Assembly (NCBI RefSeq): GCF_019429625.1
Contig: NZ_JAHXRW010000002.1
Coordinates: 62,001-126,000, forward strand
Origin: Celeribacter sp. PS-C1
Lineage (GTDB): Bacteria; Pseudomonadota; Alphaproteobacteria; Rhodobacterales; Rhodobacteraceae
DNA: 64,000 bases
Direction: 5' to 3'
The notes beneath the pieces are model-generated. The model searched no databases. It saw only the letters and a program-made list of their open reading frames with translations, and was not told the origin of the DNA. The position numbers and the translations under genes were made by a program. This document shows, in pieces, positions 1 through 64,000 of this stretch (position 1 is its first letter; every line of letters begins with the position of its first letter).

Positions 1-242
1 TTAGCCTACTTTGTGAGTTCTGTTTCGATCAATTGATTGAGATGAACGAAGCTAGTTAAAAGAAACAGAGATCTGTGCGGCCGCAGCGAAAGTCGCGAAG
101 GTCCGAACAGCCATCATTCGAATGTTTCGGGAGTTCCCCTTCCCCACATTCTGTGAAAGCTTGATCGGTTGGTCTACAGCTTTGCGTTGAACACACACGC
201 GCCCAACAAACGCCTGCCTCTTTGATCGCACCACGTCGGCAC

Positions 243-1250
243 TCAGGGCTCCAGTACCACTTTCCCCGTCGCCTTCCGCGAGCGCAATAGCTCCAGCCCC
301 TCGTCGAACCGCTCCAAAGGCAAGCGGTGAGAGATGTGCGGTTTGATCCGGCCTTCGGCAGCCCAGTCGAAAAGCTGCGCCAAAGAGGCGCGCAGAGGCG
401 CGGGGTTAAAGGACAGGTAGCTGCCCCAATAGAACCCGATTGCGGTGATGTTCTTTACCAGCATGTGGTTGGGCTTCATCTTGGGGAGATCGCCGCCCGC
501 GAAGCCGATCAAAAGGATGCGTCCGTCGGGGTTGGTCGCGCGAAAGCAGGCCTCGTACAAAGGCTCGCCCACCGCCTCATAGACCACATCAGCGCCGCCA
601 AGGGCTTTGATCTGTTCTCGGATGTCGGGCGCACTTGCGTCGATCAGGTGATCGGCGCCGGCGGCGCGCGCAATGGCGAGCTTTTCCGCGCCGCGCGCAA
701 TCGCGATGACCTCGGCGCCCATCAGTTTGCCAATTTCCACTGCCGTGAGGCCCACGCCGCCCGCGGCGCCGGTTACAACCAGACGTTCGCCCGGTTGTAG
801 CCGTGCCTTGTAATCCAGCGCCATGTGCGACGTGCCGTAGGCGATCTGGAGCGCCGCAGCTTTGGCATATCCCAAACTTTCAGGTAGGGGGATGCACCGG
901 TCGGCGGGGAAATTGCCCGCATCCGCCAGACCTCCCTGACCGGCATAGACCGCGACGCGTTGACCGAGGTCGAGCCCCTTTACATCCGCGCCCAAAGCGG
1001 TGATCTCGCCCGCGAGTTCCAGCCCCAATGTGAAGGCCGGCTCCGGCGTGTCCTGATACTTTCCCTCGCACATGAGCGTGTCGGCAAAATTGAGCGCGCT
1101 GGCCCGGATCGCCACACGGACCTCCGTAGGGCCAGGCGCCGGCAGTACGATCTCTTCGAGATTTGGGGCACGATCAAATCCCGTCACACGGCAGGCGCGG
1201 ATCGTGGTCGAGGGCGGTGTAGTAGCGTTCGGAGTGTGTCTTTGGGTCAT
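243..1250 (-). CDS. Zinc-independent MDR alcohol dehydrogenase, quinone oxidoreductase type
   Basis: This 335-residue protein has the medium-chain dehydrogenase/reductase fold. An N-terminal GroES-like domain is followed by a Rossmann domain with the nucleotide-binding run VTGAAGGVGLTAVEIGK at about residues 160-176. It ends with the usual quinone-reductase C-terminus (HRLPLERFDEG and ATGKVVLEP). I see no structural or catalytic zinc cysteine cluster, which fits NADPH:quinone oxidoreductases rather than zinc alcohol dehydrogenases. The likely reaction is NADPH-dependent reduction of a quinone or an activated alkene in the cytoplasm; the substrate cannot be read from sequence. The ATG has no strong Shine-Dalgarno sequence, so a start a little downstream is possible. 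It is a single gene, and its upstream DNA carries TTGCAAA-type repeats. Confidence 0.85.
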   Translation of the reverse strand: MTQRHTPNATTPPSTTIRACRVTGFDRAPNLEEIVLPAPGPTEVRVAIRASALNFADTLMCEGKYQDTPEPAFTLGLELAGEITALGADVKGLDLGQRVAVYAGQGGLADAGNFPADRCIPLPESLGYAKAAALQIAYGTSHMALDYKARLQPGERLVVTGAAGGVGLTAVEIGKLMGAEVIAIARGAEKLAIARAAGADHLIDASAPDIREQIKALGGADVVYEAVGEPLYEACFRATNPDGRILLIGFAGGDLPKMKPNHMLVKNITAIGFYWGSYLSFNPAPLRASLAQLFDWAAEGRIKPHISHRLPLERFDEGLELLRSRKATGKVVLEP

Positions 1251-1657
1251 GGTAAGGTTTTGGCGACTTGCGAGCGAGCTGTCTATGTGAAATCCCTTTG
1301 GGCGTTCATAGAGCGTTGCAAAATTTGTGCGGCCAGTGCGAGTCTTTCAAAGGTCTTACGAGATTCTTGTTGGGCAGACAGTGAATGTTCTGGTGTGTGG
1401 AGAGGTGTATGCAAATTGCAAATTGCAACAAGTGATCAAAAAACACGCGTGGGTTTAGCGCCTATTTTGATACAGAAGGCGGCTATTGCCCAGATTGTCG
1501 CGAATTAAGCCTCTATTTAGGCAATGAAATACAACATCTTATCGGAATTTTATCAACTCCTATCGAAAAAGACAGGTTGAGAGATAAAGAATAGAAAGAG
1601 AAATGTGCTATACACGCATAGGTTATTGCGCAGCACGATTACGAAGGAGCGGTCAGA
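1251..1657. other. Intergenic region, AT-rich, with TTGCAAA-like repeats
   Basis: This 407-base stretch separates the quinone oxidoreductase (leftward) from the XRE regulator (rightward). It must hold both promoters. It is clearly more AT-rich than the flanking genes, especially at 1500-1620. Visible structure is limited to the TTGCAAAATTTG element at 1316-1327, the overlapping GCAAATT repeats at 1411-1428, and a small GCCT/AGGC hairpin near 1506-1519. I see no convincing gene, RNA gene or terminator in it. Confidence 0.6.
1411..1428. repeat. Overlapping GCAAATTGC palindromes (operator-like)
   Basis: Two tandem GCAAATT heptamers are followed by a third partial copy, GCAA. Each junction forms the odd-centred palindrome GCAAATTGC, at 1411-1419 and 1418-1426. 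TTGCAAA half-sites of the kind bound by RamB/PccR-family regulators are present here, and another lies at 1316-1322. This is seen directly; a regulatory role is inference. Confidence 0.4.
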
Positions 1658-2041
1658 ATGAAACATCCAGTGGACGTCCACGTTGGCAAGCGTATCCGCC
1701 ATCGTCGGTGGATGGTTGGCATGACGCAACAGCAGCTCGCCGAAAAAGTCGGGATCAAATTTCAGCAAATTCAAAAGTACGAAACCGGGATGAACCGGGT
1801 GTCTGCCTCTCGTCTTTGGGACATCGCCGAGGCGCTTTCCGTGCCAGTTGCGTTTTTCTTCGAAGGCATGGATGCACCGATGCCAGCCGAGACTGCGGCT
1901 CAGTCGAACGAGGCCAGCGTGCCCGCCGACATTCTTGCCGACAAGGAAGCACTTGAATTGGTGCGGTCTTACTACGCGATCCCCGAGAACCAGCGCCGCC
2001 GCCTGTTCGAACTCGCGCGGGTTCTGTCCGACGTGGCTTGA
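1658..2041 (+). CDS. XRE-family HTH transcriptional regulator
   Basis: This small (127 aa) DNA-binding protein has a lambda-Cro-type helix-turn-helix at about residues 11-66. The recognisable run is GMTQQQLAEKVGIKFQQIQKY, quoted here as its first 20 residues GMTQQQLAEKVGIKFQQIQK. It is followed by a short acidic linker and a C-terminal helical tail (ENQRRRLFELARVL) likely to mediate dimerisation. The family acts as cytoplasmic repressors or activators. No enzymatic or ligand-binding domain is fused. The ATG at 1658 is preceded by a good GAAGGAG ribosome-binding site. The gene stands alone between an AT-rich leader and the hisN-type phosphatase, so its target cannot be told from context; autoregulation is plausible. 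Confidence 0.88.
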   Translation: MKHPVDVHVGKRIRHRRWMVGMTQQQLAEKVGIKFQQIQKYETGMNRVSASRLWDIAEALSVPVAFFFEGMDAPMPAETAAQSNEASVPADILADKEALELVRSYYAIPENQRRRLFELARVLSDVA

Positions 2042-2257
2042 GCCCCAGACGGGAGAAAACTTTAATCCAGGCTCCGCCTGAAGATGTGCGGCCCTCGCGT
2101 TTCGACGCCGGGGTCGTTTCTTTTGTCCTGCGCGCTTTTTGAGCGCAAGAGCGGTATCTTGGCCGTCTCCTCTGTAACTGCGCAGGGGCGTAGCTCCTGT
2201 CCTTGACCCGCGCCTGAGGACGCGCTACCCGCGAAGGCACAGCCAACAGGAGTCCTC

Positions 2258-3067
2258 ATGTCCACGATCGGCCTTTCCGCACAAGACCACGCCTCGATCA
2301 TCGCCACCGCCGAGGCCGCAGCAGAGGCCGCGCGAGAGATTACACTGCGCTACTTTCGGGGCACTGGGCTCGACACTACATCCAAACTCGACGCCGGATT
2401 CGATCCGGTGACAGTGGCGGATCGCGGCTCGGAACAGGCAATGCGGGCGGTGATCGAAAAGATGCGTCCTGAAGATGCCATTTTGGGCGAAGAATTCCCG
2501 ATGAAACCCGGCACATCTGGCCTTACTTGGGTACTGGACCCGATCGACGGCACGCGCGGCTTTATTTCCGGCACGCCGACCTGGGGCGTCTTGATCGCGG
2601 TGCGTGACTCGGACAGCGTGCTTTATGGTGTTATCGACCAGCCCTACATCGGTGAGCGGTTTGTGGGTGGATTGGGGACGGCTTCTCTCACCGGGCCGCA
2701 TGGCACGCGCGATCTGGGTGTGCGTCAGGGCATCGTTTTGGAAGACGCTGTGATCTTTTCGACTTTCCCTGAAGTGGGCAGCGAGACCGAAGGCAAAGCC
2801 TTCCAAGATCTCGCCGCGCGCTGCAAACTTACCCGCTACGGCATGGATTGTTACGCCTATGCGCTTTTGGCCGCAGGTCAGATCGATCTGGTGGTCGAAG
2901 CTGGATTGCAAAGCTACGACATCCTCGCCCCCATCGCCGTGATCGAAGCTGCGGGCGGCATCGTCACCGATTGGCAGGGCGGACCGGTGCTCGAAGGCGG
3001 GCGGGTGGTGGCTGCGGCCAGCAAAGAGTTGCATCAGGCGGCTTTGGCGGTACTCTCGGGATACTGA
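2258..3067 (+). CDS. hisN: Inositol monophosphatase family, histidinol-phosphatase (HisN) type
   Basis: The 269-residue protein has the metal-dependent phosphatase signatures of the IMPase superfamily. DPVTVADRGSE lies near residue 48, the acidic motif GEEF near 78, and the catalytic metal site WVLDPIDGTRGF near 92-103. The C-terminal motif YDILAPIAVIEAAGG completes the fold. The WVLDPIDGTRGFI form and the short C-terminus match the HisN subgroup, which dephosphorylates L-histidinol phosphate in histidine synthesis; inositol or nucleotide phosphatase activity cannot be excluded. A clear AGGAG lies 7 bases before the ATG. The next gene begins 47 bases downstream on the same strand and may be co-transcribed, although there is no obvious pathway link. 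Confidence 0.82.
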   Translation: MSTIGLSAQDHASIIATAEAAAEAAREITLRYFRGTGLDTTSKLDAGFDPVTVADRGSEQAMRAVIEKMRPEDAILGEEFPMKPGTSGLTWVLDPIDGTRGFISGTPTWGVLIAVRDSDSVLYGVIDQPYIGERFVGGLGTASLTGPHGTRDLGVRQGIVLEDAVIFSTFPEVGSETEGKAFQDLAARCKLTRYGMDCYAYALLAAGQIDLVVEAGLQSYDILAPIAVIEAAGGIVTDWQGGPVLEGGRVVAAASKELHQAALAVLSGY

Positions 3068-3114
3068 CCCGAGCCGCTCGGGTCGTCCCCGGAGAAAAGC
3101 CCCAGAGGACTGCC

Positions 3115-4458
3115 ATGCACCGTTGTTTCCTGATCCGCAATGCCGATGTCATCCTGACGATGGATGACTCCCGACAGGAAATCAAAGGCGGTGACATTCT
3201 GGTCCGCGACGGGGTGATCGAAGCGGTCGGCAAAGGGCTTTATGACGACGATGCGCAGATCATCCACGCCGAGGGTTGTCTCGTCACGCCCGGCCTCGTC
3301 AACACCCATCACCACCTTTACCAGACGCTGACGCGCGCCGTGCCTGAGGCGCAGGATGCGCTGTTGTTCGGCTGGCTCAAGACGCTCTACCCGATCTGGT
3401 CGAAATTCGGCCCCGAACATATGCGGGTCTCTGCGCTTGTCGGGCTGGCGGAGCTGGCGCTTTCGGGCTGTTCGACCACCTCGGACCACCTCTATCTCTA
3501 CCCCAATGGCGCGCGGCTCGATGACACGATCGAGGCGGCGCAGGCCATCGGCATGCGGCTTCACGCGACGCGTGGGTCCATGTCCATCGGCGAAAGCGCG
3601 GGCGGTCTGCCGCCGGACAGTCTGGTCGAACGCGAAGCGGATATTCTGAACGATTGCATCCGGGTGATCGACGCCTTCCACGACCCGAACCCCGGTGCGA
3701 TGATCCGAGTGGGCGTGGCGCCGTGCTCACCCTTTTCCGTCTCGCGTGGGTTGATGCGCGACAGCGCCGTGCTGGCCCGCGACAAGGGCGTGATGATGCA
3801 CACCCATCTGGCCGAGAATGACGAGGACATCGCCTATTCCCTAGAGAAATTCGGCATGCGGCCGGGGCAATATGCCGAGGAGCTGGGCTGGACCGGCCCC
3901 GATGTCTGGCATGCCCATTGCGTCAAACTTGACGTTTCGGAAGTGGAACTGTTCGCCAAGACCGGCACTGGCGTGGCGCATTGTCCCTGTTCGAACTGTC
4001 GTCTTGGCTCGGGCGTGGCGCCAGTGCGCGGCATGCGGGATGCGGGCGTGAAAGTGGGGCTTGGCGTCGATGGCTCGGCCTCGAACGACAGCGGCAATCT
4101 GATCATCGAGGCGCGCACCGCGATGTTGTTGCAACGCGTGACTTACGGTGCCGATAAGATGAGCCCGCGCGAGATGCTCTGGATCGCGACACGCGGCGGG
4201 GCGGAGGTGCTTGGGCGGCATGACATCGGCATTCTTGCGCCCGGCAAACGCGCGGATATTGCCGTGTGGGATATGGCGGATGTCGAAGCCGCCGGAAGCT
4301 GGGACCCGGCGGCGTTGCTGCTCGCGGGGCCGATGATGGTCAAGGACCTCTTCGTCGAGGGGCGTCCTGTGGTGGCCGACAGCTGGGTGACGACGATTGA
4401 TCTGCCTTCGGTCGTGCAACACCAGACTCGTCTGGCAAAAGGGCTGATGGACGGCTAA
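3115..4458 (+). CDS. 8-oxoguanine deaminase-type amidohydrolase
   Basis: This 447-residue cytosolic enzyme belongs to the COG0402 amidohydrolases. The metal ligands are visible: THHHL at residues 64-68, THLAEND in the middle, HAHCV, and the aspartate in GLGVDGSASNDSGNL. The HHHLYQTLTRA run and GWLKTLYPIW are typical of the 8-oxoguanine deaminase/hydroxyatrazine-hydrolase branch, which deaminates 8-oxoguanine to urate or related purines. I chose the ATG at 3115 because the family N-terminus (RNADVILTMD) starts there; an open frame reaching further upstream overlaps hisN and is not protein-like. A guanine deaminase gene lies 0.6 kb downstream in the opposite direction, which supports a purine-deamination role. 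Confidence 0.84.
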   Translation: MHRCFLIRNADVILTMDDSRQEIKGGDILVRDGVIEAVGKGLYDDDAQIIHAEGCLVTPGLVNTHHHLYQTLTRAVPEAQDALLFGWLKTLYPIWSKFGPEHMRVSALVGLAELALSGCSTTSDHLYLYPNGARLDDTIEAAQAIGMRLHATRGSMSIGESAGGLPPDSLVEREADILNDCIRVIDAFHDPNPGAMIRVGVAPCSPFSVSRGLMRDSAVLARDKGVMMHTHLAENDEDIAYSLEKFGMRPGQYAEELGWTGPDVWHAHCVKLDVSEVELFAKTGTGVAHCPCSNCRLGSGVAPVRGMRDAGVKVGLGVDGSASNDSGNLIIEARTAMLLQRVTYGADKMSPREMLWIATRGGAEVLGRHDIGILAPGKRADIAVWDMADVEAAGSWDPAALLLAGPMMVKDLFVEGRPVVADSWVTTIDLPSVVQHQTRLAKGLMDG

Positions 4459-4501
4459 GCCTATCGTGAAACACGAAAAAAGAAGATCGAGTAGGGATAG
4501 C

Positions 4502-5002
4502 ATGAAGACAACGACACTCTGGGCTATTGTCCCCGCGATCCTGTTGGCGGCCTGCGGGCCGGACACTGGCGCGGGTTTTGGCGCGTTGACACCTGTGACA
4601 ACGGCGGCCACGGCGGCGCCATCTGCCATGGAAGAAGAGGCGCAGATCATGGCGATGCTCAACGCCGAACGCGCGAAGCAGGGTCTCGCCCCCTTGAGCT
4701 ACAACGCCAAACTTGCGACGGCGGCGGAGCGGCACGCCAACGACATGGCGGCGAAGAATTACTTTTCGCACATCAGCAAAAATGGCGCCAAGGTTGGCGA
4801 TCGCGTGCGCGCAGCGGGCTATTGTTACGGCTTCCTGTCGGAAAATATCTCCGGCGGCTACCCGACCGCACAGCAGGCGGTGCAGGGGTGGATGGCCTCC
4901 TCGGGCCATCGCAAGAATATCCTGTCCTCGCAGGTCAATGAGATCGGCATCGGGACGGGAGCAGGCGGCATGCGGGTGGCGGTGTTCGCGCGCGGCTGCT
5001 GA
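4502..5002 (+). CDS. CAP-domain (SCP/PR1-like) lipoprotein
   Basis: The protein of 166 residues has a lipoprotein signal peptide with lipobox LLAAC (Cys18). A low-complexity Thr/Ala linker follows, then one CAP domain of about 120 residues. The CAP signatures are MLNAERAKQGLAPL, HANDMAAKNYFSH, ENISGGY and SGHRKNILS. CAP proteins are secreted or surface-anchored; many bacterial members have no known enzymatic activity. I used the inner ATG because it places the signal peptide correctly; a start 36 bases upstream would add a charged extension before it. It sits between two purine deaminase genes without an evident functional connection. Confidence 0.85.
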   Translation: MKTTTLWAIVPAILLAACGPDTGAGFGALTPVTTAATAAPSAMEEEAQIMAMLNAERAKQGLAPLSYNAKLATAAERHANDMAAKNYFSHISKNGAKVGDRVRAAGYCYGFLSENISGGYPTAQQAVQGWMASSGHRKNILSSQVNEIGIGTGAGGMRVAVFARGC

Positions 5003-5069
5003 GAGATCACTGAAGCCTATGAAGGCCGGGTGGCGTGTCCCGTTGAGAGGGCGGTCAGGGCAAAGAGGC

Positions 5070-6365
5070 TCACACCGCCGCTCGTTCCCCCATCACATAG
5101 CTTGCAATCACCGCGCGGTCGTCGCCCATCATGATGGTCGGGAAGATCTCTTCCCAGATCGTGTTGGCGGTGATGGCGCGTTGGGCGATGGCGGGGGTGG
5201 ATGCCAAATCTATGACAGCGAAATCTGCCTCCATACCGGGTGCGATGGTGCCGATCTTGTCCTCCATCCGCAGAGCCTCCGCTGAGCCCCGCGTGGCGAG
5301 CCACAAAAGCTGCGCCGGGTGAATTGCGTTGTGGCGGAGCTGGCCGATCTCGTAGGCGGCCGCCATGGTGCGGAGCATCGAAAACGACGAACCGCCGCCG
5401 GTGTCGGTCGCGAGCCCCACGCGCAGCCCGTCGGCCTTGCGCGCGCCCATGTCGAAAAGGCCGGAGCCGATGAAGGTGTTCGACGTTGGGCAATGAATGA
5501 GCGAACAATCCATCGCCTGAAGATGCGCAATCTCTCGCGGCTCAAGGTGGATCGCATGGCCGAACAACGCGCCCTCGCGCACAAGTCCGAACTGCTCATA
5601 GGTGTCGAGATAGTCGCGGGCCTCGGGGTAGAGGCCTTTGACCCACTCGATTTCGTCGGTTTGCTCCGACAGATGCGTCTGCATCAGGCACGTCGGGTGT
5701 TCGTCCCAAAGCCGCCCCAAAGCGTCGAGTTGCTCCGGTGTTGAGGTTGGCGAAAACCGCGGCGTGATCGCATAGGTGGCGCGGCCCTTGCCATGCCAAT
5801 GCGCGATCAGGGCCTTGCTGTCGTCATAGGCGGATTTGGCGGAATCGCGGAGAAACTCCGGTGTCGTCTCCCAACGGTCCATACAGGTCTTGCCGGCAAC
5901 GATCCTCATGTTGCGGCGTTCGGCGGCCTCGAACAGCGCATCGACCGAACCGGGGTGTACGGTGCAAAAGGACGTCACCGTGGTGGTGCCATTCGCCAAC
6001 AAGAGATCGAGATAGCGCCCGGCGATGTCATCGGCATAGGCGCGATCCGCGAATTTCGCCTCCTCAGGGAAGGTGTAGGTGTTGAGCCAGTCGATCAGGC
6101 GCTTGCCCCAACTCGCGATCATCGCGGTCTGCGGGTAATGTGCATGGGCGTCAATGAAGCCGGGCACGATAAGCGCGGGGCCATGATCGAAAAAGTCGGC
6201 GTCTGCGTGTTTCGCGCGCATGTGATCGCGCCCGCCCAAGGAGACCACCTTGCCGTCACGGACCAAAATCGCGGCGTCGGACAGGACCTGAACGGCCTCC
6301 TCGGCGGGAATGTCGAAAGGGTCGCCGTGATAGGTGACGACCTGTCCTGCAATCAGCTTGTCCAT
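5070..6365 (-). CDS. guaD: Guanine deaminase
   Basis: The 431-residue amidohydrolase has the zinc motif DAHAHYPQT at about residues 72-80. It also has GTTTVTSFCTVHP, QTHLSEQ, FGHAIHLEPRE, HCPTSN and GLATDTGGGSSFSML, matching bacterial guanine deaminase (guanine to xanthine, cytosolic, one zinc). The ATG at 6365 has AAGGA six bases upstream; a TTG six codons earlier is a weaker start. Its orientation opposes the 8-oxoguanine deaminase gene, so the two are not in one operon, but both act on guanine-type bases and probably feed xanthine/urate catabolism elsewhere in the genome. Confidence 0.9.
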   Translation of the reverse strand: MDKLIAGQVVTYHGDPFDIPAEEAVQVLSDAAILVRDGKVVSLGGRDHMRAKHADADFFDHGPALIVPGFIDAHAHYPQTAMIASWGKRLIDWLNTYTFPEEAKFADRAYADDIAGRYLDLLLANGTTTVTSFCTVHPGSVDALFEAAERRNMRIVAGKTCMDRWETTPEFLRDSAKSAYDDSKALIAHWHGKGRATYAITPRFSPTSTPEQLDALGRLWDEHPTCLMQTHLSEQTDEIEWVKGLYPEARDYLDTYEQFGLVREGALFGHAIHLEPREIAHLQAMDCSLIHCPTSNTFIGSGLFDMGARKADGLRVGLATDTGGGSSFSMLRTMAAAYEIGQLRHNAIHPAQLLWLATRGSAEALRMEDKIGTIAPGMEADFAVIDLASTPAIAQRAITANTIWEEIFPTIMMGDDRAVIASYVMGERAAV

Positions 6366-6400
6366 CGGGATCCTTTTTGGCAAACGCGGGCTTAAGTATA

Positions 6401-6447
6401 GGGGCAGATTAGGGACAGGATTGGGGAAGGTAAATCAATCTTGCCCC
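6401..6447. promoter_or_regulatory. Long-loop inverted repeat in the guaD-mgtE intergenic region
   Basis: GGGGCAGATT (6401-6410) pairs with AATCTTGCCCC (6437-6447), leaving one bulged base and a purine-rich loop of 26 bases. It lies between the divergent guaD and mgtE starts, about 55 bases upstream of mgtE. It could be an operator or a structured mgtE leader. There is no resemblance that I can support to a known magnesium riboswitch. Confidence 0.3.
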
Positions 6448-6502
6448 TGTTTCTCGCGGGAAACCTGTCTTATGGTCGCCACGAAACACGATTGGGCACG
6501 CG

Positions 6503-7891
6503 ATGGTCGAAGAAGAAACGCAGATCGAGGAAGAGGCCGAACAGGAAGATGGCTACGCGTTGAGTGCGAAAGTTCTCAGCGCCATTCTCTATGCGGTCGA
6601 CACCGGCGATCGGGAGAAGCTCATTGAGCTGATGGAGCCTCTGCACGCGGCTGACATCGCGGACTTGCTCGAACAGGTGAACGCCTTTGATCGCCGTCGT
6701 CTGATTCTGCTCTATGGCGAGGAATTCGATGGGGAAATCCTGTCGGAACTTGACGAGGGCATCCGTGACGAGGTGATCCATGTTCTGCGTCCTGACGTTC
6801 TGGCCGAAGCGGTTCGGGACATGGAATCGGACGACGTGGTCGATCTGGTCGAGGATCTGGACGAAGAGGCGCAGGAGGCGATCCTTGCGACGCTTGAGGA
6901 CGCGGATCGTGTCGCGGTTCAGCAATCTCTGTCCTACCCGGAGTATTCCGCCGGTCGTCTGATGCAGCGCGAAGTCGTCATGGCGCCGGAACATTGGACC
7001 GTCGGGCAGGCCATCGACTTCATGCGCAAATCCGAAAGCCTGCCGGAAGATTTCTACCACGTCGTGCTGATCGATCCGAAAATGCATGCGGTGGGACACG
7101 TCACGCTCGGCAAGATTCTGGGCGCGCCCCGTGCGCAGTCTTTGACAGAGTTGCTTGAGCCGGGCTTTCGCACCTTCCGCGTCGATGAGAGCGAAACCGA
7201 CGTCGCCTATGCGTTTAACCAATATCACATGATCGCCGCCCCCGTGGTGGATGCGGACGACCGTGTGGTTGGCGTGATCACTATCGACGACGCGATGAAC
7301 GTATTGGACGAAGAGCACGAAGAAGACATCATGCGCCTCGCCGGTGTGGGCGAGGGCTCTTTGGCTGACCGCGTGATGGACACTGTGAAGCAGCGCATTC
7401 CCTGGCTGGCGGTCAACCTCGTGACGGCAATTCTCGCCTCCTTGGTGATCGCTCAATTCGAAGACACGATTGCGCAATTCGTGGCGCTCGCTGTGCTGAT
7501 GCCGATTGTGGCCTCCATGGGGGGCAACGCGGGTACGCAGGCGCTGACGGTCGCGGTGCGCGCCATCGCCACGCGCGATTTGACCGGCGCCAACGTCTGG
7601 CGGGTCATTCGACGCGAGGTCCTTGTCGGCCTCGCCAATGGCCTGGTTTTCGCCGTGATCATGGGGATCGTTGGCGTCCTGTGGTTCGGCTCACCGGCGC
7701 TGGGCGCGGTGATCGGGGCGGCGATGGTGATCAACCTTGTGATTGCGGGACTTGCGGGCATCGGTATCCCGGTGGTGTTGGAACGTTTGGGCGTTGACCC
7801 GGCACTGGCCTCGGGCGCGTTTGTGACCACGGTCACAGATGTCGTGGGCTTTTTCGCCTTCCTCGGTTTGGCAGGGGTGGTGTTGCTGTGA
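6503..7891 (+). CDS. mgtE: MgtE-type magnesium transporter
   Basis: The protein of 462 residues has the full MgtE layout: an acidic helical N domain (about 20-130), a pair of CBS domains (about 140-265), a connecting helix, and a five-helix membrane domain (about 285-462). The pore-helix signature PIVASMGGNAGTQALT is present near residues 334-349. MgtE is a homodimeric inner-membrane magnesium channel gated by cytoplasmic magnesium bound between the N and CBS domains. Its stop codon overlaps the next start by four bases (GTGA), so it is translationally coupled to the folate gene. Upstream DNA holds a long-loop inverted repeat. Confidence 0.93.
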   Translation: MVEEETQIEEEAEQEDGYALSAKVLSAILYAVDTGDREKLIELMEPLHAADIADLLEQVNAFDRRRLILLYGEEFDGEILSELDEGIRDEVIHVLRPDVLAEAVRDMESDDVVDLVEDLDEEAQEAILATLEDADRVAVQQSLSYPEYSAGRLMQREVVMAPEHWTVGQAIDFMRKSESLPEDFYHVVLIDPKMHAVGHVTLGKILGAPRAQSLTELLEPGFRTFRVDESETDVAYAFNQYHMIAAPVVDADDRVVGVITIDDAMNVLDEEHEEDIMRLAGVGEGSLADRVMDTVKQRIPWLAVNLVTAILASLVIAQFEDTIAQFVALAVLMPIVASMGGNAGTQALTVAVRAIATRDLTGANVWRVIRREVLVGLANGLVFAVIMGIVGVLWFGSPALGAVIGAAMVINLVIAGLAGIGIPVVLERLGVDPALASGAFVTTVTDVVGFFAFLGLAGVVLL

Positions 7892-8478
7892 CTGACACGA
7901 GCGCCTCCAAAACTGCCCTCAAAACGGCTCTGCGGACCCGCGCCAAAACGGCGCGCGACGCCGCTCATGCGCAAAGCGAGGCTGAGGGCGGGGCGGCGGC
8001 GCGACAGGCGACCGAGCTCTTGGTGGGCTTTCTCACACCTTTCGCGGGCAGGCTGACGGCGGGCTACATGCCTTTGGGCAGCGAAGTGAACCCGTTGGAC
8101 GCCATGGCGCGGCTTCACGCCCGAGGCCCCGTCGCGGTACCAGTCGTTGAAGCGAAGGCACAGCCTTTGCGCTTTGACCTCTGGACACCGGACGCGGAGA
8201 TGGTGCCGGGTGCCTTCGGTGCGCTGATCCCGGCGGTCTCCGCCCCCGTGATGCCCGAAGTGGTCATCGTGCCGATGTTGGCGTTCAACCGCGACGGGCA
8301 TCGGCTGGGCTATGGTGGCGGGTTTTATGACCGCACGCTCGCCAAGCTGCGCGCTCATGGGCCGGTTTTTGCCGTGGGCCTCGCCTATGCGGGCCAAGAG
8401 GCGCATGACGTGCCAGTGGAGCCGACCGACGCGCCACTGGATGCGATCGTGACCGAAAGAGAAGTGCTCACCTTTTGA
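7888..8478 (+). CDS. 5-formyltetrahydrofolate cyclo-ligase
   Basis: This 196-residue enzyme converts 5-formyl-THF to 5,10-methenyl-THF with ATP. The family signature GYGGGFYDRTLAKL lies near residues 145-158, and the basic N-terminal segment (LRTRAKTARDAA) plus the GYMPLGSEVNP substrate-binding region are present. It starts with GTG overlapping the mgtE stop by four bases, implying coupled translation, and a metallophosphoesterase gene follows 46 bases later. In many proteobacteria this gene follows the 6S RNA gene; here there is no room for 6S RNA between mgtE and this start. Confidence 0.9.
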   Translation: MTDTSASKTALKTALRTRAKTARDAAHAQSEAEGGAAARQATELLVGFLTPFAGRLTAGYMPLGSEVNPLDAMARLHARGPVAVPVVEAKAQPLRFDLWTPDAEMVPGAFGALIPAVSAPVMPEVVIVPMLAFNRDGHRLGYGGGFYDRTLAKLRAHGPVFAVGLAYAGQEAHDVPVEPTDAPLDAIVTEREVLTF

Positions 8479-8524
8479 GGGGAGCCGACAGAGAAAAACA
8501 AGAAAGACGAAAGGCAATCGCCCT

Positions 8525-9337
8525 ATGAAAATCCTGTTCCTCGGAGATATTGTCGGCAGCGCAGGCCGCAAAGCGGTGATTGAGCGGATGCCGACGCTTC
8601 GCAAGGAGTGGGGGCTCGATTTCGTCGTGGTCAATGGCGAGAATTGCACTAATGGCATGGGGCTGTCGGGCGATCATGCCAAGCTGCTTTTGGAGGCCGA
8701 GGTCGATTGTTTGACGCTGGGCGATCACGCTTTTGATCAGAAAGACATGATGCAGTTTTGCGAACGCGAGACCCGCATCGTGCGTCCGATCAATTTCGCC
8801 AAGGCCGCGCCCGGACGCGGCGTGCGCATTTTCGAGGACGCGCGCGGGCGGCGCATTTTGGTGGCACAAGTGTTGGGGCAGGTCTTTATGAAGCGTCCCT
8901 TTGACGATCCTTTCTCGGCGCTCGATCAGGTCTTCATGAGCCACAAAATCGGCGGTGCCATTCAGGCCGCCCTCATTGACGTGCATTGCGAGGCGACCTC
9001 CGAGAAAATGGCGATGGGGCATTTCTGCGACGGCAAGGCCTCGGTCGTGGTCGGTACGCACACCCATGTCTGCACGGGGGATGCGCAAATCCTGCCCGGT
9101 GGCACGGCCTACCTGACGGATGCGGGCATGTGCGGCGACTACAATTCGGTCATTGGCATGGACAAGGCCGAGCCGCTGCGCCGTTTCGTCACCGGTATGG
9201 CCAAGGGGCGCTACGAGCCAGCCAAAGGTGATGCGACGCTGTCGGGGGTCTACGTGGAAACCGATGACCGCACGGGATTGGCTACGCGGGTGAAGCAGAT
9301 TCGGGTCGGTGGCCGGTTGGAACAAAGCGCCCCGTGA
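8525..9337 (+). CDS. YmdB-family metallophosphoesterase
   Basis: The 270-residue protein matches the TIGR00282/YmdB family of dinuclear metallophosphoesterases. The metal motifs are GDIVGSAGRKAV at residues 6-17, NGENCTNGMG near 38, GDHAFDQKD near 66, and GTHTHVCTGDAQ near 178. Characterised members hydrolyse 2',3'-cyclic nucleotides or act as cyclic-nucleotide phosphodiesterases; the cellular role here is unknown. It is cytoplasmic, with no signal peptide. It follows the cyclo-ligase gene closely and is probably the third gene of the mgtE transcript. Confidence 0.87.
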   Translation: MKILFLGDIVGSAGRKAVIERMPTLRKEWGLDFVVVNGENCTNGMGLSGDHAKLLLEAEVDCLTLGDHAFDQKDMMQFCERETRIVRPINFAKAAPGRGVRIFEDARGRRILVAQVLGQVFMKRPFDDPFSALDQVFMSHKIGGAIQAALIDVHCEATSEKMAMGHFCDGKASVVVGTHTHVCTGDAQILPGGTAYLTDAGMCGDYNSVIGMDKAEPLRRFVTGMAKGRYEPAKGDATLSGVYVETDDRTGLATRVKQIRVGGRLEQSAP

Positions 9338-9483
9338 TCGTCACAGCCTGAGTTTCGCGAACTTTATTCCGGTTTTCATCATTTGGTCGAAATATCCTTT
9401 TGATCTCAGGGCATTTTGTCGCTTGTGATAACGGGCTCCGCCAAGGCATATTGGCCGTGACCGGAACAAGCGCGTGAGGCCCG

Positions 9484-11265
9484 ATGGAACTTTTTCAGTT
9501 CAGCCAGATGACAGAGGCGGTGATCGCCCTTGTGGTCGTCGGCTTGATGTTCGTGCTGTTCATGCGCGAAGTGTTCCCGACGGAAGTAATCGCCATCACC
9601 GGCGCCGCGCTGATGATGGTTTTGGGCATCTTGCCCTATGACGCGGCGCTTTCTGTTTTGTCGAACCCGGCACCTTGGACCATTGCTGCGATGTTTATCG
9701 TCATGGGCGCGATGGTGCGCACGGGCGGACTTGAATGGTTCACGCGACAGGCCGGGAATTATGCCGAAACGCATCCCTCCTTCGCAATTGCCCTGTTGCT
9801 GGTGGTCGTGGTCGTCCTTTCGGCGTTTGTGGCCAACACGCCGGTGGTTGTTGTGATGATCCCCGTGTTCATCCAGCTTTCAGGCAAACTGGGCGTTGCG
9901 CCCTCCAAGCTTTTGATCCCTCTGAGTTATTCCGCCATCATGGGTGGCACTATTACGCTTCTGGGTACCTCTACCAACCTGCTTGTCGATGGTGTCGCGC
10001 GGGCGCAGGGGCTCGAACCCTTCACGATTTTCGAGGTCTCTATTCTGGGCCTCGTGGTGACCGCATGGGGCATGGCCTATCTGTTGCTCTTCGGGCGTCA
10101 CCTCTTGCCGGAGCGCGACAGTCTGGCGGCGATGTTGTCCTCCGGGCGCTCAAAGATGAAGTTCTTCACCGAGGCCGTGATCCCGCCGGACAGCAACCTG
10201 ATCGGGCGCGAAGTCACCGGCGTGCAGCTGTTCAAACGCGAAGGTGTGCGGCTGATCGACGTCATTCGCGGCGACAAATCCTATCGCCATGAGTTGGAGG
10301 GCTTTACCCTCGATGTTGGCGACCGGGTCGTGCTGCGTTCGAGGATCACGGAGCTCTTGAGCCTGCAACGGGACAAATCCCTCAAACGCGTCGATCAGGT
10401 GTCCGCGGTGGAAACCACCACGATGGAAGTGTTGATCACGCCGGGCTGTAAAATGGTCGGCCGCGCGCTGTCGTCGATGCGTTTGCGTCGTCGTTATGGC
10501 GTCTATGTGCTGGCCGTGCACCGTCGCAACCAGAACCTTGGTCAGCAAATTCAGGATCTCGTGGTCCGCGTCGGCGACACGCTTTTGCTCGAAGGCACGC
10601 CAGCAGACATTCAGCGCCTCGCCTCCGATATGGACATGGGCGATGTGTCGAAACCGACTGAGCGCGCCTATCACCGTAGCCACGCGCCGATTGCTCTGAT
10701 TGCGATGTTCTCCATCGTCGTTCTGGCCGCTTTGGGCGTCGCGCCGATCTTGATGCTTTCGGTGATCGCCGTGGCCGTGGTGTTGACCACCCGCTGTATC
10801 GACGCGGACGAGGCGTTTTCCTTTATCGAGGGGCGGTTGCTGGCGCTGATCTTTGCCATGCTGGCGGTGGGCGCAGCACTTGATGCCTCGGGGGCCGTTC
10901 AACTGATCGTAGGGGCCGTTGCGCCGCTGCTCGAAGGGTTGCCGGTGTTCTTTGTGGTCTGGGCGATTTTCCTGATGACCTCTATCCTCACAGAGCTTGT
11001 GTCAAACAACGCGGTCGCTGTCGTTGTGACGCCGATTGCCATCGGGCTGGCCAACACCATGGGGCTCGACCCGCGCGGGCTTGTGGTGGCGGTGATGATT
11101 GCGGCGTCGGCCTCTTTTGCGACGCCCATCGGCTATCAGACCAACACGATGGTCTACGGCCCGGGCGGCTATAAATTCACCGATTACATGAAGGTTGGCA
11201 TCCCGCTGAACCTCTCGATCGGGCTTTTGTCGGCGGCTGTGATCCCGCTTTTGTGGCCTCTGTAA
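9484..11265 (+). CDS. SLC13-family transporter with two RCK_C (TrkA-C) domains
   Basis: This 593-residue inner-membrane protein has an N-terminal membrane half with about six helices (residues 10-205), two cytoplasmic RCK_C/TrkA-C domains (about 215-390), and a second membrane half (about 400-593). The DASS-type hairpin motifs occur twice in equivalent places: SAFVANTPVVVVMIP with TSTNLLV in the first half, and SNNAVAVVVTPIA with GYQTNTMVYGPGGY in the second. Such proteins move anions such as sulfate or dicarboxylates with sodium; the RCK_C pair may bind a regulatory ligand. Substrate is not predictable. The gene stands apart from ymdB by 146 bases and has its own start region. Confidence 0.85.
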   Translation: MELFQFSQMTEAVIALVVVGLMFVLFMREVFPTEVIAITGAALMMVLGILPYDAALSVLSNPAPWTIAAMFIVMGAMVRTGGLEWFTRQAGNYAETHPSFAIALLLVVVVVLSAFVANTPVVVVMIPVFIQLSGKLGVAPSKLLIPLSYSAIMGGTITLLGTSTNLLVDGVARAQGLEPFTIFEVSILGLVVTAWGMAYLLLFGRHLLPERDSLAAMLSSGRSKMKFFTEAVIPPDSNLIGREVTGVQLFKREGVRLIDVIRGDKSYRHELEGFTLDVGDRVVLRSRITELLSLQRDKSLKRVDQVSAVETTTMEVLITPGCKMVGRALSSMRLRRRYGVYVLAVHRRNQNLGQQIQDLVVRVGDTLLLEGTPADIQRLASDMDMGDVSKPTERAYHRSHAPIALIAMFSIVVLAALGVAPILMLSVIAVAVVLTTRCIDADEAFSFIEGRLLALIFAMLAVGAALDASGAVQLIVGAVAPLLEGLPVFFVVWAIFLMTSILTELVSNNAVAVVVTPIAIGLANTMGLDPRGLVVAVMIAASASFATPIGYQTNTMVYGPGGYKFTDYMKVGIPLNLSIGLLSAAVIPLLWPL

Positions 11266-11401
11266 GCCTGCTGTGAGCCATTTGGGCATTTTCACCACTT
11301 AAAAGACCGCCTCAAAGCACCGTGGCGGCCTTGCAGGTCATAGGCGCGCTGCTTTATAGAGGCGCGTAATCTGACTTTATCGACATTTCCGGAGGCGCCA
11401 C

Positions 11402-12142
11402 ATGGCCGGCCATTCTAAATGGGCAAACATCCAGCACCGCAAAGGGCGTCAGGACGCCGTGCGCTCGAAGCTGTTTTCGAAACTCGCCAAGGAGATCACC
11501 GTGGCGGCGAAAATGGGCGACCCGGATCCTGAAAAGAACCCGCGTCTGCGTCTGGCGGTGAAGACCGCGAAAACGCAATCCGTGCCGAAGGACGTGATCG
11601 ACCGCGCGATCAAAAAGGCTCTGGGTGGCGACGGCGAGAACTACGACGAAATCCGTTACGAAGGTTACGGTCCGGAAGGCATCGCCTTTATCGTCGAAAC
11701 TATGACCGACAACGTGAACCGCACCGCGTCCAACGTGCGCTCGATCTTTACTAAGGCGGGCGGCAATTTGGGCACCTCCGGCTCTGTGGCGTTCATGTTC
11801 GACCGCGTGGGCGAGATCACCTATGACGCCTCTGTCGGCGATGCCGACACCGTGATGATGGCCGCGATCGAAGCGGGCGCAGAGGATGTCGAGAGCGACG
11901 AGGAAGGCCACTGGATCTACACCGCCGATGGCGATCTGGCCGCTGTCTCCGACGCGCTGGAATCCGAACTGGGCGAGTCCAAGGAATCCAAGCTGATCTG
12001 GAAGCCGCAGAACCGCACCGAGGTGAACCTCGAGACCGCGCAAAAGCTGATGCGTCTGGTCGAGGCGCTGGAAGACGACGATGACGTGCAATCGGTGACG
12101 GCGAATTTCGACGTGCCGGAAGATGTTGCCGCGCAGCTCTGA
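11402..12142 (+). CDS. YebC/PmpR-family regulatory or translation-associated protein
   Basis: The 246-residue protein starts with the nearly invariant family N-terminus [18 protein letters not shown] and keeps the three-domain layout. Characteristic runs are [27 protein letters not shown] and [12 protein letters not shown] near the end. Members have been described as DNA-binding regulators, and more recently as factors helping ribosomes through proline-rich stretches, so the name regulator should be treated with care. A strong GGAGG precedes the ATG. A rho-independent terminator follows 20 bases after the stop. It is not next to ruvC here. Confidence 0.92.
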
Positions 12143-12162
12143 GCCACACTAAACGAATTGAG

Positions 12163-12194
12163 AAAACCCCGTCTTGTCAGGCGGGGTTTTTCTT
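12163..12194 (+). terminator. Rho-independent terminator after yebC
   Basis: AAAACCCC (12163-12170) pairs with GGGGTTTT (12183-12190), with one further G-C pair inside, and is followed by TCTTTT. The A-tract on the other side means it can also terminate the leftward argP transcript, whose stop codon at 12177 lies inside the hairpin. Confidence 0.85.
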
Positions 12195-13073
12195 TTGAAC
12201 CAGATGGGTTTTCGCGGCGCGTTTTACGGCCTCGGTCAGGTCCGTGAGATGCGGCTCGCTCAGTCGAGAGATATGCCAGTAAAGTGGAATGTCCCATGGC
12301 TCGGGCGCCAGAGCGGTGAGGTGGTCGCTGTCCAAGTGGGGTTGCAACAAGGCCAAAGGGTTCAGCCCCCAACCCAATCCCGCCAAAGCCGCATCGACAA
12401 AACCATGGGTCGAGGGAATGCGATGGGCGGGCAGGGGGATGCGCCGTCCGGTCTGGCTTGTCACCCATGTGTCCTGAAGCCGGTCTTTTTCGTCGTAAAT
12501 CAGCGAAGGCGCGCGGGCGAAGTCTTCCGTCGTCAGCCCCGCGGGGAAGTGCCGAGCGACGAACTCGGGCGTCGCGACCGGCAGGTAACGCAGCGCACCA
12601 AGAGGTATCAGGTCACAGCCTGAGACGGGGGTGTCGCGAGACGAGACGGCAGCCATCACTTCGCCGCGTTTGAGCCAGTCGGCGGAGTGGTCCTGATCGT
12701 CGATCTGAAGCTGGAACAACATGCCTGAGACGGGGGCCATCGCGGCGCAGAACCAGGTGGCAAGGCTGTCGGCATTGACCGCAATCGGGACGGAGACTGC
12801 GGTGCATTCTTTCTGGCCAAGATCGCGGCTCAACTGGCGCTCCAAAAGCCCGACCTCTTCCATGTGACGCGCAAGCCGTCTGCCCGTCTCGGTGCCGGTG
12901 CAAGGCGTGCCACGGATCACCAAAACGCTGCCCAGCCGCTCTTCGAGCGCTTTGATACGCTGCGAAATCGCGGATGGCGTGACGGAGAGCCTCTCTGCCG
13001 CGCCGTCGAATGAGCCGCTTTGCAAAACGGCGGCCAAGGCGCTGAGCGCCGGGTAGTCGGATGAGTTAAGCAT
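12177..13073 (-). CDS. argP: LysR-type regulator, ArgP/IciA subfamily
   Basis: The protein of about 298 residues has a LysR winged helix at its N-terminus (SFDGAAERLSVTPSAISQRI) and a periplasmic-binding-like effector domain. The start SSDYPALSALAAVLQSGSF and the IRGTPC turn resemble ArgP, which senses lysine/arginine and activates the argO exporter gene. That fits well with the divergent lysE/argO-type gene 87 bases away. I placed the start at the second ATG, which aligns with ArgP length; an ATG five codons upstream (13088) is equally open, and neither has a strong ribosome-binding site. The 3' end runs into the yebC terminator. Confidence 0.85.
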   Translation of the reverse strand: MLNSSDYPALSALAAVLQSGSFDGAAERLSVTPSAISQRIKALEERLGSVLVIRGTPCTGTETGRRLARHMEEVGLLERQLSRDLGQKECTAVSVPIAVNADSLATWFCAAMAPVSGMLFQLQIDDQDHSADWLKRGEVMAAVSSRDTPVSGCDLIPLGALRYLPVATPEFVARHFPAGLTTEDFARAPSLIYDEKDRLQDTWVTSQTGRRIPLPAHRIPSTHGFVDAALAGLGWGLNPLALLQPHLDSDHLTALAPEPWDIPLYWHISRLSEPHLTDLTEAVKRAAKTHLVQKKNPA

Positions 13074-13074
13074 A

Positions 13075-13112
13075 TCTAATTTAGGCATAGTAAGATTAAT
13101 TTGTCTAATTTA
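13075..13112. promoter_or_regulatory. Direct repeat TCTAATTTA in the argP-argO intergenic region
   Basis: TCTAATTTA occurs at 13075-13083 and again at 13104-13112, 29 bases apart, in a short AT-rich patch between the divergent argP and argO starts. This is where ArgP should bind. LysR regulators commonly contact AT-rich T-N11-A sites in such divergent promoters. The repeat is seen directly; assignment to ArgP is inference. Confidence 0.45.
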
Positions 13113-13160
13113 TTCAGGCCGCGTAACTCCGCAGTGCATCCTCGGTACAAAGGAGTTTTC

Positions 13161-13775
13161 ATGACACAAGACATGCTGCACGCGACCCTCACGGGTTTCT
13201 TGACAGGACTGAGCCTTATCGTCGCCATTGGCGCCCAGAATGCCTTTGTGCTGCGCCAAGGGATCAAGCGCGCGCATGTGTTGCCTGTGGTCTTGATCTG
13301 CGCGCTCTCTGACGCGGTTCTGATCACTTTGGGTGTCTTCGCATCTGCGCAAATCTCCAAGGCTTTTCCACCCCTCTTGCCGCTGTTGCGTTGGGGTGGG
13401 GCGGCATTTTTAGTCTATTATGGGCTCAAGGCCGCTATCGCCGCTTGGCGCGGCGGCGGGCATCTCGAAGCCGCCGGCGAAGGCGGACAAAGCCGTGTGG
13501 CGGCCATGCTCACCGTGCTCGCGCTGACCTGGCTCAATCCGCATGTTTATCTCGATACGGTGGTGCTCCTGGGCGCCATTTCTGCCCGGTTTCCTGAGGC
13601 GAGGGCGGGATTTGCCGTGGGTGCCGCCAGCGCATCCTTTGTCTTCTTCTTCGCCTTGGGATATGGCGCCCGCTTCCTTGCCCCTGTTTTCGCCCGCGAG
13701 GTGGCATGGCGTGTGCTTGATGGACTGATCGCGCTCGTCATGTGGTCGATTGCCCTGAGCCTCATGTTGGCATAG
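13161..13775 (+). CDS. argO: LysE/ArgO-family amino-acid exporter
   Basis: The 204-residue inner-membrane protein has six predicted helices. It carries the LysE-family start FLTGLSLIVAIGAQNAFVLR near residues 13-32 and the conserved LTWLNPHVYLDTVVLLG segment in the middle. The family exports lysine, arginine or arginine analogues by proton exchange. The ATG at 13161 follows AAAGGAG at the correct distance; an upstream in-frame start would add a non-membrane extension. The divergent argP-type regulator strongly supports the ArgO assignment, with export probably switched on when basic amino acids accumulate. Confidence 0.88.
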   Translation: MTQDMLHATLTGFLTGLSLIVAIGAQNAFVLRQGIKRAHVLPVVLICALSDAVLITLGVFASAQISKAFPPLLPLLRWGGAAFLVYYGLKAAIAAWRGGGHLEAAGEGGQSRVAAMLTVLALTWLNPHVYLDTVVLLGAISARFPEARAGFAVGAASASFVFFFALGYGARFLAPVFAREVAWRVLDGLIALVMWSIALSLMLA

Positions 13776-13862
13776 TTCATGTCGTCTTCGTGCAGAAATG
13801 CAGAGCGTCCGATGCGGATTGTGCGCGTTGTCATTTGAGCCACAAAGGGTCAAGGTCTCGCC

Positions 13863-14747
13863 ATGAGCACGCCCGTCGCCTCCGCGAAACCGTCCAATCC
13901 CACCGCAGGCATCGTCTGGATGCTGATCACGACGCTTTGCTTCGTGATGGTCAATGTTTTGGTCAAATACGTCGGCACCGGGCTTCCGGTCTTGGAAAGT
14001 GCCTTTTTGCGTTTCCTTCTCGGATTGGTCTTTCTTATCCCGGCGCTTGGCGCGGTGCGACAGGTGCAATTCACGCGTAGGATTTGGAAGCTCACCTTCG
14101 GACGCGCCCTATTCCATTCTCTCGCGATGTCCTGCTGGTTCTACGCCATGACCCGCATTCCGATGGGCGAAGTCACGTCTTTGAACTTTATGAATCCGAT
14201 CTACATCACCATCGGCGCGGTTCTTCTCTTTGGCGAACGGATCGCTTTGCCGCGCATTTCGGCGCTGATCGTGGCCTTTCTCGGAGGGCTTGTCATTTTG
14301 CGCCCTGGCTTTCGCGAAGTCGATCCCGGCCATCTCGCCATGGTGGTTTCTGCGATGGCCTTTGCCGGGTCTTACCTGATCGCCAATCGGTTGGTGAAAG
14401 AGCTGCCGCCTGCGGTCGTGGTGTTTCTGATGTCGGTGACGGTGCCCATCGTGATTGCGCCCTTTGCGCTTCTGCACTGGGAGACGCCGACGCTGCACGA
14501 ATTGGTTCTCTTGTTCCTCACGGCCGCCTTCGCCACACTGGGGCACTACACGATGACACGCGCTTTCGCCGCCGCGCCGCAATCGGTGGTTCAGCCGGTC
14601 GTGTTCGTGCAATTGATCTGGTCGGTGAGCTTTGGCTATGCCCTCTTCGGGGAGGCGATTGACCCCTTCGTGATCTTGGGCGGGGCGATGATCATTGGGG
14701 CAATTTCCTTCATCACGTGGCGGGAAGCGCGCAAGAAGGCGTCTTAA
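13863..14747 (+). CDS. EamA-domain (DMT superfamily) permease
   Basis: This 294-residue integral membrane protein has ten predicted helices arranged as two EamA repeats (about residues 15-145 and 160-290). Repeat motifs include FLRFLLGLVFLIPAL, GEVTSLNFMNPIYITIGAVL and FGEAIDPFVILGGAMIIGA. DMT permeases export or import small metabolites (amino acids, nucleosides, drugs); nothing in the sequence fixes the substrate. It lies 87 bases after argO on the same strand, so co-expression with the exporter is possible but unproven. Confidence 0.86.
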   Translation: MSTPVASAKPSNPTAGIVWMLITTLCFVMVNVLVKYVGTGLPVLESAFLRFLLGLVFLIPALGAVRQVQFTRRIWKLTFGRALFHSLAMSCWFYAMTRIPMGEVTSLNFMNPIYITIGAVLLFGERIALPRISALIVAFLGGLVILRPGFREVDPGHLAMVVSAMAFAGSYLIANRLVKELPPAVVVFLMSVTVPIVIAPFALLHWETPTLHELVLLFLTAAFATLGHYTMTRAFAAAPQSVVQPVVFVQLIWSVSFGYALFGEAIDPFVILGGAMIIGAISFITWREARKKAS

Positions 14748-15004
14748 TCTACCGATCCTTTGCCATCCCGCTGAGCAACACGCGTGTAAGCCGCTGGTAC
14801 ATCGGGCTTGCTCCGAGTCACCGTGAACTTCGATTGCCGATCTGTCGCTCTATCACGCGCACGATCTGGTCCTCGCGGTACGAGGGCTTTCGGCCATTCT
14901 ATGCCGCAGGATCAATGATATCGAACTCTGCAAGCTCGGCTGTCGCGGCAAGATTTGTGGCTTCGGCAGATACGTGAGCCGAAGCCACCAAGTGCTGCGT
15001 CGCG
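14748..15004. other. Intergenic space between convergent genes; no gene recognised
   Basis: The region lies between the rightward EamA gene and the leftward SMP-30 gene. Short frames on both strands look faintly protein-like, notably a minus-strand frame after the SMP-30 stop, but none has a start with a ribosome-binding site. I read it as non-coding or a worn-down gene remnant, and see no clear terminator. Confidence 0.4.
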
Positions 15005-15958
15005 TTAATCTGCGTGCGCAAACATCCGCGCGCCGGAGATCCCGAGTTCGGGTGGAAAATCGACCTTGAGGATAGAACCGCTGTCGGATTCCGTGATGAA
15101 GAGGCTGCGCCCTTCCGGCCCACCGAAGGCACAGTTGGTGGTTCCAAGGCCACGCGGAGAGCGCACGACGGCAATCGGCTGACCGAGCGCGTTGTGCACC
15201 CAGACGAGGCCCATGCCGGTTTGACAGACCACGACACCGCCCTCAGCGGTGAGCGCGAGACCATCGGGTCCGGCGCGGCCGCCGGAAAATTGAATGAACA
15301 GCCCCGCCTTGTTCACCCGTCCGCTCGGGGACAGGATCAGACGCCACACCGCATTGGCGCGGGTCACGGCGAGAAACAGCACACGTTCTGCGAGATCGAG
15401 GACGAGGCCATTCGGGCTTGGCGCGGTGTCGATCAGGCAATCAAGGCGTCCGGTGCCTTCGTTCCAGCGATAGACGCGTCCGGTCGGATCGTGGAGACCG
15501 GTTTGACCCTGATCCGTGAAGAACAGCGTGCCGTCCCGACCGAAATGAAGGTCGTTGCAGCCCTTGAACCCTTCGGTGTCGCAATCCGCGAGGGCGGGCG
15601 TGACCGCGCCGCTATCTGGGTCAAGTAGCATGATGCCGTTCTGATAATCCGCGAGGAAAATCCGCCCGTCACGGTGGATTTTCAACCCGTTGGGCTGTCC
15701 CTCGTATTCGGCAATCTGGCTGACGACACCCTCCGGCGTCGTGCGAAACACGCGGCCGAAGGGGATGTCGACGAAGTAGAGATTGCCCGCGCGGTCAAAG
15801 GACGGCCCTTCGACAAAGCTGTCGACAGCCTCACCGCCACGGTTCTTGTCCGCCCAGTAGGACGCCACGCCCGTGCGCCGCAGCGCGGTCGGCAGTTCGG
15901 TGAATACCTCTGCATCGAGGACCACCGGTTCGGGGGCAGGGTAGGTGTGGGTCGTCAT
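15005..15958 (-). CDS. SMP-30/gluconolactonase family protein
   Basis: The 317-residue six-bladed beta-propeller shows SMP-30/gluconolaconase signatures: EGPSFDRAGNLYFVDIPFGRVFR near residue 50, NDLHFGRDGTLFFTDQG near 135 and SPNGLVLDLAERVLFLAVT near 182. The metal ligands expected in this family (Glu in EGP, Asn in CNDLHF and SPNG, and a later Asp in AGPDG) are present. Members hydrolyse sugar-acid lactones. It is the last gene of the long minus-strand cluster and overlaps the TRAP permease stop/start by four bases, so it is translationally coupled. Its likely job is opening a lactone formed from, or brought in by, the transported substrate. Confidence 0.88.
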   Translation of the reverse strand: MTTHTYPAPEPVVLDAEVFTELPTALRRTGVASYWADKNRGGEAVDSFVEGPSFDRAGNLYFVDIPFGRVFRTTPEGVVSQIAEYEGQPNGLKIHRDGRIFLADYQNGIMLLDPDSGAVTPALADCDTEGFKGCNDLHFGRDGTLFFTDQGQTGLHDPTGRVYRWNEGTGRLDCLIDTAPSPNGLVLDLAERVLFLAVTRANAVWRLILSPSGRVNKAGLFIQFSGGRAGPDGLALTAEGGVVVCQTGMGLVWVHNALGQPIAVVRSPRGLGTTNCAFGGPEGRSLFITESDSGSILKVDFPPELGISGARMFAHAD

Positions 15959-17247
15959 CCGAATGTGACCTCCGGCAGGAACAGGGCGATTTGCGGGAAC
16001 GCGATCATCAGGAGCATAAAGATCAGGATGATGACGAAGAAGGGCATCGTGCCGAGAATGACATCTTCGACAGAGACCTTATCCGACGAACTCGCCACCA
16101 CAAAGAGGATCACCCCCAAGGGTGGTGTGAGCTGACCCAGTTCCACGAGGATCACCACGAAGACACCGAACCAGATCGGATCGACCCCGAGCGCCAGAAG
16201 CGCAGGGAAGATCACGGGCACGATGATCGCGATCATGCCCAGGCCTTCCATGAAGCAACCGAGGATCGCGAAGACCACCATGATGATCAGCAGGAAGGTG
16301 ATTTTGGAGACTTCGGCGCTTTCGAGTTTCGCGACGAGATCTTCGCCGACTCCCGAGAGGGCCGTTGCATAGGCGAAAATCATCGAGGTGAAGACCACGA
16401 AGAGGATGTTGCCGCTCATGACCGCCGTGCGCTTGAGCGCTTCGATGATGAGGCCGAGGCTCAGTTTGCCGTAGATCGCTGAGATGATGATCGCGCCCAC
16501 GGTGCCGACGGCGCCGGCTTCTGTCGGGGTGGCAAAGCCGCCGTAGATGCTGCCCAGAACGATGAAGATCAGCAGAACGAACGGCAGGATATCGAGGAGC
16601 GACCGCGCCAGCACGGCAGGCGTTGCGCGGGTTTCGCTCTTGGGGGCGAGCGACGGGTTGATCACGGCGCGGATCATGATGAAGCCCATGTAGAGCAGCG
16701 CCAGCACGATGCCCGGGATCAAACCGGCGGCAAAGAGGCGCGCGATCGAAGTCTCGGTAAATGTGGCGTAGATGATCATGGTGATCGACGGCGGGATCAG
16801 GATACCCAGCGTGCCGCCAGCGGCCAGCGATCCGGCGACGAGACGGCGGTTATAGCCGCGGCCGCTCAGTTCGGGGAGAGAGACGGTGGACATGGCGGCG
16901 GCGGTCGGGGCACTGCCGCCCGAGATCGCCGCGAAGATGCCGCTGCCGACGATGTTGGTGTGCAACAGCCCGCCCGGGAGCCGCCGCATAAATGGTGCGA
17001 CGCCGTTATAGAGACGCGAGGCGAGGCCGGAGCCGAGGAGGATTTCGGCCATCAGCACGAAGAGCGGGATCGCCGCGAGGGTAAAGCTATTGGCGGCGCC
17101 CCAGCTGACGAGACCAAGTGCCTTCCAGCCAGCAAATCCTTTGAGCATCCAAAGGTAGAAGAGGCCCGCACTCGCAACGGTGAATTGGACCCACATGCCC
17201 CCGAGGATGAGGCCGATCAGAACGCCAAAGGCAAGTATCGCTTCCAT
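15955..17247 (-). CDS. dctM: TRAP transporter large permease (DctM type)
   Basis: This protein of 430 residues is the 12-helix permease subunit of a tripartite ATP-independent periplasmic transporter. Typical segments are SGGSAPTAAAMSTVSLPEL, GTLGILIPPSITMIIYA, FATPTEAGAVG, and VELGQLTPPLGVILFVVAS near the end. It works with DctQ and the periplasmic DctP-type protein, both encoded just upstream, to import a carboxylate with sodium. It starts one base after the dctQ stop and overlaps the lactonase gene by four bases, which indicates one operon. Confidence 0.94.
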   Translation of the reverse strand: MEAILAFGVLIGLILGGMWVQFTVASAGLFYLWMLKGFAGWKALGLVSWGAANSFTLAAIPLFVLMAEILLGSGLASRLYNGVAPFMRRLPGGLLHTNIVGSGIFAAISGGSAPTAAAMSTVSLPELSGRGYNRRLVAGSLAAGGTLGILIPPSITMIIYATFTETSIARLFAAGLIPGIVLALLYMGFIMIRAVINPSLAPKSETRATPAVLARSLLDILPFVLLIFIVLGSIYGGFATPTEAGAVGTVGAIIISAIYGKLSLGLIIEALKRTAVMSGNILFVVFTSMIFAYATALSGVGEDLVAKLESAEVSKITFLLIIMVVFAILGCFMEGLGMIAIIVPVIFPALLALGVDPIWFGVFVVILVELGQLTPPLGVILFVVASSSDKVSVEDVILGTMPFFVIILIFMLLMIAFPQIALFLPEVTFG

Positions 17248-17248
17248 G

Positions 17249-17785
17249 TCAGAGGCTTTCTTTGGATTTTTGGAAGGTCAGGATGAGTTTCTCGACCAGG
17301 AAAATACCGATCACTGTAAAGCCCAGCGGGAGCACCATCTGCGGAATCCACAGCGGCGTGCGCAGGACCGTCGGGGCGAATTTGCCGCGCGAGAAGGACG
17401 AGAGCATCAGGTCTTTGGTCTTCCACGCAAGGATCGCACAAACCACAAGCGCCATCACAACGAAGATGCGTGTGATCCAGCGTTGTGCATTGGGCGACAG
17501 GATGTCGAATAGGAAATGCACCCGAAACAGGGCCCCGTGACGGAGCGCCTGTGCTGCGCCGAGGAAGGTCAGCAGCACGACGGAGTAACCGGTCAGTTCT
17601 TCGACGAAGCCCAGTGAGTAGTTGAATGCGCCGCGCAGGAACGCTTCGGTGCAGACCATGATCACGAGGGCCGCCAGAACGACACCGGTCACAACCTGTG
17701 TGGTGCGTTCGGCAACGTCGAAAACGGGACCGGCGGTTGCCGGCCCCTTCTGTTCTTCAAAGTTTGGATTATTTTCCGATTGCAT
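17249..17785 (-). CDS. dctQ: TRAP transporter small permease (DctQ type)
   Basis: The 178-residue protein has four predicted helices. The conserved DctQ features are the GAFNYSLGFVEELTGYSVVLLTFLG stretch (quoted part EELTGYSVVLLTFLGA) and the following HFLFDIL. It forms a membrane complex with DctM. The gene overlaps the dctP 3' end by 17 bases and abuts dctM. The N-terminal 20 residues are polar and probably cytoplasmic. Confidence 0.9.
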   Translation of the reverse strand: MQSENNPNFEEQKGPATAGPVFDVAERTTQVVTGVVLAALVIMVCTEAFLRGAFNYSLGFVEELTGYSVVLLTFLGAAQALRHGALFRVHFLFDILSPNAQRWITRIFVVMALVVCAILAWKTKDLMLSSFSRGKFAPTVLRTPLWIPQMVLPLGFTVIGIFLVEKLILTFQKSKESL

Positions 17786-18743
17786 CGCGGACTACCTTCA
17801 GGGCCTCGACATACTCGGGGCCATTTTCTTCCGCCCAGCTTGCCCAGAACGGTGCGAGCTTTTCAGCGGCCATATCTACATCGCCTTCGGCAGCGTCGGT
17901 GAGGGTCATACCCGCTGCGGATTGCGACGCCTTCTGTGCGTCTTCGTCCACGAGGAACGCAGCCGTCGTGGCCGGACCTTCCTCTGCGACGATGGCGCGG
18001 AGCGTTTCCTGCACCGCCGGATCGAGCGCCTCAAAGGCGTCGGCATTGGCGATGATCATCGAGTTGCCGTAGTTCACCGAAAAACGGTAGTTGTAGGGCA
18101 GGAACTCGTGCCAGTTCTTCGCACCACCAGCGCTTGCGGTAAGCACGCCTTCGATCACGCCGCGCTCCAGAGAGGTCGGCACTTCGCTACCCGACAGGGT
18201 GATTGCGGCACCGCCGAACTCTTCGACGAACTTGCCCTGTTCCGGCGAAGTCACGCGGATTTTGTGGCCGTCAAGATCAGCGAGGCTGTTGACGGGGAAG
18301 GTGGTGAAGATCGTCTGTTCCGGATAACGGTAGCCGCCCAGAAGAACGACGTTCTGGTCTGCGAAGGCCTCCACGAGCGTCGGCTCGATCGCGGCATAGG
18401 CAGCGGCCCATTCCTCATCGTTCTCGATGAGCATCGGCAGGTTCAGAATGCGTGCGATCGGCACGTTGCCGGAAAAGAAGAAGTCGGCAGCGAAGTCGAC
18501 GATGCCGTCACCAACGGCCTGCGTGATGTCGGCCGATGCGATCTGAAGCGTCTTGCCGAGGTGCAGGGTGATGTCGAGTTCGCCGTCGGTTTCGGCGGCG
18601 ACGCGTTCCGAGATGCGGGTCATGCCTTTCACGGCGGACGTTGTGGACACGGACGAATAGGTGTAGGCGGTCCAGTCGTCAGCCGTCGCTGCGAGCGGCA
18701 GGGTCAGCGTGAGCGCGGTGGCGGCGATGGTTTTGAAATTCAT
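17769..18743 (-). CDS. dctP: TRAP transporter substrate-binding protein (DctP type)
   Basis: This 324-residue periplasmic protein has a Sec signal peptide (FKTIAATALTLTLPLAATA, cleavage near residue 21). It carries the DctP signature region GGYRYPEQTIFTTFPVNSLA and GHKIRVTSPEQGKF around residues 147-178; the arginine in KIRV is the usual carboxylate-binding residue of TRAP solute receptors. It is closer to the C4-dicarboxylate/organic-acid type than to the sialic acid type by eye, but the ligand is not predictable. A strong AGGAGGA ribosome-binding site precedes the ATG. A hairpin lies in the gap from the preceding TctC gene. Confidence 0.9.
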   Translation of the reverse strand: MNFKTIAATALTLTLPLAATADDWTAYTYSSVSTTSAVKGMTRISERVAAETDGELDITLHLGKTLQIASADITQAVGDGIVDFAADFFFSGNVPIARILNLPMLIENDEEWAAAYAAIEPTLVEAFADQNVVLLGGYRYPEQTIFTTFPVNSLADLDGHKIRVTSPEQGKFVEEFGGAAITLSGSEVPTSLERGVIEGVLTASAGGAKNWHEFLPYNYRFSVNYGNSMIIANADAFEALDPAVQETLRAIVAEEGPATTAAFLVDEDAQKASQSAAGMTLTDAAEGDVDMAAEKLAPFWASWAEENGPEYVEALKVVRDAIGK

Positions 18744-18792
18744 GTGTTTATCCTCCTAGAGATGCCGAAGGTCTCCTCCTCGGCGGTATGGA

Positions 18793-18819
18793 CCGGCGCG
18801 CCCAGGGGGGCAACGCCGG
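18793..18819 (-). other. Intercistronic hairpin after the second tctC gene
   Basis: CCGGCG (18793-18798) pairs with CGCCGG (18814-18819) around a 15-base loop, just downstream of the tctC stop and before dctP. There is no U-tract, so it is more likely a messenger-stabilising or attenuating element than a full terminator. Confidence 0.35.
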
Positions 18820-18825
18820 AAAAGA

Positions 18826-19773
18826 TCATTTCCAGGGCGTCTCTTCCCAGATCGCCCGTGCGACACCATCTTGCTGAACGGCAACGGCTTCGAACGCGTC
18901 ACCCGATACGAAAGAAATCGGGTTGCCTTGCTCGGCCATCATCGCCTGAAACTCCTCCATGGCGTTCACTGCGCTCAGTGCGGCCTCGAGCTTTGCTTCG
19001 ACCTCCGGATCGAGACCCGCCGGTGCTACGATACCACGGAGCGACGACATTTGCGCATCATATCCGAGTTCTTTGGCTGTCGGCACATCGGGACGGAAGG
19101 CGGAGCGTTCGTCGGACAGCACCGCGAGCACACGCAATTCGTCCTGGAAGGACGCGGTCTGGCTCAGGGTCATGGTTCCTGCGGCAACGTGCTTGCCCAT
19201 CAGAGCGGTGCGCGCCATCGAGGCACCTTTGAACGGCACGAGGGTGAATTCGGCGCCGGATGCCTGAGCGATCATGTTGGCCGAGAAGTGGTCATTGCCG
19301 CCGAGCGACGACAGACCCAGAGTGATTGCGCCCGGATCGGCTTTTGCGGCGGCCAGCAGTTCGTCCAGCGTCTGGAATTCCGAGGAGGCGCTCACGACAA
19401 CGGTGTTCGGGTCTTCGACGAAGTTGGCGAGGTAGGTGTAGCTCGTCACGTCGTAATCGGCATTACGGTCGTTGGTCAGAGCCAAAGCGGCAGGCAGGTT
19501 GAACGTGCCGAGTGTGTAGCCATCGGGATCGGCATTCGCGACCTCGGTGAAGCCGATCTGGCCCCCTGCGCCGGGCATGTTTTTGACAACCACAGCGGCG
19601 CCATCGCCGAGTGCGGTTTCAAGGAATTTTGCCACGGTGCGGGCCATCACATCGGTGCCGCCGCCGGCGGAATAGCCAACGATGACTTCGATCGGTTTCT
19701 CAGGGTATTCGGCCAGTGCGGGTGTGGCGACGGCCATCGCCGCGAGCAGCGCGGCGGATAGGGTTTTTCTCAT
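18826..19773 (-). CDS. tctC: TTT transporter substrate-binding protein (TctC/Bug family), paralogue 2
   Basis: The 315-residue periplasmic protein has a signal peptide (MRKTLSAALLAAMAVATPALA) and then the Bug-family opening YPEKPIEVIVGYSAGGGTD, which forms part of the carboxylate-binding site. It is clearly a tandem paralogue of the TctC-type protein encoded at 22945-23898: both share ANADPDGYTLGTFNLP, the VPFKG motif and the ending ETPW. Bug proteins bind carboxylates and feed TctA/TctB. I chose the ATG at 19773, which gives a proper signal peptide; it overlaps the amidohydrolase stop by four bases. Only one tctBA pair is nearby, so both receptors may share it. Confidence 0.9.
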   Translation of the reverse strand: MRKTLSAALLAAMAVATPALAEYPEKPIEVIVGYSAGGGTDVMARTVAKFLETALGDGAAVVVKNMPGAGGQIGFTEVANADPDGYTLGTFNLPAALALTNDRNADYDVTSYTYLANFVEDPNTVVVSASSEFQTLDELLAAAKADPGAITLGLSSLGGNDHFSANMIAQASGAEFTLVPFKGASMARTALMGKHVAAGTMTLSQTASFQDELRVLAVLSDERSAFRPDVPTAKELGYDAQMSSLRGIVAPAGLDPEVEAKLEAALSAVNAMEEFQAMMAEQGNPISFVSGDAFEAVAVQQDGVARAIWEETPWK

Positions 19774-20813
19774 GACAGGGTCCTCCCGGTTGATGTCGTG
19801 AAAAGTGTGTCGTCGATGCCGTAGCAGCGGGCGGCTGTGCGCCAGAACAGATCGTCGCGCGCGGAGGCGTCCAGATCTGCGGCCAGCCTTTTGAAGGCGT
19901 TCCAGAGCGTCCGATAGCCGAACTGCCCTTTGTCGACGGGAAAATTGCTCTCGAACATGGCGCGCTCTGCGCCGAAGAGATCGAGACACGCGGCCACATG
20001 CGGTTGCCAGTCTGCGGCCAGAATTTCGGAGTGCGGTGGCTGAGGGGCATCGGCATAGCGATAGCCCATGACCGAGAGTCCAAAGCCGCCGATCTTGATC
20101 CGCGTGTTGGGCAGCGCGGCCACCTCGGCCAAGGCGCTGCGCCAGTCCGCGAAACAGGCCGCATCATTGATGCGATACGGCCCGATCCCCAAAGGGCCAC
20201 CGCAATGATCTACGACCACTGTCAGTTCCGGCAGGGCGCGGGCGAGTGCCGCGACCTCGGAAAGCTGGCTTTGATAGGCCCAGACATCGAGGCAAAGCCC
20301 CGCCTCGGCCACCGCACGGGCCCCTTCGTAGAACGCAGGGGTGCGCAAAAGGCCGTCAGGGGCAGGGCGCGGGTTCGAGCGCACAGCCGGATCGGCGTGC
20401 CACGCGGTCGTGTTGCGAATGCCCTTAACGCGGCCTTCGCCAGTACCGATGAGGGCATCAAGAACCGGGCGCACGTCGGCGCCCAGTTGAAGATCGGCAA
20501 AGGCCACGAGCCCGACCGGAAACTGCGGCTGCGCACGTCCCCAATCGAGGATCGTGCGCACCTCACCCACCGGGCGAAGAGCCTCTGGCCCGTTCTCATA
20601 ATAGCCTGTGCGGCATTGGACATAGAGGCTGGCACGCAGGTCGTGACCATCGCCTATGTCGGCGGCAAGCTCCTCAGACCGATAACGACCCTCCGGCCGG
20701 TCCCAGAGGTGATGATGACAGTCGAAAATCGGCTGCGCAGGATCAATCACCTCTTCGCGGACCAAAGCCAGCCAGTCCTCACGGACGGTATGATGAGGGC
20801 TTGCCAGTGCCAT
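19770..20813 (-). CDS. Amidohydrolase/lactonase of the COG3618 (fuconolactonase/PDC hydrolase-like) family
   Basis: The 347-residue TIM-barrel hydrolase begins its domain with IFDCHHHLWDRPEGRY near residue 29, the start-of-strand HxH metal motif. It continues with VVDHCGGPLGIGPY and ends with MFESNFPVDKGQFGY. This pattern is typical of COG3618 enzymes, which hydrolyse sugar-acid lactones or 2-pyrone-4,6-dicarboxylate. Its position between tctA and a tctC gene, with four-base overlap downstream and a three-base gap upstream, ties it to the transport operon. With the SMP-30 lactonase it gives the cluster two different lactone-opening enzymes. Confidence 0.85.
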   Translation of the reverse strand: MALASPHHTVREDWLALVREEVIDPAQPIFDCHHHLWDRPEGRYRSEELAADIGDGHDLRASLYVQCRTGYYENGPEALRPVGEVRTILDWGRAQPQFPVGLVAFADLQLGADVRPVLDALIGTGEGRVKGIRNTTAWHADPAVRSNPRPAPDGLLRTPAFYEGARAVAEAGLCLDVWAYQSQLSEVAALARALPELTVVVDHCGGPLGIGPYRINDAACFADWRSALAEVAALPNTRIKIGGFGLSVMGYRYADAPQPPHSEILAADWQPHVAACLDLFGAERAMFESNFPVDKGQFGYRTLWNAFKRLAADLDASARDDLFWRTAARCYGIDDTLFTTSTGRTLS

Positions 20814-20816
20814 GGA

Positions 20817-22328
20817 TCAGGCCTCCTCGCCTTCCTTCTTGCGGCTGTCGATGAAGCGACGCTTGAGCATCGGACCGATGACAACGGCGACGGTGAGGGC
20901 AACGAGCACGAGGCTGGTGGTGTTCTTGAACAGCACGGCCCAGTCACCGCGACCAATCCGCAGGGCAAGACGCAGGTTCTCTTCGGCGAATGCACCGAGG
21001 ATCAGGCCGAGCACCACAGGCGGGAGCGGAAACTTGAGTTTGTCCATCACCCAGCCGACAGCCCCGAAGCCGAGCATCATGTAGACGTCGAACATCCGGC
21101 CGTGGATCGAATAGACCCCGATCAGCATGAGGACGATGATGATCGACCCGAGCAGCGGACGCGGCAGGTTCAGCAGACGTGCGAAGCTGTTGGTCGCGAG
21201 AGAACCGCCGAGCAGCACGAGCAGGATCGCACCGAAGAGGAACTGCCACATGAAGCCGAACACAACATCCGGGTTGTCACGGAAGAGCATCGGACCCGGT
21301 TGCAGACCATGCACGAGCAGACCACCGAGCATAACAGCCGCCACAGCCGTCCCCGGGATGCCGAGCGTCAGAGCCGGGATCAGCGCGGACGCGGTGTCGG
21401 CGTTGTTCGCAGTTTCTGCTGCGGCGACGCCTTCGGGTTCACCTTGGCCCCAATCTTCGGGCTTTTTGGAGCTGCGACGGGCTTCGTTGTAGGACATGAA
21501 CGCGGCCATGGAGCCACCGGCGCCCGGCAGGATGCCGATCCAGATGCCGATGAAAGAGCCACGCAGCCAAGTTTTCCAGTAGCCCTTCATTTTGGGCAGA
21601 GCTTTCCAGATCGGCTCGGTGCCGAGCTTTTCTCCTTCGACGCTGTCGGTCTTGAGCGGAGTTTCGAGCAGGTCGATCACCGGCGGGAGCGCATATAGGC
21701 CCACGAGCAGGATCACGATGTTGATGCCATCGAGCAGTTCGAGTTGACCAAAGGTGAAGCGGTCGTTGCCGTAGATCGGGTCAGAGCCGATGACGGAAAC
21801 GAAGACGCCGAAACAGGCGGAGATCAGGCCCTTCACCGGGTTCCCGCCGAGCAGGAAAATGATGGAAGCGAGGCCGAACACAGCGACCCAGAACACTTCA
21901 GCCGGACCGAAGAGCAGCGTCACTTTGGACAGCGGCGGTGCGAGCAGCATCAGCGCAAAGGCCGACGCAATGCCGCCGATGGAAGAGGACACAACAGCGA
22001 CCTGAAGGGCAAAGCCGCCCTGACCCTTTTGGGCCATCGGGTAGCCGTCAAACGTGGTTGCCACAGCCGCAGGCGTGCCGGGAATACGCAGCAGCACAGC
22101 CGGGATCGCACCACCATACATAGCGCCGTTATAGATACCGGCCATAAGGCCAAGCGCGACGAGCGGCTCAAGTCCAAAGGTGAAGGGCACGAGGACCGAG
22201 ATCGCCATCGTGGCGCTCAGGCCGGGCATAGCGCCGACAACGATACCGGCGAGCACGCCGATGATCACGGCGAGGAAGTTCGTCAGGGCGAAAACTTCGG
22301 GAAGGGCGTGGAGTAGATCAGAATACAT
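20817..22328 (-). CDS. tctA: TTT transporter large membrane subunit TctA
   Basis: This protein of 503 residues has about eleven membrane helices and the TctA signatures GAMPGLSATMAISVLVPFTF near residue 33, YGGAIPAVLLRIPGTPAA near 73, GILPGAGGSMAAFMSYNEAR in the middle and ALIPALTLGIPGTAVAAVML. It is the permease of a tripartite tricarboxylate transporter and works with TctB and a TctC receptor. The start at 22328 matches family length; an upstream extension would run into tctB. Only seven bases separate it from the tctB stop. Confidence 0.94.
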   Translation of the reverse strand: MYSDLLHALPEVFALTNFLAVIIGVLAGIVVGAMPGLSATMAISVLVPFTFGLEPLVALGLMAGIYNGAMYGGAIPAVLLRIPGTPAAVATTFDGYPMAQKGQGGFALQVAVVSSSIGGIASAFALMLLAPPLSKVTLLFGPAEVFWVAVFGLASIIFLLGGNPVKGLISACFGVFVSVIGSDPIYGNDRFTFGQLELLDGINIVILLVGLYALPPVIDLLETPLKTDSVEGEKLGTEPIWKALPKMKGYWKTWLRGSFIGIWIGILPGAGGSMAAFMSYNEARRSSKKPEDWGQGEPEGVAAAETANNADTASALIPALTLGIPGTAVAAVMLGGLLVHGLQPGPMLFRDNPDVVFGFMWQFLFGAILLVLLGGSLATNSFARLLNLPRPLLGSIIIVLMLIGVYSIHGRMFDVYMMLGFGAVGWVMDKLKFPLPPVVLGLILGAFAEENLRLALRIGRGDWAVLFKNTTSLVLVALTVAVVIGPMLKRRFIDSRKKEGEEA

Positions 22329-22335
22329 GGGAGCC

Positions 22336-22797
22336 TCAGTTCTGCCAGAGACGGCCAGTGGGGAAGTCCTGCGACATCCCGAAATCAAAAATCAGCCAGA
22401 TGGAGCCAACGACGATCGCAGTCGCGATCGCGAGGCCGAGCGGATTGCGGAAGCCAAACACATAGGCCACGGTCGGCACGGCGATGACGGTGCTGATGTA
22501 GAAACCGATCAGGTCGGAGGCGACGGCATAGGCGACGATGAGACAGAACGCCCCGATCACGCGCTTGGGTGAATTGGTCACCTTTTCAGGGGCTTCACCT
22601 GCAGCGGCTTTGCGCTGATCGGACAGCAGTAGCAGCAGCGACAGGATGATCAGACCGATCAGCATGGCGGCGGGCAGCAGTGCTGAAATCGACCGCAAGT
22701 CGGTCGTCGGGATCAGAAAACCGGCGGCAACAACGAGGATGCCGACTGCGCTCAGTGTTTCGGGACGCAAGAAGCGATTTTTATGACCTTCGGACAT
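22336..22797 (-). CDS. tctB: TTT transporter small membrane subunit TctB
   Basis: The 153-residue protein has four predicted membrane helices (for example VGILVVAAGFLIP and AMLIGLIILSLLLLL) and the loosely conserved TctB layout. It partners TctA in the inner membrane. The ATG at 22797 begins MSEGHKNRFLRPETLSA, a sensible cytoplasmic start. The 147 bases separating it from the upstream tctC gene hold a perfect 9-bp hairpin. Sequence conservation in this family is low; position beside tctA is the main support. Confidence 0.85.
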   Translation of the reverse strand: MSEGHKNRFLRPETLSAVGILVVAAGFLIPTTDLRSISALLPAAMLIGLIILSLLLLLSDQRKAAAGEAPEKVTNSPKRVIGAFCLIVAYAVASDLIGFYISTVIAVPTVAYVFGFRNPLGLAIATAIVVGSIWLIFDFGMSQDFPTGRLWQN

Positions 22798-22907
22798 GGT
22801 TGAAGCTCCAAAGAAAAAGGGGGATGGCGCTGCGGCTGTGCCGCGCAAATCACACGTCGGGGTCTCGACTGGGAGGTGGAAATGAGGCCCCGGCGTGCGT
22901 TTTTGAG

Positions 22908-22935
22908 CCGCAGGCGACATATCAGCCGCCTGCGG
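22908..22935 (-). other. Intercistronic hairpin between tctC (paralogue 1) and tctB
   Basis: CCGCAGGCG (22908-22916) and CGCCTGCGG (22927-22935) form a perfect 9-bp stem with a 10-base loop, 10 bases after the tctC stop. No U-tract follows in the direction of transcription. Such hairpins after binding-protein genes often protect the upstream message from 3' exonucleases, raising receptor over permease levels. Confidence 0.55.
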
Positions 22936-22944
22936 TCAGGAGGA

Positions 22945-23898
22945 TTAGTTCCAGGGGGTCTCTTGCCACACTTGGTTTGCGAGGTCGTAGAGTTCCGAAG
23001 TCAGCGCCTTGAACTCATCGCCGCGCACGACTTCCACCGGGTTGGCGGTGTCTTTCATCGCCTGGAGGAAATCCGGATCGCTGGCGAGTTGTGCAAAGGC
23101 TGCGTCGAGTTTGGCGACGACGTCGTCGGGCAGACCAGCAGGGGCCACGAAGCCGCGCATGGAGCCGTTGACCACATCGTAACCCTGCTCCTGAAGCGTC
23201 GGCAGGTCCGGCGCGAAGTCAGAGCGTTCCGGCGTTGCCACTCCGAGTACGTTGAGTTCTTCTTGGAAGCTGGCAACTTCAGAGATGTTCAGAATGCCCA
23301 TGGCGACGTGGCCACCCATGAGTGCGGTCCGTGCAGGCGCGGAGCCTTTGAACGGCACGATGGTGAACTCGCTCTCGGTCAGACCTTCGAGTTTGATCAG
23401 CATGAAATGGTCGTCACCGCCGAGGCTCGACATGCCGACGGTGATGGCGCCCGGATCGGCCTTGGCGGCTGCGATCAGTTTGTCCATCGTGTCGAGGCCG
23501 CTGCTTTTCGCGGTCACGATGACGTTCGGGTCATTTACGACGTTGGCAAGATAGGTAAAGCTCTCGCGGTCGTAATCGGCCTCACGGTCGATGGTGCGGG
23601 CCATCATCCCCGGAAGGTTGAACGTGCCGAGCGTGTACCCGTCAGGATCAGCATTTGCCACCTCGGTCACACCGATCTGACCCGATGCGCCGGGCACGTT
23701 TTTCACCACAAGGCTGGCACCGTCGCCGAGATATTTCTCGATGAACGGAGCGGCCGTGCGGGCCATCACATCGGTGCCGCCGCCGGCGGAATAGCCGACG
23801 ATCACTTCGATCGGCTTTTCCGGGTATTCGGCCACGGCAGCACCCGCTGCGAGGACAAAGGCGCCCACGAGGGCGGATTTCTGAAACAGTTTATGCAT
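22945..23898 (-). CDS. tctC: TTT transporter substrate-binding protein (TctC/Bug family), paralogue 1
   Basis: The 317-residue periplasmic receptor has a signal peptide (LFQKSALVGAFVLAAGAAVA) and the family opening YPEKPIEVIVGYSAGGGTD. It also carries GASGQIGVTEVANADPDGY and IVPFKGSAPARTALMGGHVA. It should bind a carboxylate and deliver it to the TctBA pair encoded directly downstream. A strong AGGAGG precedes the ATG at 23898; a start six codons upstream lacks one. It shares a 41-base identical DNA segment with paralogue 2, indicating duplication or gene conversion. Confidence 0.92.
   Translation of the reverse strand: MHKLFQKSALVGAFVLAAGAAVAEYPEKPIEVIVGYSAGGGTDVMARTAAPFIEKYLGDGASLVVKNVPGASGQIGVTEVANADPDGYTLGTFNLPGMMARTIDREADYDRESFTYLANVVNDPNVIVTAKSSGLDTMDKLIAAAKADPGAITVGMSSLGGDDHFMLIKLEGLTESEFTIVPFKGSAPARTALMGGHVAMGILNISEVASFQEELNVLGVATPERSDFAPDLPTLQEQGYDVVNGSMRGFVAPAGLPDDVVAKLDAAFAQLASDPDFLQAMKDTANPVEVVRGDEFKALTSELYDLANQVWQETPWN
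23756..23796. repeat. 41-bp identical repeat shared with 19637-19677
   Basis: The DNA coding for the GYSAGGGTDVMART region is identical over 41 bases in the two tctC genes (this copy and 19637-19677), in the same orientation 4.1 kb apart. Recombination between them would delete tctB, tctA and the amidohydrolase and fuse the receptors. Seen directly by comparing the two segments. Confidence 0.7.
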
Positions 23899-23946
23899 GG
23901 TACTCCTCCTGTTCATGCGAATGGTCTGTTTGGGGTGATCCCGGCC

Positions 23947-24627
23947 TCACTCAGCCGGGAATTCGCAACCAAGACGCTTCAGCGCAGCGTCGACCCAAGT
24001 GCGGTCGTTCGTGCCTTCGGCGATGGCTTTCATTTGGTTGATTTCGGCGTCGGATTTGGCCTGAGTCTTTTTCAGAACCTCTTCCGCGTCCGCGAGCGGC
24101 ACGCAGTGCACGCCATCGCTGTCGCCGATGACGATGTCACCGGGGTGGATCACCATGCCGCCGAGGCTGATCGGGACGTTGATCTCGCCCGGGCCGTCTT
24201 TGTACGGGCCGCGGTGGCTCACACCGGCGGCGAAGGTCGGCAGATTGGTTTCGACAAACGCGTCAACGTCGCGGATCGCACCGTTGAGCACGAAACCGGC
24301 CACACCTTTTTTCACGGCGTAGGCGAGCATCAGTTCACCCATCAGCGCGTTGGTCAGATCACCACCCGCGTCAACGACGATCACGTCACCCGGCACTGCC
24401 ATGTCGATGGCTTTGTGCAGCATCAGGTTGTCACCCGGGCGTGCTTTCACCGTGAGCGCCACACCGGCCATGCCGCCGGAGGCGTGCATCGGGCGCAGGG
24501 TCGGGCCAGCGGCGGTCATGCGGGACATGCTGTCCGAGACGTTGGCGACAGGGAGCTTGGCATAGGCGTCGACCAGATCTTTGGATGCGACCTGGGTGCG
24601 GTTGAGGATACGGAAACCGACAGGCAT
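23947..24627 (-). CDS. RraA-family protein (putative HMG/CHA aldolase or oxaloacetate decarboxylase)
   Basis: The 226-residue protein has the RraA fold signatures: VANVSDSMSRM near residue 27, GDVIVVDAGGD near 80, GELMLAYAVKKGVAGFVLNG, and the catalytic RDVDAF pair of class II pyruvate aldolases. Members lyse 4-hydroxy-4-methyl-2-oxoglutarate or 4-carboxy-4-hydroxy-2-oxoadipate, or decarboxylate oxaloacetate. Others only inhibit RNase E, but this operon context favours metabolism. The residue two after RDV is Asp and then Ala; whether the acid needed for aldol cleavage is in place needs an alignment. GGAG precedes the ATG at 24627, one base after the dehydrogenase stop. Confidence 0.85.
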   Translation of the reverse strand: MPVGFRILNRTQVASKDLVDAYAKLPVANVSDSMSRMTAAGPTLRPMHASGGMAGVALTVKARPGDNLMLHKAIDMAVPGDVIVVDAGGDLTNALMGELMLAYAVKKGVAGFVLNGAIRDVDAFVETNLPTFAAGVSHRGPYKDGPGEINVPISLGGMVIHPGDIVIGDSDGVHCVPLADAEEVLKKTQAKSDAEINQMKAIAEGTNDRTWVDAALKRLGCEFPAE

Positions 24628-24628
24628 A

Positions 24629-25636
24629 TTATTTCTCCACTGTGGTAAGGACCGCATCGGCGGTCAGGAATTTGCGGTTGGCAATGCGTGCCGGGGCGAC
24701 GGATTCGCCTTCGAGCACCTGAAAGATGCCGGTCAGTGCTTCGACGCCGACACGGGCATTGGCCTGAGCGGTGACGCCGCCGATGTGCGGGGTCATCACG
24801 ATGTTGGGCTGCGAGAAGAAGATGTGGTCGGCTCCCGGCGGTTCAGCGGCAAAGGTGTCGAGACCTGCCCCTGCGATGTGGCCGGATTCGACCGCTGCTA
24901 CGAGAGCGGCTTCGTCGATGAGGCCGCCACGCGCTGTGTTGACCACGTAGGAGCCTTTTGGCATCTGGGCGAGCGCCTCAGCGTTCACGATGCCACGGGT
25001 GCTGTCGGTCAGCGGGCAGTGCAGCGACAGGACGTCCGAGGCCGCGAAAAGCTCTTCGGTCGTGGTGCAGCGTTTCGCACCGATTTCTTCGAACAAGCTG
25101 TCGGGGGCGAAGGGGTCATAGGCGATCAGGTTGAGGCCTAGGCCCTTCGCCATGAGGCCGGTGGCCCGCGCGATCGCGCCGATGCCCATCAGACCCATCG
25201 TCGCGCCGAAGAGTTCGCGGCCTTGAAAACCGGGTTTCTCCCAACGGCCTGCACGCAGGCTCGCGTCGAGCGGCAGTACGCGTTTTACGGTGGCGAGCAT
25301 AAGGGCGATGGCGTGTTCGGCCACAGAGACCGCGTTGGCCCCCGTTGCTACGAGCACTGGCACGCCGCGTTCACCGGCGGCTGCGAGGTCGATGTTGTCG
25401 ACGCCCACGCCGTGTTTGGAGATCACTTTAAGCTGGGGGGCTGCATCCATCACCTGAGCGTCGATGCGACCCAGTCGAGATACGATTCCGACCGCGCCGC
25501 TTTCGACCATCAGATCAGCAAGCACCGACGCCTCGGCATAGGCGGGGCCGTATACCAAGCTATAGCCGCGCTCGGCGGCAAGCGTCTTCGCGGCAGGGGC
25601 GAGATCGGGGCCGGTTACAAGGATCGTCTTGCTCAT
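24629..25636 (-). CDS. D-2-hydroxyacid dehydrogenase (NAD-dependent)
   Basis: The 335-residue enzyme has the D-isomer 2-hydroxyacid dehydrogenase fold. A dinucleotide motif GLMGIGAIAR lies near residue 148. The catalytic arginine is in VVNTARGGLIDE, the glutamate in DTFAAEPPG, and the histidine in TPHIGGVTAQA. It resembles phosphoglycerate dehydrogenase-like proteins without the regulatory ACT domain. It would oxidise a D-2-hydroxyacid to a 2-oxoacid or the reverse. It is the first gene of the minus-strand cluster and faces the LysR gene across 191 bases, so its promoter is probably the regulated one. The RraA-type lyase that follows could act on the 2-oxoacid product. Confidence 0.88.
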   Translation of the reverse strand: MSKTILVTGPDLAPAAKTLAAERGYSLVYGPAYAEASVLADLMVESGAVGIVSRLGRIDAQVMDAAPQLKVISKHGVGVDNIDLAAAGERGVPVLVATGANAVSVAEHAIALMLATVKRVLPLDASLRAGRWEKPGFQGRELFGATMGLMGIGAIARATGLMAKGLGLNLIAYDPFAPDSLFEEIGAKRCTTTEELFAASDVLSLHCPLTDSTRGIVNAEALAQMPKGSYVVNTARGGLIDEAALVAAVESGHIAGAGLDTFAAEPPGADHIFFSQPNIVMTPHIGGVTAQANARVGVEALTGIFQVLEGESVAPARIANRKFLTADAVLTTVEK

Positions 25637-25787
25637 TGCACATGTCTCCAGTGGCGCTCAAGCAGTGGCCGAGCGCAGTCTTTAAAATTCGGTATGTTGG
25701 ATCACCGCGTCTGCCTCCCAGCAGAGCACGGGCAGTCTCCTCCGTGTGGCGAACACCGTAAGACGAAGATACTCTTCACAAAAGCGA

Positions 25788-25804
25788 TTAATTCTTGTTA
25801 TTAA
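25788..25804. promoter_or_regulatory. LysR-type inverted repeat in the divergent promoter
   Basis: TTAAT (25788-25792), seven bases, ATTAA (25800-25804) forms an interrupted palindrome 24 bases upstream of the LysR start and within the intergenic region shared with the hydroxyacid dehydrogenase operon. This matches the T-N11-A layout of LysR recognition sites. Binding is inferred. Confidence 0.5.
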
Positions 25805-25827
25805 GTTTAGAAAAACTGGATCTAGTA

Positions 25828-26721
25828 ATGGACACACGTCAACTCAAAACGCTTTTGGCGATTCAGAGCCACGGCACTTTTGCCCATGCCGCCGATGTTG
25901 TTGGCCTCACTCCGTCCGCGGTCAGTCAACAGATTCAGGCCCTCGAACAGGAGTTGAACGTTACGCTGTTCGACCGCACCCACAGGCCGCCGAAGCTCAC
26001 GCCGCACGGGATGCAGGTCATTGAAATGGCGAAGGATATTCTCCAAAGGCAGGAGGATGCCAAGGCCAGTCTTCGCGGCGATCTGGTGGCGGGAAAGCTG
26101 TTGCTTGGCTCGGTGCGCTCCAGTGCGCTCAACCTGTTGCCGCGGACCATTCTGCAAATGCGCGAGACCTATCCAAAGCTGACGATCAGCCTGCGGGTTT
26201 CGCTCTCTTCGACCTTGATTTCAGATGTGGCCTCGGGACGTCTCGACGCCGCGATGGTTGCAGAACATGTCGGTTTTCCGGCCGCCTTGCGGTGGACTCC
26301 CTTCCTTCGTGAGCCTCTTTGGCTCATCGCGCCCCGCAATACGGAGAGTCGCGACCCGATTCATTTGCTCAATACGATGCCTTATGTCCGGTTCCACAGT
26401 CAGGTGCCGCTCGCCAATCTGATCGACACAGAGCTGTCCAGAATTGGCGCCGTGACGCAGGACGTGGCGCAGATCGATACCATCGGCTCAATCGTGACCT
26501 GCGTCCGGCAGGGGCTCGGGATTTCCGTCGTGCCGCATGTGGCGTTGCAGGAACCGGAGGACATGAACCTCGTCCGCATCCCGTTCGGCTCTCCGCAGTT
26601 GACCCGCCAGATCGGCCTCGTGGAACGGACTGGCTCGCCCCGCCACGAACTCACGACGGCGCTGCACAAGGTTCTCGTCTCGCTCTGCGGGGAATACGGC
26701 GTGCCACGCACCGAGGGGTGA
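25828..26721 (+). CDS. LysR-family transcriptional regulator of the adjacent catabolic cluster
   Basis: The 297-residue regulator has an N-terminal winged helix (LKTLLAIQSHGTFAHAADVV followed by TPSAVSQQIQALEQEL) and a periplasmic-binding-like effector domain. The start MDTRQLKTLLAI fits the family; a frame open further upstream is not needed. It is transcribed divergently from the eleven-gene transport and catabolism operon, the usual arrangement for a LysR protein that senses the substrate or an intermediate and activates its neighbour. The effector is unknown. Confidence 0.9.
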   Translation: MDTRQLKTLLAIQSHGTFAHAADVVGLTPSAVSQQIQALEQELNVTLFDRTHRPPKLTPHGMQVIEMAKDILQRQEDAKASLRGDLVAGKLLLGSVRSSALNLLPRTILQMRETYPKLTISLRVSLSSTLISDVASGRLDAAMVAEHVGFPAALRWTPFLREPLWLIAPRNTESRDPIHLLNTMPYVRFHSQVPLANLIDTELSRIGAVTQDVAQIDTIGSIVTCVRQGLGISVVPHVALQEPEDMNLVRIPFGSPQLTRQIGLVERTGSPRHELTTALHKVLVSLCGEYGVPRTEG

Positions 26722-27229
26722 GCAAGTCCAACTCCGGCTGACATTGGTGTCATTAACACTGTGGTTTCTGTCGGGGCGAAACAGCTCAGTTGACGGATTG
26801 GGGCAGGGAAGGCGGCCCCCTAAATCCAAAAGGTCTACGCGATGTAAAACGCATTTTACGCGAGACGACGAGGGGAGGGCTAAGAGAAACCGTGCCCTAG
26901 GGGAGAGGTAGAAACCCGACTTCCAGAACCAAACGCCAATCTCCGACACATTTGAGAGGCACATCGCTCTGACGAAGCAGCGCGTGATGATGAGCACCCA
27001 GAGGATGCGTTTCATCGTGCTTGTAGATGTGTGTGCAGCGGTTTGTGTCACGGGCAGTGACCGGCGGGTGCTTCGCACAAAGCGCAGGCCGCAGCTCGCA
27101 AATCGGCTCTTCTATCGCGTAGCGTGCCTTTTGCGCCGAAAAGCGCAGTTATTGATCCTCGTCAAAGCGCCAGGAGGCTCCGTCCGTCCAGACTGAGGTC
27201 AACAAGGGACACGAAAGAGGAGACGCGCA
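26722..27229. other. Non-coding stretch with a GTAAAA/TTTTAC hairpin
   Basis: About 500 bases without a convincing gene on either strand; the open frames present lack ribosome-binding sites and look unlike proteins. Structure seen: GTAAAA (26844-26849) pairing with TTTTAC (26854-26859), framed by two ACGCGA direct copies (26837-26842 and 26858-26863), and a TGCGC/GCGCA hairpin near 27129. It probably contains the promoter for the YdcH-type gene. Confidence 0.45.
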
Positions 27230-27472
27230 ATGTCCAACACCCCACACCAACTGGCCGCTGATTTTCCGGACCTCGCTGACAAGATCAGTGCGCTGAAGGC
27301 CGCCGATCCGCATTTCGCGCATTTGATGCAAGACTATGATGTGGTGAACGATGAAGTGCATCTGGCCGAAACCGATGTGAAGCCGATGGAAGATCTGGCG
27401 CTGACCGAATTGCGCAAGAAGCGGATGCTTCTCAAAGATGAGATTTACAAGGCTCTGACCGCAACGGCTTGA
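27230..27472 (+). CDS. YdcH-family (DUF465) small protein
   Basis: An 80-residue, mostly helical protein matching the DUF465/YdcH family: LAADFPDLADKISAL, then HFAHLMQDYDVVNDEVHLAE, and the basic end LRKKRMLLKDEIYKAL. Function is unknown; members are probably cytoplasmic coiled-coil proteins. A good AAGAGGAG lies before the ATG. It is monocistronic. Confidence 0.85.
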   Translation: MSNTPHQLAADFPDLADKISALKAADPHFAHLMQDYDVVNDEVHLAETDVKPMEDLALTELRKKRMLLKDEIYKALTATA

Positions 27473-27563
27473 GGCCTGAAACGGTCCACTAAAATCGCCA
27501 AACACCGCTTGGGGGCGCGTTAACCGAATGGTAACGCGCCCCCTTGTGCTGTGAGAACAAATC

Positions 27564-28367
27564 GTGCACAAGTCGTGTGTGAGGTTGGGTAAACTACCAT
27601 ATGTTGCGGCTTTCTGGGCCGCGCTGGGTCTCGGGGTGACTCTGATTCCTTTCGATACGGCCGAGGCAGTGAGCGAAAGGGATGCAGGGAAAGTGCATGC
27701 TGCTCCCCCTCTGCGACTTGCTTCAAACTCCTCGGAGAAATCCCGGTCTCTCAAGAGCGCGATTCTGTCCGGACGGGACGGGGCATTACGAGTCGTCGAT
27801 GGGGATACGTTGGCGATCGGAGAAATCAAAATCCGTCTTCACGGCATAGATGCGCCGGAACTGTCGCAAAGCTGTAGCGATATGCGGGGCGAAAGCTGGG
27901 CCTGTGGTGATTGGTCGAAAGCGGTGCTGGCGCGCTTGGCTGTGGGCGAGGTCGCCTGCGTTGAAAAGGCCCGCGATCGCTATGGCCGCACGGTCGCTGT
28001 GTGTTATGGCGATGCGGGCGATTTGAACGCCGAAATGGTGCGTGCGGGCGCGGCCTATGCCTATGCGAAATACAGTCGCGACTATGTTGCCGACGAAGAG
28101 GCTGCACGCGCTGGGGGACACGGCCTCTGGCGTGCGGGAAGTCAGGCGCCTGCCGCGTATCGCGCCGAGACGCGCGTCGCCCCAGCGCCCCAGACACCGC
28201 CGTCGGACTGTGCGATCAAGGGCAATATCTCCAGTTCCGGTAAGCTCTATCATATGCCGGGCGGACGATGGTACGACGGCACGCGGATCAATGCGACTTC
28301 GGGCGAACGCTGGTTTTGTTCAGAGAGCGAGGCCCGCGCCGCGGGTTGGCGCAAAGCAAAAGGCTAA
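27564..28367 (+). CDS. Secreted staphylococcal-nuclease-like protein with C-terminal Cys motif domain
   Basis: The 267-residue protein has an N-terminal hydrophobic segment (PYVAAFWAALGLGVTLIPF) that is a likely signal peptide or anchor. An SNase domain follows (about residues 70-195). The catalytic pattern is visible: VDGDTLAIGEIKIRLHGIDA with the following PE, and ARDRYGRTVAVC with the second arginine. The C-terminal 50 residues (CAIKGNISSSGKLYHMPGG, then GERWFCSESEARAAGWR) form the small domain seen in ExoI-type proteins. It should cleave nucleic acids in the periplasm or outside the cell. The only suitable start is GTG at 27564 without a clear ribosome-binding site, so the N-terminus is uncertain. 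Confidence 0.82.
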   Translation: MHKSCVRLGKLPYVAAFWAALGLGVTLIPFDTAEAVSERDAGKVHAAPPLRLASNSSEKSRSLKSAILSGRDGALRVVDGDTLAIGEIKIRLHGIDAPELSQSCSDMRGESWACGDWSKAVLARLAVGEVACVEKARDRYGRTVAVCYGDAGDLNAEMVRAGAAYAYAKYSRDYVADEEAARAGGHGLWRAGSQAPAAYRAETRVAPAPQTPPSDCAIKGNISSSGKLYHMPGGRWYDGTRINATSGERWFCSESEARAAGWRKAKG

Positions 28368-28455
28368 GCTGTGTCCCATGGAAAGGCCGCTGGGCGGGGA
28401 TAATCCATTTCCCCCTCTTGCCAGTCCGATTTTTTTCCCCTAAATGAGCCGCACC

Positions 28456-28531
<76 letters not shown>

Positions 28532-28616
28532 TTTCCCCGGTATCTTAAGTTTCTTTGTTGATGCTCGTTGCATCTGAAATGTCTTTATGTGCCGTATGAC
28601 GGAAGAGGGAAATTCA

Positions 28617-29540
28617 ATGTCCCATTTTGAAACGTCAGAGTCCTACGCGAACGCGTCTCCGAGCAAGTTCTATAAGCTTGCCTCAAAGCTCGGCTTTACG
28701 AATCCCTGGAATGTTTACTGGTTTTACTCTGCGACAGAGGGCCTGAATTTCGGCGACTGGATCGGCCCATATCTTTTCAACAAGATCACGGGACGCAAAG
28801 CGCGGCTCGTCCGGGGCAAGGGGCCCTTGGGTGATGTGTTGCTGAGCTGTGGCAGTATCTTGGGGCATGTGAAGCGGGCGCATAAGGCGATTGTCTGGGG
28901 CAGCGGCGTTCTGACGGAAGAGACCCGCTTTCCTGAGCCCAAGGAAATCCATGCGGTTAGGGGGCCCTTGTCGCGCGAGGTTTGCATCCGTCAGGGCTAT
29001 GATTGCCCCGAGATATATGGCGATCCAGGCAGTCTTATGCCGCTCTTTTTCGATCCGGAAAGGCCGGAGGAGAAAGCCGATCTTGGCATTATTCCGCATC
29101 ACTCAGAAGTCGAGGATGTGCTTGCGCAGTTTGGGCATAAGGATGGGGTGAAGATCATTGATGTGCGGCGGCCTTTGGAAACGGTGATTTCCGACATTGT
29201 TGCCTGTCATGCCATCGTTTCGACCTCCCTGCATGGGGTGATCATCGCGGATGCCTATAAGGTGCCGGTCGCCTGGGCGACGTTTCATGGTCAGCTTCTT
29301 GGCGGTGATTTCAAGTTCAAGGATTACTTTCTCGGGATCGGGCTCACAGAGATGCCGATCCCTGTTGATTTGAAAGTGGTTCAGGATAAGGACGCTCTGG
29401 TGAAATTGGCGCGCGAGAGAGAAAGTCCCGATTTGACCAAGGTACAGCAGCGTTTGCTAACACAGTATCCGACGCGCTATGGCTGCGTCGATGAGGTGCT
29501 CAATACACTCCTCGAAGCACCAGAAACACGCGACGTGTGA
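28617..29540 (+). CDS. Polysaccharide pyruvyl transferase family protein
   Basis: The protein of 307 residues has the CsaB/ExoV-type pyruvyl-transferase pattern: NFGDWIGPYLFNKITG near the start, IVWGSGVL, EIYGDPGSLMP, and the near-C-terminal ISTSLHGVIIADAY-type motif (here VSTSLHGVIIADAYKVP). Such enzymes add ketal pyruvate to a sugar in exopolysaccharide or lipid-linked glycans. GAGGGA precedes the ATG at 28617, and earlier in-frame starts lack support. The gene is isolated between tRNA-Val and the tRNA-Asp pair, without any polysaccharide gene nearby, so its acceptor is unknown and acquisition by transfer is possible. Confidence 0.83.
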   Translation: MSHFETSESYANASPSKFYKLASKLGFTNPWNVYWFYSATEGLNFGDWIGPYLFNKITGRKARLVRGKGPLGDVLLSCGSILGHVKRAHKAIVWGSGVLTEETRFPEPKEIHAVRGPLSREVCIRQGYDCPEIYGDPGSLMPLFFDPERPEEKADLGIIPHHSEVEDVLAQFGHKDGVKIIDVRRPLETVISDIVACHAIVSTSLHGVIIADAYKVPVAWATFHGQLLGGDFKFKDYFLGIGLTEMPIPVDLKVVQDKDALVKLARERESPDLTKVQQRLLTQYPTRYGCVDEVLNTLLEAPETRDV

Positions 29541-29624
29541 TGGGGCCTGTTGTGCCATCCGGGGCCTCGGAAATCTCCGTCCAAAGTTTTTTCTCGCCCC
29601 CGACACTTTTTCGCGATTCCGTGC

Positions 29625-29653
29625 TTGACGAGGGCGCGCCCCGGCCATAGAAC
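29625..29653 (+). promoter_or_regulatory. Sigma-70-type promoter of the tRNA-Asp pair
   Basis: TTGACG (29625-29630) and TAGAAC (29648-29653) are separated by 17 bases and end 39 bases before the first tRNA-Asp. Spacing and distance are right for a housekeeping promoter serving both tRNA genes. Confidence 0.65.
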
Positions 29654-29692
29654 GCCCCTCACGTTCAGGGCACGGTCCTGATCGGGCAGCGG

Positions 29693-29769
29693 GCGGTTGT
29701 AGCTCAGTTGGTTAGAGTGCCGGCCTGTCACGCCGGAGGTCGCGGGTTCGAGCCCCGTCAACCGCGCCA
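29693..29769 (+). tRNA. tRNA-Asp (anticodon GTC), copy 1
   Basis: The 77-base cloverleaf has acceptor GCGGTTG/CAACCGC, D-arm GCTCAGTTGGTTAGAG, anticodon loop CTGTCAC (GTC), T-arm CGCGGGTTCGAGCCCCG and an encoded CCA. It is identical to the copy at 29818. Confidence 0.96.
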
Positions 29770-29817
29770 TCGCTGCCAAAACATAGCCCTTCGGGGCGCG
29801 CCTGAAAAAGGCACTGC

Positions 29818-29894
29818 GCGGTTGTAGCTCAGTTGGTTAGAGTGCCGGCCTGTCACGCCGGAGGTCGCGGGTTCGAGCCCCGTCAACCGCGCCA
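29818..29894 (+). tRNA. tRNA-Asp (anticodon GTC), copy 2
   Basis: Identical in all 77 bases to the copy at 29693-29769. Only 48 bases separate the two, so they are probably processed from one transcript. Confidence 0.96.
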
Positions 29895-30020
29895 CTTTTT
29901 CCCCAGATATCCTTGTTGAAATCATGAGATCACCATCCTCTCACGAGGATGTTGTGTCTTCTGTCTTGCGCCTTCGTGTCAAAGCGACAGTATGGTTCCC
30001 ACGGTCATTCGGGGGGAGAC

Positions 30021-30878
30021 ATGCCGGCAAAATCAGATGACTTGGCGCAGGGCTTGCGCATTTTTGGCCTTTTGACGCTGACTCTCGTGGCCTTCGCCGC
30101 GAATTCTCTTTTGACCCGTGCGGCGCTCACGGATCCGGCCAATGGTGCTCTGGGATTTGCGGGAGTGCGGCTTGTGTCCGGGGCGTTGGTGCTTCTGGCC
30201 ATTGGCGTGCTTCGCCGTGATGCCCTGTTGCCAAGGCGTCAGGACGCCCCTGCCATCGCAGCGCTCTTCGTTTATGCCGCCGCTTTCTCACTCTCTTACC
30301 GCGCCATGTCGGCCGCCAGCGGAGCGCTGATCCTCTTTGCTGTGGTGCAAGTTACCATGCTGGCTGTCGCTCGTGCGCGTGGCATGCGGATCGGGGCGTT
30401 GGGTGGGGCGGGGGTGGTTTTGGCTATGGCTGGCTTGGTCTGGCTGCTTCTGCCCGGTCTGCAAGCGCCGCCCTTCGAAGCTGCGTTGTTGATGGCGCTC
30501 TCAGGTGTGGCTTGGGGCGTTTATAGTCTTCTGGGACAAGGCGCTGGAGAGCCCACAGGGCGCACAATCCGAAATTTCATCGGCACCGTGCCGCTAGTAT
30601 GCGTCGTCTTTCTTATCACCCCGCCAAACCTTACCGGCTTTGGCTGGCTCATGGCTGTGCTCTCTGGTGGTGTGGCCTCAGCGCTGGGGTACATGCTCTG
30701 GTATCGTGTGTTGCCGAAGATCGGCGCGCCCTTGGCCGCTAGCGCACAGCTTTCTGTGCCGCTGATCACGGCCTTGGGCGGGGTGCTCTTCCTCGGTGAG
30801 GCGCTGGGGCTACGATTTGTCCTCGCTTCTGTGCTGATCCTCGGCGGCATCTACCTGACCAGCAAGCGCCGGTCTTAG
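30021..30878 (+). CDS. EamA-domain (DMT superfamily) permease
   Basis: This 285-residue membrane protein has ten predicted helices in two EamA repeats. Examples are LLTLTLVAFAANSLLTRAAL at the start, SLSYRAMSAASGALILFA in the middle, and LITALGGVLFLGEALGLRFV near the end. Substrate is unknown. The ATG at 30021 is directly preceded by GGGGGGAG; the upstream open frame overlaps the tRNA spacer and is not used. Its 3' end overlaps the convergent pccR-type gene by four bases. Confidence 0.87.
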   Translation: MPAKSDDLAQGLRIFGLLTLTLVAFAANSLLTRAALTDPANGALGFAGVRLVSGALVLLAIGVLRRDALLPRRQDAPAIAALFVYAAAFSLSYRAMSAASGALILFAVVQVTMLAVARARGMRIGALGGAGVVLAMAGLVWLLLPGLQAPPFEAALLMALSGVAWGVYSLLGQGAGEPTGRTIRNFIGTVPLVCVVFLITPPNLTGFGWLMAVLSGGVASALGYMLWYRVLPKIGAPLAASAQLSVPLITALGGVLFLGEALGLRFVLASVLILGGIYLTSKRRS

Positions 30879-32272
30879 TCGATCCGATAGGGAAGCGTGC
30901 CACGGTCGTTCGGATCGATGTTCAGGCGGCGCTCCAGCGGCGGGATCGAGCGTTGGTGACAATCGCGGCGCTCGCAGATGCGACAGGAAATCCCGATCGG
31001 CTCAAACGCCGCCGGCTTCGACACGTCGAGATCGTCCGCATAAACCAGCTCCGAGGCATGGCTCACCTCACAGCCCAGACCAATCGCATAGCGCCGCACC
31101 GGCGCATGAAACGCGCCGCCGGGTTTCGAGACGTCGCGGGCAATCGACAGATAGCGCACCCCGTCCGGCGTTTCCGCCAGTTGGCGCAGAAAATGTCCCG
31201 GGCGCTCAAAGGCTTGGTGAACGTTCCACAGTGGGCATGCGCCGCCATAGCGGGCGAATTGAAGCCGCGTGGCGGAGTGGCGTTTGGTGATCGTTCCGGC
31301 CTGATCGACGCGAACGAAATAGAAAGGAATCCCCTTGGCGCCGGGGCGTTGCAGGGTCGAAAGCCGATGCGCGACCTGCTCGACTGAGGCGCCGAATTGC
31401 TCGGCCAGCATCTCAAGGTCATGCCGCGTTTCCTGCGCGGCTTCTAGGAAGGCGCCATAGGGCAAAAGGGCAGCGCCCGCAAAGTAATTGGCAAGGCCGA
31501 TGCGCGCAATCTGACGGGCCTCTTCACTTTGGAAGCGGGCCAAATCCAGAGTAGCGTCTAGCAATTTGCTCTGCGTAACCAAGGCCAATTGGTGCAGAAT
31601 CTGAAACCGCCGCGTGGCCGTCGAGGCGCGTGAGGAGATGGTCAATTCGCCCGCGCGTTCATCGTAGCGGCGCAGCTCTTTCGTGCCGCTGCGAAGCGTG
31701 ATGCCCTTTTGCTCGAGCGTCTCGATCGCGGCGCGCACCACATCGCGGGCCTCGCCATTCGGGCGGGCGAAATTTTCGGCTGCGCGGTCCACGGCATCGA
31801 GATAGTTGTCGCAATAGTGAAAGAAGTCACGGACCTCTTCCCAAGGAGAGGCGCGTGCCGGGCTGTCTTCGCGATCAAGCGCTTCGTCCATTGAGGCCAG
31901 TCGTTCGGTGGTCTGGCGATAGGCGCGGTGCAGTTCCAGGAAGGCGCGCGCCAGCGCGGGGGCGTTTGAGGCTGCAAGTCTCAGATCGGCCAAGGGCGGC
32001 GCGCCATCGGCAAAAACCGGATCGGCCAGCGCCTCGCGCATGTCCGTGACCATGCGCTCTGCATCGCCCGAGGACAGCTCTGTGACATCAAAGCCGAACT
32101 CTTGCGCAAGAGCGAGCACCACTCCGGTCGAGACCGGGCGGTTGTTGTTTTCCATCTGGTTGAGATAGGGCAGGGAGACGCCAAGCTTTTCGGCGAAGGC
32201 ACGTTGAGTGAGGCCGAGCCGCGTGCGGGTCTCGCGCAATTTTGCTCCGGCATAGAGTTTCTGCTGGGCCAT
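30875..32272 (-). CDS. pccR: Short-chain fatty acyl-CoA regulator, PccR/RamB family
   Basis: The 465-residue regulator has an N-terminal XRE helix-turn-helix (TRLGLTQRAFAEKLGVSLPY near residues 16-35). An IrrE/ImmA-like domain follows (about 165-290) but lacks a clear HExxH protease motif. The C-terminal DUF2083-type domain carries the cysteine cluster SCRICERRDCHQRS. This architecture is that of the ScfR/RamB family. PccR of Rhodobacter sphaeroides controls propionyl-CoA carboxylase genes in response to acyl-CoA. Here pccB lies 1.6 kb away, and its promoter carries a TTTGCA/TGCAAA palindrome, as does this gene's own upstream DNA, so self-regulation is likely. Confidence 0.9.
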   Translation of the reverse strand: MAQQKLYAGAKLRETRTRLGLTQRAFAEKLGVSLPYLNQMENNNRPVSTGVVLALAQEFGFDVTELSSGDAERMVTDMREALADPVFADGAPPLADLRLAASNAPALARAFLELHRAYRQTTERLASMDEALDREDSPARASPWEEVRDFFHYCDNYLDAVDRAAENFARPNGEARDVVRAAIETLEQKGITLRSGTKELRRYDERAGELTISSRASTATRRFQILHQLALVTQSKLLDATLDLARFQSEEARQIARIGLANYFAGAALLPYGAFLEAAQETRHDLEMLAEQFGASVEQVAHRLSTLQRPGAKGIPFYFVRVDQAGTITKRHSATRLQFARYGGACPLWNVHQAFERPGHFLRQLAETPDGVRYLSIARDVSKPGGAFHAPVRRYAIGLGCEVSHASELVYADDLDVSKPAAFEPIGISCRICERRDCHQRSIPPLERRLNIDPNDRGTLPYRID

Positions 32273-32311
32273 TTTTCCTCACTTTTGCAGCTTCAGAAGG
32301 CGGAAGACGCC

Positions 32312-32354
32312 TTTTGCAAAACAAGATTTGCCACTGCAAACCCCGTCTTGCAAG
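32312..32354. promoter_or_regulatory. Cluster of TGCAAA-type sites upstream of pccR
   Basis: Three palindromic elements lie in 43 bases: TTTTGCAAAA (32312-32321), TTTGCCACTGCAAA (32327-32340) and CTTGCAAG (32347-32354). They begin 40 bases upstream of the pccR start. RamB, a relative of PccR, recognises a motif containing TTTGCAAA, so these are candidate PccR operators for autoregulation. Confidence 0.6.
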
Positions 32355-32398
32355 AGAAGAAACGTTACCTCCTGCCTGCGCCGCGCCCGAGCGCGCGC

Positions 32399-33616
32399 TC
32401 AGTTGCCCAAGAAGCTGCGCTCACGACGAATGACCCAAAGTGCGGCCAGAATGGACGAGAGGGATGCACAGAACATGATGATCAAAAGCGGTGTCGCGCC
32501 GCCGTCTTCGGTGAGGACTGTGCCGGCAAAAGCGGACAGGATCGCGCCGCCACCAATGAACATTGCGCCGCCGAGACCCGCCGCTGTGCCCGCAAGATGT
32601 GGTCGCACAGAGAGTGATCCAGCGATGGAATTAGGGAGCTGCATGCCGTTGCCCAGCCCCAAAAGCGTGATCAGCGCAAAGAAGTTTTCGGCGGTCGCGC
32701 GGTCGATCAGGAAAAGGATGAGAGAGGCCAGAACGCCAGCCGAGCAAATGCCTGCGCCGATCAGGATCATGGTGTTCATGCCGAGGCGCGCAGAGAATTT
32801 TCCCGCCAGAAAGTTGCCGAAGAAATACCCCACTGCAGGGGCGGCCATGTAGAGGCCAAGGCGGTCTTCGGTCAGGCCGAAGATATTTGAGCCCAAGAAG
32901 GGCGCGCCGCCCAGAAAGGCGAAATAGGCGCCCGAGGCCGTGGCGGCGGAGATGGCGTAGCCGAGGAAGCGTTGCGAGCGCATCAGTTCGGGAAACCCAC
33001 GCAGCGTGTCGCGGACCGAGCCACCGGTTTTGGGGGCGGTTTCGCCCGAGTCAAAGATGACGATCACCAACAAAACAAGGCCCACGGCGAACAAAAGCCA
33101 AAAGCTGCTCTGCCAGCCGAAGAGCGTGGTGAGGTAGCCGCCGACGGTCGGCGCCACCATTGGAACAAGCGACATGCCCATGGTGACATAGGCGATCATT
33201 TGTGCGGCTTCTTCGCCCGGCACCATGTCGCGCACGATGGCGCGAGACAGCACCATGCCTGTGACGATCCCGGCCTGCACGGCACGCATCAAAAGGAAGA
33301 TCTGCGCCGATGGGGCATAGATCGCACCCAAGGTGGCGGCGAGGAAAATCACGATGCCGCCAATCAAAACCGGGCGCCGCCCGAAACGGTCGGAGAGCGG
33401 CCCGATCACCAGTTGCAGAGCTGCATTCACGCCAAGAAAGATCGCGATGGAAAGTTGCATCACGCTATATTGTGTCCCGAAATATTCGGTCATTTCCGGC
33501 AGTGCCGGCAGGAACACGTTCATTGTCATGGCGGAGGTTCCGGCCATGAGGACGAGCGTGAAGATATGCGGAGGCGTGCGCCTGTCGAGAAAGCGAGAGA
33601 TCGGTTTTTGAGCCAT
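32399..33616 (-). CDS. Bcr/CflA-type MFS drug-resistance transporter
   Basis: This 405-residue protein has twelve predicted helices of the DHA1 Bcr/CflA group. Signatures are TSAMTMNVFLPALPEM near the first helix, the MFS loop motif GPLSDRFGRRPVLIGG near residue 80, and RAIVRDMVPGEEAAQ near 126. It would export drugs or metabolites using the proton gradient. The ATG at 33616 begins a normal cytoplasmic N-terminus; an open extension of 63 codons upstream is not family-like. It is divergent from pccB across 262 bases that contain the PccR-like operator, so joint control cannot be excluded. Confidence 0.9.
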   Translation of the reverse strand: MAQKPISRFLDRRTPPHIFTLVLMAGTSAMTMNVFLPALPEMTEYFGTQYSVMQLSIAIFLGVNAALQLVIGPLSDRFGRRPVLIGGIVIFLAATLGAIYAPSAQIFLLMRAVQAGIVTGMVLSRAIVRDMVPGEEAAQMIAYVTMGMSLVPMVAPTVGGYLTTLFGWQSSFWLLFAVGLVLLVIVIFDSGETAPKTGGSVRDTLRGFPELMRSQRFLGYAISAATASGAYFAFLGGAPFLGSNIFGLTEDRLGLYMAAPAVGYFFGNFLAGKFSARLGMNTMILIGAGICSAGVLASLILFLIDRATAENFFALITLLGLGNGMQLPNSIAGSLSVRPHLAGTAAGLGGAMFIGGGAILSAFAGTVLTEDGGATPLLIIMFCASLSSILAALWVIRRERSFLGN

Positions 33617-33758
33617 TGCGTCACCATAGGTGGGTCTGGTTTTCTGTCTACGGAGAATCTGGCGCAGCGCGGCTTTGTTTTTGCACAGGTTGGGTGAGAT
33701 GTTGCGCGCTAAGCCGCTGACGTGTTGAAGGGCAAAAGACGTTTTGAAGGCGTTAAAA

Positions 33759-33806
33759 TTTGCATTTTTGCGTTTTTCAGGCAGCGTGCTTTGCATCTTT
33801 TGCAAA
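33759..33806. promoter_or_regulatory. Candidate PccR operator in the pccB promoter
   Basis: A perfect inverted repeat TTTGCA-N5-TGCAAA occupies 33790-33806. A weaker TTTGCA copy with a degenerate partner lies at 33759-33775, 31 bases upstream (about three helical turns). A TATTAT -10-like element follows at 33829-33834, which would put the perfect site at about -35, as expected for an activator. Confidence 0.65.
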
Positions 33807-33878
33807 TCTGCCAGACTCCGCTATGAAATATTATTGCTTGCGCCTATGGTGCGGATGAAATGACGAGGAGGCCTATCC

Positions 33879-35411
33879 GTGAAAGACATCATCAAAGAAC
33901 TTCACGATCGCCGCGATGACGCCCGCCTGGGAGGGGGGCAGCGTCGCATCGACAGCCAGCACGCCAAGGGCAAGCTGACCGCGCGCGAACGCATCGAATT
34001 GCTGCTCGACGAAGACAGCTTCGAAGAGTTCGACATGTTCAAAACCCACCGCTGCACCGATTTCGGCATGGAAGCCAGCAAGCCCTATGGCGACGGTGTG
34101 ATCACCGGCTGGGGCACGATCAACGGGCGGATGGTTTATGTCTTTTCACAGGATTTCACCGTCTTCGGTGGCTCTTTGTCGGAAACTCACGCCGAGAAAA
34201 TCTGTAAGATTATGGATATGGCGGTGCAGAACGGCGCGCCTGTCATCGGTCTGAACGACTCGGGTGGTGCGCGGATTCAAGAAGGTGTCGCCTCGCTCGC
34301 GGGCTATGCCGAAGTGTTCCAGCGCAACATCATGGCCTCCGGCGTCGTGCCGCAGATTTCCGTCATTATGGGGCCCTGTGCTGGTGGTGCTGTGTATTCG
34401 CCGGCGATGACCGACTTCATCTTCATGGTGAAAGACACGTCTTATATGTTCGTGACCGGCCCCGACGTTGTGAAAACCGTGACGAATGAGGTTGTGACCG
34501 CCGAGGAACTGGGCGGGGCATCGACCCACACCAAGAAGTCCTCGGTCGCAGACGGTGCGTTTGAGAATGACGTCGAAGCGCTTTCCGAAGTGCGTCGCCT
34601 CGTCGACTTCCTACCGCTGAACAACCGCGAAAAAGCGCCAGTGCGCCCGTTCTTTGACGAACCGGGCCGGATCGAAGCCTCGCTCGACACGATCATCCCG
34701 GACAACGCGAACACGCCTTATGACATGAAGGAAGTGATCCACAAGATCGCGGACGAGGGTGATTTCTACGAGATTCAGGAAGATCACGCCAAAAACATCA
34801 TCACCGGCTTCATCCGCCTCGAAGGCCAGACCGTCGGCGTGGTGGCAAACCAGCCGATGGTGCTCGCCGGGTGTCTCGACATCGACAGCTCGAAGAAAGC
34901 CGCGCGGTTTGTGCGCTTCTGCGATGCGTTCGAGATTCCGGTGCTGACGCTGGTCGATGTGCCGGGCTTCCTGCCAGGGACCTCTCAGGAATACGGCGGC
35001 GTGATCAAACACGGCGCGAAGCTTCTGTTTGCTTACGGCGAAGCCACAGTGCCGAAGGTGACCGTGATCACCCGTAAGGCTTATGGCGGCGCCTATGACG
35101 TGATGGCGTCGAAACACCTGCGCGGTGATTTCAACTACGCTTGGCCGACCGCCGAGATTGCGGTGATGGGCGCAAAAGGGGCGACCGAGATCATCCACCG
35201 TGCCGATCTGGGGGATGCGGAGAAAATCGCGGCGCACACGCAAAACTACGAAGACCGGTTCGCGAACCCCTTCGTGGCGGCGGAACGCGGGTTTATCGAC
35301 GAGGTGATCCAACCGCGCTCGACCCGCAAACGTGTGGCCCGGGCCTTCGCGAGCTTGCGCAATAAAAAGCTCGAGAACCCGTGGAAGAAGCACGACAACA
35401 TTCCGCTCTGA
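33879..35411 (+). CDS. pccB: Propionyl-CoA carboxylase beta (carboxyltransferase) subunit
   Basis: The 510-residue protein is a biotin-dependent carboxyltransferase with N- and C-terminal crotonase-like halves. Signatures are [19 protein letters not shown] near residue 68, the oxyanion-hole region [19 protein letters not shown] near 166, [18 protein letters not shown] near 354 and [16 protein letters not shown] near 399. It transfers carboxyl from biotin to propionyl-CoA, giving methylmalonyl-CoA. It starts with GTG behind a strong GAGGAGG. The alpha subunit is 2.9 kb downstream, and mutase follows, so this is the propionyl-CoA to succinyl-CoA route. The promoter holds a PccR-type palindrome. 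Confidence 0.95.
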
Positions 35412-35422
35412 GGCGGAATGCT

Positions 35423-35797
35423 ATGAGCCGTTCTCGCTGGCATATGTACGAGGTTGACGGCGCGCTGACAGTCGCGCGCCGTATCCCCGCGCATTTCGAT
35501 CTTGCGGCCTCGACCGTGATCGAGGGCGGGGCGGTTTTGCGCAAATCCCGCGTGGCGCATCAGGTGCGTCAGGACATGTGGCGGGCGCTGCAATCCCTGC
35601 GGGGACTGGCGCCCGTGGTGCGGGTGGTGGCGCAGGGCGAGGACCTTGAAATCACCGCTGGCGGCATGATCGCGGGTCGGTTCCCGAAACAAGAGAGCGA
35701 GGCCCGCATTCAGGCGGTGTTGGATGATCCCCAAAACCGCGCCCGTTGGGCTAGGTTTGCCCAGAGATACACGAAGAAAGAGGAGGCCATGACATGA
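35423..35797 (+). CDS. Small conserved-looking protein of unknown function
   Basis: The 124-residue protein has no signal peptide or membrane segment. It is basic and mixed alpha/beta (MYEVDGALTVARRIPAHFDL, then KSRVAHQVRQDMWRALQSLR). I do not recognise a domain. It starts 12 bases after the pccB stop with a GAGGCGG-type ribosome-binding site and overlaps the next gene by four bases, so it is almost surely co-transcribed with pccB. A role linked to the carboxylase is possible but only from position. Confidence 0.7.
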   Translation: MSRSRWHMYEVDGALTVARRIPAHFDLAASTVIEGGAVLRKSRVAHQVRQDMWRALQSLRGLAPVVRVVAQGEDLEITAGGMIAGRFPKQESEARIQAVLDDPQNRARWARFAQRYTKKEEAMT

Positions 35798-36207
35798 TTG
35801 CAAGACGGATCGCATCTGCCGCTTTGGCCTCTGTCGTGGGCTTTGCTGCCTTGGCCGAATTGACGCCTATCGAGGCCGAAGTGCTAACCGTGCCCTCCGG
35901 TCAGCCGGTGGAGTTTTTCGAAACCGTGATGGATCAACCCGCCATGGGGCTGACAGCGCGGTTTCGGTTTTTGGCGCCGGAGCTGCCGCGCTATCTCGAG
36001 CAGTTGACCTATCAGGAGTTGGAAGCCGATCTGTCGGCGCTTTGCGTCAGTTACGCGCTGCCGCGGCTTGGAACGCCTGCGCCCTCTATGATCGTGATTT
36101 CGCTCTCCGAGGCCCCCACGGCCTTTGGGTCTCCTGACCCGGAAGTGGCGCAGGTCTTTGAGGCCTACCGCCCGGCGGGGGATGTCTGTGAATGGGAGGC
36201 GTTTTGA
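35794..36207 (+). CDS. Secreted protein, DUF6497-like
   Basis: The 137-residue protein has a signal peptide (RIASAALASVVGFAALA) and a mature part with the runs TVPSGQPVEFFETVMDQP, RFRFLAPELPRYLEQLTY and PTAFGSPDPEVAQVFEAYRP. From memory this resembles DUF6497 proteins of Rhodobacterales, sometimes mislabelled acetolactate synthase; I cannot confirm this. It should be periplasmic. Two cysteines (one in SALCVSYALP, one near the end) could form a disulfide. ATGA overlap with the preceding gene implies coupling. Confidence 0.7.
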   Translation: MIARRIASAALASVVGFAALAELTPIEAEVLTVPSGQPVEFFETVMDQPAMGLTARFRFLAPELPRYLEQLTYQELEADLSALCVSYALPRLGTPAPSMIVISLSEAPTAFGSPDPEVAQVFEAYRPAGDVCEWEAF

Positions 36208-36349
36208 TGGCTTTCTGTGGTGATCTCTCGATGAAACCCCCGGCTAGACCGCAGCTTTCCCTGTCAGCTAAGGCTGAAAGCGCAACTTTTGGTTGCAAAG
36301 TGTGCTATCCTCACAGTCACAAGACCAAAAGTGACAGGAGAGGGACACA

Positions 36350-36700
36350 ATGTTCAATCGTTTTACGCTCGCCTTCATTGGCGCAATGGGAATGGCCTTG
36401 GCTGGATGCGCGCCAACGCCTGCACCGACCCCGATCATGCCGGAACCGACCTACGACAAGTTCGGCAATCTGCAATACGACCCGGGCGACAGTTGTGTGC
36501 CGATCCGGCCGGAAACCTTCGATCCGACGCAAGGCTATTACACCAACGACAGGCTTGTGCCCTGCTGTCCGGAAGGCACCCAGTTCAATCCGCGCACTCA
36601 GGAATGTGTGCCAATCCCCGAGCGTCCGCGCCGCGATGACGACGATCATCAAGATCGTAACCCCGATCCCCAGCGCGACCCAACGACTGGGCGGACCTAA
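36350..36700 (+). CDS. Small cysteine-containing lipoprotein
   Basis: The 116-residue protein has a lipoprotein signal with lipobox ALAGC (Cys20), then a proline-rich linker (APTPAPTPIMPEP). A short Cys-rich domain (SCVPIRPETF, VPCCPEGTQFNPRTQECVP) precedes a highly charged RDDDDHQDRNPD tail. The four cysteines beyond the lipid anchor suggest disulfides in the periplasm. Function is unknown. The upstream DNA has a GCAAC/GTTGC hairpin with an adjoining TTGCAAA half-site near 36288-36302. Confidence 0.7.
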   Translation: MFNRFTLAFIGAMGMALAGCAPTPAPTPIMPEPTYDKFGNLQYDPGDSCVPIRPETFDPTQGYYTNDRLVPCCPEGTQFNPRTQECVPIPERPRRDDDDHQDRNPDPQRDPTTGRT

Positions 36701-36742
36701 TCACACGCTCGTCGCCCTGTCTCAGCCAGGGAGGGCGACGAC

Positions 36743-37144
36743 ATGAAGTTCCATATGATTTCCAACGGACCGCGCCCTGTCGCGCCGTTTTCTCACGCGG
36801 TTGAGGATGATGGCTGGGTCATTTTGACTGGCCAGATGCCGACCGATCCTAACGCGCCCGATGCGCCGCTTCCCGATGGGATCGAGGCCCAGACGCGACG
36901 CGTGATGGACAATCTTTTGTTGATTTTAGGCGAGTTGGGCCTTGGGCCCGAGCATATTATGCAATGTCGCTGTTTCCTGACCGAGTTTGAGCGCGACTAC
37001 GCCCTGTTCAACGAGACTTACAAAAGCTACTTCCCCACAGACAGGCTTCCGGCACGCACCACGGTGGGCGTGACCGCTTTGGCCGTTGGCGCTCTGGTCG
37101 AGATCGACCTGATCGCCCGCAGACCTGATGAGGGAGACAGCTGA
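36743..37144 (+). CDS. RidA/YjgF family protein
   Basis: The 133-residue protein has the RidA fold: NGPRPVAPFSHAVEDDGWVI at the start, the middle GIEAQTRRVMDNLL helix, and the closing LPARTTVGVTALAVGALVEI with the arginine that binds enamine/imine substrates. RidA proteins deaminate reactive 2-aminoacrylate-type imines; paralogue subgroups vary. The ATG lies 43 bases after the lipoprotein. Its stop shares one base with the next start (TGATG), indicating coupling. Confidence 0.87.
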   Translation: MKFHMISNGPRPVAPFSHAVEDDGWVILTGQMPTDPNAPDAPLPDGIEAQTRRVMDNLLLILGELGLGPEHIMQCRCFLTEFERDYALFNETYKSYFPTDRLPARTTVGVTALAVGALVEIDLIARRPDEGDS

Positions 37145-37578
37145 TGGCACGTGACTACATGCTCAAACACAAGGGGTTTCCGGGGCGTTTGCCCGGCTCC
37201 GACTATCAATTCGTTATTCGACGCGCGAACCCGAAAGGGGTGACGCCTCTGAAAGCACTTGAGCGCTACAAGGACCGCAAAGCGGCCGACAAGCGCGCCG
37301 ATGCAGCCTTTATGAAAGCGCTCTGGGAGCATTTCGGCGAAGATGAATTCGAACGCGGCAATCTCGACGCCGGGCGTCTGTCCTGGCTGTTCGGGCGCGA
37401 AGTGGTGCCCGCTGACGCGGAAGATTTCGATCCCGCGTCTTATGAAGCGCTTTTGAAGATCGACCTGCGCCGCGCCATGGCCTCTTTCCCTGAAGTCTTT
37501 GCCGAGGATGAGGCCGAAGAGATGCCCGATTGGGAGGAAATGTGGAACGGCGACAACGACGAGGATATGAGGGACTGA
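37144..37578 (+). CDS. Uncharacterised acidic protein coupled to ridA
   Basis: The 144-residue cytoplasmic protein has no signal or membrane segment and ends in an acidic tail (EEMPDWEEMWNGDNDEDMRD). The N-terminus is basic (MLKHKGFPGRLPGSDYQFVI). I recognise no domain. It shares one base with the ridA-type gene upstream, so the two are translated together. It could be a partner of that protein or of the carboxylase; there is no direct evidence. Confidence 0.65.
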   Translation: MARDYMLKHKGFPGRLPGSDYQFVIRRANPKGVTPLKALERYKDRKAADKRADAAFMKALWEHFGEDEFERGNLDAGRLSWLFGREVVPADAEDFDPASYEALLKIDLRRAMASFPEVFAEDEAEEMPDWEEMWNGDNDEDMRD

Positions 37579-37951
37579 TGCGCGGGTTTTCGCTTGGCAT
37601 ACCGGCATTTGCGCGAACTGCTGCCAATATTGGCGGGCAGGGCGGGTATGGCCTTGTGAGCGAAAGCATTAAAACCCATCCTCAAGTCATGGCAACGACG
37701 ACCAGCAACGTCGAAGCCTGTTCTGAAAACCGTTACCCTTCCCCTTTGGCGAGGTCCGTGCTCCCCCCGCGCGGCCCTCGCCGCTCTTTCTTTTCAGGCG
37801 GCGTCCTGAGCGGGAATGTGATTGGCGTTAAGGCTAAGACTGAAACTGGGCGTGGTTTCGCCCATACCCGCCGTGCTGGCGAAATTCTCTTTTCGATGGG
37901 GTTGACCTGCGCTACCATTGGCTCAGTCATAACCACACCAAGAGCAGAAAA
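37579..37951. other. Non-coding region before the small lipoprotein
   Basis: This 373-base gap has a skewed C-rich, purine-poor stretch at 37735-37790, but no credible gene on either strand; open frames through it are antisense or run on from neighbours. A TTGACC at 37902-37907 could be the -35 of the lipoprotein promoter, though no well-spaced -10 is clear. Confidence 0.4.
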
Positions 37952-38152
37952 ATGCGCAAATCCATTCTTATCCTTTCCCTCGTTTCCGCAACGGTCCTCG
38001 CAGGCTGCATGCAAACGGACGGCGAACGTGCCCTCGCAGGTGCAGCCGCTGGTGCCATCGTCGCTGATGCAACCGACAACAACGCGCTCACCGGCGCGGC
38101 CCTCGGTGCGCTCGCAGGCACCTACTGCGACGACGCAGGCATCTGTAACTAA
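37952..38152 (+). CDS. Very small glycine-zipper-like lipoprotein
   Basis: A 66-residue lipoprotein: signal MRKSILILSLVSATVLAGC with Cys19 as lipid attachment. A small Ala/Gly-rich segment follows (ALAGAAAGAIVADATDNNAL then GAALGALAG) resembling glycine-zipper outer-membrane lipoproteins. Two cysteines near the C-terminus (YCDDAGICN) may form a disulfide. A rho-independent terminator follows, so it is its own transcription unit between ridA and pccA. Function is unknown. Confidence 0.75.
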   Translation: MRKSILILSLVSATVLAGCMQTDGERALAGAAAGAIVADATDNNALTGAALGALAGTYCDDAGICN

Positions 38153-38205
38153 TTCCATTCGCCTGACCGGCGCCTTCGCTGCGCCGTCGGACCTATGCAA
38201 AAGAG

Positions 38206-38240
38206 AGCTCTTCGGACCCGCCGGTTCGAAGGGCTTTTTT
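38206..38240 (+). terminator. Rho-independent terminator before pccA
   Basis: AGCTCTTCGGACC (38206-38218) pairs with GGTTCGAAGGGCT (38223-38235) over 13 positions, two of them G-U in RNA, with a CGCC loop and a run of six T. It separates the lipoprotein from pccA, implying that pccA has its own promoter. Confidence 0.9.
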
Positions 38241-38326
38241 CGTGACTTTAACCGACGTTCCATGCGCGCGTGCCGCACCGGCAGCGGGCGCGGGAGGACT
38301 GATTTAAGAAAGGGAGAGGGCAGGAC

Positions 38327-40327
38327 ATGTTCGACAAGATCCTGATTGCGAACCGCGGCGAGATCGCTTGCCGGGTGATGAAAACCGCCAAGAAGATGGG
38401 GATCAAGACGGTCGCCATTTATTCCGACGCGGACAAACATGCGCTGCATGTGCAGATGGCGGATGAGGCCGTCCACATTGGCCCGCCGCCGGCGAACCAG
38501 TCCTATATCGTCATCGACAAGGTGATGGACGCGATCAAACAGACCGGCGCGCAGGCCGTGCACCCGGGCTATGGCTTTTTGTCCGAGAACTCTAAATTCG
38601 CCGAGGCACTTGCTGCCGAAGGCGTTGCCTTTGTCGGCCCGCCGAAAGGCGCGATCGAGGCCATGGGCGACAAGATCACCTCGAAAAAACTTGCCCAAGA
38701 GGCAGGCGTGTCGACCGTTCCCGGCTATATGGGTCTCATTGAGGACGCCGAGGAAGCCGTTAAAATCTCCAATGAGATTGGTTACCCGGTGATGATCAAA
38801 GCCTCCGCTGGTGGCGGCGGTAAAGGCATGCGGATCGCCTGGAACGACGAAGAGGCCCGCGAAGGCTTCCAGTCCTCCAAGAACGAAGCCGCAAGCTCTT
38901 TTGGCGACGACCGGATTTTCATCGAGAAATTCGTGACCCAGCCGCGCCACATCGAGATTCAGGTGCTCTGCGACGCGCATGGCAACGGCATTTACCTCAA
39001 CGAGCGGGAATGTTCGATCCAGCGCCGCAACCAGAAAGTCATCGAAGAGGCCCCGTCGCCCTTCCTTGATGAAGCCACCCGCAAAGCCATGGGCGAACAG
39101 GCCGTGGCCCTCGCGAAAGCCGTGGATTACACCTCCGCGGGCACGGTCGAGTTCATCGTCGATGGCGACCGCAATTTCTACTTCCTCGAGATGAACACCC
39201 GCCTTCAGGTGGAACATCCGGTGACCGAGTTGATTACGGGCGTCGATCTCGTTGAACAGATGATCCGCGTCGCCAATGGCGAGCCGCTGTCGATCACTCA
39301 GGACGATGTGAAAATCAATGGCTGGGCGATGGAAAGCCGTCTCTACGCCGAGGACCCCTATCGTAACTTCCTGCCCTCCATCGGGCGTCTGACCAAATAC
39401 CGTCCGCCGGAAGAGGTGGTGACCGCTGGTAAAGTGGTCCGCAACGACACCGGCGTTTATGAGGGCGGCGAGATTTCGATGTATTATGACCCGATGATCG
39501 CAAAGCTCTGCACTTGGGGCCCGGATCGTGCGGCAGCCATCGAAAACATGCGCAACGCTCTGGACGCTTTCGAGGTCGAGGGCATCGGTCACAACCTGCC
39601 GTTCCTCTCTGCTGTGTATGACCACCCGAAATTCATCTCCGGCGACATGACCACGGCTTTCATCGCCGAGGAATATCCCGAAGGCTTCGAGGGTGTCGAA
39701 CTGCCGCACGAGGATCTGGAGCGGATCGCGGCGGCGGCAGCGGCCATGTATCGTGTCGCGGAAATCCGTCGCACGCGCATCTCTGGCCGGATGGACAACC
39801 ACGAACGCACTGTCGGCACCGATTGGGTGGTTCAGATTGGCGACAAGGACTTCCCGCTGACCATCGAGGCGGACAAGGCCGGCTCCACCGTTCTCATCGG
39901 CGACAAGTCGATCCGTTGCGAAAGCGATTGGACACCGGGCGACAGCCTTGCGGTGATCGACATGAATGTCGGCGGTCCGCTGACGCTCAAGGTTGGCAAA
40001 GTGCCGGGCGGTTTCCGCCTGCGTTCACGTGGCGCCGATCTCAAGGTCTACGTCCGTAGCCCGCGTGCCGCCGAACTTTCGAAACATATGATCGAGAAAC
40101 TGCCGCCGGACACCTCGAAACTGCTCCTCTGCCCGATGCCGGGCCTGATCGTTAAGGTCAATGTCGAGGTCGGCGACGAGATTCAGGAAGGTCAGGCGCT
40201 CTGCACTGTCGAAGCGATGAAAATGGAAAACATCCTGCGCGCCGAGCGCAAAGGGATCGTCTCCAAAATCAACGCGGGTCCGGGCGACAGCTTGGCCGTC
40301 GACGAAGTGATCATGGAGTTCGAATAA
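38327..40327 (+). CDS. pccA: Propionyl-CoA carboxylase alpha subunit (biotin carboxylase and biotin carrier)
   Basis: The 666-residue subunit has a biotin carboxylase N domain (1-110), an ATP-grasp domain with the glycine loop KASAGGGGKGMRI near 158-170, and the BC C-terminal domain up to about 445. A linking BT domain (about 460-590) that binds the beta subunit comes next. A biotinyl domain ends the protein with the attachment motif EAMKMEN, biotinyl lysine at about 632. ATP and bicarbonate carboxylate the biotin, which pccB uses. It follows the terminator by 86 bases with AAAGGGAGAGG ahead of the ATG. Unlike pccB, I see no TTTGCA palindrome in its immediate upstream DNA. Confidence 0.95.
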   Translation: MFDKILIANRGEIACRVMKTAKKMGIKTVAIYSDADKHALHVQMADEAVHIGPPPANQSYIVIDKVMDAIKQTGAQAVHPGYGFLSENSKFAEALAAEGVAFVGPPKGAIEAMGDKITSKKLAQEAGVSTVPGYMGLIEDAEEAVKISNEIGYPVMIKASAGGGGKGMRIAWNDEEAREGFQSSKNEAASSFGDDRIFIEKFVTQPRHIEIQVLCDAHGNGIYLNERECSIQRRNQKVIEEAPSPFLDEATRKAMGEQAVALAKAVDYTSAGTVEFIVDGDRNFYFLEMNTRLQVEHPVTELITGVDLVEQMIRVANGEPLSITQDDVKINGWAMESRLYAEDPYRNFLPSIGRLTKYRPPEEVVTAGKVVRNDTGVYEGGEISMYYDPMIAKLCTWGPDRAAAIENMRNALDAFEVEGIGHNLPFLSAVYDHPKFISGDMTTAFIAEEYPEGFEGVELPHEDLERIAAAAAAMYRVAEIRRTRISGRMDNHERTVGTDWVVQIGDKDFPLTIEADKAGSTVLIGDKSIRCESDWTPGDSLAVIDMNVGGPLTLKVGKVPGGFRLRSRGADLKVYVRSPRAAELSKHMIEKLPPDTSKLLLCPMPGLIVKVNVEVGDEIQEGQALCTVEAMKMENILRAERKGIVSKINAGPGDSLAVDEVIMEFE

Positions 40328-40350
40328 CCCATGACGACCGGGCGGGCATA

Positions 40351-40476
40351 TGCGGTCTGGAAAGACGCGGAGGCTGGAGAAATGTTTTCATTTTGCTCGA
40401 GCCAGACCGCAGCTTTTCGCGCCAGCCTGCCCGGCCATGTCTATGAGACGCTCTGCGCGCAAGACCTGCGCGCAGA
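40351..40476. other. Two inverted repeats between pccA and the convergent DUF4174 gene
   Basis: TGCGGTCTGG (40351-40360) and CCAGACCGCA (40402-40411) form a perfect 10-bp long-loop repeat. TCTGCGCGCA (40452-40461) and TGCGCGCAGA (40467-40476) form a perfect 10-bp hairpin with a five-base loop. Neither has a U-tract, so they may act as bidirectional transcription barriers or processing sites. Confidence 0.45.
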
Positions 40477-40491
40477 AACGAGCGGTGAGGC

Positions 40492-40965
40492 TCAGCGCCC
40501 GCTTTCCAGTTCCTGCTGTCTCAGCGGGGTTTTGTCGATGGCGCGGGTAATCTCGCGGACGTTCCACGGCGCGGGTTTGCGGAGCATGACGCGACCGTCC
40601 TTATCGACGACGACCAGTGCAAAGCCACGCGGGCGCAGTGCCGTGCGGATCGGCGAGCGTGCGGCCGGGTCGGTGTCGGTCAACACCACCACGTCGCGTT
40701 CTAAAAGCGCATCGGGGCGGTCTTCCAACAAAGCGATCTGGTCGCTGTATGAGGGGTCCAGCGGGCTGTCGGCGAAGACCACCAGCACGCGCGCGGCCCA
40801 TTTGAATTCGGAAAGCTCGGTGTCGCCCGCGTTCTGGATCAAAGGCGTCGGCTCTTCGGGGACGGCCTCTGTTTCGGGGAGGGCGTCCTGTGCAAAAGCT
40901 GTATCCGGCGCCAAGGGTGAAGTGAGAAAAAGCGCAATAAGTGCTGTGACATAGAGATGTTTCAT
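40492..40965 (-). CDS. DUF4174 secreted protein
   Basis: The 157-residue protein has a signal peptide (LYVTALIALFLTSPLAPDTAFA) and a thioredoxin-like core of the DUF4174 family: ARVLVVFADSPLDPSYSDQI, LLERDVVVLTDTDP and GFALVVVDKDGRVMLRKPAP. No CxxC pair is present, so it is not a classic disulfide oxidoreductase. It lies on the opposite strand between pccA and the mutase gene, facing pccA. Function is unknown, and the insertion suggests a gene independently regulated from the propionate genes. Confidence 0.8.
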   Translation of the reverse strand: MKHLYVTALIALFLTSPLAPDTAFAQDALPETEAVPEEPTPLIQNAGDTELSEFKWAARVLVVFADSPLDPSYSDQIALLEDRPDALLERDVVVLTDTDPAARSPIRTALRPRGFALVVVDKDGRVMLRKPAPWNVREITRAIDKTPLRQQELESGR

Positions 40966-41071
40966 CGGTCCTCCCGCAGGTCTCCTTTATATAGGGCGAT
41001 GAGAGGACCAAACCAAGGTTGAACGTGGCGCTTACAAAGGGTTGCGGAAAGAATATGGAGAGGAGCCGGAT

Positions 41072-43195
41072 ATGACGGACAGGAAAAAGTGGGAAGAACT
41101 TGCCACGAAGGAGTTGCGGGGCAAGCCGCTTGAGAGCCTCGAGTGGGACACGCTCGAGGGCATCAAGGTCAAGCCGCTCTATGCCGAAGACGATCTTGCG
41201 GGCATGGACCATCTCGGCAACACGCCGGGGATGGAGCCGTTCACGCGCGGTGTGAAGGCGACGATGTATGCGGGCCGTCCCTGGACCATCCGCCAATATG
41301 CGGGCTTCTCCACCGCCGAAGAATCGAATGCCTTCTACCGCAAAGCTCTGGCCGCCGGTCAGCAGGGGGTTTCGGTCGCTTTCGATCTGGCCACGCACCG
41401 CGGCTACGACTCGGATCACCCACGCGTGGTGGGCGATGTGGGTAAGGCCGGTGTGGCGATTGATAGCGTCGAGGATATGAAAATTCTCTTCGAAGGCATC
41501 CCGCTTGATCAGGTGTCCGTGTCGATGACGATGAACGGCGCTGTCATTCCGATCCTCGCCAATTTCATCGTGACGGGCGAAGAACAGGGGCATGATCGCG
41601 CGTTGCTCGCGGGGACCATTCAGAACGATATTCTGAAAGAGTTCATGGTGCGCAACACCTATATCTATCCGCCGGAACCCTCGATGAAAATCATTGCGGA
41701 CATCATCGAGTTTACCGCCAACGAGATGCCGAAATTCAACTCCATCTCGATCTCCGGCTATCACATGCAGGAAGCGGGCGCGAACCTCGTCCAGGAGCTG
41801 GCCTTTACGCTGGCGGATGGGCGCGAATATGTCCGCACCGCGATCAAGGCGGGCATGGATGTCGATAAGTTCGCGGGGCGTCTGTCGTTCTTCTTCGCGA
41901 TTGGCATGAACTTCTTCATGGAGGCCGCAAAGCTGCGCGCCGCGCGCTACCTCTGGACCCGCGTGATGGACGAATTCGAGCCGAAACTTGCCAAGTCCAA
42001 GATGCTGCGGACCCACTGCCAGACCTCGGGCGTTAGCTTGCAGGAACAAGACCCCTATAACAACGTGATCCGCACCGCCTATGAGGCGATGTCGGCGGCT
42101 CTGGGCGGCACGCAGTCCTTGCACACCAACGCTTTGGACGAGGCCATCGCGCTTCCGACCGAGTTCTCCGCGCGCATCGCCCGGAACACGCAGCTGATCC
42201 TTCAGGAAGAAACCGGCATCACCAATGTGGTCGATCCGCTGGCGGGCTCTTATTACGTCGAAAGCCTTACCAAGGAACTGGCCGACAAAGCCTGGGCCCT
42301 GATGGAAGAGATCGAGGAGATGGGCGGCATGACCAAGGCCGTCAACTCCGGCATGCCGAAGCTGCGGATCGAAGAGACCGCCGCGAAACGTCAGGCCAAT
42401 ATCGACCGGGGCGAGGAAGTCATCGTCGGCGTCAACAAGTACCGCAAGGACAAGGAAGACCCGATCGACATTCTCGATGTGGACAACGTGGCCGTGCGCA
42501 ACAGCCAGATCGCCCGCCTCGACAAGATCAAAGCCACTCGCGATGCCGCCAAGGTCGAAGAGACGCTTGGCGCTTTGGAAGCGGCGGCGAAATCTGGCGA
42601 GGGCAACCTCCTGTCGCTGGCGGTCGAGGCCGCCCGCGCGCGTGCAACCGTAGGGGAGATTTCGATGGCCATGGAAAAAGCATTCGGACGTCACCGCGCC
42701 GAGGTGAAAACGCTGGCAGGGGTCTACGGCGCCGCCTACGAGGGCGACGAGGGCTTTGCCCAGATCCAGAAGGACGTCGAAACCTTTGCCGAAAAAGCCG
42801 GGCGACGTCCGCGGATGCTCGTGGTTAAAATGGGCCAGGACGGCCACGACCGGGGTGCGAAAGTCATCGCCACCGCTTTTGCCGACATCGGCTTTGATGT
42901 CGACGTAGGCCCGCTGTTCCAGACGCCGGAAGAAGCCGCTCAGGATGCCATCGACAACGACGTGCATATCGTCGGCATCTCGTCGCAGGCAGCAGGGCAC
43001 AAAACGCTCGCGCCGAAGCTGATCGAAGCTCTGAAAGAGCAGGGCGCCGAGGACATCATCGTGATCTGTGGCGGCGTGATCCCGCAGCAGGATTACGAAT
43101 TCCTCTACAACGCAGGCGTTAAAGCGATCTTTGGGCCGGGCACCAACATCCCGGCGGCTGCGCGGCAGATCCTAGATTTGATCTCGACCGAATGA
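41072..43195 (+). CDS. Methylmalonyl-CoA mutase
   Basis: The 707-residue enzyme is a complete single-chain mutase. A substrate-binding TIM barrel ([20 protein letters not shown] near residue 70, [16 protein letters not shown] near 223, [19 protein letters not shown] near 312) is followed by a C-terminal cobalamin-binding domain with the [13 protein letters not shown] motif, histidine ligand near residue 592. It converts methylmalonyl-CoA to succinyl-CoA with adenosylcobalamin. AGGAG precedes the ATG at 41072; a TTG ten codons earlier is weaker. It completes the pccB-pccA pathway. No epimerase or meaB-type chaperone gene is in the window. Confidence 0.95.
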
Positions 43196-43218
43196 TCTGA
43201 GTATTTGATTTGAAATGA

Positions 43219-43256
43219 AAAAGGGCCGGGGGATCGCTCCTCCGGCCCTTTTGTTT
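43219..43256 (+). terminator. Bidirectional rho-independent terminator between mutase and nhaA
   Basis: AAAAGGGCCGG (43219-43229) pairs with CCGGCCCTTTT (43242-43252), followed by GTTTT. Because the stem is flanked by A on the left and T on the right, it can serve both the rightward mutase and the leftward nhaA transcripts. Confidence 0.9.
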
Positions 43257-43270
43257 TGTGTCTTGCGGCT

Positions 43271-44491
43271 TTACTGCGCCGGTTCCTGAACCTCAGGCGC
43301 GGTCACGTCGGCCTCTTTCAACGCGGCTTTTTCGTCCTCAGCGGGTGCGAGTTTCAGCACCACAAAGCCGATGATCGCGGAGATCACGGAGCCGGACAGA
43401 ACGCCGATGCGCACTTCGTTCATGTGGAAGGCATCGTCGAAAGACAGTCCGCCGATGAAGAGCGACATGGTGAACCCGATGCCCGCAAGGGCTGCCACGC
43501 CGTAGATATGGAGCCAGGTTGCACCAAAGGGTTTCTTGGCGACGCCCATTTTCACCAACAGCCAGGTCATGCCGAACACGCCGACCTGTTTACCGACAAT
43601 CAGGCCCAAGGCGATGCCCAGAGGCAACGGCGAGAACACGTCATCCAAGGTGATGCCCGTCAGCACGACACCGGCGTTGGCGAAGGCAAAGATCGGCACG
43701 ATCAGGAAGAACACATAGGGCGACAGCGCATGTTCAAGAGCATGCAGCGGCGACTTGCCCCATTTGTCCTTGATCGGGATGAAGAAGGCAGTGATCACAC
43801 CCGCGAGAGTTGCGTGCACGCCCGATTTGAGCACCAGAACCCACAGCACCGTGCCTAAAAGGATGATCGGTGCGATGCGGTGAATGCCCGCACGGTTGAG
43901 GTAGAACATGATCGCAAGCGGGATGACCGACAGGAACAGGTAATCGAGATGCAGATCTGCGGTGTAGAAAAACGCGATGATCAGGATCGCGCCCAAGTCA
44001 TCGAGGATCGCAAGCGTCAAAAGGAAAACTTTGAGCGAAGAGGGTACGCGGTCGCCCACAAGTGCCAGAATACCCAATGCAAAAGCGATGTCGGTCGCCG
44101 CCGGAATGGCCCAGCCGCCGTGTGTCTCAGGCGAGGAGATGTTGAGTGCGAAATAGACCAGAGCGGGGACGAGCATACCGCCGACGGCCGCCATGCCCGG
44201 CAGAACCACGTCACGCGGGTTCTTGAGTTTGCCTTCCATCAACTCGTGTTTGAGCTCAAGCCCCACGAGGAGGAAGAAGACAGCCATCAATCCATCATTG
44301 ATCCACAAGATCAAAGGTTTGGAGAGGCCGTTTTCGCCAAGTTGAACGGTGAAATACGACGACAGGGCGCCATCGTAATAAGGATAAAGCGAGGAATTGG
44401 CCACGAACATGGCAGCGACGGCGGCCACCATGAGCACGATACCGCCTGAAATCTCACTGTCGAAGAACTGTTCCAATTTGCGCAGGAGCAT
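43271..44491 (-). CDS. nhaA: Na+/H+ antiporter NhaA
   Basis: The 406-residue inner-membrane antiporter has twelve predicted helices. The transport site is recognisable: AIPAATDIAFALGILALVGD with the helix-IV region, and LAILDDLGAILIIAFFYT with the paired aspartates that bind sodium and protons. It exports sodium in exchange for protons, protecting against salt and alkaline stress, which fits a marine organism. It is monocistronic, ends at a shared terminator, and has 91 bases of AT-rich DNA to the divergent VOC-type gene. Confidence 0.94.
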   Translation of the reverse strand: MLLRKLEQFFDSEISGGIVLMVAAVAAMFVANSSLYPYYDGALSSYFTVQLGENGLSKPLILWINDGLMAVFFLLVGLELKHELMEGKLKNPRDVVLPGMAAVGGMLVPALVYFALNISSPETHGGWAIPAATDIAFALGILALVGDRVPSSLKVFLLTLAILDDLGAILIIAFFYTADLHLDYLFLSVIPLAIMFYLNRAGIHRIAPIILLGTVLWVLVLKSGVHATLAGVITAFFIPIKDKWGKSPLHALEHALSPYVFFLIVPIFAFANAGVVLTGITLDDVFSPLPLGIALGLIVGKQVGVFGMTWLLVKMGVAKKPFGATWLHIYGVAALAGIGFTMSLFIGGLSFDDAFHMNEVRIGVLSGSVISAIIGFVVLKLAPAEDEKAALKEADVTAPEVQEPAQ

Positions 44492-44582
44492 TGTCTTTTT
44501 CTGGTCTTTCCTGAAAGTTGATTTAAAGGTGCGTTATAAGGAAATGGGGCTTTTTTAAAAGGTTTCAATAAGGACAAGGGCA

Positions 44583-45215
44583 ATGACCTATCAGATTGAT
44601 CATTTGGTGATTTCCGCAGGCGATCTGGAACAGGGGCGCGACTGGGCAGAGGCTCTTTTGGGGGTTCCCTTCGGGCCGCGTGGAGAACACAAGGATATGG
44701 CGACGGAAAACCGTCTGGTGGCTATGACACGCCCGGATGGGGAAAAGGCCTATCTCGAAGTGATCGCGCCCGATCCGAATGCGCAAAGACCGGATTTCCC
44801 GCGTTGGTTCGATTTGGACAACTTTGGCGGGACGCCGAAACTCACGAACTGGGTCGTGGCCTGCGCCGATCTGGAGGAGGCGTGGGAACGCGCCCCGGCA
44901 GATGTCGGGCGGATTATGTCGTTTCGGCGTGGCGATTATGCCTGGCGCATGATTGTGCCAGAAACGGGCATTCTGCCCTTTGACAATTGCTTCCCGGCGC
45001 TCATCGAATGGCACTCGCCCCACCCGGCGCCGAAGCTGCTCGACCCGGGGTTGGCCTTTCGCAGGCTGAAGATTTCGCACCCCGATGCCGAAGGCTTGCG
45101 CGCGGCGCTCTCGCCTTTTATCGAGGCGATGGAAAATGTTCGAATTGTCCAAGCCAAAACCCCCGGCCTCACCGCCGAGATTGGCACGGCCTCAGGGGAG
45201 ATCTGGATCGCATGA
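44583..45215 (+). CDS. VOC/glyoxalase-like domain protein
   Basis: The 210-residue protein resembles the Glyoxalase_3 group: it opens with YQIDHLVISAGDLEQGRDWA containing the metal-ligand His, then AYLEVIAPDP with the Glu, and PALIEWHSPHPAPKLLD near residue 145. The reaction is unknown; members bind a metal ion and act on small oxo compounds. It is cytoplasmic. ATGA overlap with the acetyltransferase gene shows translational coupling. It is too long and divergent to be the methylmalonyl-CoA epimerase missing from the cluster nearby. Confidence 0.82.
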   Translation: MTYQIDHLVISAGDLEQGRDWAEALLGVPFGPRGEHKDMATENRLVAMTRPDGEKAYLEVIAPDPNAQRPDFPRWFDLDNFGGTPKLTNWVVACADLEEAWERAPADVGRIMSFRRGDYAWRMIVPETGILPFDNCFPALIEWHSPHPAPKLLDPGLAFRRLKISHPDAEGLRAALSPFIEAMENVRIVQAKTPGLTAEIGTASGEIWIA

Positions 45216-45715
45216 CCGATAAACCATACCTGCGCGAGGCGGCACCCGCCGATGCCGCTGCACTCAAGGCCATCATGGCACCTGTCATCGCGGGTTCGAC
45301 AGCGTCCTTTTCCTCGGAGGAGCGCGATGAGGCAGCTTGGGCCGCCATGGTCACGGATCGTTTGAGCCGAGGTCGCGCGTTTTATGTTGCCGAAGTGGAG
45401 GGTGAGGTCGTGGGCTACGCGACCTATGACCAGTTCCGTCCCGGCAACAACGGCTACCGTTTCACCATGGAGCATTCCGTCTACCTCAACGACGCGGCGC
45501 AGGGCTTTGGCCTTGGGCGGACGTTGATGCTGGTGGTCGAACAGCATGCACGCGAGGCGGGGCATCATTCGATGATCGCGGCGATTGATGCCGACAATGC
45601 GGGTTCCATCGCCTTTCACAAAGCTCTGGGGTATGGCGAGGCCGGTCGTGTCCCGCAGGCCGGGTTCAAATTCGACCGCTGGCTCGATGTTTTGTTCCTG
45701 CAAAAGTTCCTTTGA
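45212..45715 (+). CDS. GNAT N-acetyltransferase, phosphinothricin acetyltransferase-like
   Basis: The 167-residue protein has a GNAT fold. Core motifs are YVAEVEGEVVGYATYDQFRP, EHSVYLNDAAQGFGLGRTLM with the acetyl-CoA-binding QGxGxGxx variant, and ADNAGSIAFHKALGYGEAG. The layout matches the PAT/YncA group acting on methionine analogues or phosphinothricin. It is translated from an ATG overlapping the VOC stop by four bases. An open frame upstream of this ATG is out-of-frame reading of the VOC gene. Confidence 0.88.
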   Translation: MTDKPYLREAAPADAAALKAIMAPVIAGSTASFSSEERDEAAWAAMVTDRLSRGRAFYVAEVEGEVVGYATYDQFRPGNNGYRFTMEHSVYLNDAAQGFGLGRTLMLVVEQHAREAGHHSMIAAIDADNAGSIAFHKALGYGEAGRVPQAGFKFDRWLDVLFLQKFL

Positions 45716-45767
45716 CATCACGTATTTGTCGCGGGACTTGTGGTGCCAAAATGGATAAGCTCGCGGC

Positions 45768-46451
45768 ATGTCGATCTGGTCCAAAATTCTTGAAGCGCTC
45801 AAGGCGTTACGTGCGGGGGAAAGCCTCGCTTTGGTGTTCGAACGCTTTCGGTCCGACCCGGAGCGGCGCGTGGGGTTTGCCATCGCGGTGATCGCCTTGG
45901 GTGCGAAAATGGCCAAGGCTGATGGTCTGGTGACCCGCGATGAAGTCACGGCCTTTCGAGAAGTTTTCCAGATCGCGCCAGAGGACGAGGCCGCTGCAGC
46001 CCGCGTGTTCAATCTCGCGCGGCAAGACGTGGCGGGGTTCGAGGATTACGCGAAGAGCGTGAAAAAGATGTATGGCGAGGAATGTCGCCCGCTTATGGAC
46101 ATCATGGACGGGTTGTTTCACATCGCCATGGCAGACGGTGAATATCACCCAGGTGAGGACGCGTTTCTGATCCGTGTTGCGGAGATTTTCGACATTGAAG
46201 ACCGTGCCTTTCGGGTGCTGCGCGCGCGCTATGTGCCCGATGCGGTGCGCGATCCATATGATGTGCTGGGTGTCGAGCCTTCTGCCACGCTGGCGGACAT
46301 TAAGTCGGCTTACCGGGCCTTGGTGCGCGAAACACATCCGGACCGGATGATCGCCCGAGGCGTGCCGGAAGAGGCAGTAAAGCTGGCTTCTGATCGGTTG
46401 GTCGAGATCAATGCCGCTTGGGAGGAAATCTCCGGGGAGAGGGCGGCGTGA
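45768..46451 (+). CDS. TerB-like plus J-domain protein (DjlA-like)
   Basis: The 227-residue protein joins a TerB-like helical domain (about residues 40-150, with AKADGLVTRDEVTAFREVF and AMADGEYHPGEDAFLIRVAE, typical acidic metal-site repeats) to a C-terminal J domain (about 162-225, with DPYDVLGVEPSATLADIKSA and the HPD motif in THPDRMI). DjlA proteins help DnaK at the membrane, but no N-terminal membrane anchor is visible here, so it is probably soluble. It overlaps the next gene by four bases (GTGA). Confidence 0.87.
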   Translation: MSIWSKILEALKALRAGESLALVFERFRSDPERRVGFAIAVIALGAKMAKADGLVTRDEVTAFREVFQIAPEDEAAAARVFNLARQDVAGFEDYAKSVKKMYGEECRPLMDIMDGLFHIAMADGEYHPGEDAFLIRVAEIFDIEDRAFRVLRARYVPDAVRDPYDVLGVEPSATLADIKSAYRALVRETHPDRMIARGVPEEAVKLASDRLVEINAAWEEISGERAA

Positions 46452-47509
46452 TCCGCATCGCGACCTATAATGTCGAATGGTTCGACAATCTTTTCGACCA
46501 GAAAGGGCGCCCGCAGGCCGACGATAAATGGTCCGCCCGACACAATGTGACCCGCGAGATGCAGCTTGAATCCCTCGGTATCGTGTTCAACGCGCTGGAT
46601 GCCGACGCGATCATGTTGATCGAGGCGCCGGACACCAATCGCAAACGCGACACCCGACGGGCGCTGGAGCAATTTGCCGATTGGGCCGGGCTGCGGGCTA
46701 TGGCGGTCGAGGTCGGATATATCAACGAAACGCAGCAGGAAATCGCCCTGATGTATGATCCGCTGGTGCTGCGCGCACGGCACGATCCGATCGGGGCACC
46801 GGCTGATCTCGGGGACGGGTTTGAGCCGCCCGCGTTCAATTCGATCTACCGACTTGATCTGGACACCGACCGCGACCGCGAAGAGGTGCGGTTCTCAAAG
46901 CCGCCGCTGGAGCTGGCGATGGAGGTCCGCGAGACCGGCTTGGCTTTTCGCATGATCGGCGTGCATGTGAAATCCAAGGCACCGCATGGCGCGCGCACCC
47001 GTGACGACGTGATCCGGATTTCCATTGAGAACCGGCGCAAGCAATTGGCGCAATGCATCTGGCTGCGGGAGCGGGTCGAGGGGCATCTCAAGGCGGGCGA
47101 GCCGTTGATCGTGCTGGGCGATTTCAATGACGGGCCGGGGCTTGATGAATATGAAAAGCTGTTTGGACGCTCGGGTGTCGAGATCGTCATGGGGCGCGAA
47201 GACCCGGATGTGCCGCCAGAAATGCGCCTGTCGGACCCGCATGCGACCGAGGCGCTCGCGCGGCGTGGCAACCAGGGGCCGACCTCCGCGCGGTTCTACA
47301 TCGACGAGGACAAACGCTATCTCTCGGCGCTTTTGGACTATGTGATGGTGTCGCAGGATCTAAAACCCGGCGCTCATTGGCGCATTTGGCATCCGTTCGA
47401 CGATCCGGTCTGTTTCAACACGCCGGAATTGAAGCAGGCGCTGCTTCAGGCGTCCGATCATTTTCCGGTCTCGGTTGATCTGGATCTGTCGAATCTTGGA
47501 CGGGGATAA
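46448..47509 (+). CDS. Endonuclease/exonuclease/phosphatase (EEP) family protein
   Basis: The 353-residue protein has all the EEP core motifs: IRIATYNVEWFDNLF at the start, MLIEAPD (the metal-binding Glu), GVHVKSKAPHG, LIVLGDFNDGPG with the catalytic Asp/Asn near residue 222, and the final SDHFPVSVD. Members cleave phosphodiester bonds in DNA, RNA, lipids or inositol phosphates, so the substrate is open. The GTG at 46448 overlaps the J-domain gene stop, which implies coupled synthesis. No signal peptide is seen. Confidence 0.87.
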   Translation: MIRIATYNVEWFDNLFDQKGRPQADDKWSARHNVTREMQLESLGIVFNALDADAIMLIEAPDTNRKRDTRRALEQFADWAGLRAMAVEVGYINETQQEIALMYDPLVLRARHDPIGAPADLGDGFEPPAFNSIYRLDLDTDRDREEVRFSKPPLELAMEVRETGLAFRMIGVHVKSKAPHGARTRDDVIRISIENRRKQLAQCIWLRERVEGHLKAGEPLIVLGDFNDGPGLDEYEKLFGRSGVEIVMGREDPDVPPEMRLSDPHATEALARRGNQGPTSARFYIDEDKRYLSALLDYVMVSQDLKPGAHWRIWHPFDDPVCFNTPELKQALLQASDHFPVSVDLDLSNLGRG

Positions 47510-47550
47510 AAGTCGATAGGGGTGAAATTCGGAGGGGGAGACGTTATATT

Positions 47551-47880
47551 GTGGCTATGAAAAAGAGTTTCTTGATCCCGCTTGTCTTTCTTGCAGCGCC
47601 AGCGCTGGCCGAAGATACGCCCTCTGACGCGGAGGAGGGCTGGAGCCTTTTGCGGGAAGGCTCAAGGCTTTTGCTCGAACATCTCTTCGAGGAAATGGGG
47701 CCTGCGCTTGAGGAACTTGAGGGCTATGTCGACGATCTCAACGCCTATGAGGCGCCGGTGATCCTGCCCAATGGCGATATCCTGATCAAACGCAAGCCCG
47801 AGGTGGCTCCGGAGGACGAAACGCCTGAGACACCCGAGGATATGCCCGAGGAGCTGCCGAACGAGGCCATCGACCTCTAA
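47551..47880 (+). CDS. Small secreted acidic protein of unknown function
   Basis: The 109-residue protein has a signal peptide (MKKSFLIPLVFLAAPALAED). The middle is helical and acidic (EGWSLLREGSRLLLEHLFEE), followed by VILPNGDILIKRK and a Pro/Glu-rich tail. Similar proteins in this group are sometimes labelled AAA+ ATPase; no Walker motif is present, so that label is not supported. The GTG start is best placed relative to GGAGGGGGAG; an ATG two codons later is possible. Confidence 0.7.
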   Translation: MAMKKSFLIPLVFLAAPALAEDTPSDAEEGWSLLREGSRLLLEHLFEEMGPALEELEGYVDDLNAYEAPVILPNGDILIKRKPEVAPEDETPETPEDMPEELPNEAIDL

Positions 47881-47883
47881 GGG

Positions 47884-49467
47884 TCAGTATCGGAGGTGAC
47901 GCACTTCGGTCTTGGCGCCCAGACTGTTGGCCAGAGATTGGAAACGCGCATTGGTGACTTCGCCGAACAGGTCCTCAGCCTCCGGGCGCAGCGACAGCAA
48001 CAATTCTTTCTTCTTCGGGAAATAGGCGATTTTTGCCAAATCCGTCGGGACATCCACTGCAAACATCGCGCCAAAGCGCATTGCCTTGCCCAGCACCTCA
48101 GCGTCGCGGATTTCTTTCTCCGAAAGCATCTCAATCAGATTGGCGAAGGGCGTGTTGTCGCGCGAGTTTTTGTAGCGGTGCAATAGCGCAAGACCGAGGA
48201 AAATCCGTTCCTTATGGGTTAGACCGCCCAAGTTGGCCCGTGTCGCATTGTCGAAGCAGACCTCGGCGCGGTAATCTGGGTGCGCGCGCCATGTCACGTC
48301 ATGCAGCAGGCAGGCGGCGCGGATCAGGCGCATTTTTTCATATTGCCGGGCCTTGAAGATCGGCTCGATGAAGGCGTGCAATTGTTTGCCGAAACCGGGC
48401 AGGCGCGCGTCTTTCATCTCTGAGAACCGGCAGGCCTCGATCAGCGGGTCGCGGGCGCGCACGCTTTGCGGCATTTGCTCATAAAGCATGCCTTCGCGGA
48501 TACCATAGGACGAGACGCATATCTCTTTCGGATGGAAAGTCCGCACCAGTTGCCGCAACACTTCTGAGGCAATCGGCACCAACGACATCCGGCTCGACGA
48601 GGTGCCGGTTTTGGCCCGTAACTCGTCCATATCGCTTTTGCGGATGAATTTGATCGTGTCGGTCACCGAGCGGCTCGACATCCGATATTCATGCAAAACG
48701 TGTAGCGGGTAATTGCGCCGCTCCATGTCGATCCGGGCAATCGCACGCCAAGAGCCGCCGACCAGATAAATCCGCGGATGCGAGGTGCCCATGGTCTCAG
48801 CGAGCTCTTTCATGATCGGCGCGATATGATCCTTGAGACCCTTGCGCCCCCCTTTAAGCCCCTGAAGTTTGAGCGGCCCCAAAGGCGAGGTCACGCGTTT
48901 GCCGACTTCGCCTTTCGACACCACGGCGAGTTCCATTGAGGACCCGCCGATGTCGCAGACCAAGCCGTCCGCCTCGGGCCAGCCCAAAAGCACCCCCTGC
49001 GCCGAGAGCCGCGCCTCTTCCTCGCCGTCGATGACCCATAGGCTGAGGCCGGTCTCCCGCTCTATTTCCTCCCGAAAAGCGGGACCGTCCTCAGCCTCCC
49101 GCACCGCAGCGGTCGCAACCGCCGTCAGTGGGGGAATTCCCATACCTTGCGCCAGTTTCTGAAACCGGCGGATGGCGGACATGGCGCGGACCTTGCCCTC
49201 CGGGTTGAGCCGCCCGGTTTCGCGCAGGCCAGCGCCCAGCCCGCACATAATTTTCTCGTTGTAGAAATAGGCCGGGCTGCGCGCCGCGCCGTCAAACACC
49301 ACCAAACGCACGGAGTTCGATCCGACATCGACCACGCCGACCCGCGACAGGGCGCGCGCCTCCGCGTCGAGAAACAGCGGGCGGCCGAAAACGCCCCAGT
49401 CTTGTGTCTCGGTCTCTGCTGCTGTTGCGCCTTGGTGTTCCGTCGCATCTTGCGAAAGATCGGTCAT
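47884..49467 (-). CDS. ppx: Ppx/GppA family exopolyphosphatase
   Basis: The 527-residue protein has the ASKHA phosphatase motifs VGVVDVGSNSVRLVVFDG near residue 45, VATAAVREAEDGPAF near 115 and VCDIGGSSMELAVV near 170. A longer C-terminal HD-like helical domain (AACLLHDVTWRAHPDYRAE) follows. It degrades polyphosphate or pppGpp. The ATG at 49467 precedes a family-like N-terminus with a 40-residue polar extension; a TTG upstream is unlikely. It follows hdaA by 99 bases. A ppk1 gene is often found at this junction in alphaproteobacteria, but none is here. Confidence 0.88.
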   Translation of the reverse strand: MTDLSQDATEHQGATAAETETQDWGVFGRPLFLDAEARALSRVGVVDVGSNSVRLVVFDGAARSPAYFYNEKIMCGLGAGLRETGRLNPEGKVRAMSAIRRFQKLAQGMGIPPLTAVATAAVREAEDGPAFREEIERETGLSLWVIDGEEEARLSAQGVLLGWPEADGLVCDIGGSSMELAVVSKGEVGKRVTSPLGPLKLQGLKGGRKGLKDHIAPIMKELAETMGTSHPRIYLVGGSWRAIARIDMERRNYPLHVLHEYRMSSRSVTDTIKFIRKSDMDELRAKTGTSSSRMSLVPIASEVLRQLVRTFHPKEICVSSYGIREGMLYEQMPQSVRARDPLIEACRFSEMKDARLPGFGKQLHAFIEPIFKARQYEKMRLIRAACLLHDVTWRAHPDYRAEVCFDNATRANLGGLTHKERIFLGLALLHRYKNSRDNTPFANLIEMLSEKEIRDAEVLGKAMRFGAMFAVDVPTDLAKIAYFPKKKELLLSLRPEAEDLFGEVTNARFQSLANSLGAKTEVRHLRY

Positions 49468-49530
49468 GACGGTGCCTATCTCGTTGGTCTTAAACGACAG
49501 TGCCAAATGGCTTCGACTTCGTAAATCGCA

Positions 49531-49550
49531 TGGATTTTGGGCAAAATCCA
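49531..49550 (-). other. Inverted repeat between hdaA and ppx
   Basis: TGGATTTTG (49531-49539) and CAAAATCCA (49542-49550) form a perfect 9-bp palindrome with a two-base centre. It lies in the short gap between the hdaA stop and the ppx start. It could be a weak attenuator or operator. Confidence 0.4.
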
Positions 49551-49566
49551 GCGCCTTTTGGGCTGC

Positions 49567-50250
49567 TTACGTGTCGGAGGGAAATAGGCTCAGGGCAAGG
49601 CTACGCGAAATCGGCTTGCCCGCGCGGAGCGCCTCACGGTCCAGCGCATCGACCATATCCCGCGCGGCTCCTGCCGAACGTTCCATGCGTTTTACGAGCC
49701 AAGGGATCAGTGCGACGGGCACGGTGATTTGCCGGTCCTCGAATTGTTTGACCAGCATGGCGGTCAGCAGCATGTCGTCGGGCGGATCGATCCGGGTCAC
49801 GGTCGTGCCCTGCATCCTTGAGGCCAGATCGGGCAGGGTGAGCTGCCAATGGTTCGGCGCGGTGCGTGCCGTCACCAACAGCCGACCGCCCTCAGCCAAG
49901 GTCAGGTTGTGTAGGTGAAACAGCGCATTCTCAGCCGCTTTCGGATCGGGCAGTTCTGGTAGCCGGTCGGCGTCCTCGACCACAACGTAGCGCTCAGCGG
50001 CCAAGGCGGGAATGTCGGCTTCGGTCAGATCGGCGACCGAGAGGATCACCGCGCCATGGTCGGCGGCAAACACGTGCGCCATATGGGTTTTGCCGGAGCC
50101 GGCTGTGCCGACGAGCACCAGTTTGCCCGAGGGCCAAGTGGCCACGGAATCGAGTGTCGCGATTGCCATGGCATTCGAGGGCGAGACGAAAAACGTATCG
50201 CGCCCAAGCACCTCACGCGTGGGAAGATCGAGAATGAGCTGTTCTGCCAT
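49567..50250 (-). CDS. hdaA: DnaA regulatory inactivator (Hda/HdaA)
   Basis: The 227-residue AAA+ protein resembles the ATPase part of DnaA. It has an N-terminal clamp-binding motif (QLILDLP, residues 4-10), Walker A GTAGSGKT at 48-55, Walker B region VVVEDADRLPE, and arginine-finger/sensor segments further on. It lacks the DnaA DNA-binding domain. On sliding clamps it promotes hydrolysis of DnaA-bound ATP and prevents re-initiation. It starts two bases after the AI-2E permease stop, in the conserved permease-hdaA order. Confidence 0.87.
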   Translation of the reverse strand: MAEQLILDLPTREVLGRDTFFVSPSNAMAIATLDSVATWPSGKLVLVGTAGSGKTHMAHVFAADHGAVILSVADLTEADIPALAAERYVVVEDADRLPELPDPKAAENALFHLHNLTLAEGGRLLVTARTAPNHWQLTLPDLASRMQGTTVTRIDPPDDMLLTAMLVKQFEDRQITVPVALIPWLVKRMERSAGAARDMVDALDREALRAGKPISRSLALSLFPSDT

Positions 50251-50252
50251 GG

Positions 50253-51335
50253 TCAGCTGTCTTCTGCCTCGTGGCTCTCATCGGCACTGAGGCCTTGGTA
50301 GAGACGGCTGTCCTGATACTGGTCGATACCAAAGCGTGCCACCACACCGAGGGCAGCGGCGACAGGGACGGCGATTAGCATGCCGACAAAGCCAAAGAGC
50401 GTGCCAAAGGCGGAGAGCGCAAAGATCAGCCAGACGGGATGCAGTCCGATGGAGGAGCCGACGAGGTTCGGTGTCAGGATATTGCCCTCGACGAACTGGC
50501 CAACGGCAAAAATGCCGACCACGGCGGCGATCCATTGCCATTCGCCCCAGAACTGGAACAGCGCGAGGCCGATGGACAAAAGCCCGCCGACGATGGCGCC
50601 GACATAGGGAATAAAGGTCAAAGCCCCCGCCACGGCGCCCGCGACCAGACCGAATTTGAGGCCCACGAGCATGAGACCGGCGGCATAAAACGTGCCGAGG
50701 ATGAGACAGACGGTGCCTTGACCACGGATGAAAGAAGCCAGCGTGTTGTCGATGTCGGAGGCGAGGCGGCGGATGACCGGCGCGTGATCGCGGGGCAGTA
50801 GCCCGTCAATTTTTGCGACCATGCGGTCCCAATCCATCAACAGATAAAAGGTGATCACCGGCACAAGAACCAACAGCATCACGACGTTGAACAGGCTCAT
50901 CGCGGAGGCCAGCGCGGTCGAGAGCAACTCGCCGCCTTTCGACTGGATCGTCTCGCCAATCTTGACCAGCGTCTGCCGCAGCTGGCTGCTCTGGTCGAGC
51001 AGGGTGGGGAATTTCTCAGTCAGGAAGTTTTGGAGATTGTTGATCAATTCTGGCGCGATATTCACCAGATCCGTCGTCTGTTTGATCAGCGTCGGAATGA
51101 CCAGAAGCGCCATGATGACAAAGAGCACCGCCGCGACAAGAGTGATCACCACGGTGGCGGCAATGCGGCTAAAGCCCCAGCTTTCCAACTTGTCGGCGAC
51201 GGGGTCGAGCATATAGGCCACGGCCATACTGAGCACAAAAGGCAGAATGACATTGCCCAAAAGCCACAACAACGCGAGGAACACCGCCGCAGCGACCCCC
51301 CAATATTTCATCTGATCGCGGACCGGTAATGCCAT
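50253..51335 (-). CDS. AI-2E family (PerM-like) transporter
   Basis: The 360-residue membrane protein has eight predicted helices. Its conserved features are the VILPFVLSMAVAYMLDPVAD start, a periplasmic amphipathic region, and the late pattern FIPYVGAIVGGLLSIGLALF. Despite the name, many members do not move AI-2; this gene sits in the conserved neighbourhood of hdaA. AAGGGG precedes the ATG at 51335; the 48-codon upstream open frame belongs to the divergent proS leader. Its stop lies 2 bases before hdaA, so they form an operon. Confidence 0.87.
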   Translation of the reverse strand: MALPVRDQMKYWGVAAAVFLALLWLLGNVILPFVLSMAVAYMLDPVADKLESWGFSRIAATVVITLVAAVLFVIMALLVIPTLIKQTTDLVNIAPELINNLQNFLTEKFPTLLDQSSQLRQTLVKIGETIQSKGGELLSTALASAMSLFNVVMLLVLVPVITFYLLMDWDRMVAKIDGLLPRDHAPVIRRLASDIDNTLASFIRGQGTVCLILGTFYAAGLMLVGLKFGLVAGAVAGALTFIPYVGAIVGGLLSIGLALFQFWGEWQWIAAVVGIFAVGQFVEGNILTPNLVGSSIGLHPVWLIFALSAFGTLFGFVGMLIAVPVAAALGVVARFGIDQYQDSRLYQGLSADESHEAEDS

Positions 51336-51505
51336 GTCGCCCCTTTGTCTTTCCTCCCATATCGCCCGTGCCGACATGGGTTTCAAGGGGAAGAGGGCGC
51401 AAGTGCGCCGCTGTTTTGGAGGACGCCGAAAGGTTGCGCAGTCTTGTTTGTGCTTTGGTGATCGCTTAGACCGATGCAAACACTGATCACTTGAGGGCTC
51501 CGCCT

Positions 51506-52843
51506 ATGCGTTTGTCGCGCTATTTCCTTCCGGTTTTGAAAGAAACCCCGTCCGAGGCACAAATCGTGTCGCACCGTCTGATGCTGCGCGCCGGCATGAT
51601 CCGCCAGCAATCTGCGGGCATCTACTCCTGGCTGCCGCTGGGCTACAAGGTGCTCAAGAACATCGAACGGATCGTGCACGAAGAACAACAACGCGCGGGG
51701 CACATCCCGGTGCTGATGCCGACGATGCAATCGGCCGATCTCTGGCGTGAATCCGGCCGCTATGATGCCTATGGCGATGAGATGCTGCGGATCACCGACC
51801 GTCATGGCCGTGATATGCTTTTCGGGCCGACCAACGAAGAGATGATCACCGACATCTTCCGCGGCTACGTGAAGTCCTACAAAGACCTGCCGCTGACGCT
51901 TTATCAAATCCAGTGGAAATTCCGTGACGAGATCCGTCCGCGTTTCGGCGTGATGCGGGGCCGCGAGTTCTTCATGAAAGACGGCTACACCTTCGACTTG
52001 ACGATGGATGACGCGCTTCATGCCTATAACCGTCACCTTGTGAGCTACCTGCGCACCTATGAGCGCATGGGGCTTCAGGCGATCCCGATGCGCGCGGACG
52101 GTGGCCCGATTGGCGGCGACTACACCCACGAGTTCCTCGTGCTGGCCGAGACCGGCGAATCCGAGGTGTTCTACGACAGCGAGATCACCGATCTGAAATT
52201 CGGCGACCGTGAGATTGACTTCGACAGTGTCGAGCAGTGTCAGGACGTTCTCGAAGAGTTCACCTCGCGCTACGCCCGCACCGATGAGACCCACGACGAA
52301 GCGATCTTTGCTGAGGTGCCTGAAGAACGCCGCCGCACCGCGCGCGGCATCGAAGTCGGTCAGATTTTCTACTTCGGCACGAAATATTCCGAATCCATGG
52401 GCGCGACCGTCCAAGGCCCGGATGGCAAGCCTGTGCCCGTGCACATGGGCTCGCATGGCATTGGTGTGTCGCGTCTCTTAGGTGCGATCATTGAGGCCAG
52501 CCACGACGACAAAGGCATCATCTGGCCGGAGGGTGTGACGCCCTTCCACGTTGGCATCGTTAACCTGAAACAGGGCGACGAAGAGGCCGATGCGGCCTGT
52601 GAGGCGCTTTATAAGTCCTTTGAAACCTTGGGCCTTGAGGCGCTTTATGACGATCGAAATGAACGTGCGGGCGGCAAATTCGCCACCATGGACCTGATCG
52701 GTCTGCCGTGGCGCATCACCGTCGGTCCGCGCGGCCTCAAAAACGGCGTGGTCGAAGTGACCTGCCGCAAGACGGGCGAAAGCGAAGAGATGACGCCGGA
52801 GCTGGCGGTCGAGAAAATCGTGAAAATCTACGCGGGTCTTTGA
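51506..52843 (+). CDS. proS: Prolyl-tRNA synthetase (bacterial short form)
   Basis: The 445-residue class II synthetase has motif 1 ([11 protein letters not shown] region), motif 2 ([20 protein letters not shown] near residue 138), and motif 3 ([14 protein letters not shown] near 322). A C-terminal anticodon-binding domain with [18 protein letters not shown] follows. It lacks the editing insertion found in gamma-proteobacterial ProRS, which is normal for alphaproteobacteria. It charges tRNA-Pro in the cytoplasm. The ATG at 51506 is preceded by TGAGGG; a TTG five codons earlier is less likely. A strong terminator follows. Confidence 0.95.
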
Positions 52844-52867
52844 AAGAGAACGCAATGAAGAATTAAG

Positions 52868-52899
52868 AAAGCCCCCGAAGGACACTTCGGGGGCTTTTT
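52868..52899 (+). terminator. Rho-independent terminator after proS
   Basis: AAAGCCCCCGAAG (52868-52880) pairs with CTTCGGGGGCTTT (52885-52897) around a four-base loop and continues into TT. The symmetric A/T flanks let it also stop the leftward fasciclin gene transcript. Confidence 0.92.
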
Positions 52900-52920
52900 G
52901 TTGCCGGGGTTATGGCCCTC

Positions 52921-53433
52921 TTAGTGACAGCTTGGGCGCTTGCCAGGCAGGAGCACCTTGTCGATCACATGGATCACGCCATTGTCGGCCTGGATGTCCG
53001 CGATCACGACGTTGGCCATCTCGCCCGTGCCATCCGAGATCATCACGCCGTTCGCACTCTTGGTGATGCAAAGACGTTCGCTTTCCAGCATGGGTTTGAA
53101 GTAATTCGACCCCATCGGAATGTTCGAAGCCGGCAAGTTGCGATCATCGACATGGTAGAGGAGGATGTTGGTCAGCTGGCTCTTATTCTCCGGCTCGAGC
53201 AAGGTCTCTACAGTGCCCTCAGGCAGCGCGGCAAACGCGTCGTTGACCGGAGCATACACGGTGAAGGGGCCAGGCCCAGAAAGTGCATCGACAAGGTCCG
53301 CAGCTTGCACCGCTGCAACGAGTGTGGAGAACCGATCATCGGCAGCGGCGATCTCGACAATTGAGTCTGCCTGAGAAGCTGTTGCTGTCAGAGCGAGAAG
53401 TGCGGCAGCGGTCGTGGATTTCAGTACGTTCAT
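52921..53433 (-). CDS. Secreted fasciclin (FAS1) domain protein
   Basis: The 170-residue protein has a signal peptide (LKSTTAAALLALTATASQA) and one FAS1 domain: IVEIAAADDRFSTLVAAVQA, the first conserved box GPFTVYAPVNDAFAALP near residue 70, a middle TNILLYHVDD, and the second box ADNGVIHVIDKVLLP. FAS1 proteins mediate adhesion or bind small molecules outside the cell. Upstream lies an 11-bp-phased array of TGTGATC repeats and a good GGGAGG ribosome-binding site, suggesting two-component control. Confidence 0.9.
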   Translation of the reverse strand: MNVLKSTTAAALLALTATASQADSIVEIAAADDRFSTLVAAVQAADLVDALSGPGPFTVYAPVNDAFAALPEGTVETLLEPENKSQLTNILLYHVDDRNLPASNIPMGSNYFKPMLESERLCITKSANGVMISDGTGEMANVVIADIQADNGVIHVIDKVLLPGKRPSCH

Positions 53434-53503
53434 GGTATCCTCCCGTGGTTGTTATGTTCCGGATACGCAACGACTGCCTTCTCGGATTTCGCTATGACGT
53501 TTA

Positions 53504-53532
53504 TGTGATCTTTGTGTGATCAGGGTGTGATC
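53504..53532. promoter_or_regulatory. Three TGTGATC direct repeats with an 11-bp period
   Basis: TGTGATC occurs at 53504-53510, 53515-53521 and 53526-53532, each separated by four bases. A degenerate fourth copy (TATGACG) sits exactly one period upstream at 53493. Heptamers spaced every 11 bp are the hallmark of OmpR/PhoB-type response-regulator boxes. The array lies about 71-99 bases upstream of the fasciclin start. Confidence 0.6.
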
Positions 53533-53646
53533 GTGGCTGATAGAGGATTGACACCGTGCTGCGCGCGCCTGCCAGTGCTTTGCTTTCTCTGTCGAGTGTT
53601 GTTTTTGGGAATTGACCTGCGGTTCACTGGCGAAAACTCGCACAAA

Positions 53647-53660
53647 TCCCACAAGTGGGA
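53647..53660. promoter_or_regulatory. TCCCAC-AA-GTGGGA palindrome
   Basis: A perfect six-base-arm inverted repeat with a two-base centre, 79 bases upstream of the DUF2937 start and just upstream of its putative -35 element. An operator is plausible; no binding protein can be named. Confidence 0.35.
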
Positions 53661-53669
53661 GCGGACGAT

Positions 53670-53699
53670 TTGAGGTTTATCCCCGAATCCCCCTAGGCT
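53670..53699 (+). promoter_or_regulatory. Putative promoter of the DUF2937 gene
   Basis: TTGAGG (53670-53675) and TAGGCT (53694-53699) are separated by 18 bases and end 40 bases upstream of the ATG. The match to sigma-70 consensus is moderate. Confidence 0.4.
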
Positions 53700-53739
53700 A
53701 GCTGCATCAAAACCCGCAGAAGACGGAAAAGAGGCAGAC

Positions 53740-54246
53740 ATGTTGAGAGCACTCGCCCTTTCGGGCGGCCTGTTGGGGGCCGCCGTTGTTTCCCAGTTTC
53801 CTGAGTTCACCCAGCAATACACGCAACGCTTAGGCGGTCAGGTCGAGGCCCTGCAAACGGTCATCGCCGATTTCGATGCCTCCGCACACCGCGCCGAGAT
53901 GACCCGCGAAGAGGCGCTGGCCTCCATGGGTGGGTCGATTTTCCTTGAGAACCGCCGTCGTGACATGCGCAGCACCATCGACCGCCATGCGCGCCTGTCG
54001 GAGGATCTGACGGTGCTGAAAGAGGCGACGCCTCTGGAGCGTTTGACGATGCCGCAACGCGTCGCTGACACGGTGCTGGCGCGTGCCACCTACGATGACT
54101 TCCGCCCTGCGCTGCCCTTGACGGTCGAGGGCGGTATTTCCGCCGCTGTGGGCTATCTGGGCGGCTGGCTGGCTGTCACCGGCGTGCTGGCGCTTCTGGC
54201 CTGGCCGTTCCGCCGGCGCAAAGCGCAGGCCGGTCTCACGTTTTAA
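53740..54246 (+). CDS. DUF2937 membrane protein
   Basis: The 168-residue protein starts with a hydrophobic segment (LRALALSGGLLGAAVV) followed by the conserved SQFPEFTQQYTQRLGGQVEA. A long helical periplasmic region is next, then a C-terminal membrane helix (GYLGGWLAVTGVLALLAWPF) with a basic cytoplasmic tail. This matches DUF2937, a family of unknown function. It lies between proS and lolCE, whose order is otherwise close in related genomes as I remember it. A role in the envelope is plausible from topology. Confidence 0.85.
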   Translation: MLRALALSGGLLGAAVVSQFPEFTQQYTQRLGGQVEALQTVIADFDASAHRAEMTREEALASMGGSIFLENRRRDMRSTIDRHARLSEDLTVLKEATPLERLTMPQRVADTVLARATYDDFRPALPLTVEGGISAAVGYLGGWLAVTGVLALLAWPFRRRKAQAGLTF

Positions 54247-54358
54247 TCCGCTTCCCTCACGCGGCTTTCATCGCGACGGGCAGCACTTGGGGCAGGGCAG
54301 CGCTTGACCTTTGCCCTGCCAAAGGGTTTGGTCTGGCAAAGTTTTCAGGAGCCTTTTC

Positions 54359-55654
54359 GTGGACGCGGCCAGAACGACCAAGCCCTTTTCCCGCTTCGAG
54401 TGGAAAATCGCCTTTGCCTACCTGCGCGCGCGGCGCGAAGAGGGGGGCGTTTCCGTGATGACATGGATTTCGCTGATCGGCATCACTTTGGCCGTGGCGG
54501 CGCTGATCATCACGCTTGCCGTGCGCACCGGATTTCGTGCCGAATTTGTCGATACGATCTTGGGCTCCAACGCCCATGTGACCGTCTATTCCTCGATCTA
54601 TGTGACCGAAGAGGGCAATACTTCGCGCGCGCTTACCGATTACGAGGGCTGGGCCGAGAAACTCCGTGCCGTGCCGGGCGTGACCCGCGCCGCTCCTCTC
54701 GTGCGTGGTCAGGTCATGGTCTCGTCCCGAGGCACCAATGCGGGCGTCGAGGTCTATGGCATTTCGCCCGAGGACCTGATGACCATTCCGCGTGTTGCGA
54801 TTGAGCCCGATCAACATTGGGGCGACGTGACGCGGTTCTCCGAAGGCATCGCCATCGGCTCCGGCGTGGCGCGCGATCTGGGCGTCACTGTGGGCGATAA
54901 GATCAAGCTGATCTCGCCCGACGGCGCCAAAACCGCCTTTGGCACAAGCCCGCGTGTGTCCTCTTTCGAGGTCGTTTATGTCTTCTCCGCCGGGCGCTAT
55001 GATATTGATAAAACACGCGCTTATCTGCCCTTTGCCGAGGCGCAGAAGTTCTTCAATCGCGAGGGGGCGGCGGATGAAGTCGAGGTTATGGTGGAGCATC
55101 CCGAAGCGGTCGACGACATGGCCATTCCTCTGCTTCAAGCGGTGGGCGAGCACGGCATGGTTTGGACCTGGCGCGATGCCTCTGGGTCCTTCCTTCGCGC
55201 CTTGGACATTGAGGACAACGTGATGTTCGTGATCCTCTCGGTGCTTGTGCTGATCGCCGCGATGAACATCGTCTCGGGCCTCATCATGTTGGTGAAAAAC
55301 AAGGGCCGCGACATCGGCATCCTGCGCACCATTGGCCTGACTGAAGGCTCCATCCTGCGCGTTTTCTTCATCTGCGGCGCGATCACGGGTGTCTTGGGCA
55401 CGCTCTTCGGCGTCATCCTCGGGTCGCTTTTTGCGATTTACATCGACCAGGTGCTGAGCTTTGTGAACTGGCTCAACGGCGGTGGCGCCTGGGATCCGTC
55501 GATCCGTGGCATTTATGAACTGCCTGCCGAGTTGCGCGCTGTCGATATTCTCAAGGCGGTGTCTTTGTCCTTGGGACTCTCTTTCATCGTGACCATTTTC
55601 CCGGCCCGCCGCGCGGCCCGCATGAACCCTGTGGAGGCGCTGCGCTATGAGTGA
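54359..55654 (+). CDS. Lipoprotein-releasing ABC transporter permease (LolC/LolE type)
   Basis: The protein of 431 residues has an N-terminal membrane helix (TWISLIGITLAVAALIITLAV), a large periplasmic domain (about residues 65-280), and three C-terminal helices with LVLIAAMNIVSGLIMLVKNK and the FtsX-type end FPARRAARMNPVEALRYE. The family extracts outer-membrane lipoproteins to LolA. Only one permease gene is present, as in alphaproteobacteria where it forms a homodimer. GTG at 54359 has AGGAG at ideal distance; a TTG 48 bases upstream is weaker. It overlaps lolD by eight bases. Confidence 0.9.
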   Translation: MDAARTTKPFSRFEWKIAFAYLRARREEGGVSVMTWISLIGITLAVAALIITLAVRTGFRAEFVDTILGSNAHVTVYSSIYVTEEGNTSRALTDYEGWAEKLRAVPGVTRAAPLVRGQVMVSSRGTNAGVEVYGISPEDLMTIPRVAIEPDQHWGDVTRFSEGIAIGSGVARDLGVTVGDKIKLISPDGAKTAFGTSPRVSSFEVVYVFSAGRYDIDKTRAYLPFAEAQKFFNREGAADEVEVMVEHPEAVDDMAIPLLQAVGEHGMVWTWRDASGSFLRALDIEDNVMFVILSVLVLIAAMNIVSGLIMLVKNKGRDIGILRTIGLTEGSILRVFFICGAITGVLGTLFGVILGSLFAIYIDQVLSFVNWLNGGGAWDPSIRGIYELPAELRAVDILKAVSLSLGLSFIVTIFPARRAARMNPVEALRYE

Positions 55655-56327
55655 GATGTTGTCTCTGAACGGGGTCGCCAAGACCTATAACGCCGGCAAA
55701 CCCAACGAGGTCGACGTGCTGCGTGGCATCGACCTGACGGTGGCGCGCGGCGAGATCGTGGGTCTGATTGCGCCCTCGGGCGCCGGCAAATCGACGCTTT
55801 TGCACATCGCGGGGCTTTTGGATCTGCCCGACAGCGGATCGGTCAAAATCGCGGGTCAGGAAATGACGGGCTTGGGTGACAGGCCCCGCACTGCCATGCG
55901 CCGCGCGGGCGTCGGCTTCATCTATCAGTTCCACCACCTGCTGCCGGAATTTACCGCGCTTGATAACGTCATCCTGCCCCAGCTCGCCAATGCCGTGCCG
56001 GAGGCTGAGGCCTCGGAACGCGCCATGGGGTTGCTGGAAAAAGTCGGCGTCGGTCCACGTGCCCAGCACCGGCCTTCGGCGCTTTCGGGTGGCGAACAGC
56101 AACGCGTTGCCTTCTGTCGTGCTTTGGCGAACAAGCCGGGGCTTTTGCTCGCGGATGAACCCACCGGCAACCTCGATCCGGAAACCTCGGATTTGGTGTT
56201 CGATGTGCTGATGGGGTTGGTGCGCGACGAGGGATTGTCCGCGCTGATTGCCACGCACAACCTTGAACTGGCGGCGAAAATGGACCGTGTGGTCCGGTTG
56301 GACGCGGGGCGGGTCGTCCCGGTTTAA
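55647..56327 (+). CDS. lolD: Lipoprotein-releasing ABC transporter ATPase LolD
   Basis: The 226-residue ATPase has Walker A APSGAGKS at residues 42-49 (the first Gly is replaced by Ala), the signature LSGGEQQRVAFCRALA near 145, Walker B LLLADEPTGNLDPE, and the switch histidine in ATHNLELA. It powers lipoprotein release together with the permease encoded just upstream, with which it overlaps by eight bases. The 3' end overlaps the convergent phosphotransferase by four bases. Confidence 0.93.
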   Translation: MSEMLSLNGVAKTYNAGKPNEVDVLRGIDLTVARGEIVGLIAPSGAGKSTLLHIAGLLDLPDSGSVKIAGQEMTGLGDRPRTAMRRAGVGFIYQFHHLLPEFTALDNVILPQLANAVPEAEASERAMGLLEKVGVGPRAQHRPSALSGGEQQRVAFCRALANKPGLLLADEPTGNLDPETSDLVFDVLMGLVRDEGLSALIATHNLELAAKMDRVVRLDAGRVVPV

Positions 56328-57181
56328 AGGCCTAAAAACCGAGCGCGCTCTTGAGAATAGCCGTTCCCACCGCTTGCGTGGAGTTTTTGCGTAAGCGCCA
56401 ACCCGTAAAACAGATCGAAACTCCGCATGGCCTCAACTTCTGGCAGAAGAGACAAGAGCGGTGCCGTGATCGCTTCGGTTAACCCTGCCTCGTTGTGCTC
56501 GCAGACACCGCTTGCAAAGCGGGTGATGTCCTCGATCAGGGGAATGTCGCGGTGGCCGGAGAGGTCAATCGCGGTGGGGCCATTGCGGCTTAGGATCAGG
56601 TTTCCGGGCCAATAGTCGCCGTGTCCCGCCGCGATGGTCAGGGTCTCTGGCGCGTTTTCTAACAGGGACCGTATGCGGTCAGCAACCTCTTGCGCAGGGC
56701 CTTGAGCGCAGGTTTCTAATGCGCGGATGAAGCGGGCCATGGGGAAGGGCTTCTGCATCCGGTTCGAGCGCGTCGCCTCCTGAAGCCACTGACGTCCGGC
56801 GTCCACCACCTCCGCCATCCGCCCCTCGCGCAGATGCTCCAACCCGCTCGGCCCCTCGACAAAAGAGATCACGAAGAGCCCGGCTTTCGGTGCGATATGC
56901 AGCACCTCTGGGACATGTGCTGGCCGGCCTTCGAGAGCCTCGGCGATCTGTTTGAGCGCGCCGGTCTGGCCACTCACGGCGCGGGCTTTTTCACTATGCC
57001 AAATCAGCTTGGCAATCGCCGGGCGACCGTCCCACGTGAGCCGAAACACGGCGCGTTGGTGATAGGTTTGAAAGGCCTCGATCCCGCTTGCCCGCGCGCC
57101 GAGGTGAGGACGCTCTTCGAAGAAGTCCAAAAGCCGCCGATGGGCGGCCACCAGATCGAGCGTGTCAAAGGAGCGGGCCAT
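56324..57181 (-). CDS. Aminoglycoside phosphotransferase-like kinase (APH fold)
   Basis: The 285-residue protein has the APH/choline-kinase C-lobe motifs: Brenner loop HGDYWPGNLILS near residue 185 with the catalytic Asp, and AIDLSGHRDIPLIEDITRFA with the metal-binding Asp. The N-lobe has FRLTWDGRPAIAKL with a likely ATP lysine. The substrate is unknown (sugar, choline or small metabolite kinase); calling it an antibiotic-resistance gene is not justified. It is convergent to lolD and lies 61 bases after the RcnB-like gene. Confidence 0.8.
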   Translation of the reverse strand: MARSFDTLDLVAAHRRLLDFFEERPHLGARASGIEAFQTYHQRAVFRLTWDGRPAIAKLIWHSEKARAVSGQTGALKQIAEALEGRPAHVPEVLHIAPKAGLFVISFVEGPSGLEHLREGRMAEVVDAGRQWLQEATRSNRMQKPFPMARFIRALETCAQGPAQEVADRIRSLLENAPETLTIAAGHGDYWPGNLILSRNGPTAIDLSGHRDIPLIEDITRFASGVCEHNEAGLTEAITAPLLSLLPEVEAMRSFDLFYGLALTQKLHASGGNGYSQERARFLGL

Positions 57182-57242
57182 GGCGGGACTATGGAGAGCG
57201 CGGGGGAGAGCGTCAATCTGCCCCGCGATCCTCCGTGTCGGA

Positions 57243-57668
57243 TCAGTTGTTTACGATGTTGTTGTAAATCCCCATCGCGGTGATGACGATGGCCGCGTCG
57301 CGGGCGATTTTATAGATCGTATCGCCGGAAATGGCGTAGCGGTCGCGGCCCGGATCGGGCAGGCCATACCGCCCGTAATCGCGCAGGATGGTGTAGCCGT
57401 CGGGCAGGCGGTCGCCTTTGGCGAAACCTTTGCGCTCGGCACAGTTCTTGGCGATGCCGGGGGGCAGGGAGGTGCGCTTGCCCTCACGGATTTGCTTTTC
57501 AATGCCGGGCGGCAGATCGCAGCCCGCCGGGATGTGCACCCGCACGTGACCTGCGTTGCCATTGCCATGCCCGTTGCCATGCTTGACCTTGTTCGGATTG
57601 GCAAAGGCCGGGCTCGCCGTCAAAAGCGTGAGGGCGAAGAGTGTCGGGGTTTTCAAGCGGTTCATCAT
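57243..57668 (-). CDS. Secreted RcnB/CigR-like protein
   Basis: The 141-residue protein has a signal peptide (LKTPTLFALTLLTASPAFA) and a His/Gly/Asn-rich stretch (HGNGHGNGNAGHVRVHI). The repeated LPPGI motifs (CDLPPGIEKQIREGKRTSL then PPGIAKNC) are followed by RLPDGYTILRDYGRYGLPDP, which matches the RcnB/CigR family. A final hydrophobic segment (IARDAAIVITAMGIYNNIV) may be a membrane helix. RcnB in E. coli concerns nickel/cobalt homeostasis, while CigR is a virulence inhibitor, so function here is open. Either of two consecutive ATG codons may start it. Confidence 0.8.
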   Translation of the reverse strand: MMNRLKTPTLFALTLLTASPAFANPNKVKHGNGHGNGNAGHVRVHIPAGCDLPPGIEKQIREGKRTSLPPGIAKNCAERKGFAKGDRLPDGYTILRDYGRYGLPDPGRDRYAISGDTIYKIARDAAIVITAMGIYNNIVNN

Positions 57669-57763
57669 GTGCGCCTCTGAATTTTGTTTTCAGAGAGTAT
57701 AACGCGGCGTGAGAGGGAAGGGTTCCCCCAAGTTTGGGGATGGGCGGAAGGGTGCCGAGGGGG

Positions 57764-58687
57764 TCAATCGCTCGTGAAATAATCGTCATCTAGTTTCTTG
57801 ATAACAACAGTGCTTTGAGTTCGAACACCAACATTATGTTCGATCATGAGCTGCGCGAGACGTTGGCCGTTGAGGAGGACTATCCTTTGCTGGACACGTT
57901 GAACGTACTCATGTGCCTCGCGTGAAAAGTCCGAAGTCGTGACAAAGACACCTTTCGTCGCGCTTTCTCCTGTCAGTGAGCCAACAAATCTTTGAATGTC
58001 AGGTCGCCCGACTTTGTTTTCTGGAGCGTATCTTTTTGCTTGGATGTAGACCGCGTCAAGCCCCAGCGCATCTTCATTGATGACACCATCAATGCCGCCA
58101 TCTCCAGAAATAGGAGTTAAAGTTTTGTTGGATAGTTTGCCGCCACCAAAGCCCATTGCAGACAAAACATCCAAGATAAGCTGTTCAAACCGAGCCGGAC
58201 TAACACGTAATAATTCCGTTAAAAGATCATCACGCAGGGTGCGGTTTAGTATTTGGCTTGCTTCCTGAATAGCGTCTTCGGGAGTTTGGTCGCTTTGATC
58301 ACTGCCCTTGGGTAGAGGCGTTTCTATGTCAGAATCTGTCGCTGATTGTGTTGAGCGCCATTCTGCAAAAGCGTCAAACTGCTCCAAGACCTTGTTGTTA
58401 AGTTCTTTTGGATGCGTCGCAAGAAAATCCCTCCCGAGTTCCGTGATTTCATGAAATCCACGTCTCGGAGATTGAAGAAGACCGGCCTTGCCTAGATATG
58501 TCCTTGCCCAATGAGCGCGGTTACCAAGATATGTCATCTTTCCACTAGGAAGGAGTTCTTCAGCTTCCTCGTCCGAAATGTCAAATTCACGCTTCAGATC
58601 ATCTAAGCATTCTGAAATATTGGTTTTTCCTGCTGCGAAGAGCCGAAGCACGGGTAACATGAGCGTTTGATAATCAGGTACCGGCAT
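57764..58687 (-). CDS. mrr: Mrr-type restriction endonuclease
   Basis: The 307-residue protein has an N-terminal winged-helix domain (Mrr_N, about residues 1-95, with ISDEEAEELLPSGK and RAHWARTYLGKAGLL) and a C-terminal Mrr_cat PD-(D/E)xK nuclease. Its active site is Glu168 in RFEQLILDVLSAMGF, Asp200 in GDGGIDGVI and QAK at 216-218. Mrr proteins cut modified or foreign DNA. AGGGGG precedes the ATG at 58687. A perfect 24-bp palindrome abuts that site. The gene is visibly more AT-rich than its neighbours, with no methyltransferase beside it, so acquisition by transfer is likely. Confidence 0.92.
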   Translation of the reverse strand: MPVPDYQTLMLPVLRLFAAGKTNISECLDDLKREFDISDEEAEELLPSGKMTYLGNRAHWARTYLGKAGLLQSPRRGFHEITELGRDFLATHPKELNNKVLEQFDAFAEWRSTQSATDSDIETPLPKGSDQSDQTPEDAIQEASQILNRTLRDDLLTELLRVSPARFEQLILDVLSAMGFGGGKLSNKTLTPISGDGGIDGVINEDALGLDAVYIQAKRYAPENKVGRPDIQRFVGSLTGESATKGVFVTTSDFSREAHEYVQRVQQRIVLLNGQRLAQLMIEHNVGVRTQSTVVIKKLDDDYFTSD

Positions 58688-58697
58688 TATTACCCCC

Positions 58698-58721
58698 TTC
58701 ACGCGAACTTGTTCGCGTGAA
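58698..58721. promoter_or_regulatory. 24-bp perfect palindrome at the mrr ribosome-binding site
   Basis: TTCACGCGAAC (58698-58708) and GTTCGCGTGAA (58711-58721) are exact reverse complements around a TT centre. The element sits between the parE stop (58727) and the mrr Shine-Dalgarno sequence, with no poly-T following in mrr direction. It could be an operator, a translation-blocking hairpin, or a weak parE terminator. Confidence 0.7.
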
Positions 58722-58726
58722 AACCA

Positions 58727-60682
58727 TTACACATCCAATTCCTCAACAAACCGCGCGTTTTCCTGAATGTACTGGAACCGCAACTCCGGCTTTTTCCCCA
58801 TCAAACGCTCGACCAGATCGGTGGTTTCGCCCGGTTCGTCTTCGTCAATCGTCACCCGGATCAGCTTGCGCGTGGCCGGGTCCATCGTGGTTTCTTTCAA
58901 ATCCTTGGCGTCCATTTCGCCAAGCCCCTTAAACCGCGAAACGTCGATTTTGCCTTTGCCGCCAAGGCCTTTCTCCAACCACATGTCGCGTTCCGCCTCA
59001 TCCAGACAGTAGACGCGTTTCGCGCCCTGTGTCAGGCGGTAGAGCGGCGGGCAGGCGAGGTAGAGGTGGCCTTGGTCGATGAGGGGGCGCATCTGGGTGT
59101 AGAAAAACGTCATCAACAGCGACGCGATGTGCGCGCCATCGACGTCCGCGTCGGTCATGATGATCACGCGTTCATAGCGCAGGTCATCGACGTTGAATCG
59201 TGTGCCCATGCCAACGCCAAGCGCTTCGCAGAGGTCCGAGATTTCCTGGTTCGACGTGAGTTTGTTCGACGCCGCGCCCAGCACGTTCAGGATTTTACCC
59301 TTCAAGGGCAGCAAGGCCTGCGTCTCGCGTTTGCGCGCGCCCTTGGCGGAACCACCGGCCGAGTCGCCCTCGACAATGAACAGTTCGGTGTTTGAACGGT
59401 CTTTCGAGGTACAGTCGGTGAGCTTGCCCGGAAGGCGCAGTTTCTTGGTCGCGGATTTGCGCTGGGTCTCTTTTTCCTGACGGCGGCGCATGCGTTCTTC
59501 GGCGCGGAGCACCAGAAAATCGAGGATGGCGCCTGCGGATTTCGTGTCGGCGGCCAGCCAGTTGTCGAAGTGATCGCGCACAGAGTTCTCAACCAGACGC
59601 GCGGCCTCGGTGGTGGCGAGGCGGTCCTTGGTCTGGCCGACAAACTCAGGATCGGAAATGAAACAGGAGACCAATGCGCAGCCGCCGGTGATCAGGTCAT
59701 CGCGGGTGATGTCCTTGGCCTTACGGTTGCCGACAAGTTCGCCGTAGGCCTTCACACCCTTGAGGATCGCGGCCCAAAAGCCGGTCTCATGCGTGCCGCC
59801 CTCGGGCGTCGGCACTGTGTTACAATAGGACTGGATGAAGCCATCGCGCGACGGCGTCCAGTTGATCGCCCATTCGACCTTGCCCGGCACACCAAAGCGC
59901 GCACCGAATTCGACCACGCCTGCAAAAGGGCGTTCGGAATAGGTCGACGAGGTGCCCAGCGTCTCGGACAGGTAATCCGCCAGCCCGCCGGGGAAGTGAA
60001 AAGTGGCCTCGGTGGGCGTCTCGCCATCGTCGATCTCGCTTTTCCAACGGATTTCAACGCCGGAGAAGAGATAGGCCTTGGAGCGCGCCAGCGTAAACAG
60101 GCGCTTGGGTTTGAAACGGTGCGAGCCGAAGATTTGCGCATCGGCATGGAATTTCACCGAGGTGCCGCGCCGATTGGGAGCGGCGCCGATTTTCTCGACC
60201 GGACCTTCGGGGATGCCGCGGGAAAACCGCTGTTCGAACAGCTCCTTGTTCTTGGCGACTTGCACGATCATTAGGTCCGAGAGCGCGTTCACCACAGAGG
60301 AGCCAACGCCGTGCAAACCGCCAGAGGTCTGATAGGCCTTGCCGGAGAATTTACCGCCTGCGTGGAGCGTGCAAAGGATGACTTCGAGCGCAGATTTGCC
60401 CGGAAACTTTGGGTGTGGGTCGATCGGAATGCCGCGCCCGTTGTCGGTGACGGTGACGGAGTAATCGGCATGAAGGATGAGTTCGATCCGGTTGGCATGG
60501 CCCGCGACGGCCTCGTCCATCGAGTTGTCGAGAATCTCTGCTACAAGGTGATGCAACGCACGCTCATCCGTGCCGCCGATATACATGCCGGGGCGTTTGC
60601 GCACGGGCTCAAGCCCCTCCAGCACCTCGATGGAAGATGCATCATACTCGTCGGGGCCGTTGGCCAGCAGGTCGTCGGACAT
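58727..60682 (-). CDS. parE: DNA topoisomerase IV subunit B
   Basis: The 651-residue protein has the GHKL ATPase domain (EILDNSMDEAVAGHANRI near residue 50, TDNGRGIPIDPHPKF near 77, GLHGVGSSVVNALSD near 123). The transducer domain and the TOPRIM domain follow, with EGDSAGGSAKGARKRETQAL and MTDADVDGAHI holding the metal residues. It decatenates chromosomes with ParC. The N-terminal ISGTDERALHH-like region and total length favour ParE over GyrB. The gene ends six bases from the mrr palindrome; mrr lies downstream on the same strand. Confidence 0.92.
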   Translation of the reverse strand: MSDDLLANGPDEYDASSIEVLEGLEPVRKRPGMYIGGTDERALHHLVAEILDNSMDEAVAGHANRIELILHADYSVTVTDNGRGIPIDPHPKFPGKSALEVILCTLHAGGKFSGKAYQTSGGLHGVGSSVVNALSDLMIVQVAKNKELFEQRFSRGIPEGPVEKIGAAPNRRGTSVKFHADAQIFGSHRFKPKRLFTLARSKAYLFSGVEIRWKSEIDDGETPTEATFHFPGGLADYLSETLGTSSTYSERPFAGVVEFGARFGVPGKVEWAINWTPSRDGFIQSYCNTVPTPEGGTHETGFWAAILKGVKAYGELVGNRKAKDITRDDLITGGCALVSCFISDPEFVGQTKDRLATTEAARLVENSVRDHFDNWLAADTKSAGAILDFLVLRAEERMRRRQEKETQRKSATKKLRLPGKLTDCTSKDRSNTELFIVEGDSAGGSAKGARKRETQALLPLKGKILNVLGAASNKLTSNQEISDLCEALGVGMGTRFNVDDLRYERVIIMTDADVDGAHIASLLMTFFYTQMRPLIDQGHLYLACPPLYRLTQGAKRVYCLDEAERDMWLEKGLGGKGKIDVSRFKGLGEMDAKDLKETTMDPATRKLIRVTIDEDEPGETTDLVERLMGKKPELRFQYIQENARFVEELDV

Positions 60683-60854
60683 ATAAAGAGGCTCGATTTC
60701 TTGTGGTTCTTTGGTGGACCATTAGACCATTGCATGAGGTCGGGGGCAATATCTTGTAGGGTTACGGGGAAAAATTGCTCGTTTTTCCAGTTATCAGACG
60801 AGGCCGCAGTGATATTCTCGCTCGAATACTTCATGGCAACACCTGGGGGGGAAC

Positions 60855-61826
60855 ATGTCATATCGGGACGTGGCGATCATCGTCGAATGGGAAAATGCGC
60901 TTTTGGCGGAGCTTGAGCGCCCCAAGGAAATGCTACGTCGTTTGCAAGGCCAAGCCATTGCTTTCGCACAGCGCGAGGGCTGCCGGTTTCATCTCGTGAT
61001 TGCGTATAACCCGCATGATGTCGACATCTCGGTGCCCCAAGGGGCCGTGGACGATTGTATCGAAGAAGAGAGCTGGCCGGGGACTGTGACCTTCATGGAT
61101 GCGGGAGATCGGCATTATTACGCGCTGAAGACCCATGCGGTTGCTCAGCGCGACGAGGACCTGATTGTGTTCGTCGACAGCGATGTGGTGCCGGAAGAGG
61201 GTTGGCTCGAGGCGTTGCTGACACCGTTTCAGGATCCCGAAGTACAGATTGTCGGCGGCAACACTTATCTCGACACACCGGACGCGACGGGAAAGGCTTT
61301 TGCGCTCTTCTGGTTCTTCAAACCCAAGCGCAGTTTGCCGGATCTGAGCACCCGGCGCAGCTTTTTTGCCAATAATTTGGCCATCCGGAAAGCGACCTTT
61401 GATGCGCATCCGTTCCCCGAGGCGCAGGCCTACCGTGGTCAGTGTAACGAAATGGCACGGGCGCTGATCCAGGATGGTGTCGCGATTCATTCAGCGGGAG
61501 CCGCGTGGATGTCACATCCGGCGCCGAACGGGGTGAGCCATATCCTGAACCGTGCGGCGGCGAAGGGGTTTGACAATGTGTATTGGAACCGCCAGCGCAA
61601 GGCAGGATGGCTCAAGGCCAGTCCGGTCGGGGCTGTGTTTCGCCTGTTGCGTACCGTTCTGCAGTTGCCGTCGCGGGTTGTGTCGCGCAATCGGAATTTG
61701 CACTTCGGCCTGATCGGAGGCGCGCTCGGCGCTTTGGGCGGCTTTGGATACGCCTTGATCGTGTTCCTCTCGGAACTTGTCTCTTGGATCGCGCCGAGTT
61801 TTGTCAAACGCCATGTGTCGGTCTGA
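60855..61826 (+). CDS. Family 2-type glycosyltransferase with C-terminal membrane segment
   Basis: The 323-residue protein has a GT-A-like nucleotide-diphospho-sugar fold. It opens with VAIIVEWENALLAELERPKE, has the metal-binding DSD in DLIVFVDSDVVPEEGW near residue 103, and RRSFFANNLAIRKATFDAHP near 171. The C-terminal end has a hydrophobic segment (LGALGGFGYALIVFLSELV). The donor and acceptor are unknown. It stands alone, divergent from parE across 172 bases. GGGGGGGA precedes the ATG. Confidence 0.82.
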   Translation: MSYRDVAIIVEWENALLAELERPKEMLRRLQGQAIAFAQREGCRFHLVIAYNPHDVDISVPQGAVDDCIEEESWPGTVTFMDAGDRHYYALKTHAVAQRDEDLIVFVDSDVVPEEGWLEALLTPFQDPEVQIVGGNTYLDTPDATGKAFALFWFFKPKRSLPDLSTRRSFFANNLAIRKATFDAHPFPEAQAYRGQCNEMARALIQDGVAIHSAGAAWMSHPAPNGVSHILNRAAAKGFDNVYWNRQRKAGWLKASPVGAVFRLLRTVLQLPSRVVSRNRNLHFGLIGGALGALGGFGYALIVFLSELVSWIAPSFVKRHVSV

Positions 61827-61977
61827 GGCCCCTTTAGGCGTCGGATAAAGCGGCACATCTGGATAGGGCGTGGGAAACCTTGCCCCAGATCAAGGAAAAG
61901 CGACGGGTTTTCATGTAATAGGGAGGTGACAAGCGCACAGTTTGCCCCGCTTTGCCCACCGATGGAGATATGCCCAC

Positions 61978-62979
61978 ATGACGACGCCTTTGAAAACCGC
62001 CGCCAACACCCCCGCTGTTGCAGACCCTGTCGCGGAGTCTAAGCCCGCAGCCGCAGCGCCGGTTGCGCCCCCCGAGGCGGCGGTGCATGGCGGGCCGAAA
62101 AGCTTTCCGACCGTGACGCCGGACAAAATCCGCGCAGCTTTCGAGAGTGGGAAATACCCGTATCGTAAAAAAATGACCCGCGCCGAATATGAGCGCACCA
62201 AAGTGGCGCTCCAGGCGGAGTTGCTGAAGGCGCAGCTCTGGGCGCAGAAGACCGGCGACAAATTCGTTCTGCTCTTCGAGGGCCGTGATGCGGCAGGCAA
62301 AGGCGGTACGATCAAACGGTTCATGGAGCATTTGAACCCGCGTCATGCGCGTGTTGTGGCGCTCAATAAACCGACCGACGAAGAGCGCGGGCAGTGGTTC
62401 TTTCAGCGCTATGTCGAGCACCTGCCGACCAGCGGCGAATTCGTGCTCTATGACCGGTCGTGGTACAACCGCGCGGGCGTCGAGCGGGTGATGGGCTTCT
62501 GTAGCCCAAACGATTATCTCGAATTCATGCGTCAGACGCCGGAATTTGAACGCATGCTGACGCGTTCGGGCATTCGGCTTTATAAGTATTGGTTCTCAGT
62601 GACCCAAGCCGAACAGCAACGTCGCTTTAAGGCCCGTGAAACCGATCCGCTGAAACAGTGGAAACTCTCGCCGATCGACAAGGCCTCGCTGGACAAATGG
62701 GACGATTACACCGAGGCGAAAGAGGCGATGTTCTTTTATACGGACACGGCGGATGCGCCTTGGACGATCATCAAATCGAACGACAAGAAACGCGCCCGGA
62801 TCGAATGCATGAAGCATTTCCTGATGACGCTCGACTACCCTGACAAAGACGAGGAGCTGATCGGGGAGCCTGATCCGCTGATCGTCGGTCACGCCGGACA
62901 TGTGGTGCATAAGGCCGAACATATCCTCGGCACGGCGCTGCACCCGGAGGCACGGCGCGGCAAGAACGGCAAGGTTTAA
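61978..62979 (+). CDS. ppk2: Polyphosphate kinase 2 (PPK2 class I)
   Basis: The 333-residue kinase has a disordered Ala/Pro-rich N-terminus (1-40), then the PPK2 core: Walker A GRDAAGKGGT at 102-111, lid LNKPTDEERGQWFFQRYVEH, Walker B LYDRSWYNRAGVERVMGFC near 162, and KQWKLSPIDKASLDKWDDYT. Class I enzymes use polyphosphate to make GTP/ATP from NDPs, or the reverse. GGAGA precedes the ATG at 61978. A terminator follows. This is the only polyphosphate kinase seen in the window; no ppk1 is next to ppx. Confidence 0.9.
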   Translation: MTTPLKTAANTPAVADPVAESKPAAAAPVAPPEAAVHGGPKSFPTVTPDKIRAAFESGKYPYRKKMTRAEYERTKVALQAELLKAQLWAQKTGDKFVLLFEGRDAAGKGGTIKRFMEHLNPRHARVVALNKPTDEERGQWFFQRYVEHLPTSGEFVLYDRSWYNRAGVERVMGFCSPNDYLEFMRQTPEFERMLTRSGIRLYKYWFSVTQAEQQRRFKARETDPLKQWKLSPIDKASLDKWDDYTEAKEAMFFYTDTADAPWTIIKSNDKKRARIECMKHFLMTLDYPDKDEELIGEPDPLIVGHAGHVVHKAEHILGTALHPEARRGKNGKV

Positions 62980-62992
62980 TCACATATAGCAA

Positions 62993-63018
62993 GGGCCCCG
63001 TCTTTGAGGCGGGGCTTT
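62993..63018 (+). terminator. Rho-independent terminator between ppk2 and queC
   Basis: GCCCCGTC (62995-63002) pairs with GGCGGGGC (63008-63015), one pair being G-U, with a five-base loop and TTTC following. It ends the ppk2 transcript and may also serve leftward queC. Confidence 0.7.
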
Positions 63019-63031
63019 CGCTTTGGGTATC

Positions 63032-63724
63032 TCAGGCGTTCGCGATCGCCGCTTTCCAGAACTCCGGATCATCGTACTTTGTCGGGTCCTCAATGCCCGC
63101 AAGGTGAAACGCTTCACGCCGCTCGACACAGGTGCCGCAGCGCCCGCAATGCCGCGCGCCGCCTTTGTAGCAGGACCATGTGTCGGTAAAGGGCGTGCTT
63201 GCGGCAGCCCCTGCGGTAACGATATCCGCTTTGCTCTGGTGCACGAAAGGCGTTGTCAGGCGGATGTCGGCATAGCCGTCGAGCGCGGCCTTTTGCATCG
63301 TCTCGAAGGCCTCGGTGAAGGCGGGTCGACAATCCGGATAGATGAAATGATCGCCACCATGCACGGCGGTGGCGACCGCCTCATCCCCCTCAGCTGCGGC
63401 GATCCCGAAAGCGATGGTCAACATGATGGCATTGCGATTGGGCACGACGGTGATCTTCATCGTCTCCTCGGCGTAATGCCCGTCCGGCACGTCGATGTCA
63501 TCGGTCAAAGCCGAGCCGGTCAGAGCCGCACCAATGGGGCGCATGTCGATGATCTGGTGCGGGACTTTGAGGCGCTCGGCGGCCAAGGCGGCGAACGCGA
63601 TTTCCTTGGCGTGGCGCTGGCCGTAATCGAAAGAGACGAGGCGCGACAGATCGCCGGAACTCGCCAGCAGATAGGCGAGCGATACGGAATCCAATCCGCC
63701 GGAGCAGATGACGAGGGTTTTCAT
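63032..63724 (-). CDS. queC: 7-cyano-7-deazaguanine synthase
   Basis: The 230-residue enzyme has the ATP pyrophosphatase loop CSGGLDSVSLAYLLA at residues 7-21, SFDYGQRHAKE near 34, and the zinc site in CYKGGARHCGRCGTCVERREAF near 190. It converts 7-carboxy-7-deazaguanine to preQ0 for queuosine synthesis. It lies downstream of the 2OG-Fe(II) oxygenase gene entering the window from the right, with 81 bases between them. No other queuosine genes are visible. Confidence 0.94.
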   Translation of the reverse strand: MKTLVICSGGLDSVSLAYLLASSGDLSRLVSFDYGQRHAKEIAFAALAAERLKVPHQIIDMRPIGAALTGSALTDDIDVPDGHYAEETMKITVVPNRNAIMLTIAFGIAAAEGDEAVATAVHGGDHFIYPDCRPAFTEAFETMQKAALDGYADIRLTTPFVHQSKADIVTAGAAASTPFTDTWSCYKGGARHCGRCGTCVERREAFHLAGIEDPTKYDDPEFWKAAIANA

Positions 63725-63805
63725 GTGGCTGTCCTTGTTTTGTAACCGGGTAGGCTGCGACCGGTGGTCCTGTTTTGCGTCTTGAAGGACCTTGAGGCAA
63801 GGGGA

Positions 63806-64000
63806 TTAGCCGTTGGCGGCAGCGAATTTGCTCATCAGATAGGGGCCTGAGGTCACCGTCTCGGAGGTCGGTCCCGAGAGCGGTTTGACCTCCGCATGCC
63901 AGTTCGGCTGATGGAAATAGGCAATCGACATGCGCCGCCGCGTGGCCCAGTTGGGCGGCGTGACAACACGGTGCAGCGTCGAGGTCCAGCGCCCACCGGT
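63806..64000 (-). CDS. 2-oxoglutarate/Fe(II) oxygenase family (isopenicillin N synthase-like), C-terminal part
   Basis: Only the last 64 codons are in the window; the gene continues beyond position 64000. The visible end reads TGGRWTSTLHRVVTPPNWAT, then RRRMSIAYFHQPNW and AEVKPLSGPTSE. This is the metal-binding His/RxS region (H in LHRVV, RRRMS contacting 2-oxoglutarate) of the isopenicillin N synthase-like oxygenases. The substrate is unknown. It lies on the same strand upstream of queC. Confidence 0.8.
   Translation of the reverse strand, partial: TGGRWTSTLHRVVTPPNWATRRRMSIAYFHQPNWHAEVKPLSGPTSETVTSGPYLMSKFAAANG

Follow-up and report, generated by a model that had tools for sequence, protein, structure and literature searches.

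A predicted modular operon in Celeribacter for the uptake, oxidation and RraA-type cleavage of 2-hydroxy acids

For most members of three very common protein groups, the RraA-like proteins, the TctC receptors and the COG3618 amidohydrolases, no substrate is known. In the non-phosphorylative pathways of L-fucose and L-rhamnose degradation, a COG3618-type lactonase participates and the 2-oxo acid is degraded to pyruvate, and the L-ascorbate catabolism of Cupriavidus employs one gluconolactonase-family and one amidohydrolase-family lactonase. The operon of Celeribacter sp. PS-C1 described here, which lies within a window of 64,000 nucleotides (the whole stretch analysed), resembles the former pathways in that a COG3618-type protein would feed a pyruvate-yielding 2-oxo acid, and the latter in that it likewise contains one lactonase-family gene of each kind. 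However, it has neither a sugar dehydrogenase nor an acid dehydratase, oxidation of the 2-hydroxyl apparently replacing dehydration, and it also lacks cytochrome b561, the WD40-type rearranging enzyme and the PdxA-type decarboxylase of the ascorbate pathway; with these required genes missing from the operon, both identities were rejected.

One of the closest systems known from annotation is that of plasmid pAtC58 of Agrobacterium fabrum, where LysR, a D-2-hydroxyacid dehydrogenase (HADH; 54% identity), RraA (60%) and a TTT importer stand in the same order, although the importer belongs to another TTT subfamily, no AHS, TRAP or SGL gene is present in the stretch read, and a second dehydrogenase and a glycerate kinase are added compared with the window operon. 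Beyond the kinase gene there is an unannotated stretch of 189 codons that resembles an FMN oxidase. COG3618 is named as one of the COGs that are frequently under common regulation with sugar-acid or aromatic genes (PMC8222616, in the part accessible), and the riboflavin catabolic route, as given in the accessible part of PMC12746152, differs from that of the window operon. The first-pass annotation could match the gene set to no named pathway, and no description of it was found in the open-licence literature searched here either.

Operon layout and modules in relatives

Reading of the sequence between positions 15005 and 26721 of the window yielded 11 minus-strand genes and a divergent LysR gene, all with intact, uninterrupted open reading frames, and all 12 proteins scored above the curated Pfam cut-offs in a profile search (Table 1), so the gene list and order originally reported hold, with LysR as the twelfth gene. 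The probable starts, read from the sequence and, for RraA, also from annotated relatives, are 24627 (RraA), 22797 (TctB), 22328 (TctA), 19773 (TctC2) and 25828 (LysR). Spacing is operon-like: neighbouring genes overlap or lie between a few and about 30 bases apart, and the widest intergenic gaps follow TctC1 (147 nt) and precede DctP (82 nt). The 11-gene block looks like a modular catabolic operon, predicted to import a small hydroxy acid and related compounds, to oxidize it and to split the product into central metabolites.

Table 1. Genes and intergenic elements of the predicted operon, in window coordinates
Feature	Coordinates	Strand	Basis
LysR-type regulator	25828..26721	+	PF00126/PF03466; facing HADH, arrangement kept in relatives
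Intergenic control region, 191 nt	25637..25827	.	Alignment of 11 sequences
HADH, NAD-type D-2-hydroxyacid dehydrogenase	24629..25636	-	PF00389/PF02826; conserved R236, E265, H284, D174
RraA-type class II pyruvate aldolase/decarboxylase (predicted)	23947..24627	-	RraA-like PF03737
TctC1, TTT solute receptor	22945..23916	-	PF03401; tree
TctC1-TctB gap, GC-rich hairpin	22798..22944	-	Fold statistics
TctB, small membrane subunit of TTT	22336..22797	-	PF07331
TctA, large TTT permease	20817..22328	-	PF01970, 510 bits
AHS, COG3618-type amidohydrolase, putative lactonase with Asn290	19770..20813	-	Amidohydro_2 PF04909; predicted fold
TctC2, second TTT receptor, TctC1 sister	18826..19773	-	PF03401; tree
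DctP, TRAP receptor	17769..18743	-	PF03480; closest solved relative by sequence 4n4u
DctQ, small TRAP permease	17249..17785	-	PF04290
DctM, large TRAP permease	15955..17247	-	PF06808; TIGR00786 above cut-off
SGL, SMP-30/gluconolactonase-type lactonase, last gene of the operon	15005..15958	-	PF08450, 137.3 against a cut-off of 26.3 bits

The window gene order is found again in Cohaesibacter, Celeribacter, Pseudoprimorskyibacter and Rhodovulum; Halomonadaceae and Thalassospira have the same gene set in a rearranged order. The co-occurrence of RraA, COG3618 and TctCBA, for which a gene-neighbourhood search had been proposed, is thus borne out, with the order kept across families and classes; because it is kept in distant genomes, the grouping appears to be more than chance, and the locus analysis supports a dedicated catabolic operon.

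Comparison of the loci, with the layouts of relatives built by homology (a plain ORF layout is unreliable in GC-rich loci), separates a core of LysR, HADH, RraA and TctCBA from two optional modules, AHS with TctC2 and TRAP with SGL; in some relatives, a third amidohydrolase accompanies the core. Of 20 complete loci, 13 have AHS together with TctC2 and seven have neither, and 12 have TRAP together with SGL and eight have neither, with no case of one partner alone in either module, these counts ignoring the shared ancestry of the loci. Inclusion required a window-type TctA (at least 70%) and HADH of at least 50%, which excludes, for example, L143 and L150. The tally leaves out L007, L008 and L171, which are truncated where a stretch or contig ends, L139, L141 and L159, which equal L003, L005 and L004, and L127, a near copy of L114; the pairs L131 and L173, and L009 and L172, were each tallied over two stretches of one contig, and L144 and L002, with no sampled 60-base word in common, were counted separately. 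From this pairing, a receptor can be predicted to bind the substrate of the hydrolase in its own module.

TctC1 and TctC2 are 60.6% identical, and their groups, assigned by resemblance to one or the other window protein, form the two sides of one branch with 100/99 support in a tree computed without L144, L139, L141 and L159, and in which L172 repeats L009. Since the two receptors are sister groups, one TTT permease probably serves two related ligands. The first-pass annotation had left a choice between two related substrates and a single one imported in acid and lactone forms; several related substrates are now the favoured reading, since every hydrolase is accompanied by a receptor of its own and the sister receptors TctC1 and TctC2 share one permease.

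Catalytic residues of the predicted enzymes

In HADH, R236, E265, H284 and D174 are present in 39 of 39 sequences, and we take the first three to be the Arg-Glu-His triad and the last to be the NAD-binding aspartate. The 335-aa protein does not have the C-terminal regulatory domain of SerA and falls below the cut-off of the SerA model TIGR01327 (280.1 against 454 bits), and a 563-aa SerA-like frame lies elsewhere in the genome (C1:353533), so that a role as biosynthetic SerA was rejected.

Of all proteins of the genome, RraA alone matches PF03737. It shares with the HMG/CHA aldolases LigK/GalC/PcmE (3NOJ) the fold family and the catalytic Arg, Asp, Glu and His, but its operon has no protocatechuate or gallate genes. 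The Asp-x20-Arg-Asp motif characteristic of those aldolases is not found: their Asp102 aligns with Glu108 of the window protein, and the Glu108 type occurs in 62 of the 66 RraA sequences and Asp in one. R46, G107, R129, D130 and E205 are invariant in all 66 sequences (window included) and H81 is present in 64, the numbering being offset by +6 from 3NOJ in an alignment without gaps; the catalytic and metal residues of HMG/CHA aldolase include Arg-123, Asp-124, Glu-199 and His-75, as named in the accessible part of PMC5065237. RraA stays below the NCBIfam equivalog cut-offs for CHA/HMG aldolase (155.9 against 179 and 142.6 against 304.5 bits) and passes the subfamily model PRK06201, 'hypothetical protein' (323.8 against 231 bits). 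The stronger of the two LigB-family proteins of the genome is HpaD, located in an hpa cluster that also has an HpaI; given this, and given that RraA is the only match to its family, RraA probably does not serve 4,5-cleavage of protocatechuate or gallate, and its assignment as the CHA aldolase of the genome was rejected. A role as RNase E regulator was rejected as well, on account of the retained aldolase residues and the operon context.

Two lactonases had been assigned to the operon from its sequence, and this stands for SGL, which besides its PF08450 match conserves E50, N135, N183 and D232, presumably the metal ligands of the SMP-30/gluconolactonase family, in at least 95% of 20 sequences. 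The label is weakened for AHS. Its predicted structure (pLDDT 94.7) best matches 4do7 and 4dlf, and it shares with the COG3618 lactonases (L-fucono-1,5-lactonase 4dlf/4do7, LigI) the same TIM barrel (TM 0.68 by query length) and an HxH motif followed by a later His. However, those enzymes have a catalytic Asp, which we take to be that of the SDWP motif after the last strand of 4dlf, whereas AHS has Asn290 and a longer chain. The Asn is present in every sequence read: N290 in 26 of 26 sequences, SNFP in 52 of 52 loci, which were found in part through that motif, and SNFP again in the 29 of 29 best hits of a whole-protein search. With Asn in place of the catalytic Asp, the lactonase label of AHS is unproven; its score against the NCBIfam fuconolactonase model is 69.3, with a cut-off of 400.

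A candidate pathway and its alternatives

We infer the following reactions from gene content, conserved order, module co-travel and catalytic residues, which were observed directly. TTT (TctC1/TctC2 with TctAB) and TRAP (DctPQM) would import at least two related acids or lactones; SGL and AHS, probably cytosolic, would open the lactone or related ester forms; HADH, with NAD, would oxidize the (R)-2-hydroxy group to a 2-oxo acid; and RraA, as a metal-dependent class II pyruvate aldolase, would cleave a 4-hydroxy-2-oxo acid to pyruvate and an aldehyde or oxo acid, with LysR perhaps sensing the substrate or an intermediate. We give even odds (about 0.5) that the modular operon degrades, in this manner, 2-hydroxy acids that exist as lactones as well. 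The substrate would be 2,4-dihydroxy in nature, candidates being 3-deoxyaldonic or aldaric acids, 2,4-dihydroxyglutarate and 2,4-dihydroxybutyrate. The succession of lactone opening, 2-hydroxyacid oxidation and RraA cleavage, already suggested by the first-pass annotation, is in keeping with the catalytic residues and with the gene neighbourhoods of relatives. By linking RraA, TctC and COG3618 to a dehydrogenase and two importers, the operon reduces three gaps in annotation to a single pathway that can be tested.

The neighbours of RraA in 45 loci found through it, several from the same genome, bear on the cleaved compound. HADH (at least 38%, within 12 kb) accompanies RraA in 9/9 loci at RraA identity of at least 70%, in 10/16 at 60-70% and in 2/20 at 45-60%, one partial match in G114 being left out. 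Thus, 18 of the 20 relatives below 60% are without HADH nearby, and some adjoin a Rieske protein (L123) or an FAD-dependent oxidoreductase and a tautomerase (L121), so the presence of RraA is not by itself enough to identify the pathway. An FMN alpha-hydroxyacid oxidase is found in 12 of the 45 loci and is also annotated in L116, L119 and L120; an aspartate-aminotransferase-like gene (Pfam checked on the L032 copy) clusters with RraA in six loci (L010, L013, L032, L033, L149 and L157), five of which also carry an amino-acid-type ABC importer. The window operon has neither gene. The additional genes of relatives, for an FMN 2-hydroxyacid oxidase, for an aminotransferase or in one case for a glycerate kinase, place a 2-oxo acid at the RraA step. 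Conceivably, and quite tentatively, an undescribed convergent pathway with plug-in receptor and hydrolase modules brings one 4-hydroxy-2-oxo acid to an RraA-type pyruvate aldolase from its lactone, (R)-hydroxy, (S)-hydroxy or amino form, depending on the bacterium, AHS being a COG3618 lactonase that works without the canonical Asp.

The main competing scheme is of the tartrate/malate type: TTT would import a 2-hydroxy-3-carboxy acid, HADH would yield a beta-keto acid, and RraA would act as an oxaloacetate-type decarboxylase to give hydroxypyruvate or pyruvate, the hydroxypyruvate then being reduced and phosphorylated to 2-phosphoglycerate, with the hydrolase modules supplying ester or lactone precursors. 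LigK-type RraA models indeed bear the name aldolase/oxaloacetate decarboxylase, tartrate-dehydrogenase and hydroxypyruvate-reductase genes lie a few kb from the core in Ponticoccus, and the window's genome encodes a glycerate kinase, although unlinked to the operon. In A. fabrum C58, where genes for a second D-2-hydroxyacid dehydrogenase and for a glycerate kinase of the MOFRL type come after HADH-RraA-TctCBA, a hydroxypyruvate product fits at least as well as the split into pyruvate and aldehyde, but the TTT importer there is of the other subfamily (TctA 37%), and of 17 plasmid stretches with annotation just one has a glycerate kinase, which is found next to RraA in none of the 45 RraA loci. 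To our knowledge, simple tartrate or malate forms no stable gamma-lactone, whereas SGL, AHS and, in some relatives, the third amidohydrolase accompany the core. On this evidence, we regard the scheme as rather doubtful.

An aromatic detour, in which AHS would be a LigI-like pyrone/muconolactone hydrolase and RraA a LigK-like CHA/HMG aldolase, draws on the putative 2-pyrone-4,6-dicarboxylate hydrolases 4i6k and 2ffi among the fold neighbours of AHS, on the third amidohydrolase of relatives (L118 and L126 copies), which matches 4-sulfomuconolactone hydrolase below cut-off, and on the oxygenase-like genes beside some RraA relatives. It seems unlikely, given that the Pfam search detected no ring-cleavage gene in the operon, that a protocatechuate 4,5-cleavage set (ring-cleavage dioxygenase with LigI/LigJ/LigK) is likewise absent from it, the strongest LigB-family match of the genome being the HpaD of the hpa cluster, and that we know of no place for HADH in the lig/gal pathways. 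Very unlikely, in our view, is a route in which RraA would dehydrate and decarboxylate 2-keto-3-deoxy-hexarate to 2-oxoglutarate semialdehyde; the RraA-family protein FlDet has this activity (PMC8563752, accessible part) and so sets a precedent, but the operon contains no semialdehyde dehydrogenase by Pfam search, and FlDet is 20% identical to HMG/CHA aldolase (same source), whereas the window RraA aligns with it gap-free and keeps its residues.

Composition and non-coding elements

The GC content of the island is 0.605-0.626, compared with 0.554-0.631 in other bins, with no clear step, and a recent foreign origin was rejected on this ground. The alignment of the control region (window and 10 relatives) has 38 invariant columns, a few of which fall in the coding ends, and a mean column identity of 66%; consensus folding gave no support to a leader hairpin before HADH. 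Directly after the TctC1 stop, there is a strong GC-rich hairpin (fold z -4.85; 0 of 200 shuffles equally stable), and the corresponding gap folds at z <= -2, relative to single-base shuffles, in 15 of 18 relatives, a likely role being protection of the mRNA 3' end.

Gene content, conservation and candidate regulatory elements of the island

The operon of the window is a conserved, modular, catabolic one that is built of known kinds of enzymes and is apparently uncharacterised; no description of the gene set was found in searches of an open-licence library. The first-pass annotation's island of eleven minus-strand genes with a divergent LysR gene is borne out: all island genes have open frames, and 12/12 proteins pass the Pfam cut-off. 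The N-termini of the COG3618-type amidohydrolase (AHS) and the SMP-30 lactonase (SGL) show no evident signal peptide by eye, so both proteins are probably cytosolic.

Genes of the island, with positions in the window
Gene	Position	Strand	Pfam cut-off
LysR	25828-26721	plus, divergent	passed
D-2-hydroxyacid dehydrogenase (HADH)	24629-25636	minus	passed
RraA-type lyase (RraA)	23947-24627	minus	passed
TctC1	22945-23916	minus	passed
TctB	22336-22797	minus	passed
TctA	20817-22328	minus	passed
AHS (COG3618-type amidohydrolase)	19770-20813	minus	passed
TctC2	18826-19773	minus	passed
DctP	17769-18743	minus	passed
DctQ	17249-17785	minus	passed
DctM	15955-17247	minus	passed
SGL (SMP-30 lactonase)	15005-15958	minus	passed

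The closest named relatives are mostly Rhodobacterales, and the identical 12-gene order is present in Cohaesibacter (L001), Celeribacter (L002, with one additional gene of the metallo-beta-lactamase fold, a family assignment verified for the L144 copy), Pseudoprimorskyibacter (L003) and Rhodovulum (L005). TRAP and SGL are missing from the form carried by Allgaiera (L004) and a Rhodobacteraceae MAG (L006), and rearranged islands are found in Salinicola (L008) and a gammaproteobacterium (L007), both of whose loci are truncated after DctQ, as well as in two genomes of another class (L161, L162), Thalassospira (L009/L172) and genome G558 (L131). Among the 80 named AHS loci, each of at most 21 kb and many truncated at contig ends, RraA shares the locus with AHS in 8/8 at AHS identity of at least 60%, 6/8 at 50-60%, 7/22 at 46-50% and 1/42 below that; the link therefore belongs to this branch of AHS rather than to COG3618 generally.

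The island is accessory. With the source genome counted in, RraA is present at E 1e-60 or better in 19/394 family genomes and 12/385 class genomes, and at 1e-75 or better in 13/398 phylum genomes; it is found in 4/29 genomes of the family of G558 and in 1/21 of the sample around genome G131, and, at E 1e-60 or better, is absent from the only congener in the family sample. Immediately downstream of the full Cohaesibacter island lies another HADH-RraA-TctC-TctA set (L001:16600-20900; HADH 41%, RraA 52%). In the family member G150 (L145, L157), four relatives of RraA reach E 1e-60 or better, and three of these lie within about 17 kb.

Directly after the TctC1 stop, the gap to TctB (22798-22944, minus) forms a very stable hairpin (z -4.85; 0/200 shuffles). 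In 15/18 relatives this gap likewise reaches z -2 or lower against single-base shuffles, with differing hairpin sequences, as would be expected where the receptor is needed in larger amounts than the permease; no such stable fold was found in L007, Martelella (L112) or L162. The LysR-HADH gap contains a conserved stretch, and a possible small stem-loop (25637-25684, minus) immediately precedes the ribosome site of HADH. Many relatives, folded singly, also show one, of different sequence, but the consensus fold of the leader across relatives shows none, and the z-score in the window is only -1.07.

Just past the LysR side of the island lie tRNA-Val and two tRNA-Asp copies (28456-29894, plus), and a polysaccharide pyruvyl transferase family protein (28587-29540, plus) adjoins a staphylococcal-nuclease-like protein (27564-28367). 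Two long frames on opposite strands at 2848-6383 resemble, by eye only, metal-dependent deaminases or amidohydrolases.

Modules and receptors

Among 20 complete-edge loci including the window (HADH at least 50%, RraA at least 60%, window-type TctA), AHS and TctC2 occur together in 13, are both missing from 7 and never stand alone (Fisher 1.3e-5, uncorrected for shared ancestry); one AHS, the L162 copy, is only 46% identical. Likewise, DctM and SGL occur together in 12, are both missing from 8 and never stand alone (8e-6, also uncorrected for shared ancestry), whereas AHS and SGL are only loosely tied (both 10, AHS only 3, SGL only 2, neither 5; 0.06, again ancestry-uncorrected). Martelella (L112) has the core with TRAP-SGL, Alloyangia plasmid 2 (L113) the core with AHS-TctC2, while neither module adjoins the core in Alloyangia plasmid 3 (L114) and in Ponticoccus (L115).

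TctC1 and TctC2 share 60.6% identity. In the tree built from 67 TctC rows, which is rooted for drawing only and whose rows were named after whichever window protein they resemble, the 24 TctC1 rows, like the 13 TctC2 rows, make up one whole side of a branch (support 100/99). The simplest reading of these sequences is a single old duplication, giving two receptors that would serve two related ligands through one TctAB. After the island, a third amidohydrolase and another TTT importer are seen in L002, L003, L007, L008, L112, L144 and L161; this amidohydrolase is related to the copies of L118 and L126, whose match to 4-sulfomuconolactone hydrolase falls under the cut-off.

Catalytic residues and the RraA step

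RraA aligns without gaps to the HMG/CHA aldolase 3NOJ (offset +6), and the six residues whose roles are described in PMC5065237 (Arg-40, His-75, Gly-101, Arg-123, Asp-124, Glu-199) are each conserved in at least 64 of 66 RraA sequences, some in all 66; position 102, however, is Asp in 3NOJ and Glu in 62/66. The HADH triad and NAD-site Asp are kept in 39/39 sequences. SGL retains four candidate metal ligands. AHS is modelled with a confident fold (pLDDT 94.7), a COG3618 barrel nearest to 4do7 and 4dlf, but in its SNFPVDK motif Asn290 aligns with the Asp of the 4dlf motif SDWP. This Asn occurs in 26/26 sequences of the residue survey and in 29/29 best hits of a search that did not use the motif, down to 30% identity; either Asp294 or another group may substitute, or the reaction may differ from ordinary lactone hydrolysis.

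The predicted pathway of the first-pass annotation, lactone opening, then hydroxyacid oxidation, then cleavage by RraA, is moderately supported by these kept residues and by the neighbour genes of relatives. In relatives, other enzymes would provide for the RraA step. An FMN 2-hydroxyacid oxidase (PF01070, as verified for the L116 copy), which would act on the (S)-epimer, occurs in 12/45 RraA loci; an aspartate-aminotransferase-like gene (checked on the L032 copy) is in the RraA cluster of L010, L013, L032, L033, L149 and L157; a CoA-transferase and a CitE-like lyase form one run with HADH and RraA in L124, L147 and L148; and in A. fabrum C58 a second D-2-hydroxyacid dehydrogenase and a glycerate kinase come after the core. 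Together, these neighbours put a 2-oxo acid at the RraA step, and it is mainly for this reason that oxidation followed by cleavage is preferred; the main rival is a tartrate-type decarboxylation by RraA. The glycerate kinase, found in 1/17 annotated stretches and in 0/45 RraA loci, is a clue common to both, since tartronate semialdehyde or hydroxypyruvate could be derived under either, from an aldol of the 3-deoxyhexarate type or from oxaloglycolate. Counted against oxidation and cleavage are the rarity of HADH near RraA at identity below 60% (2/20 loci), the RraA relatives next to a Rieske protein (L123) or an FAD-dependent oxidoreductase and tautomerase (L121), and the presence of neither an FMN oxidase nor an aminotransferase in the window operon.

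Five of the six aminotransferase clusters have an amino-acid-type ABC importer, L149 having TctCBA instead, and four contain AHS; catabolism of a 4-hydroxy amino acid is possible there. The CoA-transferase/CitE-like runs also have an ABC importer, which in L124 carries an iron-type annotation.

In the source genome (3.87 Mb, 40 contigs), RraA is the sole PF03737 match, a glycerate kinase is unlinked to the island, and a SerA-like 563-aa frame lies elsewhere. Two strong matches among six to FMN_dh resemble L-lactate dehydrogenase models, one over the cut-off and one under. Of the LigB-family proteins the strongest match is HpaD, whose gene lies in an hpa cluster that has its own HpaI; a second, weaker match lies on contig C1.
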